A DNA stretch of 64,000 nt from Citrus sinensis (Eukaryota; Streptophyta; Magnoliopsida; Sapindales; Rutaceae). The translations under genes and the position numbers were made by a program. Position 1 is the first letter of the stretch. Every line of letters begins with the position of its first letter. Positions 1 through 64,000 of the stretch are shown here, in pieces. The notes below the pieces were generated by a model. That model was not told the DNA's origin. It made no database searches and worked only from the letters and a program-made list of their open reading frames with translations. Where the stretch lies: NCBI RefSeq assembly GCF_022201045.2, contig NC_068561.1, positions 25,054,501 to 25,118,500 on the forward strand, read 5' to 3'.

Positions 1-1424
1 CTGGTCGGCTTTCACTCCGGGTGCAACAACTGGATGTTAAATGTGAAACAAAGACTAAGGTTTGCGGTTTCTTCTCCTTGACTTGATTTCTCTGAATAAA
101 TTGATTTAAGTTTGTTATTTATATGTTCCTTTTAGAATGCAAATGATATATGTATCTGTTTTCTTAAGCAAGTTCTAATCTTTATACTTGATGAATTCAA
201 ATGTAGTCTCTTAGGTACCTTGGAACTTCTTTCTAATATGCATTTGTTTGTGTGGAATGAGTTGTTTGCTTTCCCTCCGAATGACCACTCTGGTTTTGTT
301 TCCTCTTTCTGTGTTTGTATAGTTTGAGGGGACATCATATTGACTTTTGATTATCTCTCCATTTACCATAAATTTATCTTCTTTGTTCTTGGAAAAGTGA
401 AAACTTGACATTTAATAGAGTTTAATTTATACAAACTTTTTCAGGATAATGTTTTTGTCAATGTGGTTGCTTCCGTTCAATATCGTGCCTTGGCTGATAA
501 AGCTTATGATGCTTTCTATAAGCTCTCCAACACCAGGGGCCAAATCCAAGCCTATGTCTTTGATGGTAAGTAAGGTTCTTTTGGGTGCATTGTGAAGTAA
601 ATTAATATGGTTATTGACATGATTGGTAGACATATAATAAGGTGCTTTACAAAAACTAATATTTTTCATCTCTTCAGTTATCAGGGCAAGCGTACCAAAA
701 CTGAACTTAGATGCCGCCTTTGAGCAGAAGAATGAAATTGCCAAAGCCGTTGAAGAGGAGCTCGAAAAGGTAATATTTGTGAAATTTGGATTGTTTTTGT
801 TTAAAGCGACCCAAGAGCTAATGTCCTGCCCTTCTTTTTTTTTTTTGGGTTAGGCCATGTCTCATTATGGGTATGAGATAGTGCAGACTCTTATTGTGGA
901 TATTGAGCCAGATGTTCATGTAAAGAGAGCAATGAATGAGATCAATGCAGGTGAAAATTTAGATCCCATGAATTCATACTTGTCACTCGCAGGAAAAGTA
1001 TGAATATAATTTATAATCCCAATTGTTTGAACGCTTGATGCTTTGCTTGTGCATGTGACTAGCTGCAAGACTGAGGCTGGCAGCAAATGAGAAGGCTGAG
1101 GCAGAGAAGATATTGCAAATCAAACAAGCTGAAGGGGAGGCTGAGGCAAAATACCTGTCCGGACTTGGGATAGCACGTCAGCGCCAGGCTATTGTTGATG
1201 GGTTAAGAGACAGTGTGCTTGCCTTCTCTGAGAATGTTCCTGGAACAACCTCCAAGGATGTCATGGACATGGTTCTGGTGACTCAATACTTCGACACCAT
1301 GAAGGAGATTGGAGCATCCTCGAAGTCCTCATCTGTTTTTATCCCACATGGACCTGGTGCTGTTAAGGACATTGCTACACAAATCAGGGAGGGACTCCTT
1401 CAGGCCAATCAAGTTCAGAAGTAG
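1..1424 (+). CDS. HIR: Hypersensitive-induced reaction (HIR) protein, 5' truncated by window edge
   Basis: Visible exons are 1-59, 445-565, 678-769, 854-950 and 1063-1424, all joined by GT-AG introns. They encode an SPFH/Band-7 (prohibitin/stomatin-like) protein. Recognisable stretches are [32 protein letters not shown], the coiled [20 protein letters not shown] segment, and [18 protein letters not shown] near the C-terminus. HIR proteins sit on the plasma membrane in microdomains, oligomerise, and take part in hypersensitive cell death and immune-receptor complexes; that is family knowledge. The first coding exon with the start codon lies outside the window. Internal exon lengths (121, 92, 97 bp) match those of the downstream copy at 3894, so the two are tandem duplicates. 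The tail ends QVQK, slightly longer than its neighbour. Confidence 0.93.
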
Positions 1425-3893
1425 ATATTCTGCTGATATGCTAAGTCCTTTACTAGTCCTAGTGCTTATCATAGTCCTGCATTTGGTGTTTCTAATATCT
1501 AAACTTTATTAGTATTTTATTCCAAGCACCGTCCTTTGTTATATTATTACTTGCACAATGGGGGGAAAAAAAGGGCTCGAGCGAAATTATTTGTATATGC
1601 AATATGCTTCCGTTATAATTTTTCGCCATAATCATAATATTAGGATATTAGGACTAATTATTTCGATCACTATAAGGAGTTTATTACATAATAACTGTAT
1701 AGTTATAAAAATTATTAGTTTGACTTGGTTATCTTTAATCTAAGTGATATAGAGGTACTACATAAATATTATACCACAGGGATTTTGTAAAATCATTTTA
1801 AAAGTCTAAACATTTGTATTCTTTTCATTTTTTTTTCTCTCAATATAATTTCTACAAATATTATACAATGATTTGGTAACACTTTAAAGATAAATGATTG
1901 TTTAAGCAACTTAAAAAAAATATTTTATTTTAAACTTTTAATGCAACAAAGTATATATTGTTTAAAGTATATAGATTATTATTATTATGTGAAGGTAGGC
2001 TTTTTAAGGCAGAATTATGAAAAATAATAACTTATTATAATATAAAATTTTTGTTTTTAACTGGCCTAAATTGCTACCATAATTTTTTGTAATGATTTGG
2101 ATACACAGGATTTGTAAATTTCTATCAGTACACTTCATGGTAGAGGATTCAAATTAGTCAATAGAAGGTTTGTAAAAGTCTTGGCTACTTCTGCCGCATT
2201 GAACCTCCACTAAATACTTGCCACGTGTATGACGCGGTCAATGCGCACAGAATTTCTTATCATGGCAAAAGCAAAACCCATGCTGGTCACTCTCCATCGG
2301 GATAACAACGATTATAATCTCATAGCATCACAAAAAAATTCTTCGAATAAAATTTTATTACTTACTTGAAGAGCCACATCAATATTTAAAATTTTAAAAA
2401 ATACTTCAATTAAGATTCTTTAAATAAAAATTAATTCTCTCTCTTCAAATTTAGAGAGTTAATTTCTCCCTCTTCAATTTATATTTTATTACTTTTAATT
2501 AAAGAAAGAGAGAGAAGTGCTTTAATTGCTATTAACTTTTCCTTTAAAAACTAATTATATGATTAAAATAATATTAATTTTTTTTCTATTTGAAGAGTTT
2601 TTTTAGATAATATTATATTTTTTCATCATTTTATTTGCCACATAGGTAAGCAAATAAATATTTGAAGAGTAAAATTTATATAGGTTTTTTAAGATGCTAT
2701 TAGTGCGATTGAAATTTTTTGTTACATTTCTCAATTTTTTTTTTAAATTTCAGTTATATTTTATCTTTTAACAACCTGAAAAAAATGTAACCTGAATTTT
2801 AGAAGACTTCGCAGAGAATCTGAAAAATGTAAAAAATGATTGCATTATGAATATAGCCACTTTGGTCTAGCTCAGTAGTATTGGGTCAGAATAATTAACA
2901 ATGGTCGTACATTATATCGCCACAAGTTTTTCGTTACATTCCCAGATTTTATATCTTAAAAATGATTTTATGTTATATTACCATAAGTTTTTCATTACAC
3001 TCACAAACTTTGCATCATACATCCAAAGTAAGACATAAAATGTAATTGTTCCAAAAAAAATTTGGGAAGTGTAATGAACAATTTGTGATCATTCATGAAA
3101 AAATTTGCAATATTTGTAACATGTATACGGTGGCTGTAAGGTAGTTTAGAGGTTTACCGTGCTTATTTAATATCATGCATTGACGTCGCTTTCAAGAACT
3201 CATAGATTGCCGGCAGCAGTTTCTTACAGGATAAGGTTGCCGTGTTCAAACTAACAACCTGAGAGATAGCATTAGCAGCATGTAGAAGCTGTCAGAATCA
3301 AAATGACATCAAAGCGGCATCATTCCTCTTGTTTTCAGTTTCATGCTGGCATGAGAATGACTGCATGATTATAAACTACAAACCAATTACTGCAACTTAC
3401 TGATCTTCTTGTACGTTTTACTTTGTCCACTTGATAGAAGATTTCCAATGAAAGCAAAGGGAATATCATATCACATCATACTATGATATAATAATGACAA
3501 GAAAGATGCTTGGAAAGCTCCATTATTCTTTTTGAACATTGATCTTATGAACCCATTAAAATAATTGATCTTAATATTCATTGGCGACTGCGTTTACAAT
3601 GAAGCTAATCCAATTGGTCTCTTTGACTTTTGTGCATCTAGCAATATAATTGGCTTATCTTGTTCCTTCTTACCTACGCTAGCATCTTGTCCCATTGCTT
3701 CATTGGTATGTGACTCTCTCTCTCTCTCTCTCAATTCCGAACGATTAAATAATTTGATGTTTGAGATCATACTTAATCACTTGTGATTCTTTACATTCCA
3801 AGTTAATTTGATTATTACTGGGAAGCAAATCACAAAGTGTTTTTCTTTCTTTTGCTTTTCCAGTGAAGAATATACGAGTAAGACTAGAGAAAA
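1425..3893. other. Intergenic region between the two HIR genes
   Basis: AT-rich, with short poly-A and poly-T runs. No coding exon, RNA gene or element with terminal repeats was recognised. A CT dinucleotide run lies at about 3715-3734, upstream of the second HIR start, and probably belongs to its promoter or 5' leader. Confidence 0.6.
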
Positions 3894-5202
3894 ATGGGGA
3901 ATGCATTCTGTTGTGTACAAGTTGATCAGTCTACGGTTGCTATAAGGGAGAGATTTGGCAAGTTTGACGAAGTTCTTGATCCGGGATGCCATTGCGTGCC
4001 CTGGCTTCTAGGATGTCAGATTGCTGGTGATCTCTCACTCAGGCTGCAGCAGTTGGACGTGCGCTGTGAGACCAAGACGAAGGTGATTTTTTTCCCCACT
4101 GTGCTATATAGAAGTTGATGCAGATTCTTGATTATAGTAGCTTTTCATGATGATACATCACTCAATAATTCCAGGGACATGGTTCAAGTTCTGAAATTCT
4201 TCTATGAACGATCTTCAGTTTTCAGTTTGTCACCAATCTATTTTTAAGTTGATATGATCTGTGGCTCTACAGGATAATGTGTTTGTCAACGTAGTGGCAT
4301 CCGTCCAGTACCGTGCCCTGGCCAAAAAGGCGAGTGATGCTTTCTACAAACTTAGCAACACCAGAACTCAGATTCAAGCCTATGTTTTTGATGGTATGAG
4401 AAGAGGAAAAGCTTAAATAATTACTGTTAATACTAATTTTTCTGTGTCTACTGGCTATTACTTAATATGCTAACTCTCAATTTCGTGATTGAATCAATCA
4501 GTGATCAGGGCAAGTGTTCCAAAGCTAGATTTGGATGATGTTTTTGAGCAGAAGAATGATATTGCAAAAGCTGTTGAAGAAGAGCTCGAAAAGGTACGCG
4601 TTACTTCTGTGGAGAATCATCAAATTTTTTCATTTCTATGTCAACTTATTGCTACCCGATGAAATTACAGGCAATGTCTGCTTATGGGTATGAGATTGTC
4701 CAGACACTCATTGTAGATATCGAACCAGATGTGCACGTCAAACGGGCAATGAACGAGATCAATGCTGGTGAGAAATCAACCTTTGTCTACACAAATTTCT
4801 TTGTTATTATTTCTCAATTTTTTCTAAGTAAGTTGAATTCTGGCAGCTGCAAGGCTGAGGGTAGCCGCTAATGAGAAAGCAGAAGCAGAGAAGATTGTAC
4901 AGATAAAGCGAGCAGAAGGTGAAGCTGAGTCCAAGTACCTAGCCGGAGTTGGTATTGCCAGGCAGCGCCAGGCAATTGTTGATGGCCTGAGAGATAGCGT
5001 GCTTGGCTTCTCAGAAAATGTACCAGGAACTACTGCCAAGGATATTTTAGACATGGTACTTATCACTCAGTATTTCGACACCATGAAGGAAATTGGTGCT
5101 TCCTCCAAGAGCTCATCAGTCTTTATTCCACATGGACCTGGAGCTGTTCAGGATATTGCAACACAGATTCGAAATGGATTGCTTCAGGCATCCTCACACT
5201 AG
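3894..5202 (+). CDS. HIR: Hypersensitive-induced reaction (HIR) protein, complete
   Basis: Exons 3894-4082, 4273-4393, 4502-4593, 4671-4767 and 4847-5202 join in frame to a 284-residue SPFH/Band-7 protein, the usual size of plant HIR proteins. The N-terminus [20 protein letters not shown] has Gly2 for N-myristoylation and adjacent cysteines suited to S-acylation, which fits peripheral plasma-membrane anchoring. The central SPFH domain is followed by an Ala/Glu-rich coiled segment ([20 protein letters not shown]) used for oligomerisation in this superfamily, then the conserved [17 protein letters not shown] block. The start is chosen because MGN is the family N-terminus and the first exon is then 63 whole codons. 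It is a tandem paralogue of the gene ending at 1424, with identical internal exon sizes. The role in defence-related cell death is inferred from the family. Confidence 0.96.
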
Positions 5203-5999
5203 CAGCTATAAGCCGTCTTCACGGTCACCATGTATGCAGCTGGTTCTGTAAGTGACCGATTGGTTACCGCGTGTGTCTACATAATACTTGCTATGTCAAA
5301 CCTGTTATGTGCAAATGTCATGTCATGCGTGCTACTTCTTGAAAACCAAACCAGAAATTGTGCAAGTATGCACTTTATACGTTTTTGGAGTAGGTGATGA
5401 ATTAGATAAAATCGATTGGAAGATGATGATTACTGCAGGCAACAATCCCACCTAGAAATGGCAAATAACTAATGCTAGTGGTCCCAAAAGAATATATAAA
5501 CGACCTTATCCTCTGTTGTCTATATTCTGGACGAGGGGACAAACATGATAATAGATATGTATCAATCAATTCCAAATATGGTTAAAGGAGTCATTACCAT
5601 TCAAAAAGATCAGATAGCTAAATAATAACCAATCAAAAGCTCTAGCTGACCTAATAACCAAAATGGGCATCCAATCTTATATCATTCAAGATAGTTTACA
5701 CTGAAAGTGGAAGGCCGTGCTTGTTGAAACAGAACAAAAATGAAATAAGATTGCTAAAGACAGCCATTAAATGACTGAAATAAAATCTCCAAGTGAAAAC
5801 ATCACAAAATAACAGGTATTAAACCTCAGTCAAAAGGTTAATTGGAAATTGTAAAAGCCCTCAAAAGTTATGACACAGGTTTATGATCCTCCAATTTTAT
5901 TTTACAATCCAAAACCACCGAGAAGAGATAAAACAAAACACATAATCAGTTTTGAACAGACAGCTAAACTATGCCTACTAACACCTACCAAGCTCTCAA
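5203..5999. other. Convergent 3' flanks of HIR and VDAC
   Basis: Region between the HIR stop codon and the VDAC stop codon on the opposite strand. It must hold both 3' UTRs. No further gene was recognised. Confidence 0.6.
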
Positions 6000-8352
6000 C
6001 TATGGCTTTAGAGCCAATGCCAGTCCAAATTTGGCACTCTTCTCAATGGCCTTGGTGTCCACCTCACCAGAAATGGTGAACAACGACTTTGGACGCCACT
6101 CATGCTGGATGAGAGCACTAGCAATGCCAGCATTGTTCACTCGCGCCTTCAATGTGGTCAGTGGATCTAATATGTGCTGGGTCCCAACAGTGATGGTATT
6201 GTCATTGGTTGAGAAGCTATGGATTACTTCTGCACCAACAGCTGTCAAGGGATTAACAAAGTGGTAGTAGGATGCAGCCAGGGAATCACCTTTGTTGTTC
6301 CTGTGCAACACAAGCATGGAGTTATCAGTTCGAAGAATTCACTTTGCCACATTAAGAGTATTACAACAGGCATGGTTAAATCTAATATTCATTCACAACA
6401 AGAACAAATTAGTCAAGGCAGCTAGAATGTCGTATCATGTATTTTATCATCTCAAACAGACCTCTTAACAAGCCATTCAGGTAGGGCCCCAAAAAAGTCA
6501 TTAACAAGCCATCATTATCATGTATTTCATGAAGATATGAGATATCAAACAAGAAGCTTCAAAAATCTAGTCATAAAAATGTCAATCAGTTGGCCAAACA
6601 TAATGTTTGACTATTCTGATAAACTATGGGTTTCTCAAAGGAAAGTGATTTCTGCAAAAAAAAGAAAAAGAAAACACCAAATACAGCAAAGAATGTACAG
6701 CACAGTAGTAGAAAAAAGAAGATCCCTTTCAAATGACCAGATGCACACAGTAAAAAATACTCACAAATTCAATGAAGCAATAAGGTCGGCATTGTTGAAG
6801 CTCAGACCAGCATTGCATTTAGTGAAGTTCCCAGATTTGGAGTCAAATGACAGATCAGTACCAAGAGAGAGAACATTAGTACCAATCACAGCCGAGAAGT
6901 TAACAATAGGATTCGCTGTTAAGCCGACACTTGTGCTTATCCCCGCATAATCATGCAAATACTGGAGTTCAACCTGTAACACAATTATGAAACAATAAGA
7001 TAAATAACAACCAAAAGTTTCCAATATAATGGTATTTGTATAGAACAATCTCTGGAAGAATATCTCCACATTAACAAGTAACTAGTTCTGACGTCACAAA
7101 CTGAGATACGAAAATGTGAAATCTGCATTGCCAGTTCTCAACTAATTGATGAAATTTTCAAATATTAAAAAACTAGAGTAGAGAATGTTAAATTACTTAC
7201 CTTGCCAGACCTTTGATCTGGAACTTTGAAGCTTAGGATCGTTTTCAGCCCAGGAGCAGGTTCATCAACAGTGATAGTTGTGAAAAGCTAATCACAATAC
7301 AGAATTTCAGTACACATAAAGAATTTTCAATACATCAATAGATATTTGAAACAAGATCATGAAAGACATGCAGTAAAACATGACATAATAAGAGATTAAA
7401 GATCAGATTACAGGAGAAACTATAATCCAATAAAACTTACATTGGAGGCAGTGTCCACTTTGAGATCAGTTGTGATATTCTTGTTCTTCAGCTGGGTATT
7501 AACATCAGCTAGAAACAGCTCACCCTTTTTTGTTCCAGATGATGTAATAGCCTGCGCAATGATAAAATAAAGAAAAGGTCAACAATTGATCAAAAAATCC
7601 AATGAGCTTACCACTAAACTCAATCAATTCAAACTAGAAACAGATAAGACACTCAAAATAGAGAAAACAACTTCACTGTACTCATCAACTACTGCAATAA
7701 TTAGAAAAGAGAAGTAAAAAGCATTAAGGCCAAAAAAAAGCATCATTTTTCCATAGCCACAAACAACAAAACCAACCATATATGAACAATGCTTGTGCAG
7801 AAAATAAAATATACAAGTACCACCCATTGCAAGATTTTGACTTTAATGAGATCACAAAAAACCCTAACAACAACATCCTTCAAAGTTGCAAGAAAGCTGA
7901 ATCAACAAAACTTAGCATCAGTTTGGTATTCTCAACAAATGCATTTCGGTGTATCAGATGCCCTATGCAAAAGAATTAAAGCCAACCACTGTAATTACTA
8001 TTCCTAAACAAAAACAAAGCAATGAATGCAGCAAGTTACAGTCCTTAGGCAACAAATGAATATAAAACAGAAGCAATAAAAGATAGAACTTACAACTCCA
8101 GTCGGAGAGTAGGTAGTGATAGTGAACTTGTGGTCGCTCTGATAATCCTTGTACAAAAGATCTACAATTCACACACACGACAAAAAAAAAAAAAAAATTA
8201 ATCCCACAACAAATATCAAAAAATAAAAAAAACCAGAAATAAATTTATAATCATGGAAAAAAAAAGACTCAGAAAAATTCATTTTGAAAAATAAAAAATG
8301 GACCTCTGGCTTTTTTGCCAATATCAGTGTAGAGACCAGGACCCTTGCCCAT
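6000..8352 (-). CDS. VDAC: Voltage-dependent anion channel (mitochondrial outer membrane porin)
   Basis: Six exons on the minus strand: 8352-8304, 8161-8094, 7551-7441, 7287-7201, 6973-6765 and 6300-6000. They join in frame to 274 residues, the normal length for plant VDACs. The protein starts [20 protein letters not shown], the family N-terminal helix. It continues with beta-strand-rich Porin_3 sequence such as [20 protein letters not shown], a motif like [20 protein letters not shown], and the C-terminal [14 protein letters not shown] forms a beta-barrel pore for metabolites and ions in the outer mitochondrial membrane. No truncation, stop codon or unusual splice site was seen. Which plant isoform it is cannot be settled by eye. 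Confidence 0.95.
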
Positions 8353-9352
8353 GATTGAATTTTTTTTTTTCCTCCGTGGAGAATGACAGGGACCCAGAAA
8401 ACCAAGAAGGGAAAACCAATGAAGAAAGATGTGGGTTTGGGTTTGGGGGTTTTATATTTAAAGGCCAGAGAAAACCCTAATTTCACCTTTCTATTTAGGG
8501 TGGTTCTTTTTCTTATTTCTCAATAAAATCTGAACCGTTAGATATGGAGACTAGGCGGTGTCTTAGTGTTTTGGCCGTTGAATATTCAGCCCCTTTTAAT
8601 ATGGTTTTTAATTTGGGATTTTACAACTGCAGCAGGGTTTACCACTGTTGGGCCTGTTCAGTTGGGCCTTACGAGGACCAAACCGACATGTCACTACTTG
8701 ATTTGTTTTTCTTGAAGATAATTTTGGATTAGATATTGAAGCAAGAATTATACAGCGGAATGTTTTTGAATATGTGATGCTGACGTTTAGAGTCAAATTT
8801 TGCTTGATATATTTATAAGCTTATATCATTAGTTCCAGAGCTTAGAATCAAAAAAATCAAACTAGAAGCTAAAAGTGACTGTGATGTATGGTACGAAGTT
8901 GGATGAAATTTTGAAAATGACATGTCAAGCAGGGAACAACTTGAAGATTGGACCTATATATCAATAAAAATCGGAGCAGTTATGATTTTTATGGTCTTTT
9001 TTTCTTTTCTTTTCCTTTTTTTTTCCCCAAGAACACACTAACAAAAATGTTGATGAAACTATGCTTTATTAGAACTTGATTTGATCATAGGCTTCGAAAC
9101 TTAGTAGCAATAACTTATATGTTTTAATCATTGCATAAGCTTGTTAATTTCTGTATAGATATGCTTACAAGCCCTTGGAAAAAAAAAAAAACTAGAACAA
9201 ACGGTTCGTATTGTATTCCCATGTTGAAGAAAATTGAATAAACTGAATAAGACTTCTACACGACATGTAGAACGCCACGGCTCTTCTTGAACTTTGAAAT
9301 TAGGCTGCATAATCACCGCTTGCAAGTCATTTTGCATAGTTCCTGAAGCATT
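8353..9352. other. Intergenic region, VDAC promoter side and PIN 3' flank
   Basis: Contains the upstream region of the minus-strand VDAC gene and the 3' flank of the minus-strand PIN gene. Poly-A and poly-T tracts occur near 9000 and 9180. No gene was recognised. Confidence 0.55.
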
Positions 9353-10848
9353 TTACAATGCTAACAGGAAGTAGTATGCCAATGTTACAGGCAAGGTTAT
9401 GATCATGCCAAATAATACCCTGAACCAAAAAAAAAAAAAATGATATCAAAAAACTAATCTTGATACACAAAGATAAGAAGAGAGATACATTGAAGCAGAA
9501 ATTACCCTGTACTCAATATATCCGGATGAACATTATACTCTTTAGCGAAAACAAATGGCACGATTCCTTGAGGAAGAGCTGCCTGCACTTCAGAAAACAC
9601 AGATTTTTGGGCTTAAATCCCAATGACTGATTGAGGAAAAATAAGTTCTGTAAATAAGCACCTGTACAAATGCAATTTTAAACAATGTGCCCCTGAGTCC
9701 AATGGCAAAAGATGATGCTGCCATTAAGGCAGGCCCTACAATGAACTTCAGTGCCATGGCTGCTGCTGCCATTCTTGTGCCACAAGCTATTATGCTGGGA
9801 CGCGATGCCATGAAAAGACCTGTAAGGTATACTTTCTTTTATCAGTATTCATATTGAAAGATGATTTAAGCGAATGATACATGATAATATTAATACCTAA
9901 GCTGAACATTGCCATGCCAAGACCTCCATTTGACAGTATCCGAACTGATTGGTCTATAATTGCTGGCAATTTTACTCCCCACCTGCAACAGATTCATAAT
10001 CTCTATAACAAAAATATCAAAATGAGGTGAAAAAATGTGATGTACTTGTGTTGTAGAGACATGCCTGAATTCTATACTTGCCCAAATTAGGCCCAGCAAA
10101 GTTGCATGTGTATTGGGATTAATAATAAGCTTTCTTCCCACTGTCAATAGAATGTGCGTAGTCCTTACTCTCGTTGCTGTTCTGTTCTGTGCTTCCTCTT
10201 CTCCCTCTTTGGCTTGTGAAGCGTCATGTTCCTCTTAAAATGGAGAGACAAAACAAAATTTTGAGACTTCATGTTAGAATTTAGACAAGAAAAATGAAAA
10301 ATTCATGCATCGAAAAGTAATCTGTGCATCTAAAGGATACCTGGGGTTTCCGGATTTGGTGTGACAGAAGCTGATTTTGCAGCATTAAGCTCAAAGAGGA
10401 ACAGCAATAAATTGTACCAAATTAGGCTCTGTAACACAACTATCTGTGCAAGGAGCAAGGCTGCTTCTTCACTGTACATAGCCCTCAACAACGGAATCCC
10501 GAGGATCAAGGAGTTAGGCAAAGTTGAAAGAGAGAGGCCAGTGATGATCCACCTTAAGCCACCTCGCGAACTGATTTTGGTGATTGCTACTAGTACTAAA
10601 AAGGCTAGTAGTTTCTGAAGAAAATCTGCATATATGAGTTTCAGGTTCATCTTATAGGGATTGTTTTTAGAAATCACTTGGAATGACAACAATGGAATTG
10701 AAAATTTGGCAACAAATTTGTTTATGCCTGCACATTGATCTGGTGTAAAAAGCTTCCACCATTTCACAGATATATAAGCTAACAACATAGCAACATATAA
10801 TGGGACACAGGCAGCAACAACATGATAAGCATCAACCACAGAAATCAT
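9353..10848 (-). CDS. Short PIN-type auxin efflux carrier (PIN5/PIN8-like)
   Basis: Exons 10848-10341, 10233-10065, 9982-9897, 9819-9662, 9582-9506 and 9419-9353 join in frame to about 354 residues. The start [20 protein letters not shown] and the motifs [20 protein letters not shown] and [20 protein letters not shown] are hallmarks of the PIN family. The C-terminal membrane block includes [20 protein letters not shown]. Ten or so hydrophobic segments are split by a central hydrophilic loop of only about 40 residues, so this is a short PIN. Known short PINs (PIN5, PIN8) act mainly at the endoplasmic reticulum and adjust intracellular auxin; location here is inferred from that. Intron 2 needs a GC donor at 10064-10063 to stay in frame, since the nearest GT shifts the frame. 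Confidence 0.92.
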
Positions 10849-13329
10849 ATTGGCAAACTAGTGATAGATCAATTGCTGTGAAAATGTGACTGGTTTTTTG
10901 CAGTTTCTTGTGTGGATTTTTGGCAACAGGAACTTTATATGCTGTTTACCAAAATTCTTCTTAATCCCCAGAATGACCTTATTGCATAAAAAATCATAAT
11001 CTTTCGCGTTATGTAAACTCAGGGTAATACTGGCATGTTAGTCAAAAGTTAAGATTCTAACTTCCTTGTGGGTTATGTTCATGCATGCTTAGTGGATTCT
11101 TTAGGCAAAGGTGAGCGAGATAGCCTGACACTATAATATCTTTTGCACTAGGCTTTAATTTCATGATCTCAATCTCAAAGAGCAAAATCTGATTTCATTT
11201 AGTTCATTTTGCTTGTTTGCTTCCTAAGTTTGAGCACGGAAACACTCATCAAATATTTGATACTTTTAGCGTAAATTAAATTAAATTGCAGTCTTTACTC
11301 CGAATTTGAACACGTAATCAAATTAACCACCAACTTTTTGTTTGGTAAAGTTAACCAATTCCATTAAAGTTTCCTTAACTTATAATAATAATTGGTTAAT
11401 CCCTAACATTTCTTTACTTCAAAATTAATGCTAAAGTCCATCATTTTTTAATTGTTAGATTTATCTATTAAAGAAAGACTAAATCATTCTTCAAAAAGTG
11501 TAATAGGTTGTTCAATATTTTTGTAATGTGAAACAGATTCTTTATGAGGAGGGAAATATTTCATTTCGCTAAAGAATAAGAGAGTTTTGGTCATTTTCCC
11601 ATTAAACAAACCCACTTCTTTTTCTTATTTAAAAAAAAAAAATATATATATATATATACATATATATACATACTAATATTAGCTTAAATGGGAAAGTATG
11701 GCCTATCAACCTTAGTATAGAATTATACATTGCTTTGGATTTTTCATATGCGAGGTTTTGGAAGGAGGAATAAAGAAGTGAATTGCAAGGGAAGTAATTG
11801 ATGTGTACTGAGTTTATAACAACAGTAGAGGGGAAGAATTTTTCCATACATGGTCAAAAGTGTAAGAATAAGTGTTGTGGGGAATTCTCTTTTAAAAATG
11901 TGAAAATTTCCCCCAAAAATAAAAAAATAAAAAAATCTATTGCCTCCATCTTCAAGCTGCTGCAAGAATGAGAAATCCAATCAATCATATGTTTTTCCAT
12001 GACGCTTTTAATTTCTCATATTTCCCCATTACAAATAGACAGGAAAAAAATTATTGCAAACACATTTCCATGTTCTAATTTCATTCAAGAATCGGGACTA
12101 CAGCTAAAGACAATGTTCTATTTATATCTGCAACCGCTGAATAAAGTTTGCAGCTTTCTCCTTTTTAGGTGTCCAGTTGCCATCACAATGAATATATTCA
12201 GAAATAATCGTCAACACAAAGTATATTTGGAGAGCATAATATATGTAACGGACTTTTGTTCACAACTAGTCCACTTGAATATTTATTCGATACTAAACTC
12301 ACATCTGTTGTCACAAAGGAAATCTGTACTCACTTTACCATAAGCTTTGCAATATGAAGAGTAGCATTCATCAATCACAATCAATCAGTAGGCATCGGAC
12401 TTTACTCTTTTCACATATTATAATAGATTTTAGTATTTTACATATTACAATCATTGTACGAGTAAAAAGATACATGTGTGTATATACATACATATGTATC
12501 TTTAGGATTTTTTTTTTTTTTTTTTGGTTGGTTACTGAAAAGATCTTCAAGCTGAAACATTTTTGATTAATTTATGCTTTAGTGGAAAAACATTTTATGA
12601 AAGCATTGCTGCTCACACATGTAAAAGCATCTTCACTCCTATTTTTAGTACTGTTCTGTTAATGAAGGAAAGAATGAAATACTTTTTGTTATTTCAAGTT
12701 ATTGCTATCTGTTCTCATCGTTTCCATTTTGCTAGACATTGACCAATTTCTTGATTTTAAAACATTTAATTAACTTTATTTTTTAAGAAAATTAATGTTG
12801 AATTCCAATTCCAGACTGCTTTTTCATCAACTGCATGCCTTTGCCTTTACTTATTTCCAAAAGAAGAAGAAGAAAAAAAGTAAAAAATAGCCTAGACGAA
12901 CATTCCTTTCTCCATCTAGATGGAGAAAGCAAGGTTAGAATATTAGGACTTTGTGCGTAGATGTTGGCGTGTTTTAAAAATAATTTACATTATCAAAATT
13001 AAACATTTTTTTTTGTTAAAATTACTTAGATGATGGGGGTTAACAGCATAATTTACATGTAATATAAATCAAAAAATAAAATATAAAAGGAGGAGGCAGT
13101 GCCAAACCTTCAATAAAATAAATAAATAAAACAAATCATAAAAAAGACTGAAAAAAAAAAAACAGAACACCCCAAAAAAAAAATCATCGCCTAAAACTGA
13201 CAAATCTTGATAATACAGCATGATCAAAATTGTTAGCATTACTTGGCAGGAGAGAAGTACTAAGAGGAGCACCAACTAAGCGAGTGAGCCTTGTAACTAT
13301 GGCTCACGGCTTTAATTTGCTTTGATAAT
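10849..13329. other. AT-rich intergenic region
   Basis: Upstream side of the PIN gene. It contains (TA)n runs near 11640-11670 and several poly-A and poly-T tracts. ORFs here are short and low in complexity, with no family resemblance. No transposon ends were recognised. Confidence 0.5.
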
Positions 13330-13873
13330 CTCCTTGCTAACAGCAACTTCACCAAGCATGATAAGGTATTTATCATCAAACTTTATATTGTTGACAGATT
13401 TATTCAATATCGGTGGTGTGCTTAATTTAATTAATGTTGCAGGTGATTTGGCGCTGGATGGAGGCAATGATACCGAGGGTGATGAGGGACCAGTTCAAAG
13501 ACTGTCGAGATGCAGATTAAGTTTTGGTTCATCTTGCGAACAATGAGTACACTCACTGGAAAATGTATGCAATTTCTGGGTGCGAAAACCCCACCATTAT
13601 TAGCCGGTGTAACAGGTTCGTTACTGCTTCAAATTGCAAAGAGGTGGCAAAAAGAGACAACGAAGCTATAATGGATGAATGGAAGCATTGGATATGGAGA
13701 TCAGAGGGAAATATATTCAATTATTCATAAATGGAGATTTCTTTACAGAATCTGGTGACCCAGGATGCGATTCAGTGATAAGGAGTTGTATCAAAGCAGA
13801 GCCAGGAGAATGTGTTGAATGGCTATGCTGGTGCACTTGAATGCTTTCCTGGCAAGAAATGCTGCCATAGCAA
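13330..13873 (+). pseudogene. Pectate lyase pseudogene, 3' part only
   Basis: Fragments align in order with the C-terminal half of the intact pectate lyases at 53.5 and 61.3 kb. They are an exon end reading ANSNFTKHDK before a GT at about 13364, then a piece around VQRLSRCR, then a shifted frame with NNEYTHWKMYAISG, NPTIISRCNRF and HWIWRSEGNIF. The final GALECFPGKKC-type tail is in yet another frame. At least two frameshifts and several stops prevent a product. The 5' exons (signal peptide, N-terminal domain, calcium site) are missing upstream, where only AT-rich DNA is seen. It is a 5'-truncated relic of the pectate lyase family that is amplified at 47-63 kb. Confidence 0.85.
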
Positions 13874-14926
13874 CTACTCCTGCTGTGTTATATAATCAAT
13901 TGTTGCCTCAAATTAATTTTCCCCCTTGTATGGAACCTGATGGAAGACTTTTTGCCTGTCAAATTTTTATTTATTTATTTGTGGGGAAAATTTTTGAAGT
14001 AATTCAGAAGATTATTGGAAGAAATATTTCGTTGGCCTGCCTGGGCCGTGTCAATTTCTTAGCCAGGAGTCTGATTTTTACTTTCAATCGGTTTTCTTCC
14101 AGCGTTCCTGCTTTAACTTCTAGTTAGCTTCGAGTTTCGTATCAGCAAATTTCCTGCAAAACACTCCCTAATTAGATTTCAAGAAAAATAAGGACAATGA
14201 AGAAGAATCAGGATTATCTCTGATACAAAATGAGGTATGAGTAGAGGGAATTTTGGTAGTATTTTTTTTTTAAATTTTGAATAAGTCTAAATTTAGTTAA
14301 AGAATATAAACGATGATATGTCTGTTTTTTTATTAATTTTTGAATATTAACGACATCTTATTTATTTTTATAAAAAAATATTTTAAAAATAATTATTTGA
14401 TGTCTTGATAAGTTAAAATAAAAAAGAAATTTGGTTTCATAATATATTAAATAAATATATTTAATAAAAATATTTTTTAGATATAATATTTATTTTTCAC
14501 TTAGACAAATTTCATAAAAATTATTTTTGTATTTAAATGTAAATGTTTAGAAATAAAATAATTTTTTTTTAAAAAAGCCAATTATTTGTGAATAAATAAT
14601 TCTACACTCTGGCAATAATAAGTATGGGTAATTTTTAAAGACCTCCCATGAGGTTTGTAGTATTAACATTTATATAAAATGTATTAATTTAATTACAAAC
14701 GCCTCCTCTGCTGTTAATGTGTTAATTTAATTACAAACGCCTCCTCTGCTGTTAGTTACTAGTTAAGTTGACCGTTAGTGGACTATTTAAATTACTAAAA
14801 TACCCTTCCTGCTAAAATAATAAATTATTAAAAAAATAATTAGTTTGAAAATAACCCCATCTTGGCAAACTCAAACTCATCACCATCATTAAGAGATATT
14901 GGTTGAAGGAATAAAAACTAGCAAAT
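13874..14926. repeat. AT-rich spacer with a short tandem duplication
   Basis: Mostly AT-rich DNA without a gene. Around 14683-14752 a unit of about 36 bp containing TTACAAACGCCTCCTCTGCT occurs twice in tandem. Confidence 0.55.
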
Positions 14927-15372
14927 ATGCCTTCTTCTTCAACCACAATCATCTCCAAATGCACAATATGCCTAGATCAAAAATCAAGAATCAAGCTTCT
15001 CAGGCTCTGTGTTCAGACCTCTCTATGCTCTCTTGCTAGTACATTCAAAAGGGTGTCCTCCTCACAGCTCCTCCATTTTCAATCACCCATTTCATTTCGT
15101 TGCTAAGGCAATCACTTTCGGTCACTCTTTCCCACTTCCTCGCCCTCGCCGGCCGCCTCTTCACCAACTCTGATGGCCACATCAGCATCCTCTGCAACTA
15201 CGCGGGCATCGACTTCATTCACGCAAATGCCACTTTCCTTTCCGTCAACAACCTCCTCTCACCCATCGACGTCCCCGATTCTCTGAAGGAGTTCTTCGCT
15301 TTTTTGGCTTCCTTCCGAAGTTTCTTCTCATCCTTCGACTTCTTCTCCGCCGCACCTTCATGGAAGACTTGA
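14927..15372 (+). pseudogene. BAHD acyltransferase pseudogene, N-terminal fragment
   Basis: The fragment starts MPSSSTTIISKCTI and, after a one-base frameshift near 15010, reads SDLSMLSC, then an in-frame TAG, then YIQKGVLLTAPPF. The best part (15100-15310) includes LSHFLALAGRL, ILCNYAGIDFIHANATFLS and LLSPIDVPDSLKEFFAF. These are the characteristic N-terminal blocks of BAHD (HXXXD-type) acyltransferases, which acylate phenolics, alcohols and amines with CoA thioesters. Similarity ends after about residue 130, before the catalytic HXXXD motif, and the reading frame closes at 15372. With a frameshift, a stop and loss of the active site and the DFGWG region, it cannot be a working enzyme. Confidence 0.8.
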
Positions 15373-15707
15373 GCCAACACCAAAATGTAAACCTAAAATC
15401 TTTTCTAATCTTGATTTCTTCACAGCTTTTACTAAAAAAAAGATGAAAATGGTGTTTGGGCTTTTACTTCTTCGAGAGAGAAAGATAAATTAGGTGTTTA
15501 TTTAGTTGAAATTTAAGTTTCTCTTGTCCATTGGTCATTGCCAAGCTCTTACTCTCTAGGTAATAAAGTGAAACAGTCAAGATTTCTCAGATATGGAGCT
15601 TCACTTTGAATTATTTTGAAATTTAAAAATATTTTTACAAGTTTATTCTTTTATACTAACGTTATATTTATTCTTATACTAACGGTAGAAAAAGTGTCTG
15701 TAATTAT

Positions 15708-16582
15708 ATTAATATATTGGATCAGGCTACGGTACTATAGTGGTATTGTGCCACATCCTTTGTTTTTTGTGGCTGCAGTGTTGTAAATTTTCATATAACT
15801 CCTTTTTACTCGTTTTTATTTAAACTTTGATTCACAAATATTAAGTTAATATCTACTGCATCCATATGAACATTTTAGTTAGCACATTATACTCTTTATT
15901 ATTTACAAATTCTTATTCTATATTGCACTTATATCACAATACCCTCTCTGTGAACCGAAATGCCTATGTCGAACCCACAAACCCGACCTGGATGCTATTT
16001 CCATTTCCAGCCACTTTACCGGCCAAGGTTGGTACCGATCGGAAGATCGTGCGATGCCGGTCATCTCCATGTCAATCTTGTCGCCGAAAAGCGTTCGAAA
16101 AGCTGCAGATTGAAGCCGTGAAAAGCCGCTGAACCGCTGCTTCAATTCGCCGTGATTTCTCTGGTTTCCGGTGACGCTATCACTTGGGTTTTGCTCCCCA
16201 CGATTCCCTCTGTATTTTTCGACCAATCACAGCCACTGGGGGAGCCGATTTGTCGTTGATCGGTTGTTGAAGGATTCATGGCTTTGGAAGCTCGATCAGG
16301 TGCCATCACCACGCGTGAGAGGTCACCACCGCCACCGTTGGACTCAGCTCGGCCAGAAGTGTCTAACTCGAGTTTTCTGTCGCCGTTAGTTGAAATTCGG
16401 TCACCGTTGGTCGGCATGGATATTTCGGTAATGTTCACATGGATGCAGTTGAAATTAACTTAATATTTATAAAGTAAAGTTTAAATAAAAAAGAGTAAAA
16501 GGGGTTATATGAAAATTTACCATAAAAGACAAAAAGAAGTGACACGATACCACTGTGGTATTAGCGGATCCTAATTAATATA
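15708..16582. mobile_element. Mutator-like MITE with long terminal inverted repeats
   Basis: The element spans 15717-16573. Its ends are inverted repeats of about 130 bp: 15717-15853 matches the reverse complement of about 16449-16573, with shared blocks such as TAAATTTTCATATAAC. It is flanked by a perfect 9-bp direct repeat ATTAATATA at 15708-15716 and 16574-16582. A 9-bp target duplication with long TIRs is the signature of Mutator-like elements. The interior (about 15960-16430) is noticeably more GC-rich than its surroundings and holds open frames without a recognised family, so it may be captured host sequence. No transposase is present, so it is non-autonomous. Confidence 0.82.
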
Positions 16583-16754
16583 TTTTATCTAAATATTAAT
16601 ACGGCAAACTTAAGGGAAGATCTTAAAAATTACCCAATAAATATAGCGGTGGGGTTGAAGTGCAAACTTTATACCTCCAGTTTATCTTTGACCAGTTAAT
16701 GAACTTTCTAGTTTCTACGGTCTCGAAAAATTATTTTAAAAAAATGGGTCCATG

Positions 16755-16824
16755 GGCAACAAACCCAAGACCGCTACTGAGTGCTGGCGTTGCAAAAAGA
16801 CTGAGCCGACAACTGCCAAGCGTA
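16755..16824 (+). pseudogene. Small pectate lyase exon fragment
   Basis: The stretch encodes ATNP and, in a second frame, ECWRCKK. It resembles the [13 protein letters not shown] segment at the start of exon 2 of the intact pectate lyases, and shows base-level similarity around TGCTGGCGTTGCAAA. It ends exactly at the 5' end of the Helitron at 16825, so the Helitron probably inserted into a decayed pectate lyase copy. The continuation was not found after 18493. Confidence 0.55.
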
Positions 16825-17508
16825 TCTATATATATATATAAAGCTGAGACTTGAGGAGGTGATGTGGCATCACCATTTCTCATCTTTGTATATTCTCTAT
16901 TATCTAATAAATAGAGAAATTTTCTTTTAGATTTGACTTTTCATCTTCTCATAATTAATTTGATTGTTATTACATAATAACAATTATGCAAAAGTTTTAA
17001 TAAGGCATATTCTTTGTAATGAACATTCAATGGGGAATGTTATGAATTTATTAAAATAAATGTAGATGTTCATAACATATATCTCTTATTCTCCCCACTA
17101 TCTCTCATTAACAACCTTTAGCTTCTCTATAACTCCCACTATCTCACAAGGAATTATGATCCATAATTTTTCATTATCTCACAAGGAATTATGATCCATA
17201 ATTTTTCATTAATTTCATGGAGTGATTATGTAACTATAAAAAGAGAGCTCATCTTTTTGTTTTGTACACACACAATTGGAATGAATAAAATCACTCTATA
17301 ATATATTCTCTCATTTTATTCTTTATCTTGCGTTGCTTCTTTATTTGTATTGCTGGCTAATAGCTTGTTTTGTTTTTTATAAGGCTGCCTCATCTTAAAA
17401 AAAAATCAATTCATATTTTTTATCAGTTTCATCAAGTGTAAAGTAAGAAAAAAGGATAATACTAAATTCTTTTTTCAAAACCGCGTGAAGCGCGGTTCTA
17501 TTTTCTAG
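16825..17508 (+). mobile_element. Non-autonomous Helitron, upstream copy
   Basis: The 5' end is TCTATATATATATATATAAA preceded by A. The 3' end carries the hairpin CCGCGTGAAGCGCGG followed about 10 bases later by CTAG and a T. A|TC...CTRR|T with a subterminal GC-rich hairpin is the standard plant Helitron signature. The element is 684 bp and has no helicase or Rep sequence. Its first ~130 bp after the terminus are nearly the same as those of the element starting at about 17510, so the two belong to one family. Confidence 0.85.
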
Positions 17509-17775
17509 TATTTTTATAAAGTTGGGACTACAAGAGGTGATATGGCATCACCATTTCTCATCTTTATATATTCTCTATTATCCAACAAATAGAGAAATTT
17601 TCTTTCAGATTTGGCTTTTCATCTTCTCATAATTAATTTGAATGTTATTACACAATCAATATGTAACAGTTCATCAAAAACCCCACTATCTTCTCTAATT
17701 GAAACCTTCTTGATCATAAATTAAGCAATAATTTATAAACATTTTTAATCACTCTTCTCCTTCTCCTCCACCTTA

Positions 17776-17786
17776 ATTTATAAATA
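17776..17786 (+). promoter_or_regulatory. Putative TATA box of the EC1-like gene
   Basis: TTTATAAATA lies about 65-75 bp before the EC1 ATG, with an A-rich leader between them. The spacing suits a plant core promoter. Position alone supports this. Confidence 0.4.
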
Positions 17787-17849
17787 GCAACAAAAAAATA
17801 TGATATCCCACGTAAACATAAACACAACATAAAAGAACAGAAAATAACA

Positions 17850-18263
17850 ATGGTTCTAAAACATGTGTTTTTCATTTTGGCCCGCACTTGCCTAGCAAAT
17901 ATTGCAAATGCAACCAGCATGAATGATCGCCTCAACAACAAAATAAAACTAGGCTACGATCTTGCAATAAGACTTGAAGCTAGCGGAGGCCTAACGGAGT
18001 GCTGGAACACGTTAATGGAGATGAAATCATGCTCAAATGAGATTGTTATATTCTTCCTTGATAGCCAGGATGATATTGGCCTTGACTGTTGCCGCGCTAT
18101 TGATATCATCACCCGTAATTGCTGGCCTGCAATGCTCACTTCTCTCGGATTCACTGCCGAAGAAGGAAATATACTAAGAGGCTACTGTGATGCATCTTTT
18201 GCTCCTTCTCTAGGTGGCTTCGTGGTGATATATCAGCCTCAGGTTTCCAAGGTTTTGGCTTAG
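17850..18263 (+). CDS. Egg-cell-secreted protein EC1-like
   Basis: Single-exon ORF of 137 residues. A hydrophobic N-terminus (MVLKHVFFILARTCLANIAN) looks like a secretion signal, slightly weakened by an internal Arg. The domain that follows is prolamin-like (DUF1278) with six cysteines in the EC1 arrangement: ECW, KSC, DCC, NCW and GYC, including CCRAIDIITRNCWPAMLTSL and GFTAEEGNILRGYCD. EC1 proteins are small cysteine-rich peptides that egg cells release on sperm arrival and that activate sperm for fusion; this is knowledge from Arabidopsis. The gene lies within Helitron ends, with a TATA-like TTTATAAATA about 70 bp upstream of the ATG. The ORF is intact with all cysteines kept, so it may be functional, but expression is unknown. 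Confidence 0.87.
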   Translation: MVLKHVFFILARTCLANIANATSMNDRLNNKIKLGYDLAIRLEASGGLTECWNTLMEMKSCSNEIVIFFLDSQDDIGLDCCRAIDIITRNCWPAMLTSLGFTAEEGNILRGYCDASFAPSLGGFVVIYQPQVSKVLA

Positions 18264-18493
18264 ACAAGGTGCATCTATGGCACTTCTATTTCTGTGGTGT
18301 TAATTTAGCTAATGCAATTTTAAATAATTAAAATAGTCTTTTTGATTTTAGCTTTACTTTATTTTTTCATGTTTTTTTTTTGAAGTCTTGCCTCTTAATC
18401 GAATAGAATAAATTGTTAAAAGTAGAATAAGAAAAAAAGAATAATATTAAATTCTTTTTTTAAAACCGCGCAAAGCGTGATTCTATTTCCTAA

Positions 18494-19449
18494 TATATAA
18501 ATATGAGTGGAGCCAAACGTAAACTTTATCTAAACATTGACAGAAAGTTTCAATTCAGTCCTTTATTGTTTATGAAATTCTTTTCCGGATCTAGGGTCTT
18601 CTGCCTCTGTGAAAGGCAGGTGCATAGAAGGTCTCTTGAAAGATTGCCGGAAAACTGAAGATTATAAAGTTAGGTATGAGAAAATTTTGGTTCTGAGTTC
18701 TTTTTTCTTAAAAAATTAATTATTATATTTTTTTAAAAAGAAAATTTAAAATACATCGAGATAAGATAATCAATTAATGCATATATAATATTTATATTTG
18801 AATTTAATATAATTATTACTTATATGATAATTTTTTTAAAAATATATATAATATGTTTTATTTATCATAAGACTGACATAACATAATATCTCTCGTATAT
18901 TTTAAAATTTCTCCTTATTTAGTTCATAATTTTGTTGATTCTTTAGTTGTGGATTTTAAGAACTAATCATGCATTTTAAAAAAAAAAAGGAGGAAACTGT
19001 TGCTCCACGTCACTTCTACTTTGATGTGGCAAATCATTGAAACAATACATAGCAAACACTGCGCTCCAAATGCATGAGAATTCATTCTAATTGATGATGA
19101 CACTTAGCAAACACTTGGCCCCATGCATGCAATTCTATAGCCAGGCGTCATCTAGTTTGTGTTGGTTTTGTTATTATTACATGATTCACATTTGGTTTTA
19201 GCAAATGGATATGCCGCATCGCATTTGACAAATTAAAAACAACGTCTAAGTATAGTAATTGATTTGATTTTTCGTGGCTTAAATTGGGAGAAGAGAACCA
19301 ACGGACCTTAAATAAAAGTGGCGAACGTGGACGGATTACAGGTGCGGGCACCGTTGAAGTAAGGTGGCGCCAAAGGTCGAAAGTACGACGGAGAGGAGCT
19401 GAGCCAGAGGCGTGGGGCCTGCAGGCTGTGCCTGTTTCTGTTACCAAAA
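18494..19449. other. Intergenic region upstream of the VTT gene
   Basis: AT-rich first half with no recognised gene. From about 19280 the DNA becomes more GC-rich and probably forms the promoter and 5' leader of the gene starting at 19450. Confidence 0.5.
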
Positions 19450-22400
19450 ATGGGTGTAACGTTTCTCACTTGGGCCTCTGCCTTTCGAATCGGAGTCTTG
19501 TTCCTCCTCCTCGCAGTCCTTCTCGTCTCCTGCATTTCCCTTCCCATTGAAAAGGCACGTGTTTTATGTCATTTAATTTCCTTTCTTTTTTAACCCTATC
19601 ATTCTGCATATCTTGTTTAAATTTGCACGTGCTTGTTTCTGGCTATTTCAGTTATCTTTTTTTTTCTTTTCCGAAAATGCTAAAGAGACGAAGCGCTCAA
19701 CAAATGGTTCACAAAAATAACGAAAAATCGGTGCCATGTTTAAAATTTAAGTGAATGTTCGGTGCACTGTAAGCAATTTCAGGGTTTCGGTATTGTTGTG
19801 ATCCATTTTTTCATTTCAATTATTACGGTAGAGTATTAATTTATACGCTTATAATAATACCACATAGCCTAGGGTCTTCAGAGACCGAGTTGTGCCCAAA
19901 CTCCCAAATTGAGCTTAGATAAAAAATTTGTATCGACTAGTGACGAGACCTATATCCATACCTAGGAAGGAAGAAATGTTGAGGGCGTCACACCACTAGG
20001 CTAGGCCTTTAGTGGCTATTTCATTTGAAGTTATATTCTCAAAAACATATGGGACTCTAATTTTGTCCCACATTGCTAAATTATGGCTTAATTTAGCAAA
20101 GCCTTGGCATGTGGCCTTATAGGCACTTGGGTTCCTCCTCCGCACAAGCCAAATTTTAGATGAGTTGTATCAGAAGAATAGACACTGCTTGGAGAAGGCT
20201 CTTGTGGAAGGCCTTCATCACCAAGAAGGCACTACCTGGTCACGTGTCGGGTGCAGGATCCGTGGAGAGCCCAACAGATGGGCAGCCGTGCATATCCTTT
20301 CTAAGGGATGGCTATTAAGTAGATTAGTCATAGGTTACTGTCACAATCTCCTTCATTTGTGATATTTTTATTAAGAAAAAAAATTGTTTATTTTTACAGA
20401 TATTGAAGGATTTTTTGATATGGATAAAGCAGGAACTTGGGCCTTGGGGTCCGCTTGTATTGTAAGAAATTCATCTTCCATTATGTCATCCTTGCTGATC
20501 ACCTTGATTAAGGTTCTAGCATAAGCAAAGTACTACACTGATCAAAAACAGAAACTACTTGATGAGTGTGGTTACTAACTATTTCTAATATTATCCAAGT
20601 GGAAATATAATAAAATCATTAAATAATGAACTATTGATTCTAAGCCATCTCTGGCGATGAATCAACAATTAGCAATTTGTATATAAGTACGCTATGATTT
20701 CTTCTGAGATGGAAGAAACTAAGGCTTCATTCCATGAATGAATAAACATTAGTACAAGTAGTTGCCAGTCATATATATCTAATATTTTTTTCTGGAATTT
20801 TATAGGATCATCGCATATGTTCCTCTCACTGTCCTGGCAATTCCTGCTTCGATACTGACAGTAGGTTTAATTTGGATTCTTTCTTTTGTTTCTTTTGAGA
20901 TTCTATGCAGAGCAGTTTTCTTCTGCTTGCATTTATCATTGAAAAAATGTGTACAAATAATTTTGGTCAAGAGTGATGTTTGTCCCAGTTTCTTTTTTTG
21001 TACTTTATTGAAGATTTTGACCTCATGCGGCAGTTTCTTTGTCATTTTTCCTTTTGTCCTGCATTTTCCAGCTTGGAGGTGGTTATCTTTTTGGACTGCC
21101 ACTAGGAGTCATAGCTGATTCTGTTGGTGCAACAATAGGTGCAACAGCTGCATTCCTTATTGGTAGAACAGTGAGTTCCTCTACTCCTGCTCATGTGAGT
21201 TATAGATCATATTATCATTTGTGTGTGTGTGTGTGGGTCAACTGCAATATTTCTTGGTAAGGCAAGCACCTCATCCCTTTACCCCAGAAACATGAAGAAG
21301 ACATCAATGCATTTCTGTTTTACTTTCCTGAAGACTGATATTTCTGCACCTTTTTTAATTTTAGTTACTGTTTATTTGAGTCTTTCTAAGTAAAGAGTCT
21401 GTCTCTTTTCTTATATTAAAGAATTGTTGCAACATTTTTCTTTCTGAAAACATGTTTTTTCTTCTTGTTATATTTTTGTCATTTGTAGACCTACATGCTT
21501 CTTAGTTTGTGCTGTAGTGCAGTTTGGAAGATCATTTGTCATCTCCAAGTTGAAGAACTATCCCAAATTTCAGGCTGTTGCAGGGGCAATCCAGAAATCT
21601 GGCTTTAAGGCAAGAGTTCTCATAGAAGCTTACTGGGAAAAGTTTATCCGGACTTCCATTTAGATTTGTTAATGTCAATTATTTATATTTATTTATCCAG
21701 TGGCTGATGAATATGTTCAATGATCGTTGAAAATTACAGCAACTAATTATCATAAGTAACCATTAAAAGAAAACTGACAAATCTATCATTAACCCAGTGA
21801 ACTTTGCTGACAGCAATGCTGATGGCATAATGTTTTCTCATCTTCAGTTGAGCTTAGACACATTGATAATAGGGTCAATAGCATTTACCTTTTTGAGTTA
21901 ACAATTAAAGAAATTGCATAAAGAAGTCTCCAAAACCTCACAGAAAATTTATAAGACTTCAATTGTGTAATCTTATGTGGCCGTTCAAAATCGATTGAAT
22001 TTTGGAGAACTGAAGTGAAGCTAGAGAATCCTCATACTGGTTGGGAAATTTTAGATAAGAAGCATGAAGACAGAGACAGCAAAAGCTGATTAATCTTTAC
22101 AAGTATCATACATTTTTGGCTATTTAAGTAGAGACTGCAATCAAGTTATTTCGTATAACTGATACCATGACACAGGTTATAGTCCAATATGGATAAGTAC
22201 TTAAATATGAATATGAGATTATACTTTCTGGCTGTCTGAAATATTGTGGTGATTCTTCTTTGATCAATACTCGTGTGTTTATTTTTTATTTTATATGTTC
22301 TTTATATTCAAAAAATGCAATTCCTTTCCTCTGACTTATAATTTTTTGTTCTTTTTCTTTCGATTTTGCAATCAGATAATTTTCCTGCTTCGGCTTGTTC

Positions 22401-23201
22401 CCTTGATTCCATTTAACATCTTGAATTATCTCCTATCTGTAACTCCTGTTCACACAGGCAAGTACATGCTGGCATCCTGGTTGGGAATGATGGTAATTTA
22501 ACATTCCAATATTTTATGGGCTTTCACCATTAATGATGGGTTCAAGCTTGCTAAATAACTCAGTTTTAAAAACCCATTTGACTACTGAACTCCTGATTTT
22601 GCTTCTTGTGACAGCCAAGTACATTTTCTCTGGTATATGTTGGAACGACTTTGAAGGATCTTTCTGATGTCACACATGGATGGAATGAGATTTCAGCAAC
22701 TCGTTGGGTCAGCATAATGCCCTCTTATTCTGATAATATGAGGCTATATCACAGTCTCCAATAGATAAAAGGCATATTAGATTGACTTCAGTTTTTTAAA
22801 TGAAATTTACTTTTATGCATGGTTGCTGACTCTGTGTAGGATGTTGCCTGTCATCCTTACTGGTTTTATAAGCTGCATTTTCTTGTGGATGTAGGTATAT
22901 ATGGCACTCGGCTTTGTGATATCTGGTTAGTTATCGTCAATTCTTGATTTGTCAACTCTTCTCCTATTTTTGATACAAAATTAGTTTAAATTGCGCAGGA
23001 TTTCCCCTGAAATTGTTGTTAGGTTATGTAGAAGTACTGACTCTTTCTATTTGTTGCTGCTTCAATATAGTGATTCTGATGGTGTGTGTTGCTAAAGTTG
23101 CCAAGGCTTTGTTGGACAAATCACTGATTGAGAATGGTGAAAAGTGCATCATGGGCCAATCAATGCTTCCGGCTGGGGCAGAGTCTCCCTTGGATCTTTA
23201 G
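19450..23201 (+). CDS. TVP38/TMEM64 family (VTT domain) membrane protein
   Basis: Nine exons join in frame: 19450-19554, 20400-20461, 20806-20860, 21072-21170, 21523-21609, 22376-22492, 22615-22707, 22895-22925 and 23071-23201, giving 259 residues. The VTT (formerly SNARE-associated) domain is clear from GGGYLFGLPLGVIADSVGAT, RLVPLIPFNILNYLLSVTPV and LVYVGTTLKDLSDVTHGWNE. Several hydrophobic helices suit an endomembrane protein. Relatives such as TMEM41B and VMP1 act as lipid scramblases in the ER; a similar role here is inference. Two introns have GC donors: AAG|GC at 19554/19555 and AAG|GC at 21609/21610. Using nearby GT sites would break the frame or the family sequence. Intron 1 carries a transposon-like insert. 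Confidence 0.93.
19860..20360. repeat. Transposon-like insert in intron 1 of the VTT gene
   Basis: The stretch differs in composition from the rest of the intron and contains blocks such as TTGTCCCACATTGCTAAATT, CTTATAGGCACTTGGGTTCC and TGGGCAGCCGTGCATATCC, of a kind often seen in plant LTR or TRIM sequences. Terminal repeats could not be fixed by eye, and no coding domain is present. Confidence 0.35.
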
Positions 23202-23557
23202 AGGCCTCTCATGAGTAAGACAGATCGACGAGGATAGATTGTGAGATACAGAATACTAATATCAAATTTCTTTAATGTTAATTCTACTCTTGTTTACTTT
23301 CGTTTGCTGATTTAAATGTGAGTCAGCAGGAGTGAGTACCGCAAAGGATCAGAAAATTCGAGAAGAATGTTTTCTCTTTTTCTTCTGCATTTTGATCTTT
23401 TTCTAGCATCCAATAAAAGCAGCTCAGGGCTAGCATAACCATTCAAAAAGACAAATTCACATAATTAAAAAAAACCATGAGTTTAGAAAGGATTGCCAGG
23501 CATCTTTGAGGTTTTTTGGCTTTGGCAAGGGTTACCCTTCAGCCGAAGACATGAGCA

Positions 23558-25637
23558 TCAGATCAGGTATAGGCCGCTGCTCTCCAACAACTGACGTGCT
23601 GCTGAAGGATTCATCTTTGGCAATTCTGCCACCATCTCTTCAAATGGTTCATTTGTATTCTGTTCATTGAGAATGTAGTGGCCATATCCCTGCAAATAAT
23701 CAGCATCAGTGTTTGGTTGCTACACAATGAGCTTGCTTGAGTTTTAATTACTCTTTGGTAATTAATACCTCGAGGAAAACGAAAGGATCTGAAGTTGGTT
23801 GGCATTCAAATCCGCTTTGACTTGGTTCCTACAGAATTGAGTTTGCTTTTCAAATTACTTCCTTAAGATTATGATATGGTTTGATAAACATACAAATCTA
23901 CACCATCATTGCAAAATGTTTACGATAGATATGTACCTATGGAAGTAAATTTTTATCTTGAGATCGCTGGAACTGTCGTTAAAGCAAATGAAAGCAATGA
24001 AGAATCTGATTCAACTTATTTGAAGTTTGAACCATACGCTTGTATTGAATTTCGCACATAGAAAGAAATACATGTCAATGTGGTAAGTGACTGTCGGTGC
24101 ATGAGTGGTGTAAAATGGAACCTCAGGGTACGCCATACCTTCACTCGTGACTGTAGAAACTTGATGTAGTCAATGGTATCATCCACCACAGCTGCATGAC
24201 CACCCTGCAAAACCAAAAATGAACCAGTGCTCACCTTTAAAATTTCACATGCACAATCATTGGAACTAGACAGCGTGACGACGGACATTGGGATCCCAAA
24301 AAGCATGCACAATATAACGCCATTTCCTTATTACAATGGCATCTTTACAGTATTGTACTTAATAAACATATTACAAAATTCTGCTATTATTTTTATATGT
24401 AAAAGACAATGTATGAGGGAATTAGCATCAGGATATGCAGCACACCTTAAGAGTACATAATTGAAAAACTTCTCGTGTCATGCATACATGTTAATTGTCA
24501 CGATAACTGTGAAAGCATTGACACATTACCTCTACAGAATGAGGAAGCAGTTCTTGCGATGCTCTGATTCTTTCAGCTCTTCGTGTCTTGCGACAATGAA
24601 TCAGAAATAAACTTTAGTCAGAGTGCTAAAACGACTATTATTTTATTCAAAATGGGAAAAATTAGTAAAATGAATTATCTGATTGTAACCATATTTGTTG
24701 GTCCGTTGAGTATAGGGGTTGATACATTAGCTTCTGCAATGGCTGATAAGGGTATTCTACTTGCACGATAAGATGCACTGGCTACCCTGGATCGTTGTTT
24801 GGAAAGGTAAATAGATGGAGCAACTGTTACCCTGGGATAAAGTTGAGACACATTACATTCTTCATATGGTTCTTGTCTCCATAAAGTTTGATTCTGGTGC
24901 GAGATATTGGCATCTACCTATCAAAAATCAAGTCCTCAAGTTTAATGACTGCTTGAGATAATATGCTCAGCTTGTATTTGGAAATAGTGATATTAATGGA
25001 TGAAATAAACCTGAGAAAGAATCTGCTGTGGGAAGAACATAAAGTTGCTGTTTTGTGATTCCACAACATCATATGGGTTTTGAAATCTTACCTGTAGCAC
25101 ATACCCAATCAGACATTTCAGCTTCATGGTTGTTGCCCCATAAAGCACCTAGGAAGATGGCTTTACCTTTGAAGCATCCAAGTCGAAGAATGGATAAGCA
25201 GGTGCATGACCACAGGCATTTCCAAGATTGTTGAACAATAGTTCTTTCTGGATTTCAGAGACTCCATAAGGAGGTGTATGACCGCAAGGGTTCCCAAGAT
25301 TGTTGAACAATAGTTCTCTTTGGATTTCAGGGCCTCCATAAACAGAGTGAGCGCCACCAACAGGTGAAGTAATACACTCTAACATATCTGCACCAATAGC
25401 ATTTTCAAGAAATGTGGAACTTTCTGCAATCAAATCAATGTAGCTGCGAGGAGCTTTCCAGCTGTATGGCCACTGAGGTAAAGGCAGAGAATTATGCTGG
25501 TTCCCATCCCATCCAGCTTCCGCAACAAAGGGTTGGTTTAGATCATATCCAAGTCCATGAGACTCATCATTGGCATTCCCATCAAATTTTGATGACATCA
25601 ACCACTGAAATTTTTGCTGATCACTTTGTCCTTCCAT
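23558..25637 (-). CDS. Atypical bHLH transcription factor
   Basis: Six exons on the minus strand: 25637-25167, 24917-24690, 24586-24530, 24204-24139, 23828-23769 and 23689-23558. They join in frame to 337 residues. The helix-loop-helix is split over exons 3-4: RRAERIRASQELLPHSVEGG, then HAAVVDDTIDYIKFLQSRVK. A conserved tail follows (SDPFVFLEGYGHYI, then ARQLLESSGLYLI), known from one plant bHLH subgroup. The basic region lacks the usual H-E-R residues for E-box contact, so it is probably a non-canonical DNA binder or a dimer partner. Exon 1 encodes an imperfect 24-residue tandem repeat (EIQRELLFNNLGNPCGH, then EIQKELLFNNLGNACGH). A likely 5' UTR exon lies near 26395-26520, ending in a GTAAGT donor. 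Confidence 0.85.
25166..25345 (-). repeat. 72-bp tandem repeat inside bHLH exon 1
   Basis: Two adjacent near-identical 72-bp units (period measured from AGATTGTTGAACAATAGTTC at 25225 and 25297) encode 24-residue repeats in frame. The high DNA identity points to a recent slippage-type duplication. Confidence 0.85.
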
Positions 25638-26394
25638 TCTATATAACTCAAGCCAAACCTTCCAAGTTCCAACCCTTAGTTACTAGTAAGCAGTAAAATG
25701 GCATGAATTACTGTGAGTGGTAAGTACCGTAAACAAAGTGACAAAAAGCAGAGGAGTGAGTCTTATATAGAATTAATCGACAGATTCCAAAATTTTTTAA
25801 TTTGATCAGAAATTTAAAACCAGACAAGCTAAATGGTATAAGATGCTAAGACGTAGAGAAACAACACATTTATGAAGACACGGCTTAAATCACAGGATAT
25901 CAATGAATGCAGTGAGTCAATAAAGAACAGTCTTTATTTATTTATTAGCATCTTTTTTTCCCCCCGAAAATACAAAGTTCTTTATTTAGTTAATCTAAAA
26001 AATAGAAAAATAGATTACAAAATTAATTGTGCACATTTGACATCTGAGATCGGACTAAGTGAAAAGAAATGGAAATTTTTAATACAACAATACAATTTCA
26101 AGGGAAAGCAACTGGCTGTAAATCACATAACATAAGACAAGTTTAAGCTACAAAGAAATTTCCCATATATATGATATTAAAAACCGAACAGAAACCTACC
26201 CATATAAATGAAATGCTCATTTAAACATAGACCTATCAGAAGAAAAACATATATTCAAGTTTGATAGTTATACATAAAGACGTGATAAGCTAGTATAACA
26301 GCATGGTCATTTTTAGTACTACTGAAAACAACATGATACATGCTTATATATATATATGCACACCTAGAGATTCTACAGATAAGAGAAACTTACC

Positions 26395-26530
26395 CAAAGG
26401 ATTTAAAGGTGGCGGAGTTAGGGTTTTGTGAGAGACAGGGGGATATTAATATTAATTGTAAGAGAAAAACCAAAGGAAAGAGCTTTGCCCTTTGCCACCT
26501 TTGCTTCTGGGATTGGCTTGTACGTACATT
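26395..26530 (-). other. Possible 5' UTR exon of the bHLH gene
   Basis: On the minus strand a segment rich in CT and ending in TTTGG|GTAAGTTTCTC lies 0.8 kb upstream of the bHLH ATG. A plausible acceptor, AACTAAG, lies near 25680. It is only a splice-signal inference. Confidence 0.3.
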
Positions 26531-28082
26531 GTTGCAGCCATGTAGTATCCGCATTTTGGAGATAGTGAAGGACATGATGTGAAATGCCATATTTGTCCCC
26601 TTAAACGTGGAAATGGGGAATGAATTATCCACTTTTGTTTTCTCAGAGTGAGACGTTAACTTTTGTTTTCTTAGAGTGAGACGGCGCATTACTACAAAAA
26701 TGGATATTTCCCTCTATGAAATATGCCATGAAAATAATAACCATATTATTTTTAATGAGAAAAATTGTTGGTTTTTTTATAGTCATATGTTGTTATTTTC
26801 TTTTTCTTTTTCATTTTTTTTTCTAAAGAAGCATATGTTGTTGTTTTCAATATCAAATGAAGTTGATATTCTATAATAAATTTTGCTATATATATATATA
26901 CATGTAGAACATAATATTTTATGATGAAGACAAGTCGTGTGTTACATTAGTTAAGATATATTATATGGATTTTGGAATTAAGACTTATTTAATATTGAGG
27001 TATTGTAATTTTTAAGTTACAACTAATATAAAAAAATATAATTATAAATAAAAGTTGATAGCATTTAGTAAATATTACTTTTAAATAATAATTTTAACAA
27101 AAATAATAAAGATATTATAAATTTTCTATCAAATAAGTGTGAGATCAAATTAACTTAATTTTTAAACTACATCAACTAGTGTTTATCAATACTTTAATGT
27201 TTAACTCTACAACTATTTAATCTCAATAACAAATAGAGCCTTGACCATTACATTAAATCCTAAAACGAAATAAAATAAACAAAAGGACCATCGTGATGGG
27301 CCGATAGCCAAACTATCTACCATGTGCCAAACAGACCAACCATATATTGGATTAATCGTGAGTCTGGATCGTGTAATGCCATCTTGATGGGCCGATTAAA
27401 ATTCAAAGCAGACAAAAGAAAAGGTAATAATGCTACAAGAACCCAACGTCATCCCGATTACACGCCTCGGGCAAATAAGTTTCAATCTGCCGCTGCCTTT
27501 AACAGTAGAAAACAGAATGGAGGAGCCCCATAAGTCTACAACTAGAGTTTGACAAACATGTACAGCTGCCTAAATCGTGCACGTTCTACATACGTGTCCC
27601 CTGATGATCAAATTCAAAGCTCCAAAATTTTCAGCTACGAGGGGATTGCACCTTGGGACAAGACAACCTCGTCTTTCAACTAAAAGTCAAAACCACGTTC
27701 AGCATAAAGAGGTACAACCTTTAGCAGCACGTTTTAATATGAGGAAGGGAAGTTAGAGTAGAGCAGAGCAGAGCAGATAGGGCTGGTAGATTTGGCTGCG
27801 GACAAGTCGCAAGTAACAGTCAAACCGCATCTCAAACACGAACTCGCATATTCCTCTCTCTCTCTCTCTCTCTCTGTGATTTGCGTTCTGCTCTGTTTTC
27901 ATTTAAGCAGTACCACCGCAGCCAGAAAAGAAAAAAGAAAGGTAAAAAAAAAAAAAAAAAATTCGGCCTTGTCCATTATCGTAATCACTCTCGTCTTAGT
28001 TCCTCAAAACTTCTTAATCAAAGAGATAAAGCAGAGCCCAGATCTATCCGTTCATCAATTGAATCAACCAAATCAATCAATT
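26531..28082. other. Intergenic region between bHLH and R3H-type gene
   Basis: AT-rich to about 27240 with no gene recognised. A short 28-bp-scale duplication (TTTTGTTTTCTCAGAGTGAG and again with one change) lies near 26633-26685. A CT microsatellite at 27855-27876 precedes the next gene and is probably in its 5' leader. Confidence 0.5.
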
Positions 28083-29532
28083 ATGGCGACTCCGGACATT
28101 ATGGAGAGAGAGCAAGACTTCCTTCTTTCGCCTCCTCTCCTTGATCCCAGCAAAGGTTCTTTTTTTTCTTTCATGGCATTATTTTGCAATACCCAGATCG
28201 TATTTCTAGACATATTCTGCACTCGCGTGTATATGTGAGAAATTTTTTTAATTCTTTTGTGTTATTTTTTAGCAGGAGAGGGTGCGAAGTCACGTGGGAT
28301 GTCGATCGAAAAGAAAATCGAATTTCTAGAGAGCTTAACCGGAAATGTAATTCTCTTTCCTAACCTACAAATGGTTACTGTAACGTAAATTTGAGAATAT
28401 TACATAGCCACTATAAGTTTGATCTACATATTGAATCAAATTGTCCAGTTGTGTGACGACAGCTCAAATTTCTTATACTTGATTCTTCTTAAGTGATACT
28501 GTTCAAATACTGTGTTTTCCCGTTGCATATACATATGATTGGTGCAATCTATGTGACCTTAACTTGGGTCCCCACTGATGGATTGTATTTGGTTGATCAC
28601 TACTGATAAAAGTTGTTTTGCTGAAGATACTTGAGGTGTCTTTGTTCACGTATGTTCGATATGGTTCATTTTCTTTTGATGTTTTTCAGAATAAAGAATC
28701 CATTAAATTTGTGCAAGTTCATTAATCATATTGGGACTCATTTTATTTTGTTGCAGGTTAGCAATCGACGGTCTCGAAGGTGGTTAAATGATCGTTTGTT
28801 GATGGAACTTGTTCCACGGTTAGATGCCAATGAAATTAGAGGCTTGTTTGCTCCACCACCTTGGGGTAATTTTCTGCCTTGATTTTCCTATTTATAATGC
28901 TCAAATAACTGCTATCTTTATCAGTATGTGTCTGTGTGTGCTTTTGGCTCATTCAAGCACGCTGCCTTCTCAAGTTGCCCTAGGGCACTACTTGGCATAC
29001 TACTTTGGTTAAGTTGTTCCGATATGAAATTTGCTGACAAGCGAAAGCAAGAGAATTGAATACTATCCTGTTTCTGTAATTCTTTACATTTACACTAAGG
29101 TTGTCTTTCTTGTGTCAAGTTATCTGTGGGTATTTGAGGTGAGCCGTGTGCCATATACATGTTGCAGTAGTGGAGTTCGGATTGGTTCTTATTTTCTTAT
29201 CAATACGGAAATTTGCTTAAATTCTTATATCATAATACGGTTAAGTTTATTTGGATATAGTCGTCGTATGTTTGTGTGTGTACTAACTTTGATACTACTC
29301 AGCAAATTTAAGTACACTCTTCGTTCGTTCTGTTGGGGAACAACAGGAGCACAACTTTTATTTTTGGCATCTCTGAAGTCACTTGCACCTTCGTGGCAGT
29401 AATTTGCAAAATCAGTTATTTTAGCATTGATTTTGAGTTCATTTTGCAGGTGACAAAGTGCCGCCATCACCATTTTGTATGACTAACTATGGAGAGTGGG
29501 ACAAATTCAGGAATATAGACATGGATAAAGAG
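28083..29532 (+). pseudogene. Truncated R3H-type gene, first four exons
   Basis: Exons 28083-28155, 28276-28346, 28757-28865 and 29450-29532 join in frame and begin MATPDIMEREQDFLLSPPLL. They continue with MSIEKKIEFLESLTGN, RRSRRWLNDRLLMELVPRLD, AQ/NEIRGLFAPPPWG and TNYGEWDKFRNIDMDKE. This matches my memory of the N-terminus of a plant single-stranded nucleic-acid-binding R3H protein of about 250 residues; the R3H domain itself would be further C-terminal. After a good donor at 29533 no continuing exon (R3H helix, FHRLLLHG-type block) appears in the next several kb, where fragments of other genes occur. So the gene seems cut, or has a very long intron. Exon 2 has a NAGNAG acceptor (AGCAG at 28271-28275) that could add one Ala. 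Confidence 0.6.
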
Positions 29533-29834
29533 GTCTTTTTACTTCTCTTAATCACCAAAACTAGTTTAAAAATATAAGACTGGGTCTTTTTTCAGGACAT
29601 GTTGCAACTGTAGTATCATATTATAATTTTTGTCCTCATTCAATATAACCATTGGGTTTAAAAGTGGCCGATCGAACGCTTCAAAGATAGCCACGTTTGT
29701 GTTAAAGAATACCAGGGAAGTCGGTTAATAAAAGGTAAATCTGTGACAAAATCGGTGACTCAAATTTGAAATTGCACGATGACTGTTGTGTTAAAGTAAA
29801 TTTGACGAATTTATGAAGCTAAGGTGATAATCAA

Positions 29835-30328
29835 AAGAAGCCTCTGGCAAAGGCCAAATGGATGAAGGCATCGATTCCCGGAGGCGATAATTACAATCAG
29901 AGGTAGAAAAAAATTGGGCAGGTCGATGCTTCGCACATTTTGTGAAGAGGGCAAGTGCCCTAATTTGGAGGAGTGTTGGTCTGCTGACGAGACATGCAAT
30001 TTTTACGGACACAGTTATGATCCTGGATGATACCTATACTCGCTGTTGCAGGTAATTATTTGGATTTATTAAATAGCACCTGTGTTATTAGGAATTTGGA
30101 ATGTTTGTTAATTAGGTTGGATTGATTGGAAATATAAGGATTTGCAATGTGAAGAAGTCGTTTGCACTTTGACCACCTGACCTTTTGGGAGCCCACGAAT
30201 GTTGCTAAGGCAATTGCATGGTGGGGTTTGGATTATCTGATGATTACTAGCATTGATAGAGATGATTTAGCTTATCAATGAAGTGGTCATTTTGCTTATA
30301 CGGTGCTGAAGTTGAAAGAATTGAAGTA
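29835..30328 (+). pseudogene. Lipoyl synthase (plastid type) pseudogene
   Basis: Shifted frames read KPLAKAKWMKASIPGGDNYN, CEEGKCPNLEECWSADET and TVMILDDTYTRCCR up to an intron donor at about 30052. After about 85 bp come ICNVKK and [20 protein letters not shown], then [10 protein letters not shown], a TGA, and SGHFAYTVLKLKELK. These are consecutive blocks of lipoyl synthase, the radical-SAM enzyme that inserts sulfur into octanoyl groups. The CxxxCxxC cluster motif (normally CTRGCRFC) is damaged: the first Cys is Tyr. Several stops and frameshifts are present, and the intron remains, so the copy arose from genomic DNA rather than by retroposition. No upstream transit peptide or downstream C-terminal half was found. 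Confidence 0.85.
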
Positions 30329-30681
30329 GACTATGCTTATTGAATAATTGGGTATGAATTCTTAGTGTGGAAGTGTCTTTGTTATCTATGGATCTTGCAA
30401 TTAATCTTAACTGCATTGTGTTGATTGTATAGTTTTTGATTATCGCAGAAACAATATATATATATATATTTAATCATTTTAGCATGCTGCAATTTGTATG
30501 TAGTTTTATACTTTTTCATCTTTGAAGAGCTTTTTATTTGAAATTCATTTAGGTATTTGGAATGTATGTGCTTGGTGTTTAGTTGAATTCACTCTGTCTT
30601 CTGAACAGGGAGCTTTTATTTATTCACACTAAATTATTTTCTGAAAATTTGGTTTTATAAAAATGGTTCAATAGTGGGAGA

Positions 30682-31825
30682 GTGGAAGTTTGGACTTGTG
30701 TGAACTTCTCCACGCATTCGAATCAGGATGCACGATTCCAATTCTGTTAGGGGTTGGTAGACGTGTAATAAGAAGATAATGGTATGGTAATATTATTTAT
30801 TTTGCAATTCATGTTAGCAATTCAGGTTAATGACCTTTCTGAACCTACTTTTTTCTTTTGGGGGTGTGCGTGTTTTTATGCCTGCTATTTAAATTGAGAA
30901 GGCCCTTGTAAATGTTCACAATCGGACTATACAACAAGGAAAACAGCTTCAACCGTTGATAATTATTTTACCTGATGTTAGCGGATCATATGGTCAGTGA
31001 TAAATTTAATACATGATTAAATTTTTATATCAGCATTGATTTTTTCAACATTATCGGCTTTCTACTTGCAGGGAGAATTAAGTGAGTTTGTGAAATGAAA
31101 CTTGGGATTGTTTCACAATGCTATTAGCCTAAGCATGCATCAAGGCTCAATATGCAGTATTTTGAAAATGTGGCTCTTAAAATCAATGCGAAGGTTGAGT
31201 TTACCCCTATTTTTGTACCTGTTTAATATTCTTGTTAATATGGTGAGAACAAATATAAGGGTTAATGAGAAAACATATAGGAGATGATTTCTTGTTGCAA
31301 TTTAATTTAAGACTTGATTTGCTGGAGTTACTGTAATTTTTTTTCAAATAATTAAATTTTAATGTTCAAGATTTTTTTTTAAGTTGGGAGTGTCAAATTT
31401 CTTGTTAAACTGATAGGTTTGTTTTCTTGGTAATGAAGATTAAGTTTGCTATTTGTAATTTTATCAAGTTAGGGGATGAAACACTGTGCTCATTGATATT
31501 GTTCGGTAAAGAATTCCTCTTGTGACTGATAGACCTGCAATTATATTTGGTGTGGATGTCACCCATCCATAACTAGGGGAAGACTCTAGTCTTTCAATAA
31601 GTGTCTATATGTACACTCATATTCTATTTCTGTGTCCTGATAATTCACTCTGTTAAAAGATTGAATTGACTGAGATAGGTGGTGGCCTCAATGGATTGGC
31701 TAGAAATAATCATGTACAAAGGACTTGTCTCTGCTCAGGCCCACCATGAGGAAATTATCCAAGGTCTCTTTAAATCTATTCAAGATCCTCAAGAGGGGTT
31801 TAATTCACGGAGGAATGATCAGGTT
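30682..31825 (+). pseudogene. Argonaute (AGO5-like) pseudogene
   Basis: Collinear fragments with introns between them: VEVWTCVNFSTHSNQDARFQ (30682 onward), then TIQQGKQLQPLIIILPDVSG (about 30930), GRIK*VCEMKLGIVSQC, MQYFENVALKINAK, then RIPLVTDRPAIIFGVDVTHP (about 31505) with a stop after it, then [20 protein letters not shown] and a GGMIR exon end. These run through the MID and early PIWI domains of Argonaute. The [11 protein letters not shown] version resembles AGO5 more than AGO1. The first catalytic Asp (VDVTHP) is present, but multiple stops, a damaged start and absence of the rest of PIWI show a dead fragment. It keeps introns, so it was copied as DNA. Confidence 0.85.
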
Positions 31826-32398
31826 AGTAGACATGGAAATACATTTTAGGTGTCTTAATTAAGAGAAACTTAGGCTTCTGTTTGTCTTTTACAGGGAGCA
31901 TGATCCACCACCAACAGCTCACTACAATCATGAAGTGATGAAAATGGCCCGAGTTCGAGGAAGTCATGAAAAGACTCTTTTTGCTGAATTCAGCACCAAG
32001 ATCTAGCTCAAAGCTGAAAGAGAGGTTAGTTTGATGTTGGTCATGTTTGCTCTTTGTTGCTGAATCAAAGCATCTTAATTAATAGTTTTTTTTTCTTTTT
32101 TTCTTCCTTTTTTTGAATGAAAATCTTAATTGATAGAGCAGAAGACGAACGAAATTATACGATGAATTGGTTTCTGATCTTTAGTTTTAACGATTTAATT
32201 TAGAAAAGCATTCATTTAAAATCTATTAGTCCATGTGTCTTTTCCTATTACTTGTTCTTTGCCATGCCATTTTAAGGCAGAGGCAAGGAAGAATCTGTTT
32301 GCTACTTCGCTTGTGGATCTAAATTCCAGCTGCATAAATCAGCAAGCAATTTTTGGTGGCTATATAGACGCATTACATGACAAAATCAAATTTAAAAA
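31826..32398 (+). other. Unassigned exon-like pieces
   Basis: After an AG acceptor at about 31894 an open stretch reads EHDPPPTAHYNHEVMKMARV and FAEFSTKI before a stop. Near 32276 another reads ARKNLFATSLVDLNSS. They look like decayed exons, but I do not recognise the source gene or genes. Confidence 0.35.
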
Positions 32399-32400
32399 TA

Positions 32401-32950
32401 TATTGTTTTAATTACTTAAATCAACCTCTTGTATGTATACACACACACCAACATACAAGAAAAAAGCCCACCATTATAACCAATCCTCAGCACGAAATTT
32501 TGAGGGTAAGTATTTATTCGCCAAATACTTGTATTCATACATGTCCAATGCCTCGATTTCAGCTTTCTCACCTTCCTTACTCATCTTTTGCAGCTCCTTT
32601 TCCCACGAAGCATTACTTCTCACGAAGGCCACCAAGTCCCCCTTCTCCAAAAATGTTTTTAGCTTCGATATATCATCTTTAGACAAAATCTGTCGGCATA
32701 GTTTGGGTATGTTATATTTTTCAAGATCACTGGGAAATAGGCCAAGCCATTTTATATTTGGTACCGCCAGTCTTAAATTCCTACCAGCCATATTTTTTGA
32801 GCCAAACATATAAACGGTAAGTATGTGAATACCATAGGGATTACAGTCGAATGATCCAAGCACTGATTTTTTTAATTTGCATCTAATTTCTCTTAGTAAG
32901 ATTACAATTTTATTTTCACAAGTTCTGTTAGCTGCGCCTTCCCCTGGCAA
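32401..32950 (-). pseudogene. Top6A/SPO11-like 3' fragment, inverted copy
   Basis: On the minus strand, 32950 down to 32474 is open for 158 codons. It encodes the C-terminal part of a Top6A/SPO11-type protein: SVLGSFDCNPYGIHILTVYM, FGSKNM, VPNIKWLGLFPSDLEKYNIP, KAEIEAL, YLPSKFRAEDWL. This copy keeps a 29-residue stretch (starting VAFVRSNASWEKEL) that the plus-strand copy has lost, so it was not made from the present plus-strand copy. Bases 32401-32901 form the left arm of an inverted repeat whose right arm is 33931-34346. The N-terminal catalytic domain is absent here. Confidence 0.8.
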
Positions 32951-32969
32951 ATATATTTAATCACACATC

Positions 32970-34271
32970 TTGAAGAAGAATGTCAAATTCAAAACGATGA
33001 AACATATATTGCACAAAACTGATGAGGCGGATGACTATAAAAAAATTGGATACCGTATTTGTGATTATGCAGATGCGGATGGCAGAACTGATGAGGCAGA
33101 GGACGATAAAAAAGTTGGATTCTGTATTTGTCATGATGCATATGCAAGTGACATAACTAATGAGGCAGAGGACGATAAAAAAGTAGGATTTCGTATTTGT
33201 GATGGTGCCCCTAGCGAGCGTGCGATAAGTGATACTATCGCTAAGCTTCAAACTCTTCTCGACAAACTTCCTAAAGAAGAATGCCAAATTCAAAACGATG
33301 AAACATATATTGCACAAGATATTCCAAGAGAACATGCTTTGAAACTGATTAAGGATTTACGTCAAAATCTAGAGTCTATTGAAAAAGACAGTATCCCATA
33401 TACCTATCGTTCAGTAACTTTCATAACTCATCTGAAGAGATTTTTATATTTTGAGGGCACAACTAAAAATTTGGATAAGGAATCAGAAAGGAGCCATAAC
33501 ATACGATAGTTGCTACCTCAAATTATTCAGTTTCTTGAAGAAGACTTTTATGTTGATATATGGCATTTATTTTACAGTAATAGGACACGGATAAAGACAG
33601 ATTCCAAATTATATTATACAATACATCTCTTATGTTCAATGGTTGGATGTACGAGGGAGAGTTTACATATTATTTCCTCAGAAAAAGGTGTTGTGATTGG
33701 AGATCTCGTACTTCAAATTGGAGGTAAAGAAATTAATTGTGCACCGGACCAACAAAGGATACCTGCTTCCACAGAGAAAAAGAAAGTAGAATGCATAAAG
33801 TCTAATGCAAAATTTGTCTTGTTGATCGAGTAGAAGACCGTGCTCGATATGCTGGAACAAATTAAATTTCATGAGACCTATAATTGCATTCTTCTCACAG
33901 GCTGTGGCATGCCTTATTTGGCCACCAGATTCTTACTAAGAGAAATTAGATTCAAATTAAAAAAATCAGTGCTTGGATCATTCGACTGTAATCCCTATGG
34001 TATTCACATACTTACCGTTTATATGTTTGGCTCAAAAAATATGGTTGGTAGGAATTTAAGACTGGCGGTACCAAATATAAAATGGCTTGGCCTATTTCTC
34101 AGTGACCTTGAAAAATATAACATACCCAAACTATGCCGACAGATTTTGTCTAAAGATGATATATCGAATCTAAAAATATTTTTGGAGAAGGGGGACTTGG
34201 ACATGCATGGATACAAGTATTTGACGAATAAGTACTTACCCTCAAAATTTCGTTCTGGGGATTGGTTATAA
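32970..34271 (+). pseudogene. Intronless Top6A/SPO11-like sequence with two in-frame stops
   Basis: A single reading frame of 434 codons is broken only by TAG at 33507-33509 and TAG at 33831-33833. It matches the topoisomerase VI A subunit/SPO11 family, closest in feel to plant SPO11-3 (TOP6A): LFYSNRTRI, SMVGCTRESLHIISSEKGVV, FVLLIE, GCGMPYLATRFLLREI, FDCNPYGIHILTVYMFGSKN and the DWL end. The family makes double-strand breaks or passes strands with a catalytic Tyr. The Tyr of the FY pair is present, but the Arg before it is not. The Toprim metal motif DxD reads DCN, so the second Asp is lost. A 29-residue deletion precedes the C-terminus. Plant SPO11 genes have many introns; their absence suggests a retrocopy or another origin. 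Confidence 0.78.
33019..33225 (+). repeat. Three 69-bp tandem repeats in the Top6A-like ORF
   Basis: Units start at 33019, 33088 and 33157, each 69 bp (23 codons), beginning CTGATGAGGC or CTAATGAGGC and encoding forms of TDEAEDDKKVGFRICD. They lie N-terminal to the recognisable catalytic domain. A flanking sequence, AAATTCAAAACGATGAAACA, also occurs twice, at about 32985 and 33287. Confidence 0.9.
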
Positions 34272-34348
34272 TGGTGGGCTTTTTTCTTGTATGTTGGTGT
34301 GTGTGTGTATACATACAAGAGGTTGATTTAAGTAGTTAAAACAATAGA

Positions 34349-34521
34349 ATGCATAAAGTCTAATGCAAAATTTATCTTGTTGATCGAGTAGAAGACCGTG
34401 CTCGATATGCTGGAATAAAATAAATTTCATGAGACTTATAATTGCATTCTTCTCACAGGCTGTGGCATGCCTGATTTGGCTATCAGATTCTTACTAAGAG
34501 AAATTAGATGCAAATTAAAAC
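34349..34521 (+). repeat. Third partial Top6A-like copy, direct
   Basis: Repeats about 33790-33960 of the plus-strand copy, including the same TAG after the LLIE codons. It stops where the foldback element begins. Confidence 0.8.
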
Positions 34522-35740
34522 TTCAATTTAAAAAAAAATCTTGTACTTCGACTCTTGTCAAACAATTGACTCTGAGTGAATAGAGGAAGAGTAATTGAGC
34601 AAGCACCAGATCGGTCGAGCTTGAGCTAGCGCACAGATCACCTGTGCTTGTGCCGCTGTTGATCGTTACCGGCGACAAAGATCAGCCGTCGCAGTTAGCG
34701 CACAGATCAGCTGTGCTTGTGCGGCCGTTGATCGTTACTGGAGACGAAGATCATCCGCCGCAGTTGTTCGTTGCCGACTCACACCACCGTTGATGGCTGT
34801 GGAACAAGAAGAGGAGAGGTGAGGTCAACGGAGTGGTCGCATCTGCCGCAGTAGCCATCGGCAGTGGCGTCATCGGAGTACGCGGATTCGCCGCAGTCAA
34901 CGGCGTTGTCGCATTTGTCGGCTCACTGCCTATATGCAAATTAGCAAACTTCCCAGCAATCTTATCATCTGCCATTATTGCTTTTTTAAGTTTGAAAGTA
35001 TTGAGTTCGGTTAGAACTCTATTTATAGGCTGATGCTACAATACCTGAGTGTATGAGATACATGGATTAAAAATCACCATTGGATTAAATAGAGTGAGTC
35101 TAACGGTTGCGATTCGTTTCATTATTAAATAATAAAAAAATTTGAGGGAATTGAAAACCTGTCAAACCGGTTATGCTTTTGGTTTGGCTGATGCTACAAT
35201 ACCTGCATGTATGAGATACATGGATTAAAAATCACCATTGGATTAAATAGAGTGAGTCTAATGGTTGCGATCCGTTTCGTTATTAAATAATAAAAAAATA
35301 TGAGGGAATTGAAAACTTGTCAAACCGGTTATGCTTTTGGTTTAGGTTAAAAATATATAAATGAAAAAAAAAAAAACACTCCCTCACCTCACACCCTCAC
35401 CTCACGCACGCCTCACCATTCTCTCACCTCACCTCTCCTCTTCTTGTTCCACGGCCATCAACGGTGGTGTGAGTCGGCAACGATCAACTGCGGCGGATGA
35501 TCTTCATCTCCGGTAACGATCAACGGCCGCACAAGCACAGCTGATCTGTGCGCTAACTGCGGCGGCTGATCTTCGTCTCTGGTAACGATCAACGGCGGCA
35601 CAAGCATAGGTGATCTGCGCGCTAGCTCAAGCTTGGCCGATCTGGTGCTTGCTCGATTACTCTTCCTCTATTTACTCAGAGTCAATTGTTTGACAAGAGT
35701 CGAAGTACAAGGTTTTTTTTTTAAATTGAAGTTTTAATTT
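34512..35740. mobile_element. Foldback-type element with ~300-bp terminal inverted repeats
   Basis: Left arm 34512-34825 and right arm 35426-35740 are imperfect reverse complements, running from AAATTAAAACTTCAATTTAA inward to GGAACAAGAAGAGGAGAGGT. Each arm holds GC-rich subrepeats such as GCGCACAGATCA and GTTGATCGTTAC. The middle carries a GC-rich stretch (34830-34930) and two direct 158-bp repeats at 35028-35185 and 35186-35344. No transposase is present. A clear direct target duplication was not found. It abuts the broken end of a Top6A-like fragment, which fits insertion there. Confidence 0.72.
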
Positions 35741-36329
35741 AATTTTTATTTTTTAACTTGGTTTAGAAGAAAAATTCATTCTTTAATTTTGATTTTATGA
35801 GAAGCTAATGAATTTATAATGAAAGTTTCAGATTGAGGTCGGGCATGTTTATATTTGGGTAATCCGGATACAGGAACCGTTTCAAATTAATTCAAGGTAA
35901 CATTCAAGTTTATTTCGTTTCTTCTCCCATTTGTAGTTGAAAATTATTTCAAAATCTTTTATTTTCTGTGGGATTATGTTTAATTTTGAGAGTTAGGTTT
36001 TGGTAATGAGATTGTTATGATTAGGGTTGTCCTTCTTCCTATTTTAGGCTTTTAAATTTCGCCCAAATGGTTGAAAGCTTTGCTTTAATTTGTTTTCATT
36101 GATAGTTAATATCAAAAATTGAAAAAAGAAATTGATAATAAGGCTTATCAATTTTGTTTTTGCATTTTTTTTATAACTTTTCTTGTTCCCATTTGGGGTT
36201 CCGCTTTTGGGGTTGCTTTGATGATTTTTCATGGATGAAGAATCATCTATTGACCATGTTCACAAATTAGAAAATCAATATATATTATTTTTCATTAAAC
36301 TAAAACAACAATGGACAATTCTAGGGTCT
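35741..36329. other. Unassigned AT-rich spacer
   Basis: No gene or element recognised between the foldback element and the minisatellite. Confidence 0.5.
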
Positions 36330-36560
36330 GTTGTGCTGTAGTTCTGCTATCAAAATAGCTCCTGGAAGTTTTTAGGAGCAGTTCTGCTGGCGTTCCGCTA
36401 CGAAAACAACCCCTGGAAATTTGCATGGGCTGTTTTGCTGCTGTACTGTAGTGAAAACAGCCTCGAGAAATTTGCAGAGGCTGTTTTGCTGCTGTTCCGC
36501 TATGAAAACAGCCCATGAAAATTTGCAGGTGTTGTTTTGCTGCTGTTCTATTGGGACGTA
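36330..36560. repeat. 51-bp minisatellite
   Basis: About 4-5 units with a 51-bp period: CTGTTTTGCTGCTGT starts at 36430 and 36481, with a variant near 36532 and older copies near 36330 and 36379. On the minus strand the unit is 17 codons (GTAAKQPLQISRGCFHS type) and stays open, but no gene context supports translation. Confidence 0.85.
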
Positions 36561-38530
36561 ATAATGTGTTTAGATCTTTATGCAACAGGTGCAAGTATCT
36601 CGTGTTTTAGTCGACACTAAGACACCTGCTGATTTCAAGCGGTTCCCTTGTATTGGCAATTGGATTTTGCTCTGATAAGTATCTTTTTACTTTCTATCTC
36701 TCCCTCTGTTTCCATATTTCTTCATATTATTAGTTCTAGAGTTTTTTTTTAATATTTTTAATTTTTAATTTTTTAATTTTATGAAATACTTGTTGGATTG
36801 TAGTTTCTACTGATTTTTTTTTTGGTGGAATGCTTTAGCTATTTGTTGATAGGTTTATATTTAGGAGTTATATTGAAGAGTTTGGTGTTTAATATTAAGA
36901 ACTAAGTAATAGGTAATGTTGAAAGAGAACACATGTTTAGGTGATATATCAGTAAAAATTGTAGCTTAATCAGTTGAAATTGTCTACTTGCTTCTAAAGA
37001 AGTTTTTTTTTTTTTTTTTTTTTTTCTGTAACTTGTTACACTTTTTTGTTTGGCAAAGCCCAAAATGAATAGGAAATCATGGACGCAGGTAATGTTTATT
37101 TCGTATAATTTTTTCTTTCTTTGTTGTTTGATTGTAATAGTGAATAGTGATTTTTGAAATCGGGTGGCTTGCTTGCAGGAAGCTGGGTTAAGCTGTTGAA
37201 ACATTTTGAGAAATATAATAAATTTAAATTTATTAGAAATATAATAAATAAATTTAAATTTATTTATTTGTGGCAGGTTGTGACCTATTTTGAAGAGCAA
37301 CAGGTCACTCTGCATATAAGTCTTTGAATTTAAAGTGTAGTAAGAAAAAATTATTTCTCCTGGATACTTAAAGTTATCTTGTTATATGTTCGGGAAAAGT
37401 ATATATTCAGAAGTTATGATATTTAGAATTCTTTTGCAAGTTTCATTATTGCATAGAGTCCTATATATATTACACAATTCTGGAAATAGTTTGATCTATT
37501 TTTCTATTAGTCTCAATAGATTCTTATTCACCCTGCAATTTCCATTGCTGATTTTGTGGTTCTATTAGTTGCTTGTTTTAAATTATTTTCATTTTCAATG
37601 AATTTTGGTCTTGGTTGTGCAGGAATTGGCATTGTGATAATTTGAGGTTTATTGCTAACGCTATCATGGATTGACGAATTGGATTTGGTTATGAACTGAG
37701 TTAGCCATCGGTTATTAGCAGTTTCTGAACAAGGAGCAAGAAGATACCAGTGAGGACCTGGATTTCAGAAGCAATTCTTTTATTTTGCTTTTATTTTGAA
37801 TCATTAGCATTTTCTTTTTCTTGTTTGGTTTCAGATATTGGTGGCATTGGGTAGTGGGTTTGTTTCTCGAATCATGATGATACCAATGTGATTGCAAATA
37901 GTAGAGTTTAAAATTTATACAACCTTGTGATTTGTCCTATATTTTTTTACTAATGTTTGCTTAATTTTTTTTCCTTTTTGTTCTTTTTTGAGTGATCTCC
38001 ATAATTAATCTAGAACCAAAATATCAAGTTTGTTAATCTTTTAATTTAATAGTATTTTGAGAATTATTGGCTTCCACTTACATTAAAATAATCCGTCAAT
38101 GAAAAATCATTGTTTTAACATTAAATTTAATTTTGATAATTTTGCAATACATAAGTTACCAGAATAAAATTTTCAAAACTAAAAAAATTTTTGTTAGAAG
38201 AATTATAATGTTATATTCTATCTCTAAAAATTAACCAAAAAAAGTTTGTATTTTAAAGTTATAATAAATGTACTATTAAAAAAATATATATCTATCATAA
38301 AATACGATTTTCATAATGTTGGAAATTAACAAATATTATTTGAAATCTTGGAAAATAGGTTTGATTGAGTTTCATAATGTTTTTAATACAATGGTAATTT
38401 TTAGGGCACAAACGACGAACCGCTAACACTTAAAGTGGCTAATTGATTCCATTTTGGGGAGTTCTAAAAATAAAAAAGGCGAACCACTAACTTTAAGTGG
38501 CAAAACGACTACGGTTATGTGAGTTTATTG
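36561..38530. other. Unassigned region
   Basis: AT-rich DNA with several poly-T tracts. A few short segments have splice-like borders (for example before 37147 and near 37620) and an open piece near 36590 reads QVQVSRVLVDTKTPADFKRF, but I do not recognise a gene. Confidence 0.4.
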
Positions 38531-38559
38531 TATGGTGTGCGTTGATCATTCCCGATCCT

Positions 38560-39130
38560 TCAAGTAAGAAAATGTGCTAGCCCTTTTCACGCTAGAGAGC
38601 ATGTTCCTCTAAAATAGCTAGCCGTTTCAATGAAGAGGCTAGCCCTTTTCACTTCGCACGCTCTCTGGAATGAAAAAGGCTAGCCTCTTTGTGGGAAACG
38701 ACTAGCCCTTTTCACTCCAGAGATCATGTTTCTCGAAAATGGCTAGTCGTTTCAATAAAGAGGCTGTCCGTTTGGAGTTGAATGCTCTCTGGATTGAAAA
38801 AGGCTAGCCGCGATAAAGTAAACGACTAACCCTTTTTACTCCAAAAAGCATTTTGATCGAAAACGGCTAGCCGCTTATTTTAAAGAGGCTAGCCGTCTTC
38901 ATACACAAACGGCTGGCCTAAAAAATTTTAAAGACCAACCGTTTTCGATGTGGTTTTCACTGGAGGAGAAACGGCTAGCCTCTAAAATGTAAAGGCTAGT
39001 CGTTTTCGCGTTTGGTGCTCACTGGAGGGGAAACGGCTAGCCTCTAAAATTAAAAGGCTAGTCGTTTTCGCTTTGGATGGTTTCTGGAACTTGAACGGTC
39101 AGCCTATTATTTTGTAAAGGTTAGCCGGGT
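38560..39130. repeat. Cluster of GGCTAGCC-like palindromes
   Basis: About 19 copies or near copies of GGCTAGCC occur within 570 bp, spaced roughly 25-40 bp, often as AACGGCTAGCC in one orientation followed by GGCTAGTCGTTTTCG in the other. The flanks form longer repeats, for example GAAACGGCTAGCCTCTAAAA twice near 38970 and 39030. Such dense short direct and inverted repeats recall the subterminal transposase-binding sites of CACTA-type elements, but no terminal CACTA motif was found. Confidence 0.8.
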
Positions 39131-39493
39131 TCAATCCAATGGTATTGTTCATCTTTTTCCTCACAAAATCGGTCAACTGCTTCTCTCTTTAAAAGCCGAA
39201 TCCTTTCTCCGACGTTCTCACTCCAAAAATCCACCGTTTATAATCAGTTCATAGCCCAAATTCAATCTTATAAATCGTTTCCCACCACTTGGTCTTGTTA
39301 AAATTAAAAAAAAAAAAACTGGTTAACCGTCGAAACCTAAATAACCTAGGTTGTAAACCCCTTTCACTTGCTACTTCACCAATATTTCACTATTCGGTAA
39401 ATGTTTACCAAAATTTAACCTATATATCCCTTTTAAACATCATTAACTTCCATCTAATCGGTATATTCCTCTTCAAATCATTGAAAAATTAAA

Positions 39494-39583
39494 ATGTCAA
39501 GCTCAAGGCTACGTAGAGCAAAAGAGAAAGGGAAAGAAGCGATTCCACCACTCAAATGGTCACCCAAGGGGGGGGGGGGTGTA
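39494..39583 (+). other. Start of a lost ORF upstream of the satellite
   Basis: After the palindrome cluster, a leader ends at ATG 39494 and opens MSSSRLRRAKEKGKEAIPPL. The frame reaches a run of about 12 G at 39568-39580 and then the satellite. A basic start with KEKGKE is typical of plant transposon-encoded proteins; identity is unknown. It may be the surviving 5' end of an element gene. Confidence 0.35.
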
Positions 39584-42500
39584 GAATTAACTTGCAACCT
39601 TGAAAATCATTTAATTAATAGACCAATAAACATGAAACCATGACCATTAACTTGCTACCTAAACCATTAAACTTGAAACCAGTGAACTTGAAACTTAGGG
39701 CAATAAACGTGAAACATAAGATCATTAACTTGCAACCATGAAAATTATTTAATTAATGAACTTGAAACTTAGGGCAATAAACATGAAACATGAGATCATT
39801 AACTTGCAACCTTCAAAATTATATGATTAATGTACCAATAAATATGAAATCATGACCATTAACGTGATATCTAAACCAATAAAATTGAAACCAATAAACT
39901 TGAAACATAAGGCAATAAACCTGAAATATGAGATCATTAACTTGCAACCATAAAAATGGTTAAATTAATGAACTTGAAACTTAGGGCAATGAACATGAAA
40001 CATCTTATTATTAACTTGCAACCCGAAAAATTATATAATTAATGGACCAATAAACATGAAACCATGACCATTAACTTGCAAGCTAAACCATTAAACTTGA
40101 AACTAGTGAACTTGAAACTTAGGGCAATAAACGTGAAACATAAGATTATTAACTTGCAACCATGAAAATTATTTAATTAATGAACTTGAAACTTAGGGCA
40201 ATAAACATGAAACATGAGATCATTAACTTGCAACCATGAAAATTATTTAATTAATGAACTTAAACCATTAAACTTGAAACTAGTGAACTTGAAACTTAGG
40301 GCAATAAACGTGAAACATAAGATTATTAACTTGCAACCATGAAAATTATTTAATTAATAAACTTGAAACTTAGGGCAATTAACATAAACATGAGATCAAT
40401 AACTTGCAACCTTCAAAATTATATGATTAATGGACCAATAAATATGAAATCGTGACCACTAACGTGATACCTAAACCAATAAAATTGAAACCAGTAAACT
40501 TGAAACTTAGGACAATAAACGTGAAACATAAAATCATTAACTTGCAACCATAAAAATTATTTAATTAATGAACTTGAAACTTAGGGCAATGAACATGAAA
40601 CATGAGATCATTAACTTGCAACCTTCAAAATTATATGATTAATGGACCAATAAACATGAAATCATGATCATTAATGAAACATAAGATCATTAACTTGCAA
40701 CCATAAAAATTATTTAATTAATGAACTTGAAACTTAGGGCAATGAACATGAAACATGAGATCATTAACTTGCAACCTTCAAAATTATATGATTAATGGAC
40801 CAATAAACATGAAATCATGACCATTAACGTGGTACCTAAACCAATAAACTTAAAACCAGTGAACTTGAAACTTAAGATAATAAACCTGAAATATGAGATC
40901 ATTAACTTGCAACCATAAAAATGGTTAAATTAATGAACTTGAAACTTAGGGTAATGAACATGAAATATCGGATCATTAACTTGCAACCTTCAAAATTATA
41001 TAATTAATGGACCAATAAACATGAAATCATGATCATTAACATGATACCTAAACCAATAAACTTGAAACCAGTGAACTTGAAACTTAAGGTAATAAACCTG
41101 AAATATGAGATCATTAACTTGCAACCATAAAAATGATTAAATTAATGAACTTGAAATTTTGGGCAATGAACATGAAACATCTGATCATTAACTTGCAACC
41201 TTCAAAATTATATAATTAATGGACCAATAAACATGAAATCATGACCATTAACGTGATACCTAAACCAATAAACTTGAAACCAGTAAACTTGAAACTTAAG
41301 ACAATAAACCTGAAATATGAGATCATTAACTTACAACCGTAAAAATGATTAAATTAATGAACTTGAAACTTAGGGCAATAAACATGAAACATCTGATCAT
41401 TAACTTGCAACCCCAAAAATTATGTAATTAATGGACCAATAAACATGAAATCATGACCATTAATGTGATACCTAAACCAATAAACTTGAAACCAGTAAAC
41501 TTGAAACTTAAGGTAATAAACGTAAAATATGAGATCATTAACTTGCAACCATAAAAATGGTTAAATTAATGAACTTGAAACTTAGGGTAATGAACATGAA
41601 ATATCGGATCATTAACTTGCAACCTTCAAAATTATATAATTAATGGACCAATAAACATGAAATCATGACCATTAACGTGATACCTAAACCAATAAACTTG
41701 AAACCAGTGAACTTGAAACTTAAGGCAATAATCCTAAAATATGAGATCATTAACTTGCAACCATAAAAATGATTAAATTAATGAACTTGAAACTTAGGGC
41801 AATGAACATGAAACATATGATTATTAACTTGCAACTCAAAAAATTATATAATTAATGGACCAATAAACTTGAAACCAGTGAACTTGAAACTTAAGGTAAT
41901 AAACCTAAAATATGAGATCATTAACTTGCAACCATAAAAATGGTTAAATTAATGAACTTGAAACTTAGGGTAATGAACATGAAATATCGGATCATTAACT
42001 TGCAACCTTCAAAATTATATAATTAATGGACCAATAAACATAAAATCATGACCATTAACGTGATACCTAAACCAATAAACTTAAAATTAGTGAACTTGAA
42101 ACTTAAGGCAATAAACTTGAAATATGAGATCATTAACTTGCAACCATAAAAATGATTAAATTAATGAACTTGAAACTTAGGGTAATGAACATGAAACATA
42201 TGATCATTAACTTACAACCAAAAAAATTATATAATTAATGGACCAATAAACATGAAATCATGACCATTAATGTGATATCTAAACCAATAAACTTGAAATT
42301 TAAGGCAATAAACTTTAAATATGAAATCATTAACTTGCAACCATAAAAATGATTAAATTAATGAACTTGAAACTTAGGGTAATGAACATGAAATATCCGA
42401 TCATTAACTTGCAACCTTCAAAATTATATAATTAATGGACCAATAAACATGAAATCATGACCATTAACGTGATACCTAAACCAATAAACTTGAAACTAGT

Positions 42501-44460
42501 GAACTTGAAACTTAAGGCAATAAACTTGAAATATGAGATCATTAACTTGCAACCATAAAAATGATTAAATTAATGAACTTGAAACTTAGGGCAATGAACA
42601 TGAAACATATGATCATTGACTTGCAACCCAAAAAAGTACATAATTAATGGACCAATAAACATGAAATCATGACCACTAATGTGATATCTAAACCAATAAA
42701 CTTGAAACCAGAGAACTTGAAATTTAAGGCAATAAACTTGAAATATGAAATCATTAACTTGCAACCATAAAAATGATTAAATTAATGAACTTGAAACTTA
42801 GGGCAATAAACATGAAACATCTGATCATTAACTTGTAACCGAAAAAATTATGTAATTAATGGACCAATAAACATGAAATCATGACCATTAACGTGATACC
42901 TAAACCAATAAACTTGAAACTAGTGAACTTGAAACTTAAGGCAATAATCCTAAAATATGAGATCATTAACTTGCAACCATAAAAATGATTAAATTAATGA
43001 ACTTGAAACTTAGGGCAATGAACATGAAACATATGATTATTAACTTGCAACTCAAAAAATTATATAATTAATGGACCAATAAACATGAAATCATGACCAT
43101 TAACGTGATATCTAAACCAATAAACTTGAAACCAGTGAACTTGAAACTTAAGGTAATAAACCTAAAATATGAGATCATTAACTTGCAACCATAAAAATGG
43201 TTAAATTAATGAACTTGAAACTTAGGGTAATGAACATGAAATATCGGATCATTAACTTGCAACCTTCAAAATTATATAATTAATGGATCAATAAACATAA
43301 AATCATGACCATTAACGTGATACCTAAACCAATAAACTTAAAATTAGTGAACTTGAAACTTAAGGCAATAAACTTGAAATATGAGATCATTAACTTGCAA
43401 CCATAAAAATGATTAAATTAATGAACTTGAAACTTAGGGCAATAAACATGAAACATATGATCATTAACTTACAACCAAAAAAATTATATAATTAATGGAC
43501 CAATAAACATAAAATCATGACCATTAATGTGATATCTAAACCAATAAACTTGAAATTTAAGGCAATAAACTTTAAATATGAAATCATTAACTTGCAACCA
43601 TAAAAATGATTAAATTAATGAACTTGAAACTTAGGGTAATGAACATGAAATATCCGATCATTAACTTGCAACCTTCAAAATTATATAATTAATGGACCAA
43701 TAAACATGAAATCATGACCATTAACGTGATACCTAAACCAATAAACTTGAAACTAGTGAACTTGAAACTTAAGGCAATAAACTTGAAATATGAGATCATT
43801 AACTTGCAACCATAAAAATGATTAAATTAATGAACTTGAAACTTAGGGCAATGAACATGAAACATATGATCATTGACTTGCAACCCAAAAAAGTACATAA
43901 TTAATGGACCAATAAACATGAAATCATGACCACTAATGTGATATCTAAACCAATAAACTTGAAACCAGTGAACTTGAAATTTAAGGCAATAAACTTGAAA
44001 TATGAAATCATTAACTTGCAACCATAAAAATGATTAAATTAATGAACTTGAAACTTAGGGCAATAAACATGAAACATCTGATCATTAACTTGTAACCGAA
44101 AAAATTATGTAATTAATGGATCAATAAACATGAAATCATGACCATTAACGTGATACCTAAATCAATAAACTTGAAACCAGTAGACTTGAAACTTAAGGCA
44201 ATAAACCTGAAATATGAGATCATTAACTTGCAACCATGAAAATTATTTAATTAATGGACCAATAAACATGAAATCATAACCATTAACTTAATACCCGAAC
44301 CATTAAACATGAAACCAAAGGAACATGAAACGGAGGGCAATAAACATGAAATATGTTATCATTAACTTGCAACCATGAAAATCATTAAATTAATAGACCA
44401 ATAAACATAAAACCGTAACCATTAAATTGATACATTGACCATTAAACTTGAAACTCCTTT
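39584..44460. repeat. 4.9-kb satellite-like tandem array, 212-bp period
   Basis: The array is built from ~21-24-bp words such as AATAAACTTGAAACC and CATTAACTTGCAACC, arranged in a 212-bp higher-order unit (TTAACTTGCAACCATAAAAA-type starts at 41114, 41326 and 41538). A still larger duplication of 1,257 bp is visible, for example 42570-42764 against 43827-44021. The left edge is more irregular than the centre. The array has no coding potential beyond chance ORFs repeated with the unit. Confidence 0.95.
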
Positions 44461-45650
44461 TTTATTATTATAAATTTTTTTTTGTTATGTCCTTTAATAT
44501 TAAAATAATAAATATTTTATTATTATTTAATTTCTTATAATTAAATATTATTATTTTTATTATTATTTAATTTATTTAAGGGGCAACCGATTGCAAAAAC
44601 CGGTTGCTGCCATTTTTTTTTTTTGGTGTTTGACTGCCAAGTGGCAGCCAAACCATTGCTCTGCTTTTTGCCTTTTTTTATTGCTTGCATGTATCACATA
44701 CATGCATGTACTGTAGCCGTCCTCGAAAGTAATATATTTTCCAGATATAACAAGGAAACCATAAAAAATTTAAAACAATCATTACCTTGTACAAAAAGGA
44801 AAATCAACTACAAGATTGGAAACGGAAAAGACGAAATCATGGTGCAATTAGAGGAGACGAGGAGAAAGTAAACACCCATCTTGTTGTCTTCGAAAGTACA
44901 GCTTGGCAGCATCCGCTTTCCGTTCGGTTTTGGACATAACCGAATCCAACCGAAGCCGATTGATACTTTAACATTAGAACTAAAAGCCTGGTTTTAAATT
45001 ATTCTTAATACGTATTAATAAAAAAAACTGAAAATAGAAACGACAGTTGCGTCAGCCACCGTCCACGGCTGCCGGCGTTTCTTTTACGTCGCATTTGGAA
45101 CAATCAGCCATCACCATCCGAGTCAGAGGACGCCGCCCATCAAGGAACAGCCTTGAACGGCGCCATTCTACCGCTGAAATCGCCGGAATCTGCCAAAACC
45201 CGTGCGATGCCGCCGCTGGCCGATCGCCAATTTCAGCCGCGCGTTAGAAGCACCACCATCATTGATCCACTCCTCGCCATCAGTTCAACCTTTTTCACCC
45301 CTTGCCGCCACCGATCGACGAACCCATCGCCGGAATCTAAGCCAAAACCAAATCGCCGGCTTTATGTCTAATTTCCGGCCAAAACACCGCTTATTTCGGA
45401 CAAACCACCACCACCACCATACTCAACAACCCAAAATTTTTCAGATCCGTCCGTTCTTGTCCAATTATTTCCAACCACCATCCCCGGAAATCCATCTTTT
45501 ACTTATTTATCTTTTTAGCCCAATACTTTCTTTTATTTCAGTATTGTCTTTTAATTTTCTGATCTTAGCAAAAAAAATGTAAGAAAAAAAGAGAGAGAAA
45601 TAGAAAAGAAGAAAAAAAAATTGAATCATGAAACCACAAACATTATCGAG
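44461..45650. other. Unassigned spacer with small hairpins
   Basis: AT-rich start, then short palindromes such as GCAACCG...CGGTTGC near 44584-44608 and CTGCCAAGTGGCAG near 44635. A GC-richer, proline- and serine-coding-like stretch at 45040-45500 has overlapping short ORFs but no recognised family. Confidence 0.4.
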
Positions 45651-45679
45651 AAGATTTTGTCTTGAAAGAAATTTTAAAT

Positions 45680-46930
45680 AGGATGTTGGAGATCTTGCGT
45701 TTGATTGCTAAAGATTTAGAGAAATTTCGAAATAAAAAATCTTTACACATAAAGTAGACATATGGATTTGATGAAGTTATTCGTGATAATGCCTGTTGTG
45801 AGAATAATAAGGAATACTTCGACAGCTAGGACTCTCTCGATTGTATTTACAAATGTCCTCTCTTCTCTATATCACACATTCTTCGATTTATATATATTTT
45901 CTCTCCATTAAAGGCTTCGGTTGTCGAAATTGTCTGGGGAGAAATAGAAACTTGTAATAAAACGCCACGTGTCGATGAAGGGTGCCATGGCTTTAAATAA
46001 TCACTGTATGTACCCGAAATACCTAACTTACACGATAAGTTCGGTACCCAAGGTACCTTACCTACGTCATAAATTCGCGTACTCGAGGTACTTGACCTAC
46101 ACCATAAATTCATATACCCGAGGTACCTGACTTGCAACATACACCAAGTACACCTGTAGATTAAGAAGGTATGAGGGGTACCACAGATCAGACGCGAAAT
46201 GGTTAAGGAAAAATCTCTAAAAACTCAATCATGAGAGACATTTCCATCGCCTAAAAGATAAAATTTGATTTTTACAAAATCAAATATTAAATATCTTGTT
46301 GAAAAAGCGGTGGTAGTTGACTATCACATCTACCAAAAAGTTAAGGACCTTGTACCAAGGACAATGGTCTTTAGCAGCCTTGCCAGACAACCTCTACTGA
46401 GGCATCCTTGATCACCCTCCAGCGTACACCACTTGTTCAAAAGGATAAATTACGCCATGAATGCATTCTTACTCCCCAAGCATGCTCCTAATGACCCAAA
46501 AATCATAAAAAAGATAAAAGGACAGAAAAATGCTAGAAAAGGATAACCAATAACTATTAGAAATGTGCCACGTGACAACCAAGCTACTCCATATATAAAG
46601 GCATCTAGTTCTTATTTTCATTAAAAAAAAATACACACACACACACACACCTTAAAAAAAAGGCTGAGATCTTCTTTAACCTCAAATCACCATTTTAGAG
46701 GGCTGGCAAACTCTTGCCACCGTAAAAAACTTGAGTAGCTAGCTTGATCATCGGAGTGTGGATACTAGTCACCCCGGCTCCACCTCTAACTTCTTTTTTA
46801 TTGTTTTGCAAGCTAAAAGATTATCTCCAAGAGCCTCCTTTCCAGATTTTAACCTCTCGCTATCATCACCGTCCTCCCACTCTCCTTACCTCCTTTGAAT
46901 TTTAAAAAATATCGCACACAATGATCAAGT
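45680..46930. mobile_element. LTR-like retrotransposon sequence
   Basis: Features typical of plant gypsy LTRs occur in order: an ACGTGTCGATGAAGGGTGCC-type region, four diverged copies of a ~40-bp unit around CCGAGGTACCTGACCTAC (45990-46150), a TATA sequence at 46590, an (AC)n run at 46632-46650, and the block GATCATCGGAGTGTGGATAC. No coding region flanks it, so it may be a solo LTR. Exact TG/CA ends and target duplication could not be fixed. Confidence 0.45.
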
Positions 46931-47380
46931 GAGGTACCCTGGTTTTCCCAAAAAAATAAATTTATTGTTTTAGATAGGTTTTTCTCTTTTCTTTTGCACC
47001 CCAAATCTGTCTAAAACATCAATAATTAACCACATTAATTGATTTTATTATGAGACAATGATACTTTAATCCCATTTAGAAAGTACATGTGGGCAATTCA
47101 CACCATTAATCTAGCTATAAGTTTAGAATATTCTCAAACTTGTATCATATTAGTCTAGTAACTAATCTCAGCTCAATGAGATAGAGGGAGTGGTGCACAG
47201 TCATAATAAATAAATTGTTGTCACTAATTACTCATTATAATCTAATGGTAATTTAATTGGTAATGCGATGTTAATTGTGCTTAAGCCTACCAACATAACT
47301 AGAATCTATTAATTAATCTAGAAATATGCACAACAAAAGAAGAAATATTCACTAGAACCTGAAAAAAAAAATAATCAATT
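46931..47380. other. 5' flank of the pectate lyase pseudogene
   Basis: AT-rich DNA with no feature of its own. Confidence 0.5.
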
Positions 47381-48016
47381 ATGGAGTTGATAAGGTTGAG
47401 CTTGATTTTTTACTTCTTCCTTGCCACCTTGGTTCCATGCCTCTTGGCCCATATGGCCGACTCCAATGAAGCGTTGTGGCGACGAGCATAAGAAGCCATA
47501 AATGCCACCAATGAAGCCTAAAATCCTGAAGTAGTGATTAATTACTATAAAATGCATGTTTAAAAGTAAGCTCAATATCTTTAAGACGTTATTTTATTTT
47601 TTATTTTAAAACATATAGTGCTAACTTCTAGAGCACATGCTAAGAAAAAATTTTATGACCCCAATTTTTAGAATAAAATTTTGTTACATTATGTTGCAAC
47701 TCGTAGATTTTTAGGAGGGAACATTATAAGGAGGAAATTGTTGAGGCATGAAAAACACAATGGACCGCGCGTTGCAACAAACCTAATAGTCTGGTGCTGG
47801 CGGTGTCAAAATGACTGGGCCAACAACCGCCATAAACTGGCCGATTGCACGCTTAGTTTCGGTAAACATGCCACCGGTGGAAAGCATGGACCTATTTATA
47901 TGGTGACTGATAGTTCTGATAACCAATGTGATCATAAAAACCTTAAACTAGGGACTTTACGCCTCGTTGTGACCCAGAAGGGACCTTTGTGGATCATCTT
48001 TGAACGTAATATAAGT

Positions 48017-48669
48017 ATAAAGTTAAGGGCGACATTAGGTATAGGCGAATTAGGTAATCGCCTAAGGTCCTATATGTTGGAAATTCCTCATTGTGGCCAT
48101 CAAGTCCTTATATGTTAGAAGACCCCTTCTTTTGTATTTTTTTATATATTTAAATTAATATTTTAAAACTTACTTATGATAAGAAAGCCTATTTTTAGGC
48201 TTTTTTTAATTGATAATTATTTTACAATTAAGTCTTTTTTACACAAATTTTATATTTGATAACCTTAACATTAAAGAGCTGTAAAATTAAGTCATTATTA
48301 GGTTTTTCAAGAAAAATATTAAAAAAATCTGTATCTATTAAAAAAATCAAGATTATTTAATATTATAAAATTTCTTGCACTTTTCTCTTTAAAGAAAACT
48401 ATTGCATTTATTGGCTCACTTTTGAAGGAAAAAAAATAGTTTCTTGAAATAATAGTCTAAGGGAATTAAAAAAAAATTCTTAATTACTTTTTTTTTTAAT
48501 TTCTTACCATCTTATTGGTTGTCGATATTCAATATGTAATTAAAAATTGATTACATTTTAAGCCTTTTTTATGTTTCTTTGAGTGTTAAAACTACTAAAT
48601 ATAAGCAGGCCTCATAAAAATAGTTCGCCTAAAGCCTTTAGTACTCTAGAGCTGGCCTTGCATAAAGTT
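48017..48669. mobile_element. hAT-like MITE inserted in the pectate lyase pseudogene
   Basis: The insert 48025-48661 is flanked by the 8-bp direct repeat ATAAAGTT at 48017-48024 and 48662-48669, the duplication size of hAT elements. Its ends AAGGGCGAC and GGCCTTGC are short imperfect inverted repeats. The pectate lyase reading resumes on the other side. There is no coding capacity. Confidence 0.72.
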
Positions 48670-49292
48670 GTCAAAAATGCTTCAAATGATAGGCAATAAG
48701 ACCATCGATGGTCGCGGAGTGGATGTACATAATGCACATGGAGGTGGAATTGGTACACATCAAGTGAAAAATGTGATCATTCATGAACTTCATATTCATA
48801 ATATTGTTCATGTTCATGGAAGTGGCGATGGAGATGGGATTTCAATATATGGTTCATCAAATATTTAGGTTGACCATGTTTCAATATCCGAATGCCACAA
48901 TGGGCTCATTAATGCTACTCAAGGATCTATTGCCATCACCATTTCAAACAGCCACTTCATCAAGCATGATAAGATAATTAATTAATTAATCTTTATAGCA
49001 TAATTATAGTTTTATATTCTAGTCTTTTTAAAATTGTACAATTTTAGTGCCTTTTCATGATAAGCTCTAAATACGACCTGAATAGGTAGTACTAAACTGT
49101 AGTAGGGAAACTATATGAATAATCTAATTTTAATTAAGCTAAATTATAGGTTAACAATAAAAAGATTATTTATTCAAGTTGTAGGCGTGCTTTAATTTTA
49201 TAGGTGATACTGCTAAGTGCAAGCGATACTTTTGAGGAAGATAAAAAGATGCAAATGAGAATCACATATAACCATTTTGATAAGGAATTGAT

Positions 49293-49742
49293 TTATGGTG
49301 TGTTTACTTCATGGAATGGGGAATGTGAATGAAACTCATGTTTACTTGGCAAAATATAATTTGAGAATGGGAATAAAATTTGTGGGTCCCACACAATTTG
49401 GGAATAAGGAATGGGAATCCCATTCTCATGGGGGGGTTGGGAATGAAAATGAGGGAGAGGGAATGAGAATGAAATATGTGTTTACTTTTGTATCCCTCTA
49501 ATTTTTTCATATTTCCCAAATTACCCTCATTCAAATCTCATTCAAATCACAATTACTTTTATTATTTTAAATGCCATTAATAATAATAATAATTATTATT
49601 ATTAAATTTTATTAAATTTATTATTTTAGTTATTATTAATTATTTTTATTAATATTATCATTATTAACAATAAAAATAATGATAAAAAATAATTAATTTA
49701 TCATTATTAACAATATTATCATTATTGTTGTTGTTGTTGTTG

Positions 49743-49788
<46 letters not shown>

Positions 49789-50582
49789 AAATAATAATAA
49801 CAATAATTAATAATAACTAAAATAATAAAGTTAATAAAATTTAATAAGAATAATAATAATGTAATTTTCATTATCTAGATATAAAAATGATATTAATTAA
49901 AAATAATAATAATAAATGTTAATAATGATAATATTAATAAAAATAATAATAATAAATGTTAATAATGATAATATTAATAAAAATAATAATAAAAATAATT
50001 AATAGTAACTAAAATAATAAAGTTAATAAAATTTAATAATCATAATAATAATAATAAATTTTAATAATGATAATATTAATAAAAATAATAATAACAATAA
50101 TTAATAATAACTAAAATAATAAAGTTATTAAAATTTAATAATAATAAATGTTAATAATGATAATATTAATAAAATAATATTAACAATAATTAATAACAAC
50201 TAAAATAATAAAATTAATAAAATTTAATAATAATAATATAATAGTAATAATAATAATAATAACAACAACAATAATGATAATATTGTTAATAATGATAAAT
50301 TAATTATTTTTATTAATTATTGATGTTATGGTATTTTGGTAAATTGATTCTCATTCCCTTTCTTCATTCCCATTTATTTTGTTAAATAAACACATCAATG
50401 ACATTCCAGCACATTCTCATTTCTATTTATTTTTGCTAAGTAAACATTGAAATCTCATTCCCATTCCTCATTTTCATTCCAGCTCATTCATATTCCCAGC
50501 CCATTCTCATTCCAGCCCATTTCTATTCCCAGTTCATTCTCATTCCACCATATTCTCATTCGTTGAAGTAAACGCACCATTA
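49293..50582. mobile_element. PIF/Harbinger-like element inserted in the pectate lyase pseudogene
   Basis: The insert 49296-50579 has ends TGGTGTGTTTACTTC and GAAGTAAACGCACCA, which are inverted repeats with one mismatch, and a TTA duplication at 49293-49295 and 50580-50582. TTA/TAA target duplications are typical of PIF/Harbinger and Tourist elements. Subterminal zones are rich in GGGAATGNGAATG-type repeats in opposite orientations. The middle (49560-50330) is nearly pure A/T with (TTA)n/(TAA)n and a TTG run, itself made of inverted and direct repeats. No transposase is present. Confidence 0.8.
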
Positions 50583-50949
50583 AAGAATACCATGCATCAT
50601 ATTTGACTTCGTTCATGTTATGAACAATGATCACACTCATTGGAAAATATATGCACTTGGTGACCTCAAAAACCAATAATTATTAGCCAGGGTAACAAGT
50701 TCATTGCTTTATACAATGATTATGCCAAACAGGTGACAATGAGAGATGCTAGCTCTAAATATGATGAAATACAAAGATCAGAGGGAGATATTCGACAATG
50801 GGGCTTTCTTTAATCAATCTGGTGACCCAAGTTGGAAGATATTATTCCATATTGAGAATGAGACGATTAAAGCGAAGCTAAGAGCATATGTTGAATGGTT
50901 CATTCGCTTTGTTGGTGCACTTAAATGCTCTCTTGTGAAAGAGTGCTAG

Positions 50950-51578
50950 CAACCCATTTTGTGTTATATAATCAAATGAAGCCTAAAATTAATCTTAATT
51001 TATAGGACTGGGGAACTCAATGGAAGAATTTTGCTTGTCAATCTTTATGTACAGTTTAATTGTGGGTGAAAAATTTAAAGTAGTCAGAAGATTATTGTAA
51101 GAAATTAGTGGTCTACCTAGACTAGGTTAATTACTGCTGAGTAAAATCCATCTAGGCAAAAGAAATTGTTTTCTTAGCCAGCAAGTGCGGAGCCATTGTC
51201 ACCAAAAGAAAATTGTTTTCTTAGCTAAAATAAAGAACCGATAAAGAGACAACTTATTGAAAAAGAGGAAGCAACAAGCTGCCACGCTTGAAAGAGTCAA
51301 AATAGGTCACTTAAAGCAGTTGGGACCATTTAGCCCTATCTAACACATTAGCTGCTATAGGACTAGTTGGAGCTTTTCCTTCCTTAGGCAAGGATATTCT
51401 TGTCTTTTTTTACCTATGGTAGTTATAAGCCTTTGAAGCATGCCTATAAAATAAGTTGGCTTTTTATTCATGTGATTTCTCAACACATAGATGTGTTGGA
51501 ATTTGGCAAGTTGGTTCAGCTAACTTGTAGTCGCCGACCACCGCTAGCTTTACATCTAATCACTTTTCTTTATTTTCG
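50950..51578. other. Spacer between pectate lyase pseudogene and solo LTR
   Basis: No gene or element recognised. Confidence 0.5.
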
Positions 51579-52881
51579 CAAGATGTTGTGAAAAATTTTA
51601 ATATACTCGCAAACACACGAATCTAGAAATAGAATAGTGGTAACGATGTCGAACCCACAAAGATTGTTATAAATTGAAAAGTCTAAATTAAATCTAAAAT
51701 TAATATTAATCCTAACCTAGTTGAGCAATTTGAATTTTTAAGAGAATAAAAATAATTAAATTAAGAAAAAAATTAAAGCAAATGAGAAATCAATAAGACA
51801 AAATTTACCAAGGTTTCGAAATCCATCACTATTCAACTATTAATTATCTAATTATTAATTAATCCTCAAATTTAGAGTGACAACTCGAAATCAATCTATA
51901 TCATCTCATAAATATAACAATTAAACCCAATTAAAATTATTCTTGTGTAGGTTTCTTTTTCCGCTTAACAGTATGATATCTAAGCATCCCATGTAAACAT
52001 ATTAAATAACAAAAAGTCAAAGTTTTCTTAAGCGCTCTGCGTAAACAATTTAATGAAAGACACAGAATCAAAGATAATCATATATAAACTTTATAGACCC
52101 AAGCATAGATTTAATCGAATATTAATCCTAACAATTAATAATACATGACAGAATTGGTGAAAAGATTTAATAACATCCAACTAATCATGTGAAATAAGAA
52201 CCATAAATATTAAAGCGCACATGTAGCGAATTAATTAAATAAAAAGATAATTATTTCATTAAATAGGGTTTCATCCTTAACCGTAGTATAAGAAAATTAG
52301 TTAGACATACTTGAATTGGGAGCTACAAAAGAAATAAAATCAACCCTAGAAATATTTAACTGCTGCAGCCTTCATTTTCTTCTCTGCCGAATTGCGTCTG
52401 CACTATTTTTTTCTTCCTGGCGGCTGCCCTTCTTTCAAAAGCCAAAGGCTTGCTTATATAGTCTTCAAAATGGGCCTCACCTTGTCAATTCTAAAGCCGA
52501 AAGGCTTTGCATTTTATTTGTTTTGCTTCACTCACGTGCTGGGCACTTAGAATTGCAATATGATTCCTTTTTTCCATTTATGAAACCCAAGTACGGGTCC
52601 CTTTTTAAAGCTAAAATCAATTTCTCTCATTTGTCTGCATGTGCATGATGAATTAACTTGTTGAATTCAGTTCCTTGGCTTGATTTCCACATGCATGTAT
52701 GTCTAATTGCTTCCAAAAATCAATTAATCTTTAATGCTTCCAAAATTAAGCTCTTTTATGCCCTTTTTATCCATAATCTCAAAGTAATTCCCTATTCAAT
52801 AAAAAAAATAAGAAATAAAAATAACTAATAAATATATAATAAAAGGGTAAAATATGTATACAAATTATGTTCATCACAAGA
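51579..52881 (-). mobile_element. Solo gypsy LTR
   Basis: The LTR is 51584-52876 (1,293 bp), beginning TGTTGTGAAAAATTTT and ending GTTCATCA on the plus strand. It is flanked by the 5-bp duplication CAAGA at 51579-51583 and 52877-52881. The minus-strand orientation is inferred from the second copy, where the primer-binding site adjoins the 59304 end. No internal sequence is present on either side, so this is a solo LTR left by LTR-LTR recombination. It sits about 0.67 kb upstream of the pectate lyase ATG. Confidence 0.88.
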
Positions 52882-55800
52882 TAAGTAAAACTCCTAAAAT
52901 CACTTCTCCCTAGATCCAAACTCCTTCTAGTAACCTCACTTCTTCCATTCTTTCTAAAGCTCCACGGAAAGTAAAAACATGCAATACACCTCGATTACGA
53001 ATTTATTATGTTTAGCTAGGTTTCTTACCTTGCCCAAAATTTAGTTAAAACGACACATTCTTTTTTTTTTATAAAAAATGAGAATAGGCAGCCATAATTA
53101 AGTTCATGGCTTAGTCGTTAGATTACTATTTTTGTGGGCATAATAAATTGGTCATTTGGAAGAGCGTTTAGAATAAGAATAAATATTTTAGTATTTTTTT
53201 TTACTTTAAATTACAATACAAAGCATTGCATTTTTTATTTTTTATTTAAAGTTTGACTAATTCTGTGATTTATTAAATCCTAATAATTCTAATAATAATG
53301 ATATTGAGATTTATTCGTCCAATTAAATAGGATCTTAATTACTGTGTTATACTACAACCGTGAAGTGAATTTGGCTCTCCTCTTTCTGCGCAGCAATAAG
53401 AACTTAGAGCCATAAATTTTTTTTCTCAAAATCAATATATAAACACATGATCCACATTGCATCAAATCACAAGCAAAAAGTTCAATCCTACATACCTCGA
53501 ACTTTTGTACATTAGAATAAAACATTTGAAAAAGAAAGTAAAAATGGAGCTAGCTAGGCTAAAATTAATCTTTCTTTTCTCTTTTATCATTTTGATCCCT
53601 TGCCTATCGGCTATCGCCGAGGCCGACGAGGTATGGAGGCGACGAGCTGAAGAAGCCATGCAGACCACTGAGCAGTACTATGATCCTGACCCTGTAGCTG
53701 TTGCCAGCAACTTGAACATGAAAGTTCAGGAGTATGTGAATAACAATACTAATACTAAAAACCCGTACCTGTCGGCATTAGCATGTTTCAAAATATAGAT
53801 TTTAAACTAGATTATTCTATTTAATTTTAATTTAAAAAGGTGAAAAACGTTAGCAATAAAATATAATACATCCTATTAATGTTTTAAAGTTAGATATATA
53901 TGGATATGAAATTTATAGAAATTTTTTATGGGTTGCAGCTTGTCAAAGCAGACTGCTGCCAGAAGGGGCTTGTTGAATGCAGAATCAGGGCAATGTGAGG
54001 CAACAAACCCAATTGACAAATGTTGGCGTTGCAAAGAGAACTGGGCAGAAGATCGGCAGGCGCTAGCAGGTTGCGCGCTTGGTTTCGGCAGTAAAGCTAC
54101 CGGAGGAAAAGGTGGAAAAATTTATGAGGTGACTGATTCTTCTGACAATAATATGGAGAACCCTAAGGTTGGTACTTTACGCCATGCAGTGATCCAAAAA
54201 GAACCTTTATGGATCATCTTTGCCAAGGACATGAACATCAAGTTGCAACAAGAATTGGTTGTCCAGGGTAACAAGACCATTGATGGGCGTGGAGCCAATG
54301 TACACATTGCCAATGGAGCTGGAATTAGGCTACAGTTTGTGCAAAATGTCATCATTCATGGGATTCATATTCATAACATTTCTCCTGCCAGTGGTGGTAT
54401 GATTAGGGATTCTGTGGATCATGTGGGAAATAGAGGTCCAAGTGATGGGGACGCTGTTTCAGTATTTGGTTCGTCAAATATTTGGCTTGATCATCTTACA
54501 TTATCTAAAGCCCAAGATGGGCTCATTGATGCCATTCAAGGATCTACAGCCATCACCATTTCAAACTGCCACCTCTCAAACCATGACAAGGTGACTATAA
54601 TTTAATTAAATGTTGACTTTACATGACGTAGCTCAGGTCATCATCAAACGTAAATTCAAACTTTTGATCTATTATAAGCCATGTTGTGCTATAAAATTTT
54701 GCAGGCAATTTTGCTAGGTGCAACCGATACGTTCACGGAAGATAAAAAGATGCAAGTGACTGTAGCATTCAACCGCTTTGATAAGGGATTGGTGCAAAGA
54801 ATGCCATGCATCAGATTTGGTTTCGCTCATGTTGTGAACAATGATTACAATCAATGGGAAATGTATGCAATTGGTGGTCTCAAAGGCCCCACCATTCTTA
54901 GCCAGGGTAATAGGTTCTTTGCCTCAGATAACAAGAATGCCAAAGAGGTAATGTATTTTCTACAAGAGACAAGGTCCTTTATTGATTAGAGTTCACTTAA
55001 TGTATAAACAATATTTTTCAATAAACGTACAAAAGACATAAAGTTCGTATCTAAAGAGAATCCAGGCTGCGCACGTAATGAATTAATCTTTATTATTTAT
55101 TTGCATGCAGGTGACAAAGAGAATGGACTGCAGCCCTGAAGAAGGGAATGGTTGGATATGGAGATCAGAGGGAGATGTATTCTTGAATGGGGCTTACTTC
55201 AATGCATCCGGTGACCCGAAAAAGCAAATCAAATACGAACTGAATGATGTGATTAAACCAGCGCCAGGAACAGAAGTTCAGAGGATCACAAAATTTGCTG
55301 GGGCACTTGTCTGCAAGCCAGGCCAGCAATGTTAATTTACTAGATTTTTGGCATTGATAGAGAAACAGTGACCTAGCCATAGCCTAAGGCTAGCTCACTG
55401 CTATTGGTTAAAAATGATGGCCAAAATATTAGACAGAAAATTGGGACGGAAAATGAGAGGAGGAAGAAAATAAATGAATAGTAATCCTCTCATTTAGTCC
55501 AATTTTTTCATGGATTTGGTTAGTTTCTATAACCATATCCAACATTAAGGCTTTTTTTTTGTCCAATGCAATCAATCAACGTGTTTGATGTGCTTATTCA
55601 TAATGGTAACCGTGTTTCTTTATTGGATGTACAAAATTAATAAATTTTTTCATTATTTAATAGTTAATCATTACCATTGATAATTAATTTGTTTGTTTAA
55701 TTAATTACTTTGTGAGTGCTACTTCTTTTCATTAGGGAAAATTTTATAATACCGTGATTAAAATTACAGCATGAATGTCATGATAAACATAAATTTTGTA

Positions 55801-56280
55801 AATTATATATAAAACCTAGTAAATAGAAAGGAAAAGACGTAAACTAATATAAAAGTGGTAAATTGATGTTTTAAAATTACAAACACTTGTAAGAATATTA
55901 TAAAACTTGTAAATCAACATTAAAGTAAAACAACATTAAACAAAAAATAGTTTATCAATTTGATTTAATTAAAGAAAAGCCACTCCTCAATTGAAAATAA
56001 AAAAATTGTTATGAAAACAATTGGAATAAGTTTTATTGAATTTGTCTAACCATAATTTCGGTATTCATTTTACAAATACATAATTTTTTTAATTTTTATC
56101 ATAGTTTTTTTCTTAATTTTCTATCATAGTATTGTTCACTACATACGTTAATTAAGCAAAATTATTTTTATGTGGATTAAGCTAAAAAAGAAGAACGTAT
56201 TCTTATGTTACTAGACATATATGATATATTAATAAAATTGGATTTGATTTTATGTTTTATACATACTTCATATAATTTCA
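51584..56280 (+). repeat. Tandem segmental duplication, first unit (visible paired part)
   Basis: Every position matches position +7,720 to the end of the window. From about 51905 rightward the two copies differ at only a handful of bases (for example near 52268, 52327, 55482 and 55543). The first ~315 bp differ at about 20 positions. Confidence 0.95.
53544..55335 (+). CDS. Pectate lyase (pollen-type, Amb a 1/LAT59-like), copy A
   Basis: Exons 53544-53764, 53939-54590, 54705-54947 and 55111-55335 join in frame to 446 residues, the normal family size. A signal peptide ([20 protein letters not shown]...) precedes the N-terminal pectate lyase domain with [19 protein letters not shown]. The beta-helix core has [15 protein letters not shown], the calcium-site Asp residues in [19 protein letters not shown] and [19 protein letters not shown], and the catalytic region [17 protein letters not shown]. 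There the Arg residues of the R-x-P-x-x-R motif are kept, but the usual second Arg is Cys. Pectate lyases cleave de-esterified pectin in cell walls by beta-elimination. Resemblance of the C-terminus to pollen allergen-type lyases suggests pollen or style use, which is inference. It encodes the same protein as copy B. Confidence 0.95.
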
Positions 56281-57289
56281 ATTTTTCATTTTTTACTTGT
56301 ACTTAAAGATCATTTGGAATTACTGTCGGGGGCTTTTGGAAAGATACAAAATACCTTATCTTACAAACAACCTTGAAAACACGAAAATAATAGTTTTTCG
56401 AAATCCTATTTTGAGAATAAGTTTTATCCTTCATAATATTTTATGTACATCATCACATGTTTTACCTCAACTTAAACTATCATGTTCAATTTAGAAACAA
56501 AATTAGAAAATTTATAAGAAAATCATAATTAAAAAAGGGTTTTTATTTTACATTTGTAAGTTTTTATTTTTTCAATAATTCTTATACTAATCTACTTATT
56601 TTACCTTTTATTTACAATCCTTATATTTCATTTACGCAATTAATGTTTTGGTTTACACTTATTGTTGATTTACATGTTTTATATTATATTTTTTTATGTT
56701 AATTTACCATTCCTATGTTAATTTTTTTTTACCTTTTATTCAAAAGTTCTATGTTCCATTTTGCAAAATTTATGTTTTATTTTATTCTTAATATTGATTA
56801 CAAGATTTATATTATATTTTTATTTTTTAATTATTTGTTTACAATTAATATACTATTTTATCACTCTTATGTTAATTTACTTCTTTTTTGCTTTCATTTA
56901 CAAGTTTTATATTCTAATTAACAATCTATATTTTATCTTACACTTATTATCTGTTTGCAAGTTTTATATTGCATTTGTAAGTTTTTGTTTTGTTTACCAA
57001 TAATACACCAATTTACCACCCTATGTTAATTTACTTATTTACCCTCCATTTACAAATATTACGTCTTCTTTACATAATTTATGTTTTATTTTACACTTAA
57101 CATTGATTATAAGTTTTATGTTAAATTTATAATTTTTTATTTTTTTACTAATAATACGTTAATTTACCATTTCTATATTAATTTATTTGTTTTACCTCTC
57201 ATTTATAAAAGAAAAATACTAGAAAAGAAAAACAAATAATGAAAAAGAAACCTACTATTAAAATAAAACAAGAATGCAAAGATGGACTT
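55336..57289. repeat. AT-rich flank with a diverged tandem repeat
   Basis: Downstream of copy A. From about 56540 to 57220 a loose repeat of roughly 200 bp recurs about three times, built around TTAATTTAC, TTTACAAGTTTTATATT and TTTATGTTTTATTTTACACT. No gene was recognised. Confidence 0.6.
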
Positions 57290-57294
57290 AATTA

Positions 57295-57738
57295 ATCCTG
57301 ATAAACAAGATCATCTAAAAGTAGCTCATCGACTTCTGATGTTCTTAACTCTAACAATGGTTGTAATCTCTGACCATTGACTTTAAATAAATCACCATTT
57401 TTTGGATTTTCAATCTCAATTGCTCCATAAGGAAAGACAGTACGAACTATAAAAGGAGCAGACTATCGAGAACGTAACTTACCTGGAAAGAGATGCAATC
57501 GAGAATTATATAAAAGTATTTTATGACCTAGTGTAAAGGATTTTCTTAAAATATGCTTGTCGTGAAATATTTTCATTCGCTGCTTGTAAATCTTGGCATT
57601 CTCATATGCATAATTCATGATCTCTTCAAGTCTTGCTAGTTGTAATCTTCTCTTCGTGCACTCCTTTGGGATTAGAAATTGGTTGACTTGGAAATTTTCT
57701 TTTTCTCTCTCAGCTATCGTAGTTGTTAATTGACTCAA
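57295..57738 (-). pseudogene. Gypsy integrase C-terminal fragment
   Basis: Reads [31 protein letters not shown] and [17 protein letters not shown], then a stop, then VFPYGAIEIENPK and VNGQRLQPLLE. These are the closing blocks of plant gypsy polyproteins. The integrase catalytic core is absent. Confidence 0.85.
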
Positions 57739-58394
57739 TTGATGTTCAACCTTTAAAATTGCTTGAGTGTTCGACTGAAAGGTTTGTTGGGTTGACTGAA
57801 TGAATCTTTGAAGAGTATCCTCTAAAGAAGGTTTTCTTTGTTGAAGTGCGACAAATTAAGACATAAGTTATTCGGTAGAGGGATATACTTGGTTATGAGG
57901 GACAAATTCTTGATTGAGCATGTTAAATTGTTGCCCTCCTTAGTTTGACAAAGGTTGATTTTGTTTCCAAGAAAAATTAGGCGATTCCTCCAATTAGGAT
58001 TATATGTGGATGAATATGGACTATTGAAGGATTTTTCATACGATTGTAGGGCATGTACCTACTCAAAATAAGCCTCTGGATAGGCTAATAATAATGGACA
58101 ATTCTGTGCTGTATGAGATAAGTTAGAACAAAGAGCACAAACCTCATTAGCTACACTAGGATGGTGATTCATTGATTGGTTTAGAGCTAAGGCATCTACT
58201 TTCCTAGAAAGTGTAGTTATAGTGGATTTCACATTAAAATCATCTTTAACTGCATATAATCCCTTTCTAGAAACTTGAGATGATTTTTCCCTTTGATTTG
58301 AAAAATCCCACTGTTGAGAATTTTCAAAAAGTGAATTAAAGAAATCTCATGCAGCCCCTTCATGTAAGTTCAAAAATCTCTCACCATTCATAGA

Positions 58395-58976
58395 TTATAC
58401 CATATGATGATTCGACATGGTTAAACCGTTATAAAAGCATTGTATAAGTCTCCATTTCTCAAAACCATAGTGGGGACACTTGAGGAGTAAATCATTAAAT
58501 CTTTCCCAACACTCATAAAATTGTTCACCATCTCTTTGATAAAAATCACTTATCTCTCTCCTAAGGGCATTTGTTTTAGACATAGAAAAAAACTTGGTGA
58601 GGAACTTGTTACTTAATTCATCCCACGTTATAGACCTAGTAGGAAGTGAATTCAACTAAGCTTTCGCTTTGTCTTTTAATGAGAAAGGGAACATGCGAAG
58701 CTTAATTGACTCATCATTAAAATTTTGAAAACGACATGTAGAGCATCTGTCAAGAAATTCCTTAATGTGCAAATATGGGTCCTCTCTCTCTAGCCCATGG
58801 AAAGATGGTAAAAGCTGAATGACAGAGGGCTTACGTTCAAAGTGTGTTGTTGTAGTTTGTGGCAACACAATATAAGATGGTTGGTTGGCTGCAAGTGGTG
58901 AAAAATATTCTCTAAGGGTTTTCTCGGCTTGCACTAGTGGAAGTATTGGCAATAGTGTATTTGGGTCATCCATCAC
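58395..58976 (-). pseudogene. Gypsy gag-derived fragment
   Basis: Two abutting reading frames separated by one stop near 58656 encode a retrotransposon gag (capsid-type) domain with LPSFHGLEREDPYLHIKEFL, FPFSLKDKAKA, and LPTRSITWDELSNKFLTKFF, followed by FYECWERFNDLLLKCPHYGF. No intact zinc knuckle was seen downstream. Confidence 0.85.
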
Positions 58977-59282
58977 TTCTGAATAACTAGCTCGACTCCT
59001 ATCAATTTTTTACTCTCCTTTGACCAAGCGATTTGTTGAATCGCGTTCCCAAACACTCATAAACTAACTAGACAAAGAAGAAAAATTAAACAACAATAAT
59101 AAAAATAAACAAAATTTAAAATAAAAGAAATCAAACAACCAAACAATGAATTCAAAGAAAATATTAACTAATTTTTTTGTGTTTTTTATAAAAAATTAAA
59201 TAAATAAAATAAAAGACAACCTAAATTATAACTAGTAGAAGAATCAAATCAACCTAGATTAAACTGATTTTCTAGCACAATC

Positions 59283-59303
59283 CTCGGCAACAGCGCAAAA
59301 ACT
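59283..59303 (-). other. Retrotransposon primer-binding site, decayed
   Basis: On the minus strand the LTR end ...TTTTCACAACA is followed by AGTTTTTGCGCTGTTGCCGA. This resembles the TGGCGCCGTTGCCGGGGA motif common beside plant gypsy LTRs, with a few changes. Confidence 0.6.
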
Positions 59304-60596
59304 TGTTGTGAAAAATTTTAATATACTCGCAACCGCACGAATCTAGAGATAGAATAGTGGTAACGAGGTCAAACCCACAGGGATTGTTGTAAATTGAAAA
59401 GTCTAATTTAAATCTAAAATTAATATTAATCCTAACCTAGTTGAGCAATTTGAATTTTTAAGAGAATAAAAATAATTAAACTAAGAAAACAATTAAAGCA
59501 AATGAGAAATCAATAAGAAAAAATTTACTAAGGTTTCGGAATCCACCACTATTCAACTAGTAATTATCTAATTATTAATTAATCTCCAAATTTAGAGTGA
59601 CAACTCGAAATCAATCTATGTTATCTCATAAATATAACAATTAAACCCAATTAAAATTATTCTTGTGTAGGTTTCTTTTTCCGCTTAACAGTATGATATC
59701 TAAGCATCCCATGTAAACATATTAAATAACAAAAAGTCAAAGTTTTCTTAAGCGCTCTGCGTAAACAATTTAATGAAAGACACAGAATCAAAGATAATCA
59801 TATATAAACTTTATAGACCCAAGCATAGATTTAATCGAATATTAATCCTAACAATTAATAATACATGACAGAATTGGTGAAAAGATTTAATAACATCCAA
59901 CTAATCATGTGAAATAAGAACCATAAATATTAAAGCGCACATGTAGCGAATTAATTAAATAAAAAGATAATTATTTCATTGAATAGGGTTTCATCCTTAA
60001 CCGTAGTATAAGAAAATTAGTTAGACATACTTGAATTGGGAGCTACGAAAGAAATAAAATCAACCCTAGAAATATTTAACTGCTGCAGCCTTCATTTTCT
60101 TCTCTGCCGAATTGCGTCTGCACTATTTTTTTCTTCCTGGCGGCTGCCCTTCTTTCAAAAGCCAAAGGCTTGCTTATATAGTCTTCAAAATGGGCCTCAC
60201 CTTGTCAATTCTAAAGCCGAAAGGCTTTGCATTTTATTTGTTTTGCTTCACTCACGTGCTGGGCACTTAGAATTGCAATATGATTCCTTTTTTCCATTTA
60301 TGAAACCCAAGTACGGGTCCCTTTTTAAAGCTAAAATCAATTTCTCTCATTTGTCTGCATGTGCATGATGAATTAACTTGTTGAATTCAGTTCCTTGGCT
60401 TGATTTCCACATGCATGTATGTCTAATTGCTTCCAAAAATCAATTAATCTTTAATGCTTCCAAAATTAAGCTCTTTTATGCCCTTTTTATCCATAATCTC
60501 AAAGTAATTCCCTATTCAATAAAAAAAATAAGAAATAAAAATAACTAATAAATATATAATAAAAGGGTAAAATATGTATACAAATTATGTTCATCA
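59304..60596 (-). mobile_element. Gypsy LTR, second copy, joined to internal sequence
   Basis: Same 1,293 bp as the solo LTR at 51584. The low side adjoins the primer-binding site and gag remnant, so this is a 5' LTR in minus orientation. The high side is followed by CAAGATAAG, the flank of the solo LTR. It has a CAAGA only on one side. The first ~315 bp differ from the solo LTR at about 20 sites, while the rest differs at about two. Confidence 0.9.
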
Positions 60597-61263
60597 CAAG
60601 ATAAGTAAAACTCCTAAAATCACTTCTCCCTAGATCCAAACTCCTTCTAGTAACCTCACTTCTTCCATTCTTTCTAAAGCTCCACGGAAAGTAAAAACAT
60701 GCAATACACCTCGATTACGAATTTATTATGTTTAGCTAGGTTTCTTACCTTGCCCAAAATTTAGTTAAAACGACACATTCTTTTTTTTTTATAAAAAATG
60801 AGAATAGGCAGCCATAATTAAGTTCATGGCTTAGTCGTTAGATTACTATTTTTGTGGGCATAATAAATTGGTCATTTGGAAGAGCGTTTAGAATAAGAAT
60901 AAATATTTTAGTATTTTTTTTTACTTTAAATTACAATACAAAGCATTGCATTTTTTATTTTTTATTTAAAGTTTGACTAATTCTGTGATTTATTAAATCC
61001 TAATAATTCTAATAATAATGATATTGAGATTTATTCGTCCAATTAAATAGGATCTTAATTACTGTGTTATACTACAACCGTGAAGTGAATTTGGCTCTCC
61101 TCTTTCTGCGCAGCAATAAGAACTTAGAGCCATAAATTTTTTTTCTCAAAATCAATATATAAACACATGATCCACATTGCATCAAATCACAAGCAAAAAG
61201 TTCAATCCTACATACCTCGAACTTTTGTACATTAGAATAAAACATTTGAAAAAGAAAGTAAAA

Positions 61264-63055
61264 ATGGAGCTAGCTAGGCTAAAATTAATCTTTCTTTTCT
61301 CTTTTATCATTTTGATCCCTTGCCTATCGGCTATCGCCGAGGCCGACGAGGTATGGAGGCGACGAGCTGAAGAAGCCATGCAGACCACTGAGCAGTACTA
61401 TGATCCTGACCCTGTAGCTGTTGCCAGCAACTTGAACATGAAAGTTCAGGAGTATGTGAATAACAATACTAATACTAAAAACCCGTACCTGTCGGCATTA
61501 GCATGTTTCAAAATATAGATTTTAAACTAGATTATTCTATTTAATTTTAATTTAAAAAGGTGAAAAACGTTAGCAATAAAATATAATACATCCTATTAAT
61601 GTTTTAAAGTTAGATATATATGGATATGAAATTTATAGAAATTTTTTATGGGTTGCAGCTTGTCAAAGCAGACTGCTGCCAGAAGGGGCTTGTTGAATGC
61701 AGAATCAGGGCAATGTGAGGCAACAAACCCAATTGACAAATGTTGGCGTTGCAAAGAGAACTGGGCAGAAGATCGGCAGGCGCTAGCAGGTTGCGCGCTT
61801 GGTTTCGGCAGTAAAGCTACCGGAGGAAAAGGTGGAAAAATTTATGAGGTGACTGATTCTTCTGACAATAATATGGAGAACCCTAAGGTTGGTACTTTAC
61901 GCCATGCAGTGATCCAAAAAGAACCTTTATGGATCATCTTTGCCAAGGACATGAACATCAAGTTGCAACAAGAATTGGTTGTCCAGGGTAACAAGACCAT
62001 TGATGGGCGTGGAGCCAATGTACACATTGCCAATGGAGCTGGAATTAGGCTACAGTTTGTGCAAAATGTCATCATTCATGGGATTCATATTCATAACATT
62101 TCTCCTGCCAGTGGTGGTATGATTAGGGATTCTGTGGATCATGTGGGAAATAGAGGTCCAAGTGATGGGGACGCTGTTTCAGTATTTGGTTCGTCAAATA
62201 TTTGGCTTGATCATCTTACATTATCTAAAGCCCAAGATGGGCTCATTGATGCCATTCAAGGATCTACAGCCATCACCATTTCAAACTGCCACCTCTCAAA
62301 CCATGACAAGGTGACTATAATTTAATTAAATGTTGACTTTACATGACGTAGCTCAGGTCATCATCAAACGTAAATTCAAACTTTTGATCTATTATAAGCC
62401 ATGTTGTGCTATAAAATTTTGCAGGCAATTTTGCTAGGTGCAACCGATACGTTCACGGAAGATAAAAAGATGCAAGTGACTGTAGCATTCAACCGCTTTG
62501 ATAAGGGATTGGTGCAAAGAATGCCATGCATCAGATTTGGTTTCGCTCATGTTGTGAACAATGATTACAATCAATGGGAAATGTATGCAATTGGTGGTCT
62601 CAAAGGCCCCACCATTCTTAGCCAGGGTAATAGGTTCTTTGCCTCAGATAACAAGAATGCCAAAGAGGTAATGTATTTTCTACAAGAGACAAGGTCCTTT
62701 ATTGATTAGAGTTCACTTAATGTATAAACAATATTTTTCAATAAACGTACAAAAGACATAAAGTTCGTATCTAAAGAGAATCCAGGCTGCGCACGTAATG
62801 AATTAATCTTTATTATTTATTTGCATGCAGGTGACAAAGAGAATGGACTGCAGCCCTGAAGAAGGGAATGGTTGGATATGGAGATCAGAGGGAGATGTAT
62901 TCTTGAATGGGGCTTACTTCAATGCATCCGGTGACCCGAAAAAGCAAATCAAATACGAACTGAATGATGTGATTAAACCAGCGCCAGGAACAGAAGTTCA
63001 GAGGATCACAAAATTTGCTGGGGCACTTGTCTGCAAGCCAGGCCAGCAATGTTAA
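61264..63055 (+). CDS. Pectate lyase (pollen-type), copy B
   Basis: Exons 61264-61484, 61659-62310, 62425-62667 and 62831-63055, each at +7,720 from copy A, encode the same 446-residue secreted pectate lyase with the same Arg-to-Cys change in the QRMPCIR motif. Splice sites, 5' flank up to and including the LTR, and 3' flank are nearly unchanged, so the copy presumably has the same regulation. The only large difference in context is upstream of the LTR: gypsy internal remnants here, unrelated spacer at copy A. Recent origin is inferred from the lack of coding differences. Confidence 0.95.
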
Positions 63056-64000
63056 TTTACTAGATTTTTGGCATTGATAGAGAAACAGTGACCTAGCCAT
63101 AGCCTAAGGCTAGCTCACTGCTATTGGTTAAAAATGATGGCCAAAATATTAGACAGAAAATTGGGACGGAAAATGAGAGGAGGAAGAAAATAAATGAATA
63201 GTCATCCTCTCATTTAGTCCAATTTTTTCATGGATTTGGTTAGTTTCTATAACCATATCCAGCATTAAGGCTTTTTTTTTGTCCAATGCAATCAATCAAC
63301 GTGTTTGATGTGCTTATTCATAATGGTAACCGTGTTTCTTTATTGGATGTACAAAATTAATAAATTTTTTCATTATTTAATAGTTAATCATTACCATTGA
63401 TAATTAATTTGTTTGTTTAATTAATTACTTTGTGAGTGCTACTTCTTTTCATTAGGGAAAATTTTATAATACCGTGATTAAAATTACAGCATGAATGTCA
63501 TGATAAACATAAATTTTGTAAATTATATATAAAACCTAGTAAATAGAAAGGAAAAGACGTAAACTAATATAAAAGTGGTAAATTGATGTTTTAAAATTAC
63601 AAACACTTGTAAGAATATTATAAAACTTGTAAATCAACATTAAAGTAAAACAACATTAAACAAAAAATAGTTTATCAATTTGATTTAATTAAAGAAAAGC
63701 CACTCCTCAATTGAAAATAAAAAAATTGTTATGAAAACAATTGGAATAAGTTTTATTGAATTTGTCTAACCATAATTTCGGTATTCATTTTACAAATACA
63801 TAATTTTTTTAATTTTTATCATAGTTTTTTTCTTAATTTTCTATCATAGTATTGTTCACTACATACGTTAATTAAGCAAAATTATTTTTATGTGGATTAA
63901 GCTAAAAAAGAAGAACGTATTCTTATGTTACTAGACATATATGATATATTAATAAAATTGGATTTGATTTTATGTTTTATACATACTTCATATAATTTCA

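Follow-up and report, generated by a model that had tools for sequence, protein, structure and literature searches.

How does a pectate lyase gene of Citrus sinensis come to stand in several near-identical copies between the ends of a retrotransposon, and do those ends still record where the founding recombination took place? The stretch analysed here, referred to as the window, comprises 64,000 nucleotides (C6:25054501-25118500 in a 300-Mb genome), and comparison of the window with itself yields one long direct repeat, in which 51584-56280 aligns with 59304-64000 at an offset of 7,720, gapless and with 99.49% identity. In the assembly this duplication forms only the left-hand part of a larger array, five directly repeated units (U1-U5; C6:25106079-25146201), each of which contains one gypsy LTR and one pectate lyase gene, and further pectate lyase remains flank the array on both sides. 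All four internal joints lie inside homologous LTRs, with the units in direct orientation. The locus is a set of five near-identical tandem pectate lyase copies joined via recombined retrotransposon ends.

An initial annotation of the window had described two units of 7,720 bp that start precisely at an LTR end. The lengths stand, as U1, complete in the window, measures 7,720 bp and U2 measures 7,719 bp in the chromosome; the start requires a small correction, since the unit begins at 51579 with the 5-bp target duplication included and the LTR proper only at 51584. The first 4,702 bp of U2 lie inside the window and the remainder reaches C6:25121517, followed beyond the right edge by the three further units U3, U4 and U5. 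The features on which the argument rests are collected in Table 1.

Table 1. Features of the array in the window (window positions; TR, AT-rich repeat).
Feature	Position	Strand	Remark
CAAGA target-site duplication	left 51579-51583, right 52877-52881		sequence read directly
LTR A, solo gypsy LTR, TG...CA, 1,293 bp, array left edge (U1)	51584-52876	-	
Best position of A/B divergence step	51902-51935 (LTR 319-352; in B 59622-59655)		change-point analysis
Pectate lyase gene copy 1	53544-55335	+	four open frames holding predicted exons
Copy 1 frames, approximate bounds	~53544-53798, 53928-54605, 54705-54989, 55111-55335	+	predicted exons
TR, AT-rich dispersed tandem-repeat element	55737-57208		right end cut by gypsy remnant
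Gypsy remnant	57209-59303	-	lacks far end and other LTR
Joint of ~3.6-kb internal deletion	57652-57654		common to U1, U2, U4; U3 keeps segment
LTR B, chimeric (U2)	59304-60596	-	resembles LTR A in right part and right flank, not in left part
Pectate lyase gene copy 2	61264-63055	+	open frames as in copy 1
TR of U2	63457-64000		continues past window

The multiplied gene carries both the Pec_lyase_N domain (PF04431 on frame 1, E 9.2e-13) and the core domain of plant pectate lyases (PF00544 on frames 2 and 3, E 1.5e-10 and 6.4e-07), and a Pfam search of frame 4 gave no match. Among solved structures, Jun a 1 (1pxz) is the closest relative by sequence (E 1.6e-56 against frame 2). We take an R-x-P-x-x-R stretch in frame 3 to be the pectate lyase motif, and the enzyme activity is putative. 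The layout of the four open frames is identical in all five units, with a single amino-acid difference, R to K, in U3.

The left edge of the array is formed by LTR A, which was rightly annotated as a solo LTR flanked on either side by CAAGA; it combines TG...CA ends with a 5-bp target duplication, as LTR retrotransposons do, and has no gypsy internal sequence beside it. Its strand was assigned from the gypsy remnant that adjoins LTR B. A search with its first 1001 bases scored 40 places, and 35 of these are outside the array, at 83-90% identity. The remnant itself reads, in order, as a putative integrase C-terminal end, gag and a degenerate primer-binding region adjoining the LTR, with reading frames interrupted by stops and relatives at 79-92% identity. 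One of three window pieces matched Pfam (PF03732, gag, E 4.4e-15, on 58398-58655), and no Pfam match was obtained for the integrase-end piece 57295-57462 or the gag piece 58659-59009; the former is presumably the integrase end, and the primer-binding site is likewise our assumption. In U3 all three pieces tried, searched apart, match RVT_1, RT_RNaseH and Integrase_H2C2. The element thereby shows gag and pol domains, under domain names that are shared with other retroelements, and we assume that it belongs to the Ty3/gypsy superfamily rather than to another. An Athila/Tat lineage and a tRNA primer are further suggestions of ours, and a tRNA scan of the 64-kb window gave no lead.

The units do not carry the same version of this element. 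The gypsy of U3 retains 3.6 kb and differs from that of U1 at 22 sites, or 16 when unit positions 6074-6796 of U3 are excluded. Because the additional segment contains the pol pieces and falls where the other units pass from integrase end to gag, U1, U2 and U4 are the ones that carry a deletion. A further possibility, that U3 newly acquired the segment by an insertion that duplicated 3 bp of target, was rejected on account of the pol pieces inside it.

To the left of LTR B lies the degenerate start of the gypsy element and to its right the right flank of LTR A, an arrangement that recurs in the LTRs of all units from U2 to U5 (4/4). Because gypsy on the left is thus combined with the LTR A flank on the right, these LTRs are recombinants of LTR A and a second LTR, C, in agreement with the chimera of two LTRs that had been proposed for LTR B. 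The differences between A and B are distributed unevenly along the LTR: 20 of the 22 differing sites fall at positions 30-319, and only two, at 678 and 744, in the segment 320-1293. A change point with two rates describes this distribution far better than one rate (2dlnL = 44.6), a value that none of 20,000 random placements reaches (largest 23.1), which bears out the initial annotation on this point and contradicts an even spread. The range 319-352 given for the step includes the positions within 2 lnL units of the best; site 319 is not common to U4, and its exclusion moves the step to 317 (range 283-352, 2dlnL 42.2). Ten outgroup LTRs served to polarise the 20 sites in LTR 1-319: 11 changed in A and 7 in B, with 2 unclear, so that private changes are present in the left parts of both.

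Beyond the window, a second gypsy remnant had been predicted near 65010-67020 and is indeed present at C6:25119436-25121522, equivalent to window positions 64936-67022. The LTR that follows it was expected to match LTR B at its start and to diverge thereafter. It equals LTR B over the first 337 bp, and the remainder is also the same as B; U2 and U3 show no differences in unit 6-324 and none in 325-1298. Being the same as B throughout, this LTR is a further recombinant rather than the parental LTR C. Genome searches found neither LTR C elsewhere nor the right neighbour of the gypsy element: outside the array, among the 40 places scored in each search, the LTR start has nothing above 93%. The gypsy remnant has nothing above 92% outside the array among its 40 places, a search in which the split remnant of U3 itself is unlisted and a similarly broken copy could escape. 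A second parental LTR is also absent from the right end of the array, where U5 terminates with neither gypsy nor LTR; it may have been lost, or the end may stem from a different allele.

The right end is informative in another respect. In U5 the AT-rich repeat, which has periods of 128 and 152 and occurs at at least about 30 further places among the matches listed (mostly at 71-78%), continues uninterrupted across the gypsy insertion point into older flank, and thus represents an empty site. The U5 sequence spans the insertion point in the expected orientation at eight of nine loci tried, the ninth (L045) giving a weak reverse match, and U1-type sequence halts there, with no alignment beyond 57230 and 42 ending at 57195-57230; as the repeat is itself tandem, alignments over this point are less specific than they would be in unique DNA. 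A search with the repeat alone stopped at the gypsy start because the query ended there. The notion that the repeat ends naturally at this place was rejected, given its continuation in U5 and at those eight loci. At two other pectate lyase loci the repeat is likewise followed by this flank (Y), at distances of 0.35 and 1.0 kb, and because of this recurrence the order is probably older than the gypsy join.

Could the step in LTR divergence then mark the founding crossover, as the initial annotation had placed it? The step is real, but it cannot be read uniquely in this way. U1 and U4 show no differences in unit 1299-7720, and U1 and U5 show no substitutions in unit 1299-4567, followed by 27 in 4568-5631 (27/1064, 2.5%). 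U1 must therefore have exchanged with U4 and U5 or have been copied very recently. The more diverged tracts adjoin breaks in homology, namely the LTR A start, the right end of U5 and the flank of the 3.6-kb heterology of U3. Shared variants can be judged at three sites only, of which one pair passes the four-gamete test, an outcome that recurrent mutation could give as well. The first 319 bp of LTR A, which are unhomogenised, occupy the edge of the array, a place at which later tracts of conversion would stop as well. It is accordingly conceivable, although we hold it with some doubt, that the step is a conversion boundary at this edge, that the founding crossover fell at another point of the 1.3-kb LTR and that later conversion between units erased the original mosaic. 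The evident homogenisation and the position of the diverged tracts speak for such a boundary, as do the lengths of conversion tracts, most often 100-1000 bp, reported in a survey of plant LTR elements (PMC7251063); a single crossover at 319-352 accounts for the same LTR pattern. This question concerns the place of the crossover only and is compatible with the explanation that we favour.

We consider that the array arose by recombination between LTR C and LTR A, followed by expansion, homogenisation and acquisition of an insertion-free right end, with a probability of about 0.68. At the start, a pectate lyase gene would have lain to the right of the solo LTR A. A related second gypsy element, in minus orientation and with LTR C on its right, would have landed in the AT-rich repeat that follows the gene closely downstream. 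If C then mispaired with A, homologous recombination between the two could have linked the gypsy remnant to A's right-hand flank, a junction visible in the anatomy of the units, and would have produced a direct repeat unit of chimeric LTR, gene, repeat and gypsy remnant. Unequal exchange and conversion between units may have raised the copies to five and brought about their observed near-identity. One gypsy copy presumably lost about 3.6 kb, giving the version now found in U1, U2 and U4, and the gypsy-free right end would derive from a chromosome without the insertion, via an exchange inside the gene or the repeat. The explanation requires that the units went on exchanging sequence afterwards, and that the right end goes back to an allele free of the insertion or to an older duplicate. 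If the founding event had taken U5 straight from a diverged allele, one would expect differences between its gene and that of U1; the two are identical, so later exchange must be added to the explanation. A more specific version, which we advance tentatively, is that a gypsy-bearing allele recombined LTR to LTR with a gypsy-free allele, the polymorphic insertion having caused the mispairing, and that later exchange spread one version of the gene until homology breaks were reached.

The original proposal of one unequal crossover that left two units, with the crossover point kept as the A/B step, draws on the sharp step at LTR 319-352, the chimeric anatomy and the second gypsy remnant at its predicted place. 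It is nonetheless very improbable in view of five units instead of two, an LTR after the second remnant that is undiverged beyond unit 324, and a right end with an empty-site repeat in place of a terminal gypsy and LTR C. Duplication might instead have come first: the gene and LTR A would have become tandem by another route, gypsy would have entered the left copy at its repeat, and recombination of C with the LTR of the next copy would have deleted the intervening DNA. Such a course would explain the gypsy-free last unit and the 2.5% divergence between the U5 and U1 repeats without a second allele, and the flanking lyase remains, together with the recurring order of repeat, Y and lyase at two further loci, imply that the cluster has duplicated before. 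We regard it as unlikely, however, as it presupposes that LTR A and its CAAGA flank had been part of an earlier tandem copy, none of the four joints is free of gypsy, and the gene regions are near-identical in all units. The identity of U1 and U4 over more than 6 kb could also suggest a single unit multiplied in assembly, an explanation that is scarcely credible given the private substitutions, 3.6-kb difference and 33-bp gap of U3, the distinct LTR of U4 and the distinct end of U5.

A fivefold dosage of one pectate lyase is a likely consequence, judging from the sequence, and we predict that the copy number of this gene varies between accessions. The locus still bears the marks of several stages in gene multiplication by repeats of mobile elements: a solo LTR between its target duplications, LTRs of chimeric make-up, a gypsy copy that has lost less than the others and, at the far end, an empty site. 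It also advises caution: where an array has been homogenised, a step in LTR divergence at its edge is not in itself enough to locate the founding crossover.

Unequal homologous recombination between the LTRs of two elements is the process to which many plant solo LTRs are attributed. The array resembles such LTR-LTR recombination in the joint within the LTR, in the chimeric product with the flanks of two insertions and in the solo LTR with its target duplication. It differs in that a host gene between the LTRs was multiplied, the array was homogenised and the second parental LTR was not found. Plant pectate lyases with Pec_lyase_N, such as Jun a 1 of cedar pollen, share domains and sequence with the citrus gene, and it is the arrangement in five LTR-joined tandem copies that sets the array apart. 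Unequal recombination in resistance-gene clusters is treated in general terms in PMC13392006. A parallel is Cyp6g1/Accord of Drosophila (PMC2891717), with tandem gene copies that each have an upstream LTR and one breakpoint adjoining the LTR; the word 'unequal' does not occur in the portion of that text consulted, and the LTR there is an enhancer of known effect, in contrast to the citrus LTR, which is antisense and sits about 670 bp upstream of the predicted gene start. The mechanism is already known, and the citrus locus is a clean and well-preserved example of it.

A comparison of the window with itself aligns 51584-56280 with 59304-64000 as a direct repeat (99.49% identity, gap-free, offset 7,720), and the repeated unit described in the initial annotation is thus present. 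A genome search with the unit start (299.7 Mb, 11 contigs; 40 places scored) returned five consecutive copies on C6 (98-100%) and 35 further places at 83-90%. These copies begin five direct tandem units, U1 to U5, each with a gypsy LTR and a pectate lyase gene.

Units, LTRs and gypsy remnant of the array (C6, contig coordinates; otherwise window positions)
Feature	Coordinates	Left side	Right side	Remark
U1	C6:25106079-25113798			limits of all units from comparison with the stretches right of the window
U2	ends C6:25121517
U3	ends C6:25132848			about 3.6 kb longer than the other units
U4	ends C6:25140568
U5	C6:25140574-25146201			similarity ends at unit position 5631
LTR A	51584-52876	CAAGA, then TG start	CA end, then CAAGA	solo LTR of U1
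LTR B	59304-60596	gypsy start sequence	same right flank as LTR A	chimeric LTR of U2
Gypsy remnant	57209-59303		adjoins LTR B	minus orientation

Of the 1,293 positions, 22 distinguish LTR A from LTR B: 20 lie within 30-319, the last two at 678 and 744. A change-point fit upholds the divergence step between them and sets it at 319 (two-log-likelihood-unit range 319-352); site 319 is not common to U4, and without it the step lies at 317 (283-352). Placing the 22 sites at random 20,000 times never gave a step of the observed strength (maximum 23.1 vs 44.6), so the step is confirmed as real and beyond chance. The initial annotation read it as the preserved point of one unequal crossover that had produced two units. 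Besides a crossover, a conversion boundary at 319-352 is possible, because conversion tracts in plant LTR elements are mostly 100-1000 bp long according to a published survey (PMC7251063).

As the stretches right of the window are present in the assembly, what had been predicted there could be tested. The expected second gypsy remnant lies at window-equivalent 64936-67022, and the LTR following it is identical to LTR B over 1-337; its remainder, predicted to be diverged, is also the same as in LTR B. The LTRs of U2 and U3 show no differences in either part, and the chimeric type is common to all four downstream LTRs, of which that of U4 differs from the other three at unit positions 192, 324 and 481. 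At the 20 left-part sites, with ten other family LTRs (L006-L008, L032-L038) as outgroup, the rarer base is found in LTR A at 11 and in LTR B at 7, with 2 unclear. Because the rarer bases are split in this way, the chimeric LTR combines contributions from two independently aged LTRs, LTR A and a second, left-hand parent, LTR C. No LTR C turned up: among the 40 places scored in each search, the best matches beyond the array reached 93% for the first 337 bp of LTR B and 92% for the gypsy remnant. The remnant search did not return the remnant of U3, interrupted as it is by 3.6 kb, and may likewise have passed over a broken copy elsewhere.

The length difference of U3 sits at 57652-57654, where integrase end and gag join in U1, U2 and U4 and whose two sides are matched separately by genome relatives. 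All three pieces tried of the extra sequence gave domain matches (reverse transcriptase, RNase H, integrase zinc-binding), which together with the position of the joint argues that U1, U2 and U4 share a deletion of about 3.6 kb. The examined gypsy pieces are interrupted by stops, and the copies lack the far end.

Over unit positions 1299-7720, U1 does not differ from U4, and 6 sites plus a single 1-bp gap separate it from U2. Between the gypsy sequences of U3 and U1 there are 22 differing sites, 6 on the left of the 3.6 kb and 16 on its right, and U3 has a 33-bp gap, whereas the gene regions of the two are almost the same. Tracts of higher divergence adjoin homology breaks, namely LTR A 1-319 at the left edge, U5 4568-5631 at the right edge and the surroundings of the 3.6 kb, which would be the expected trace of exchange between units. 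One pair among three informative sites displays all four combinations, a hint in the same direction.

The AT-rich repeat downstream of the gene gives way to gypsy sequence at unit position 5631 in all of U1-U4, whereas in U5 it runs about 85 bp further into a flank, Y. Of nine loci, a set not randomly drawn, 8 aligned with the U5 repeat across this break point in the expected orientation; the ninth (L045) gave only a weak reverse match. Four such alignments exceed 1.2 kb, though the tandem nature of the repeat makes all of them less specific than alignments in unique DNA. U1-type sequence gave no alignment past 57230, and 42 stop at 57195-57230. Hence U5 displays the gypsy-free state of the insertion site. 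The pectate lyase loci at C6:12.82 Mb and C4:21.77 Mb carry a similar repeat, then relatives of Y after 1.0 and 0.35 kb, then pectate lyase, so repeat-then-Y is probably the older order; part of Y has a third relative directly downstream of the array (C6:25149388-25150476). U5 and U1 differ at 27 of 1064 positions in unit 4568-5631 and at none in 1299-4567.

The same four predicted-gene open frames occur in all five units, with one R-to-K difference, in U3. Pfam places Pec_lyase_N on frame 1 and the pectate lyase core on frames 2 and 3, with no match for frame 4; the match of frame 2 to cedar-pollen Jun a 1 (1pxz) has an E-value of 1.6e-56. Other pectate lyase remains lie on either side. The upstream relative (47381-50946; 35-62% identity by stretch) is possibly decayed, and a long AT-rich TAA-type repeat (49592-50298) splits its third exon in two. 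The downstream remains (C6:25147532-25151382; L011, L012), in which frames overlap and several N-terminal starts occur, are probably decayed, leaving the amplified gene flanked by relatives in poorer state. The AT-rich element at 55737-57208 (repeats of about 128-152 bp) is dispersed, with about 30 genome places on both strands among the matches listed, and elements of its type neighbour pectate lyase genes at two further loci. The window also holds an AT-rich tandem repeat of about 4.9 kb (39586-44454; period 212 bp, inner periods 74 and 138) and, by self-comparison, several inverted and direct repeats at 32401-35740 (150-315 bp, 94-98% identity).

Altogether, the anatomy of the joint shows that the gypsy remnant was connected to the flank of LTR A, which LTR C would have brought about by recombining with LTR A; the identity patterns suggest that expansion to five units and homogenisation came about through exchange. 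The gypsy-free right end may have entered via a second allele, at the founding event or later. Its main rival as a source is an older tandem duplicate. Had diverged alleles founded the array with no later step, U5 should carry a diverged gene; as none is seen, at least one further exchange is required. No published account naming this locus was found in titles or abstract starts, a result of small weight given partial literature coverage; the recombination process itself belongs to a known kind.
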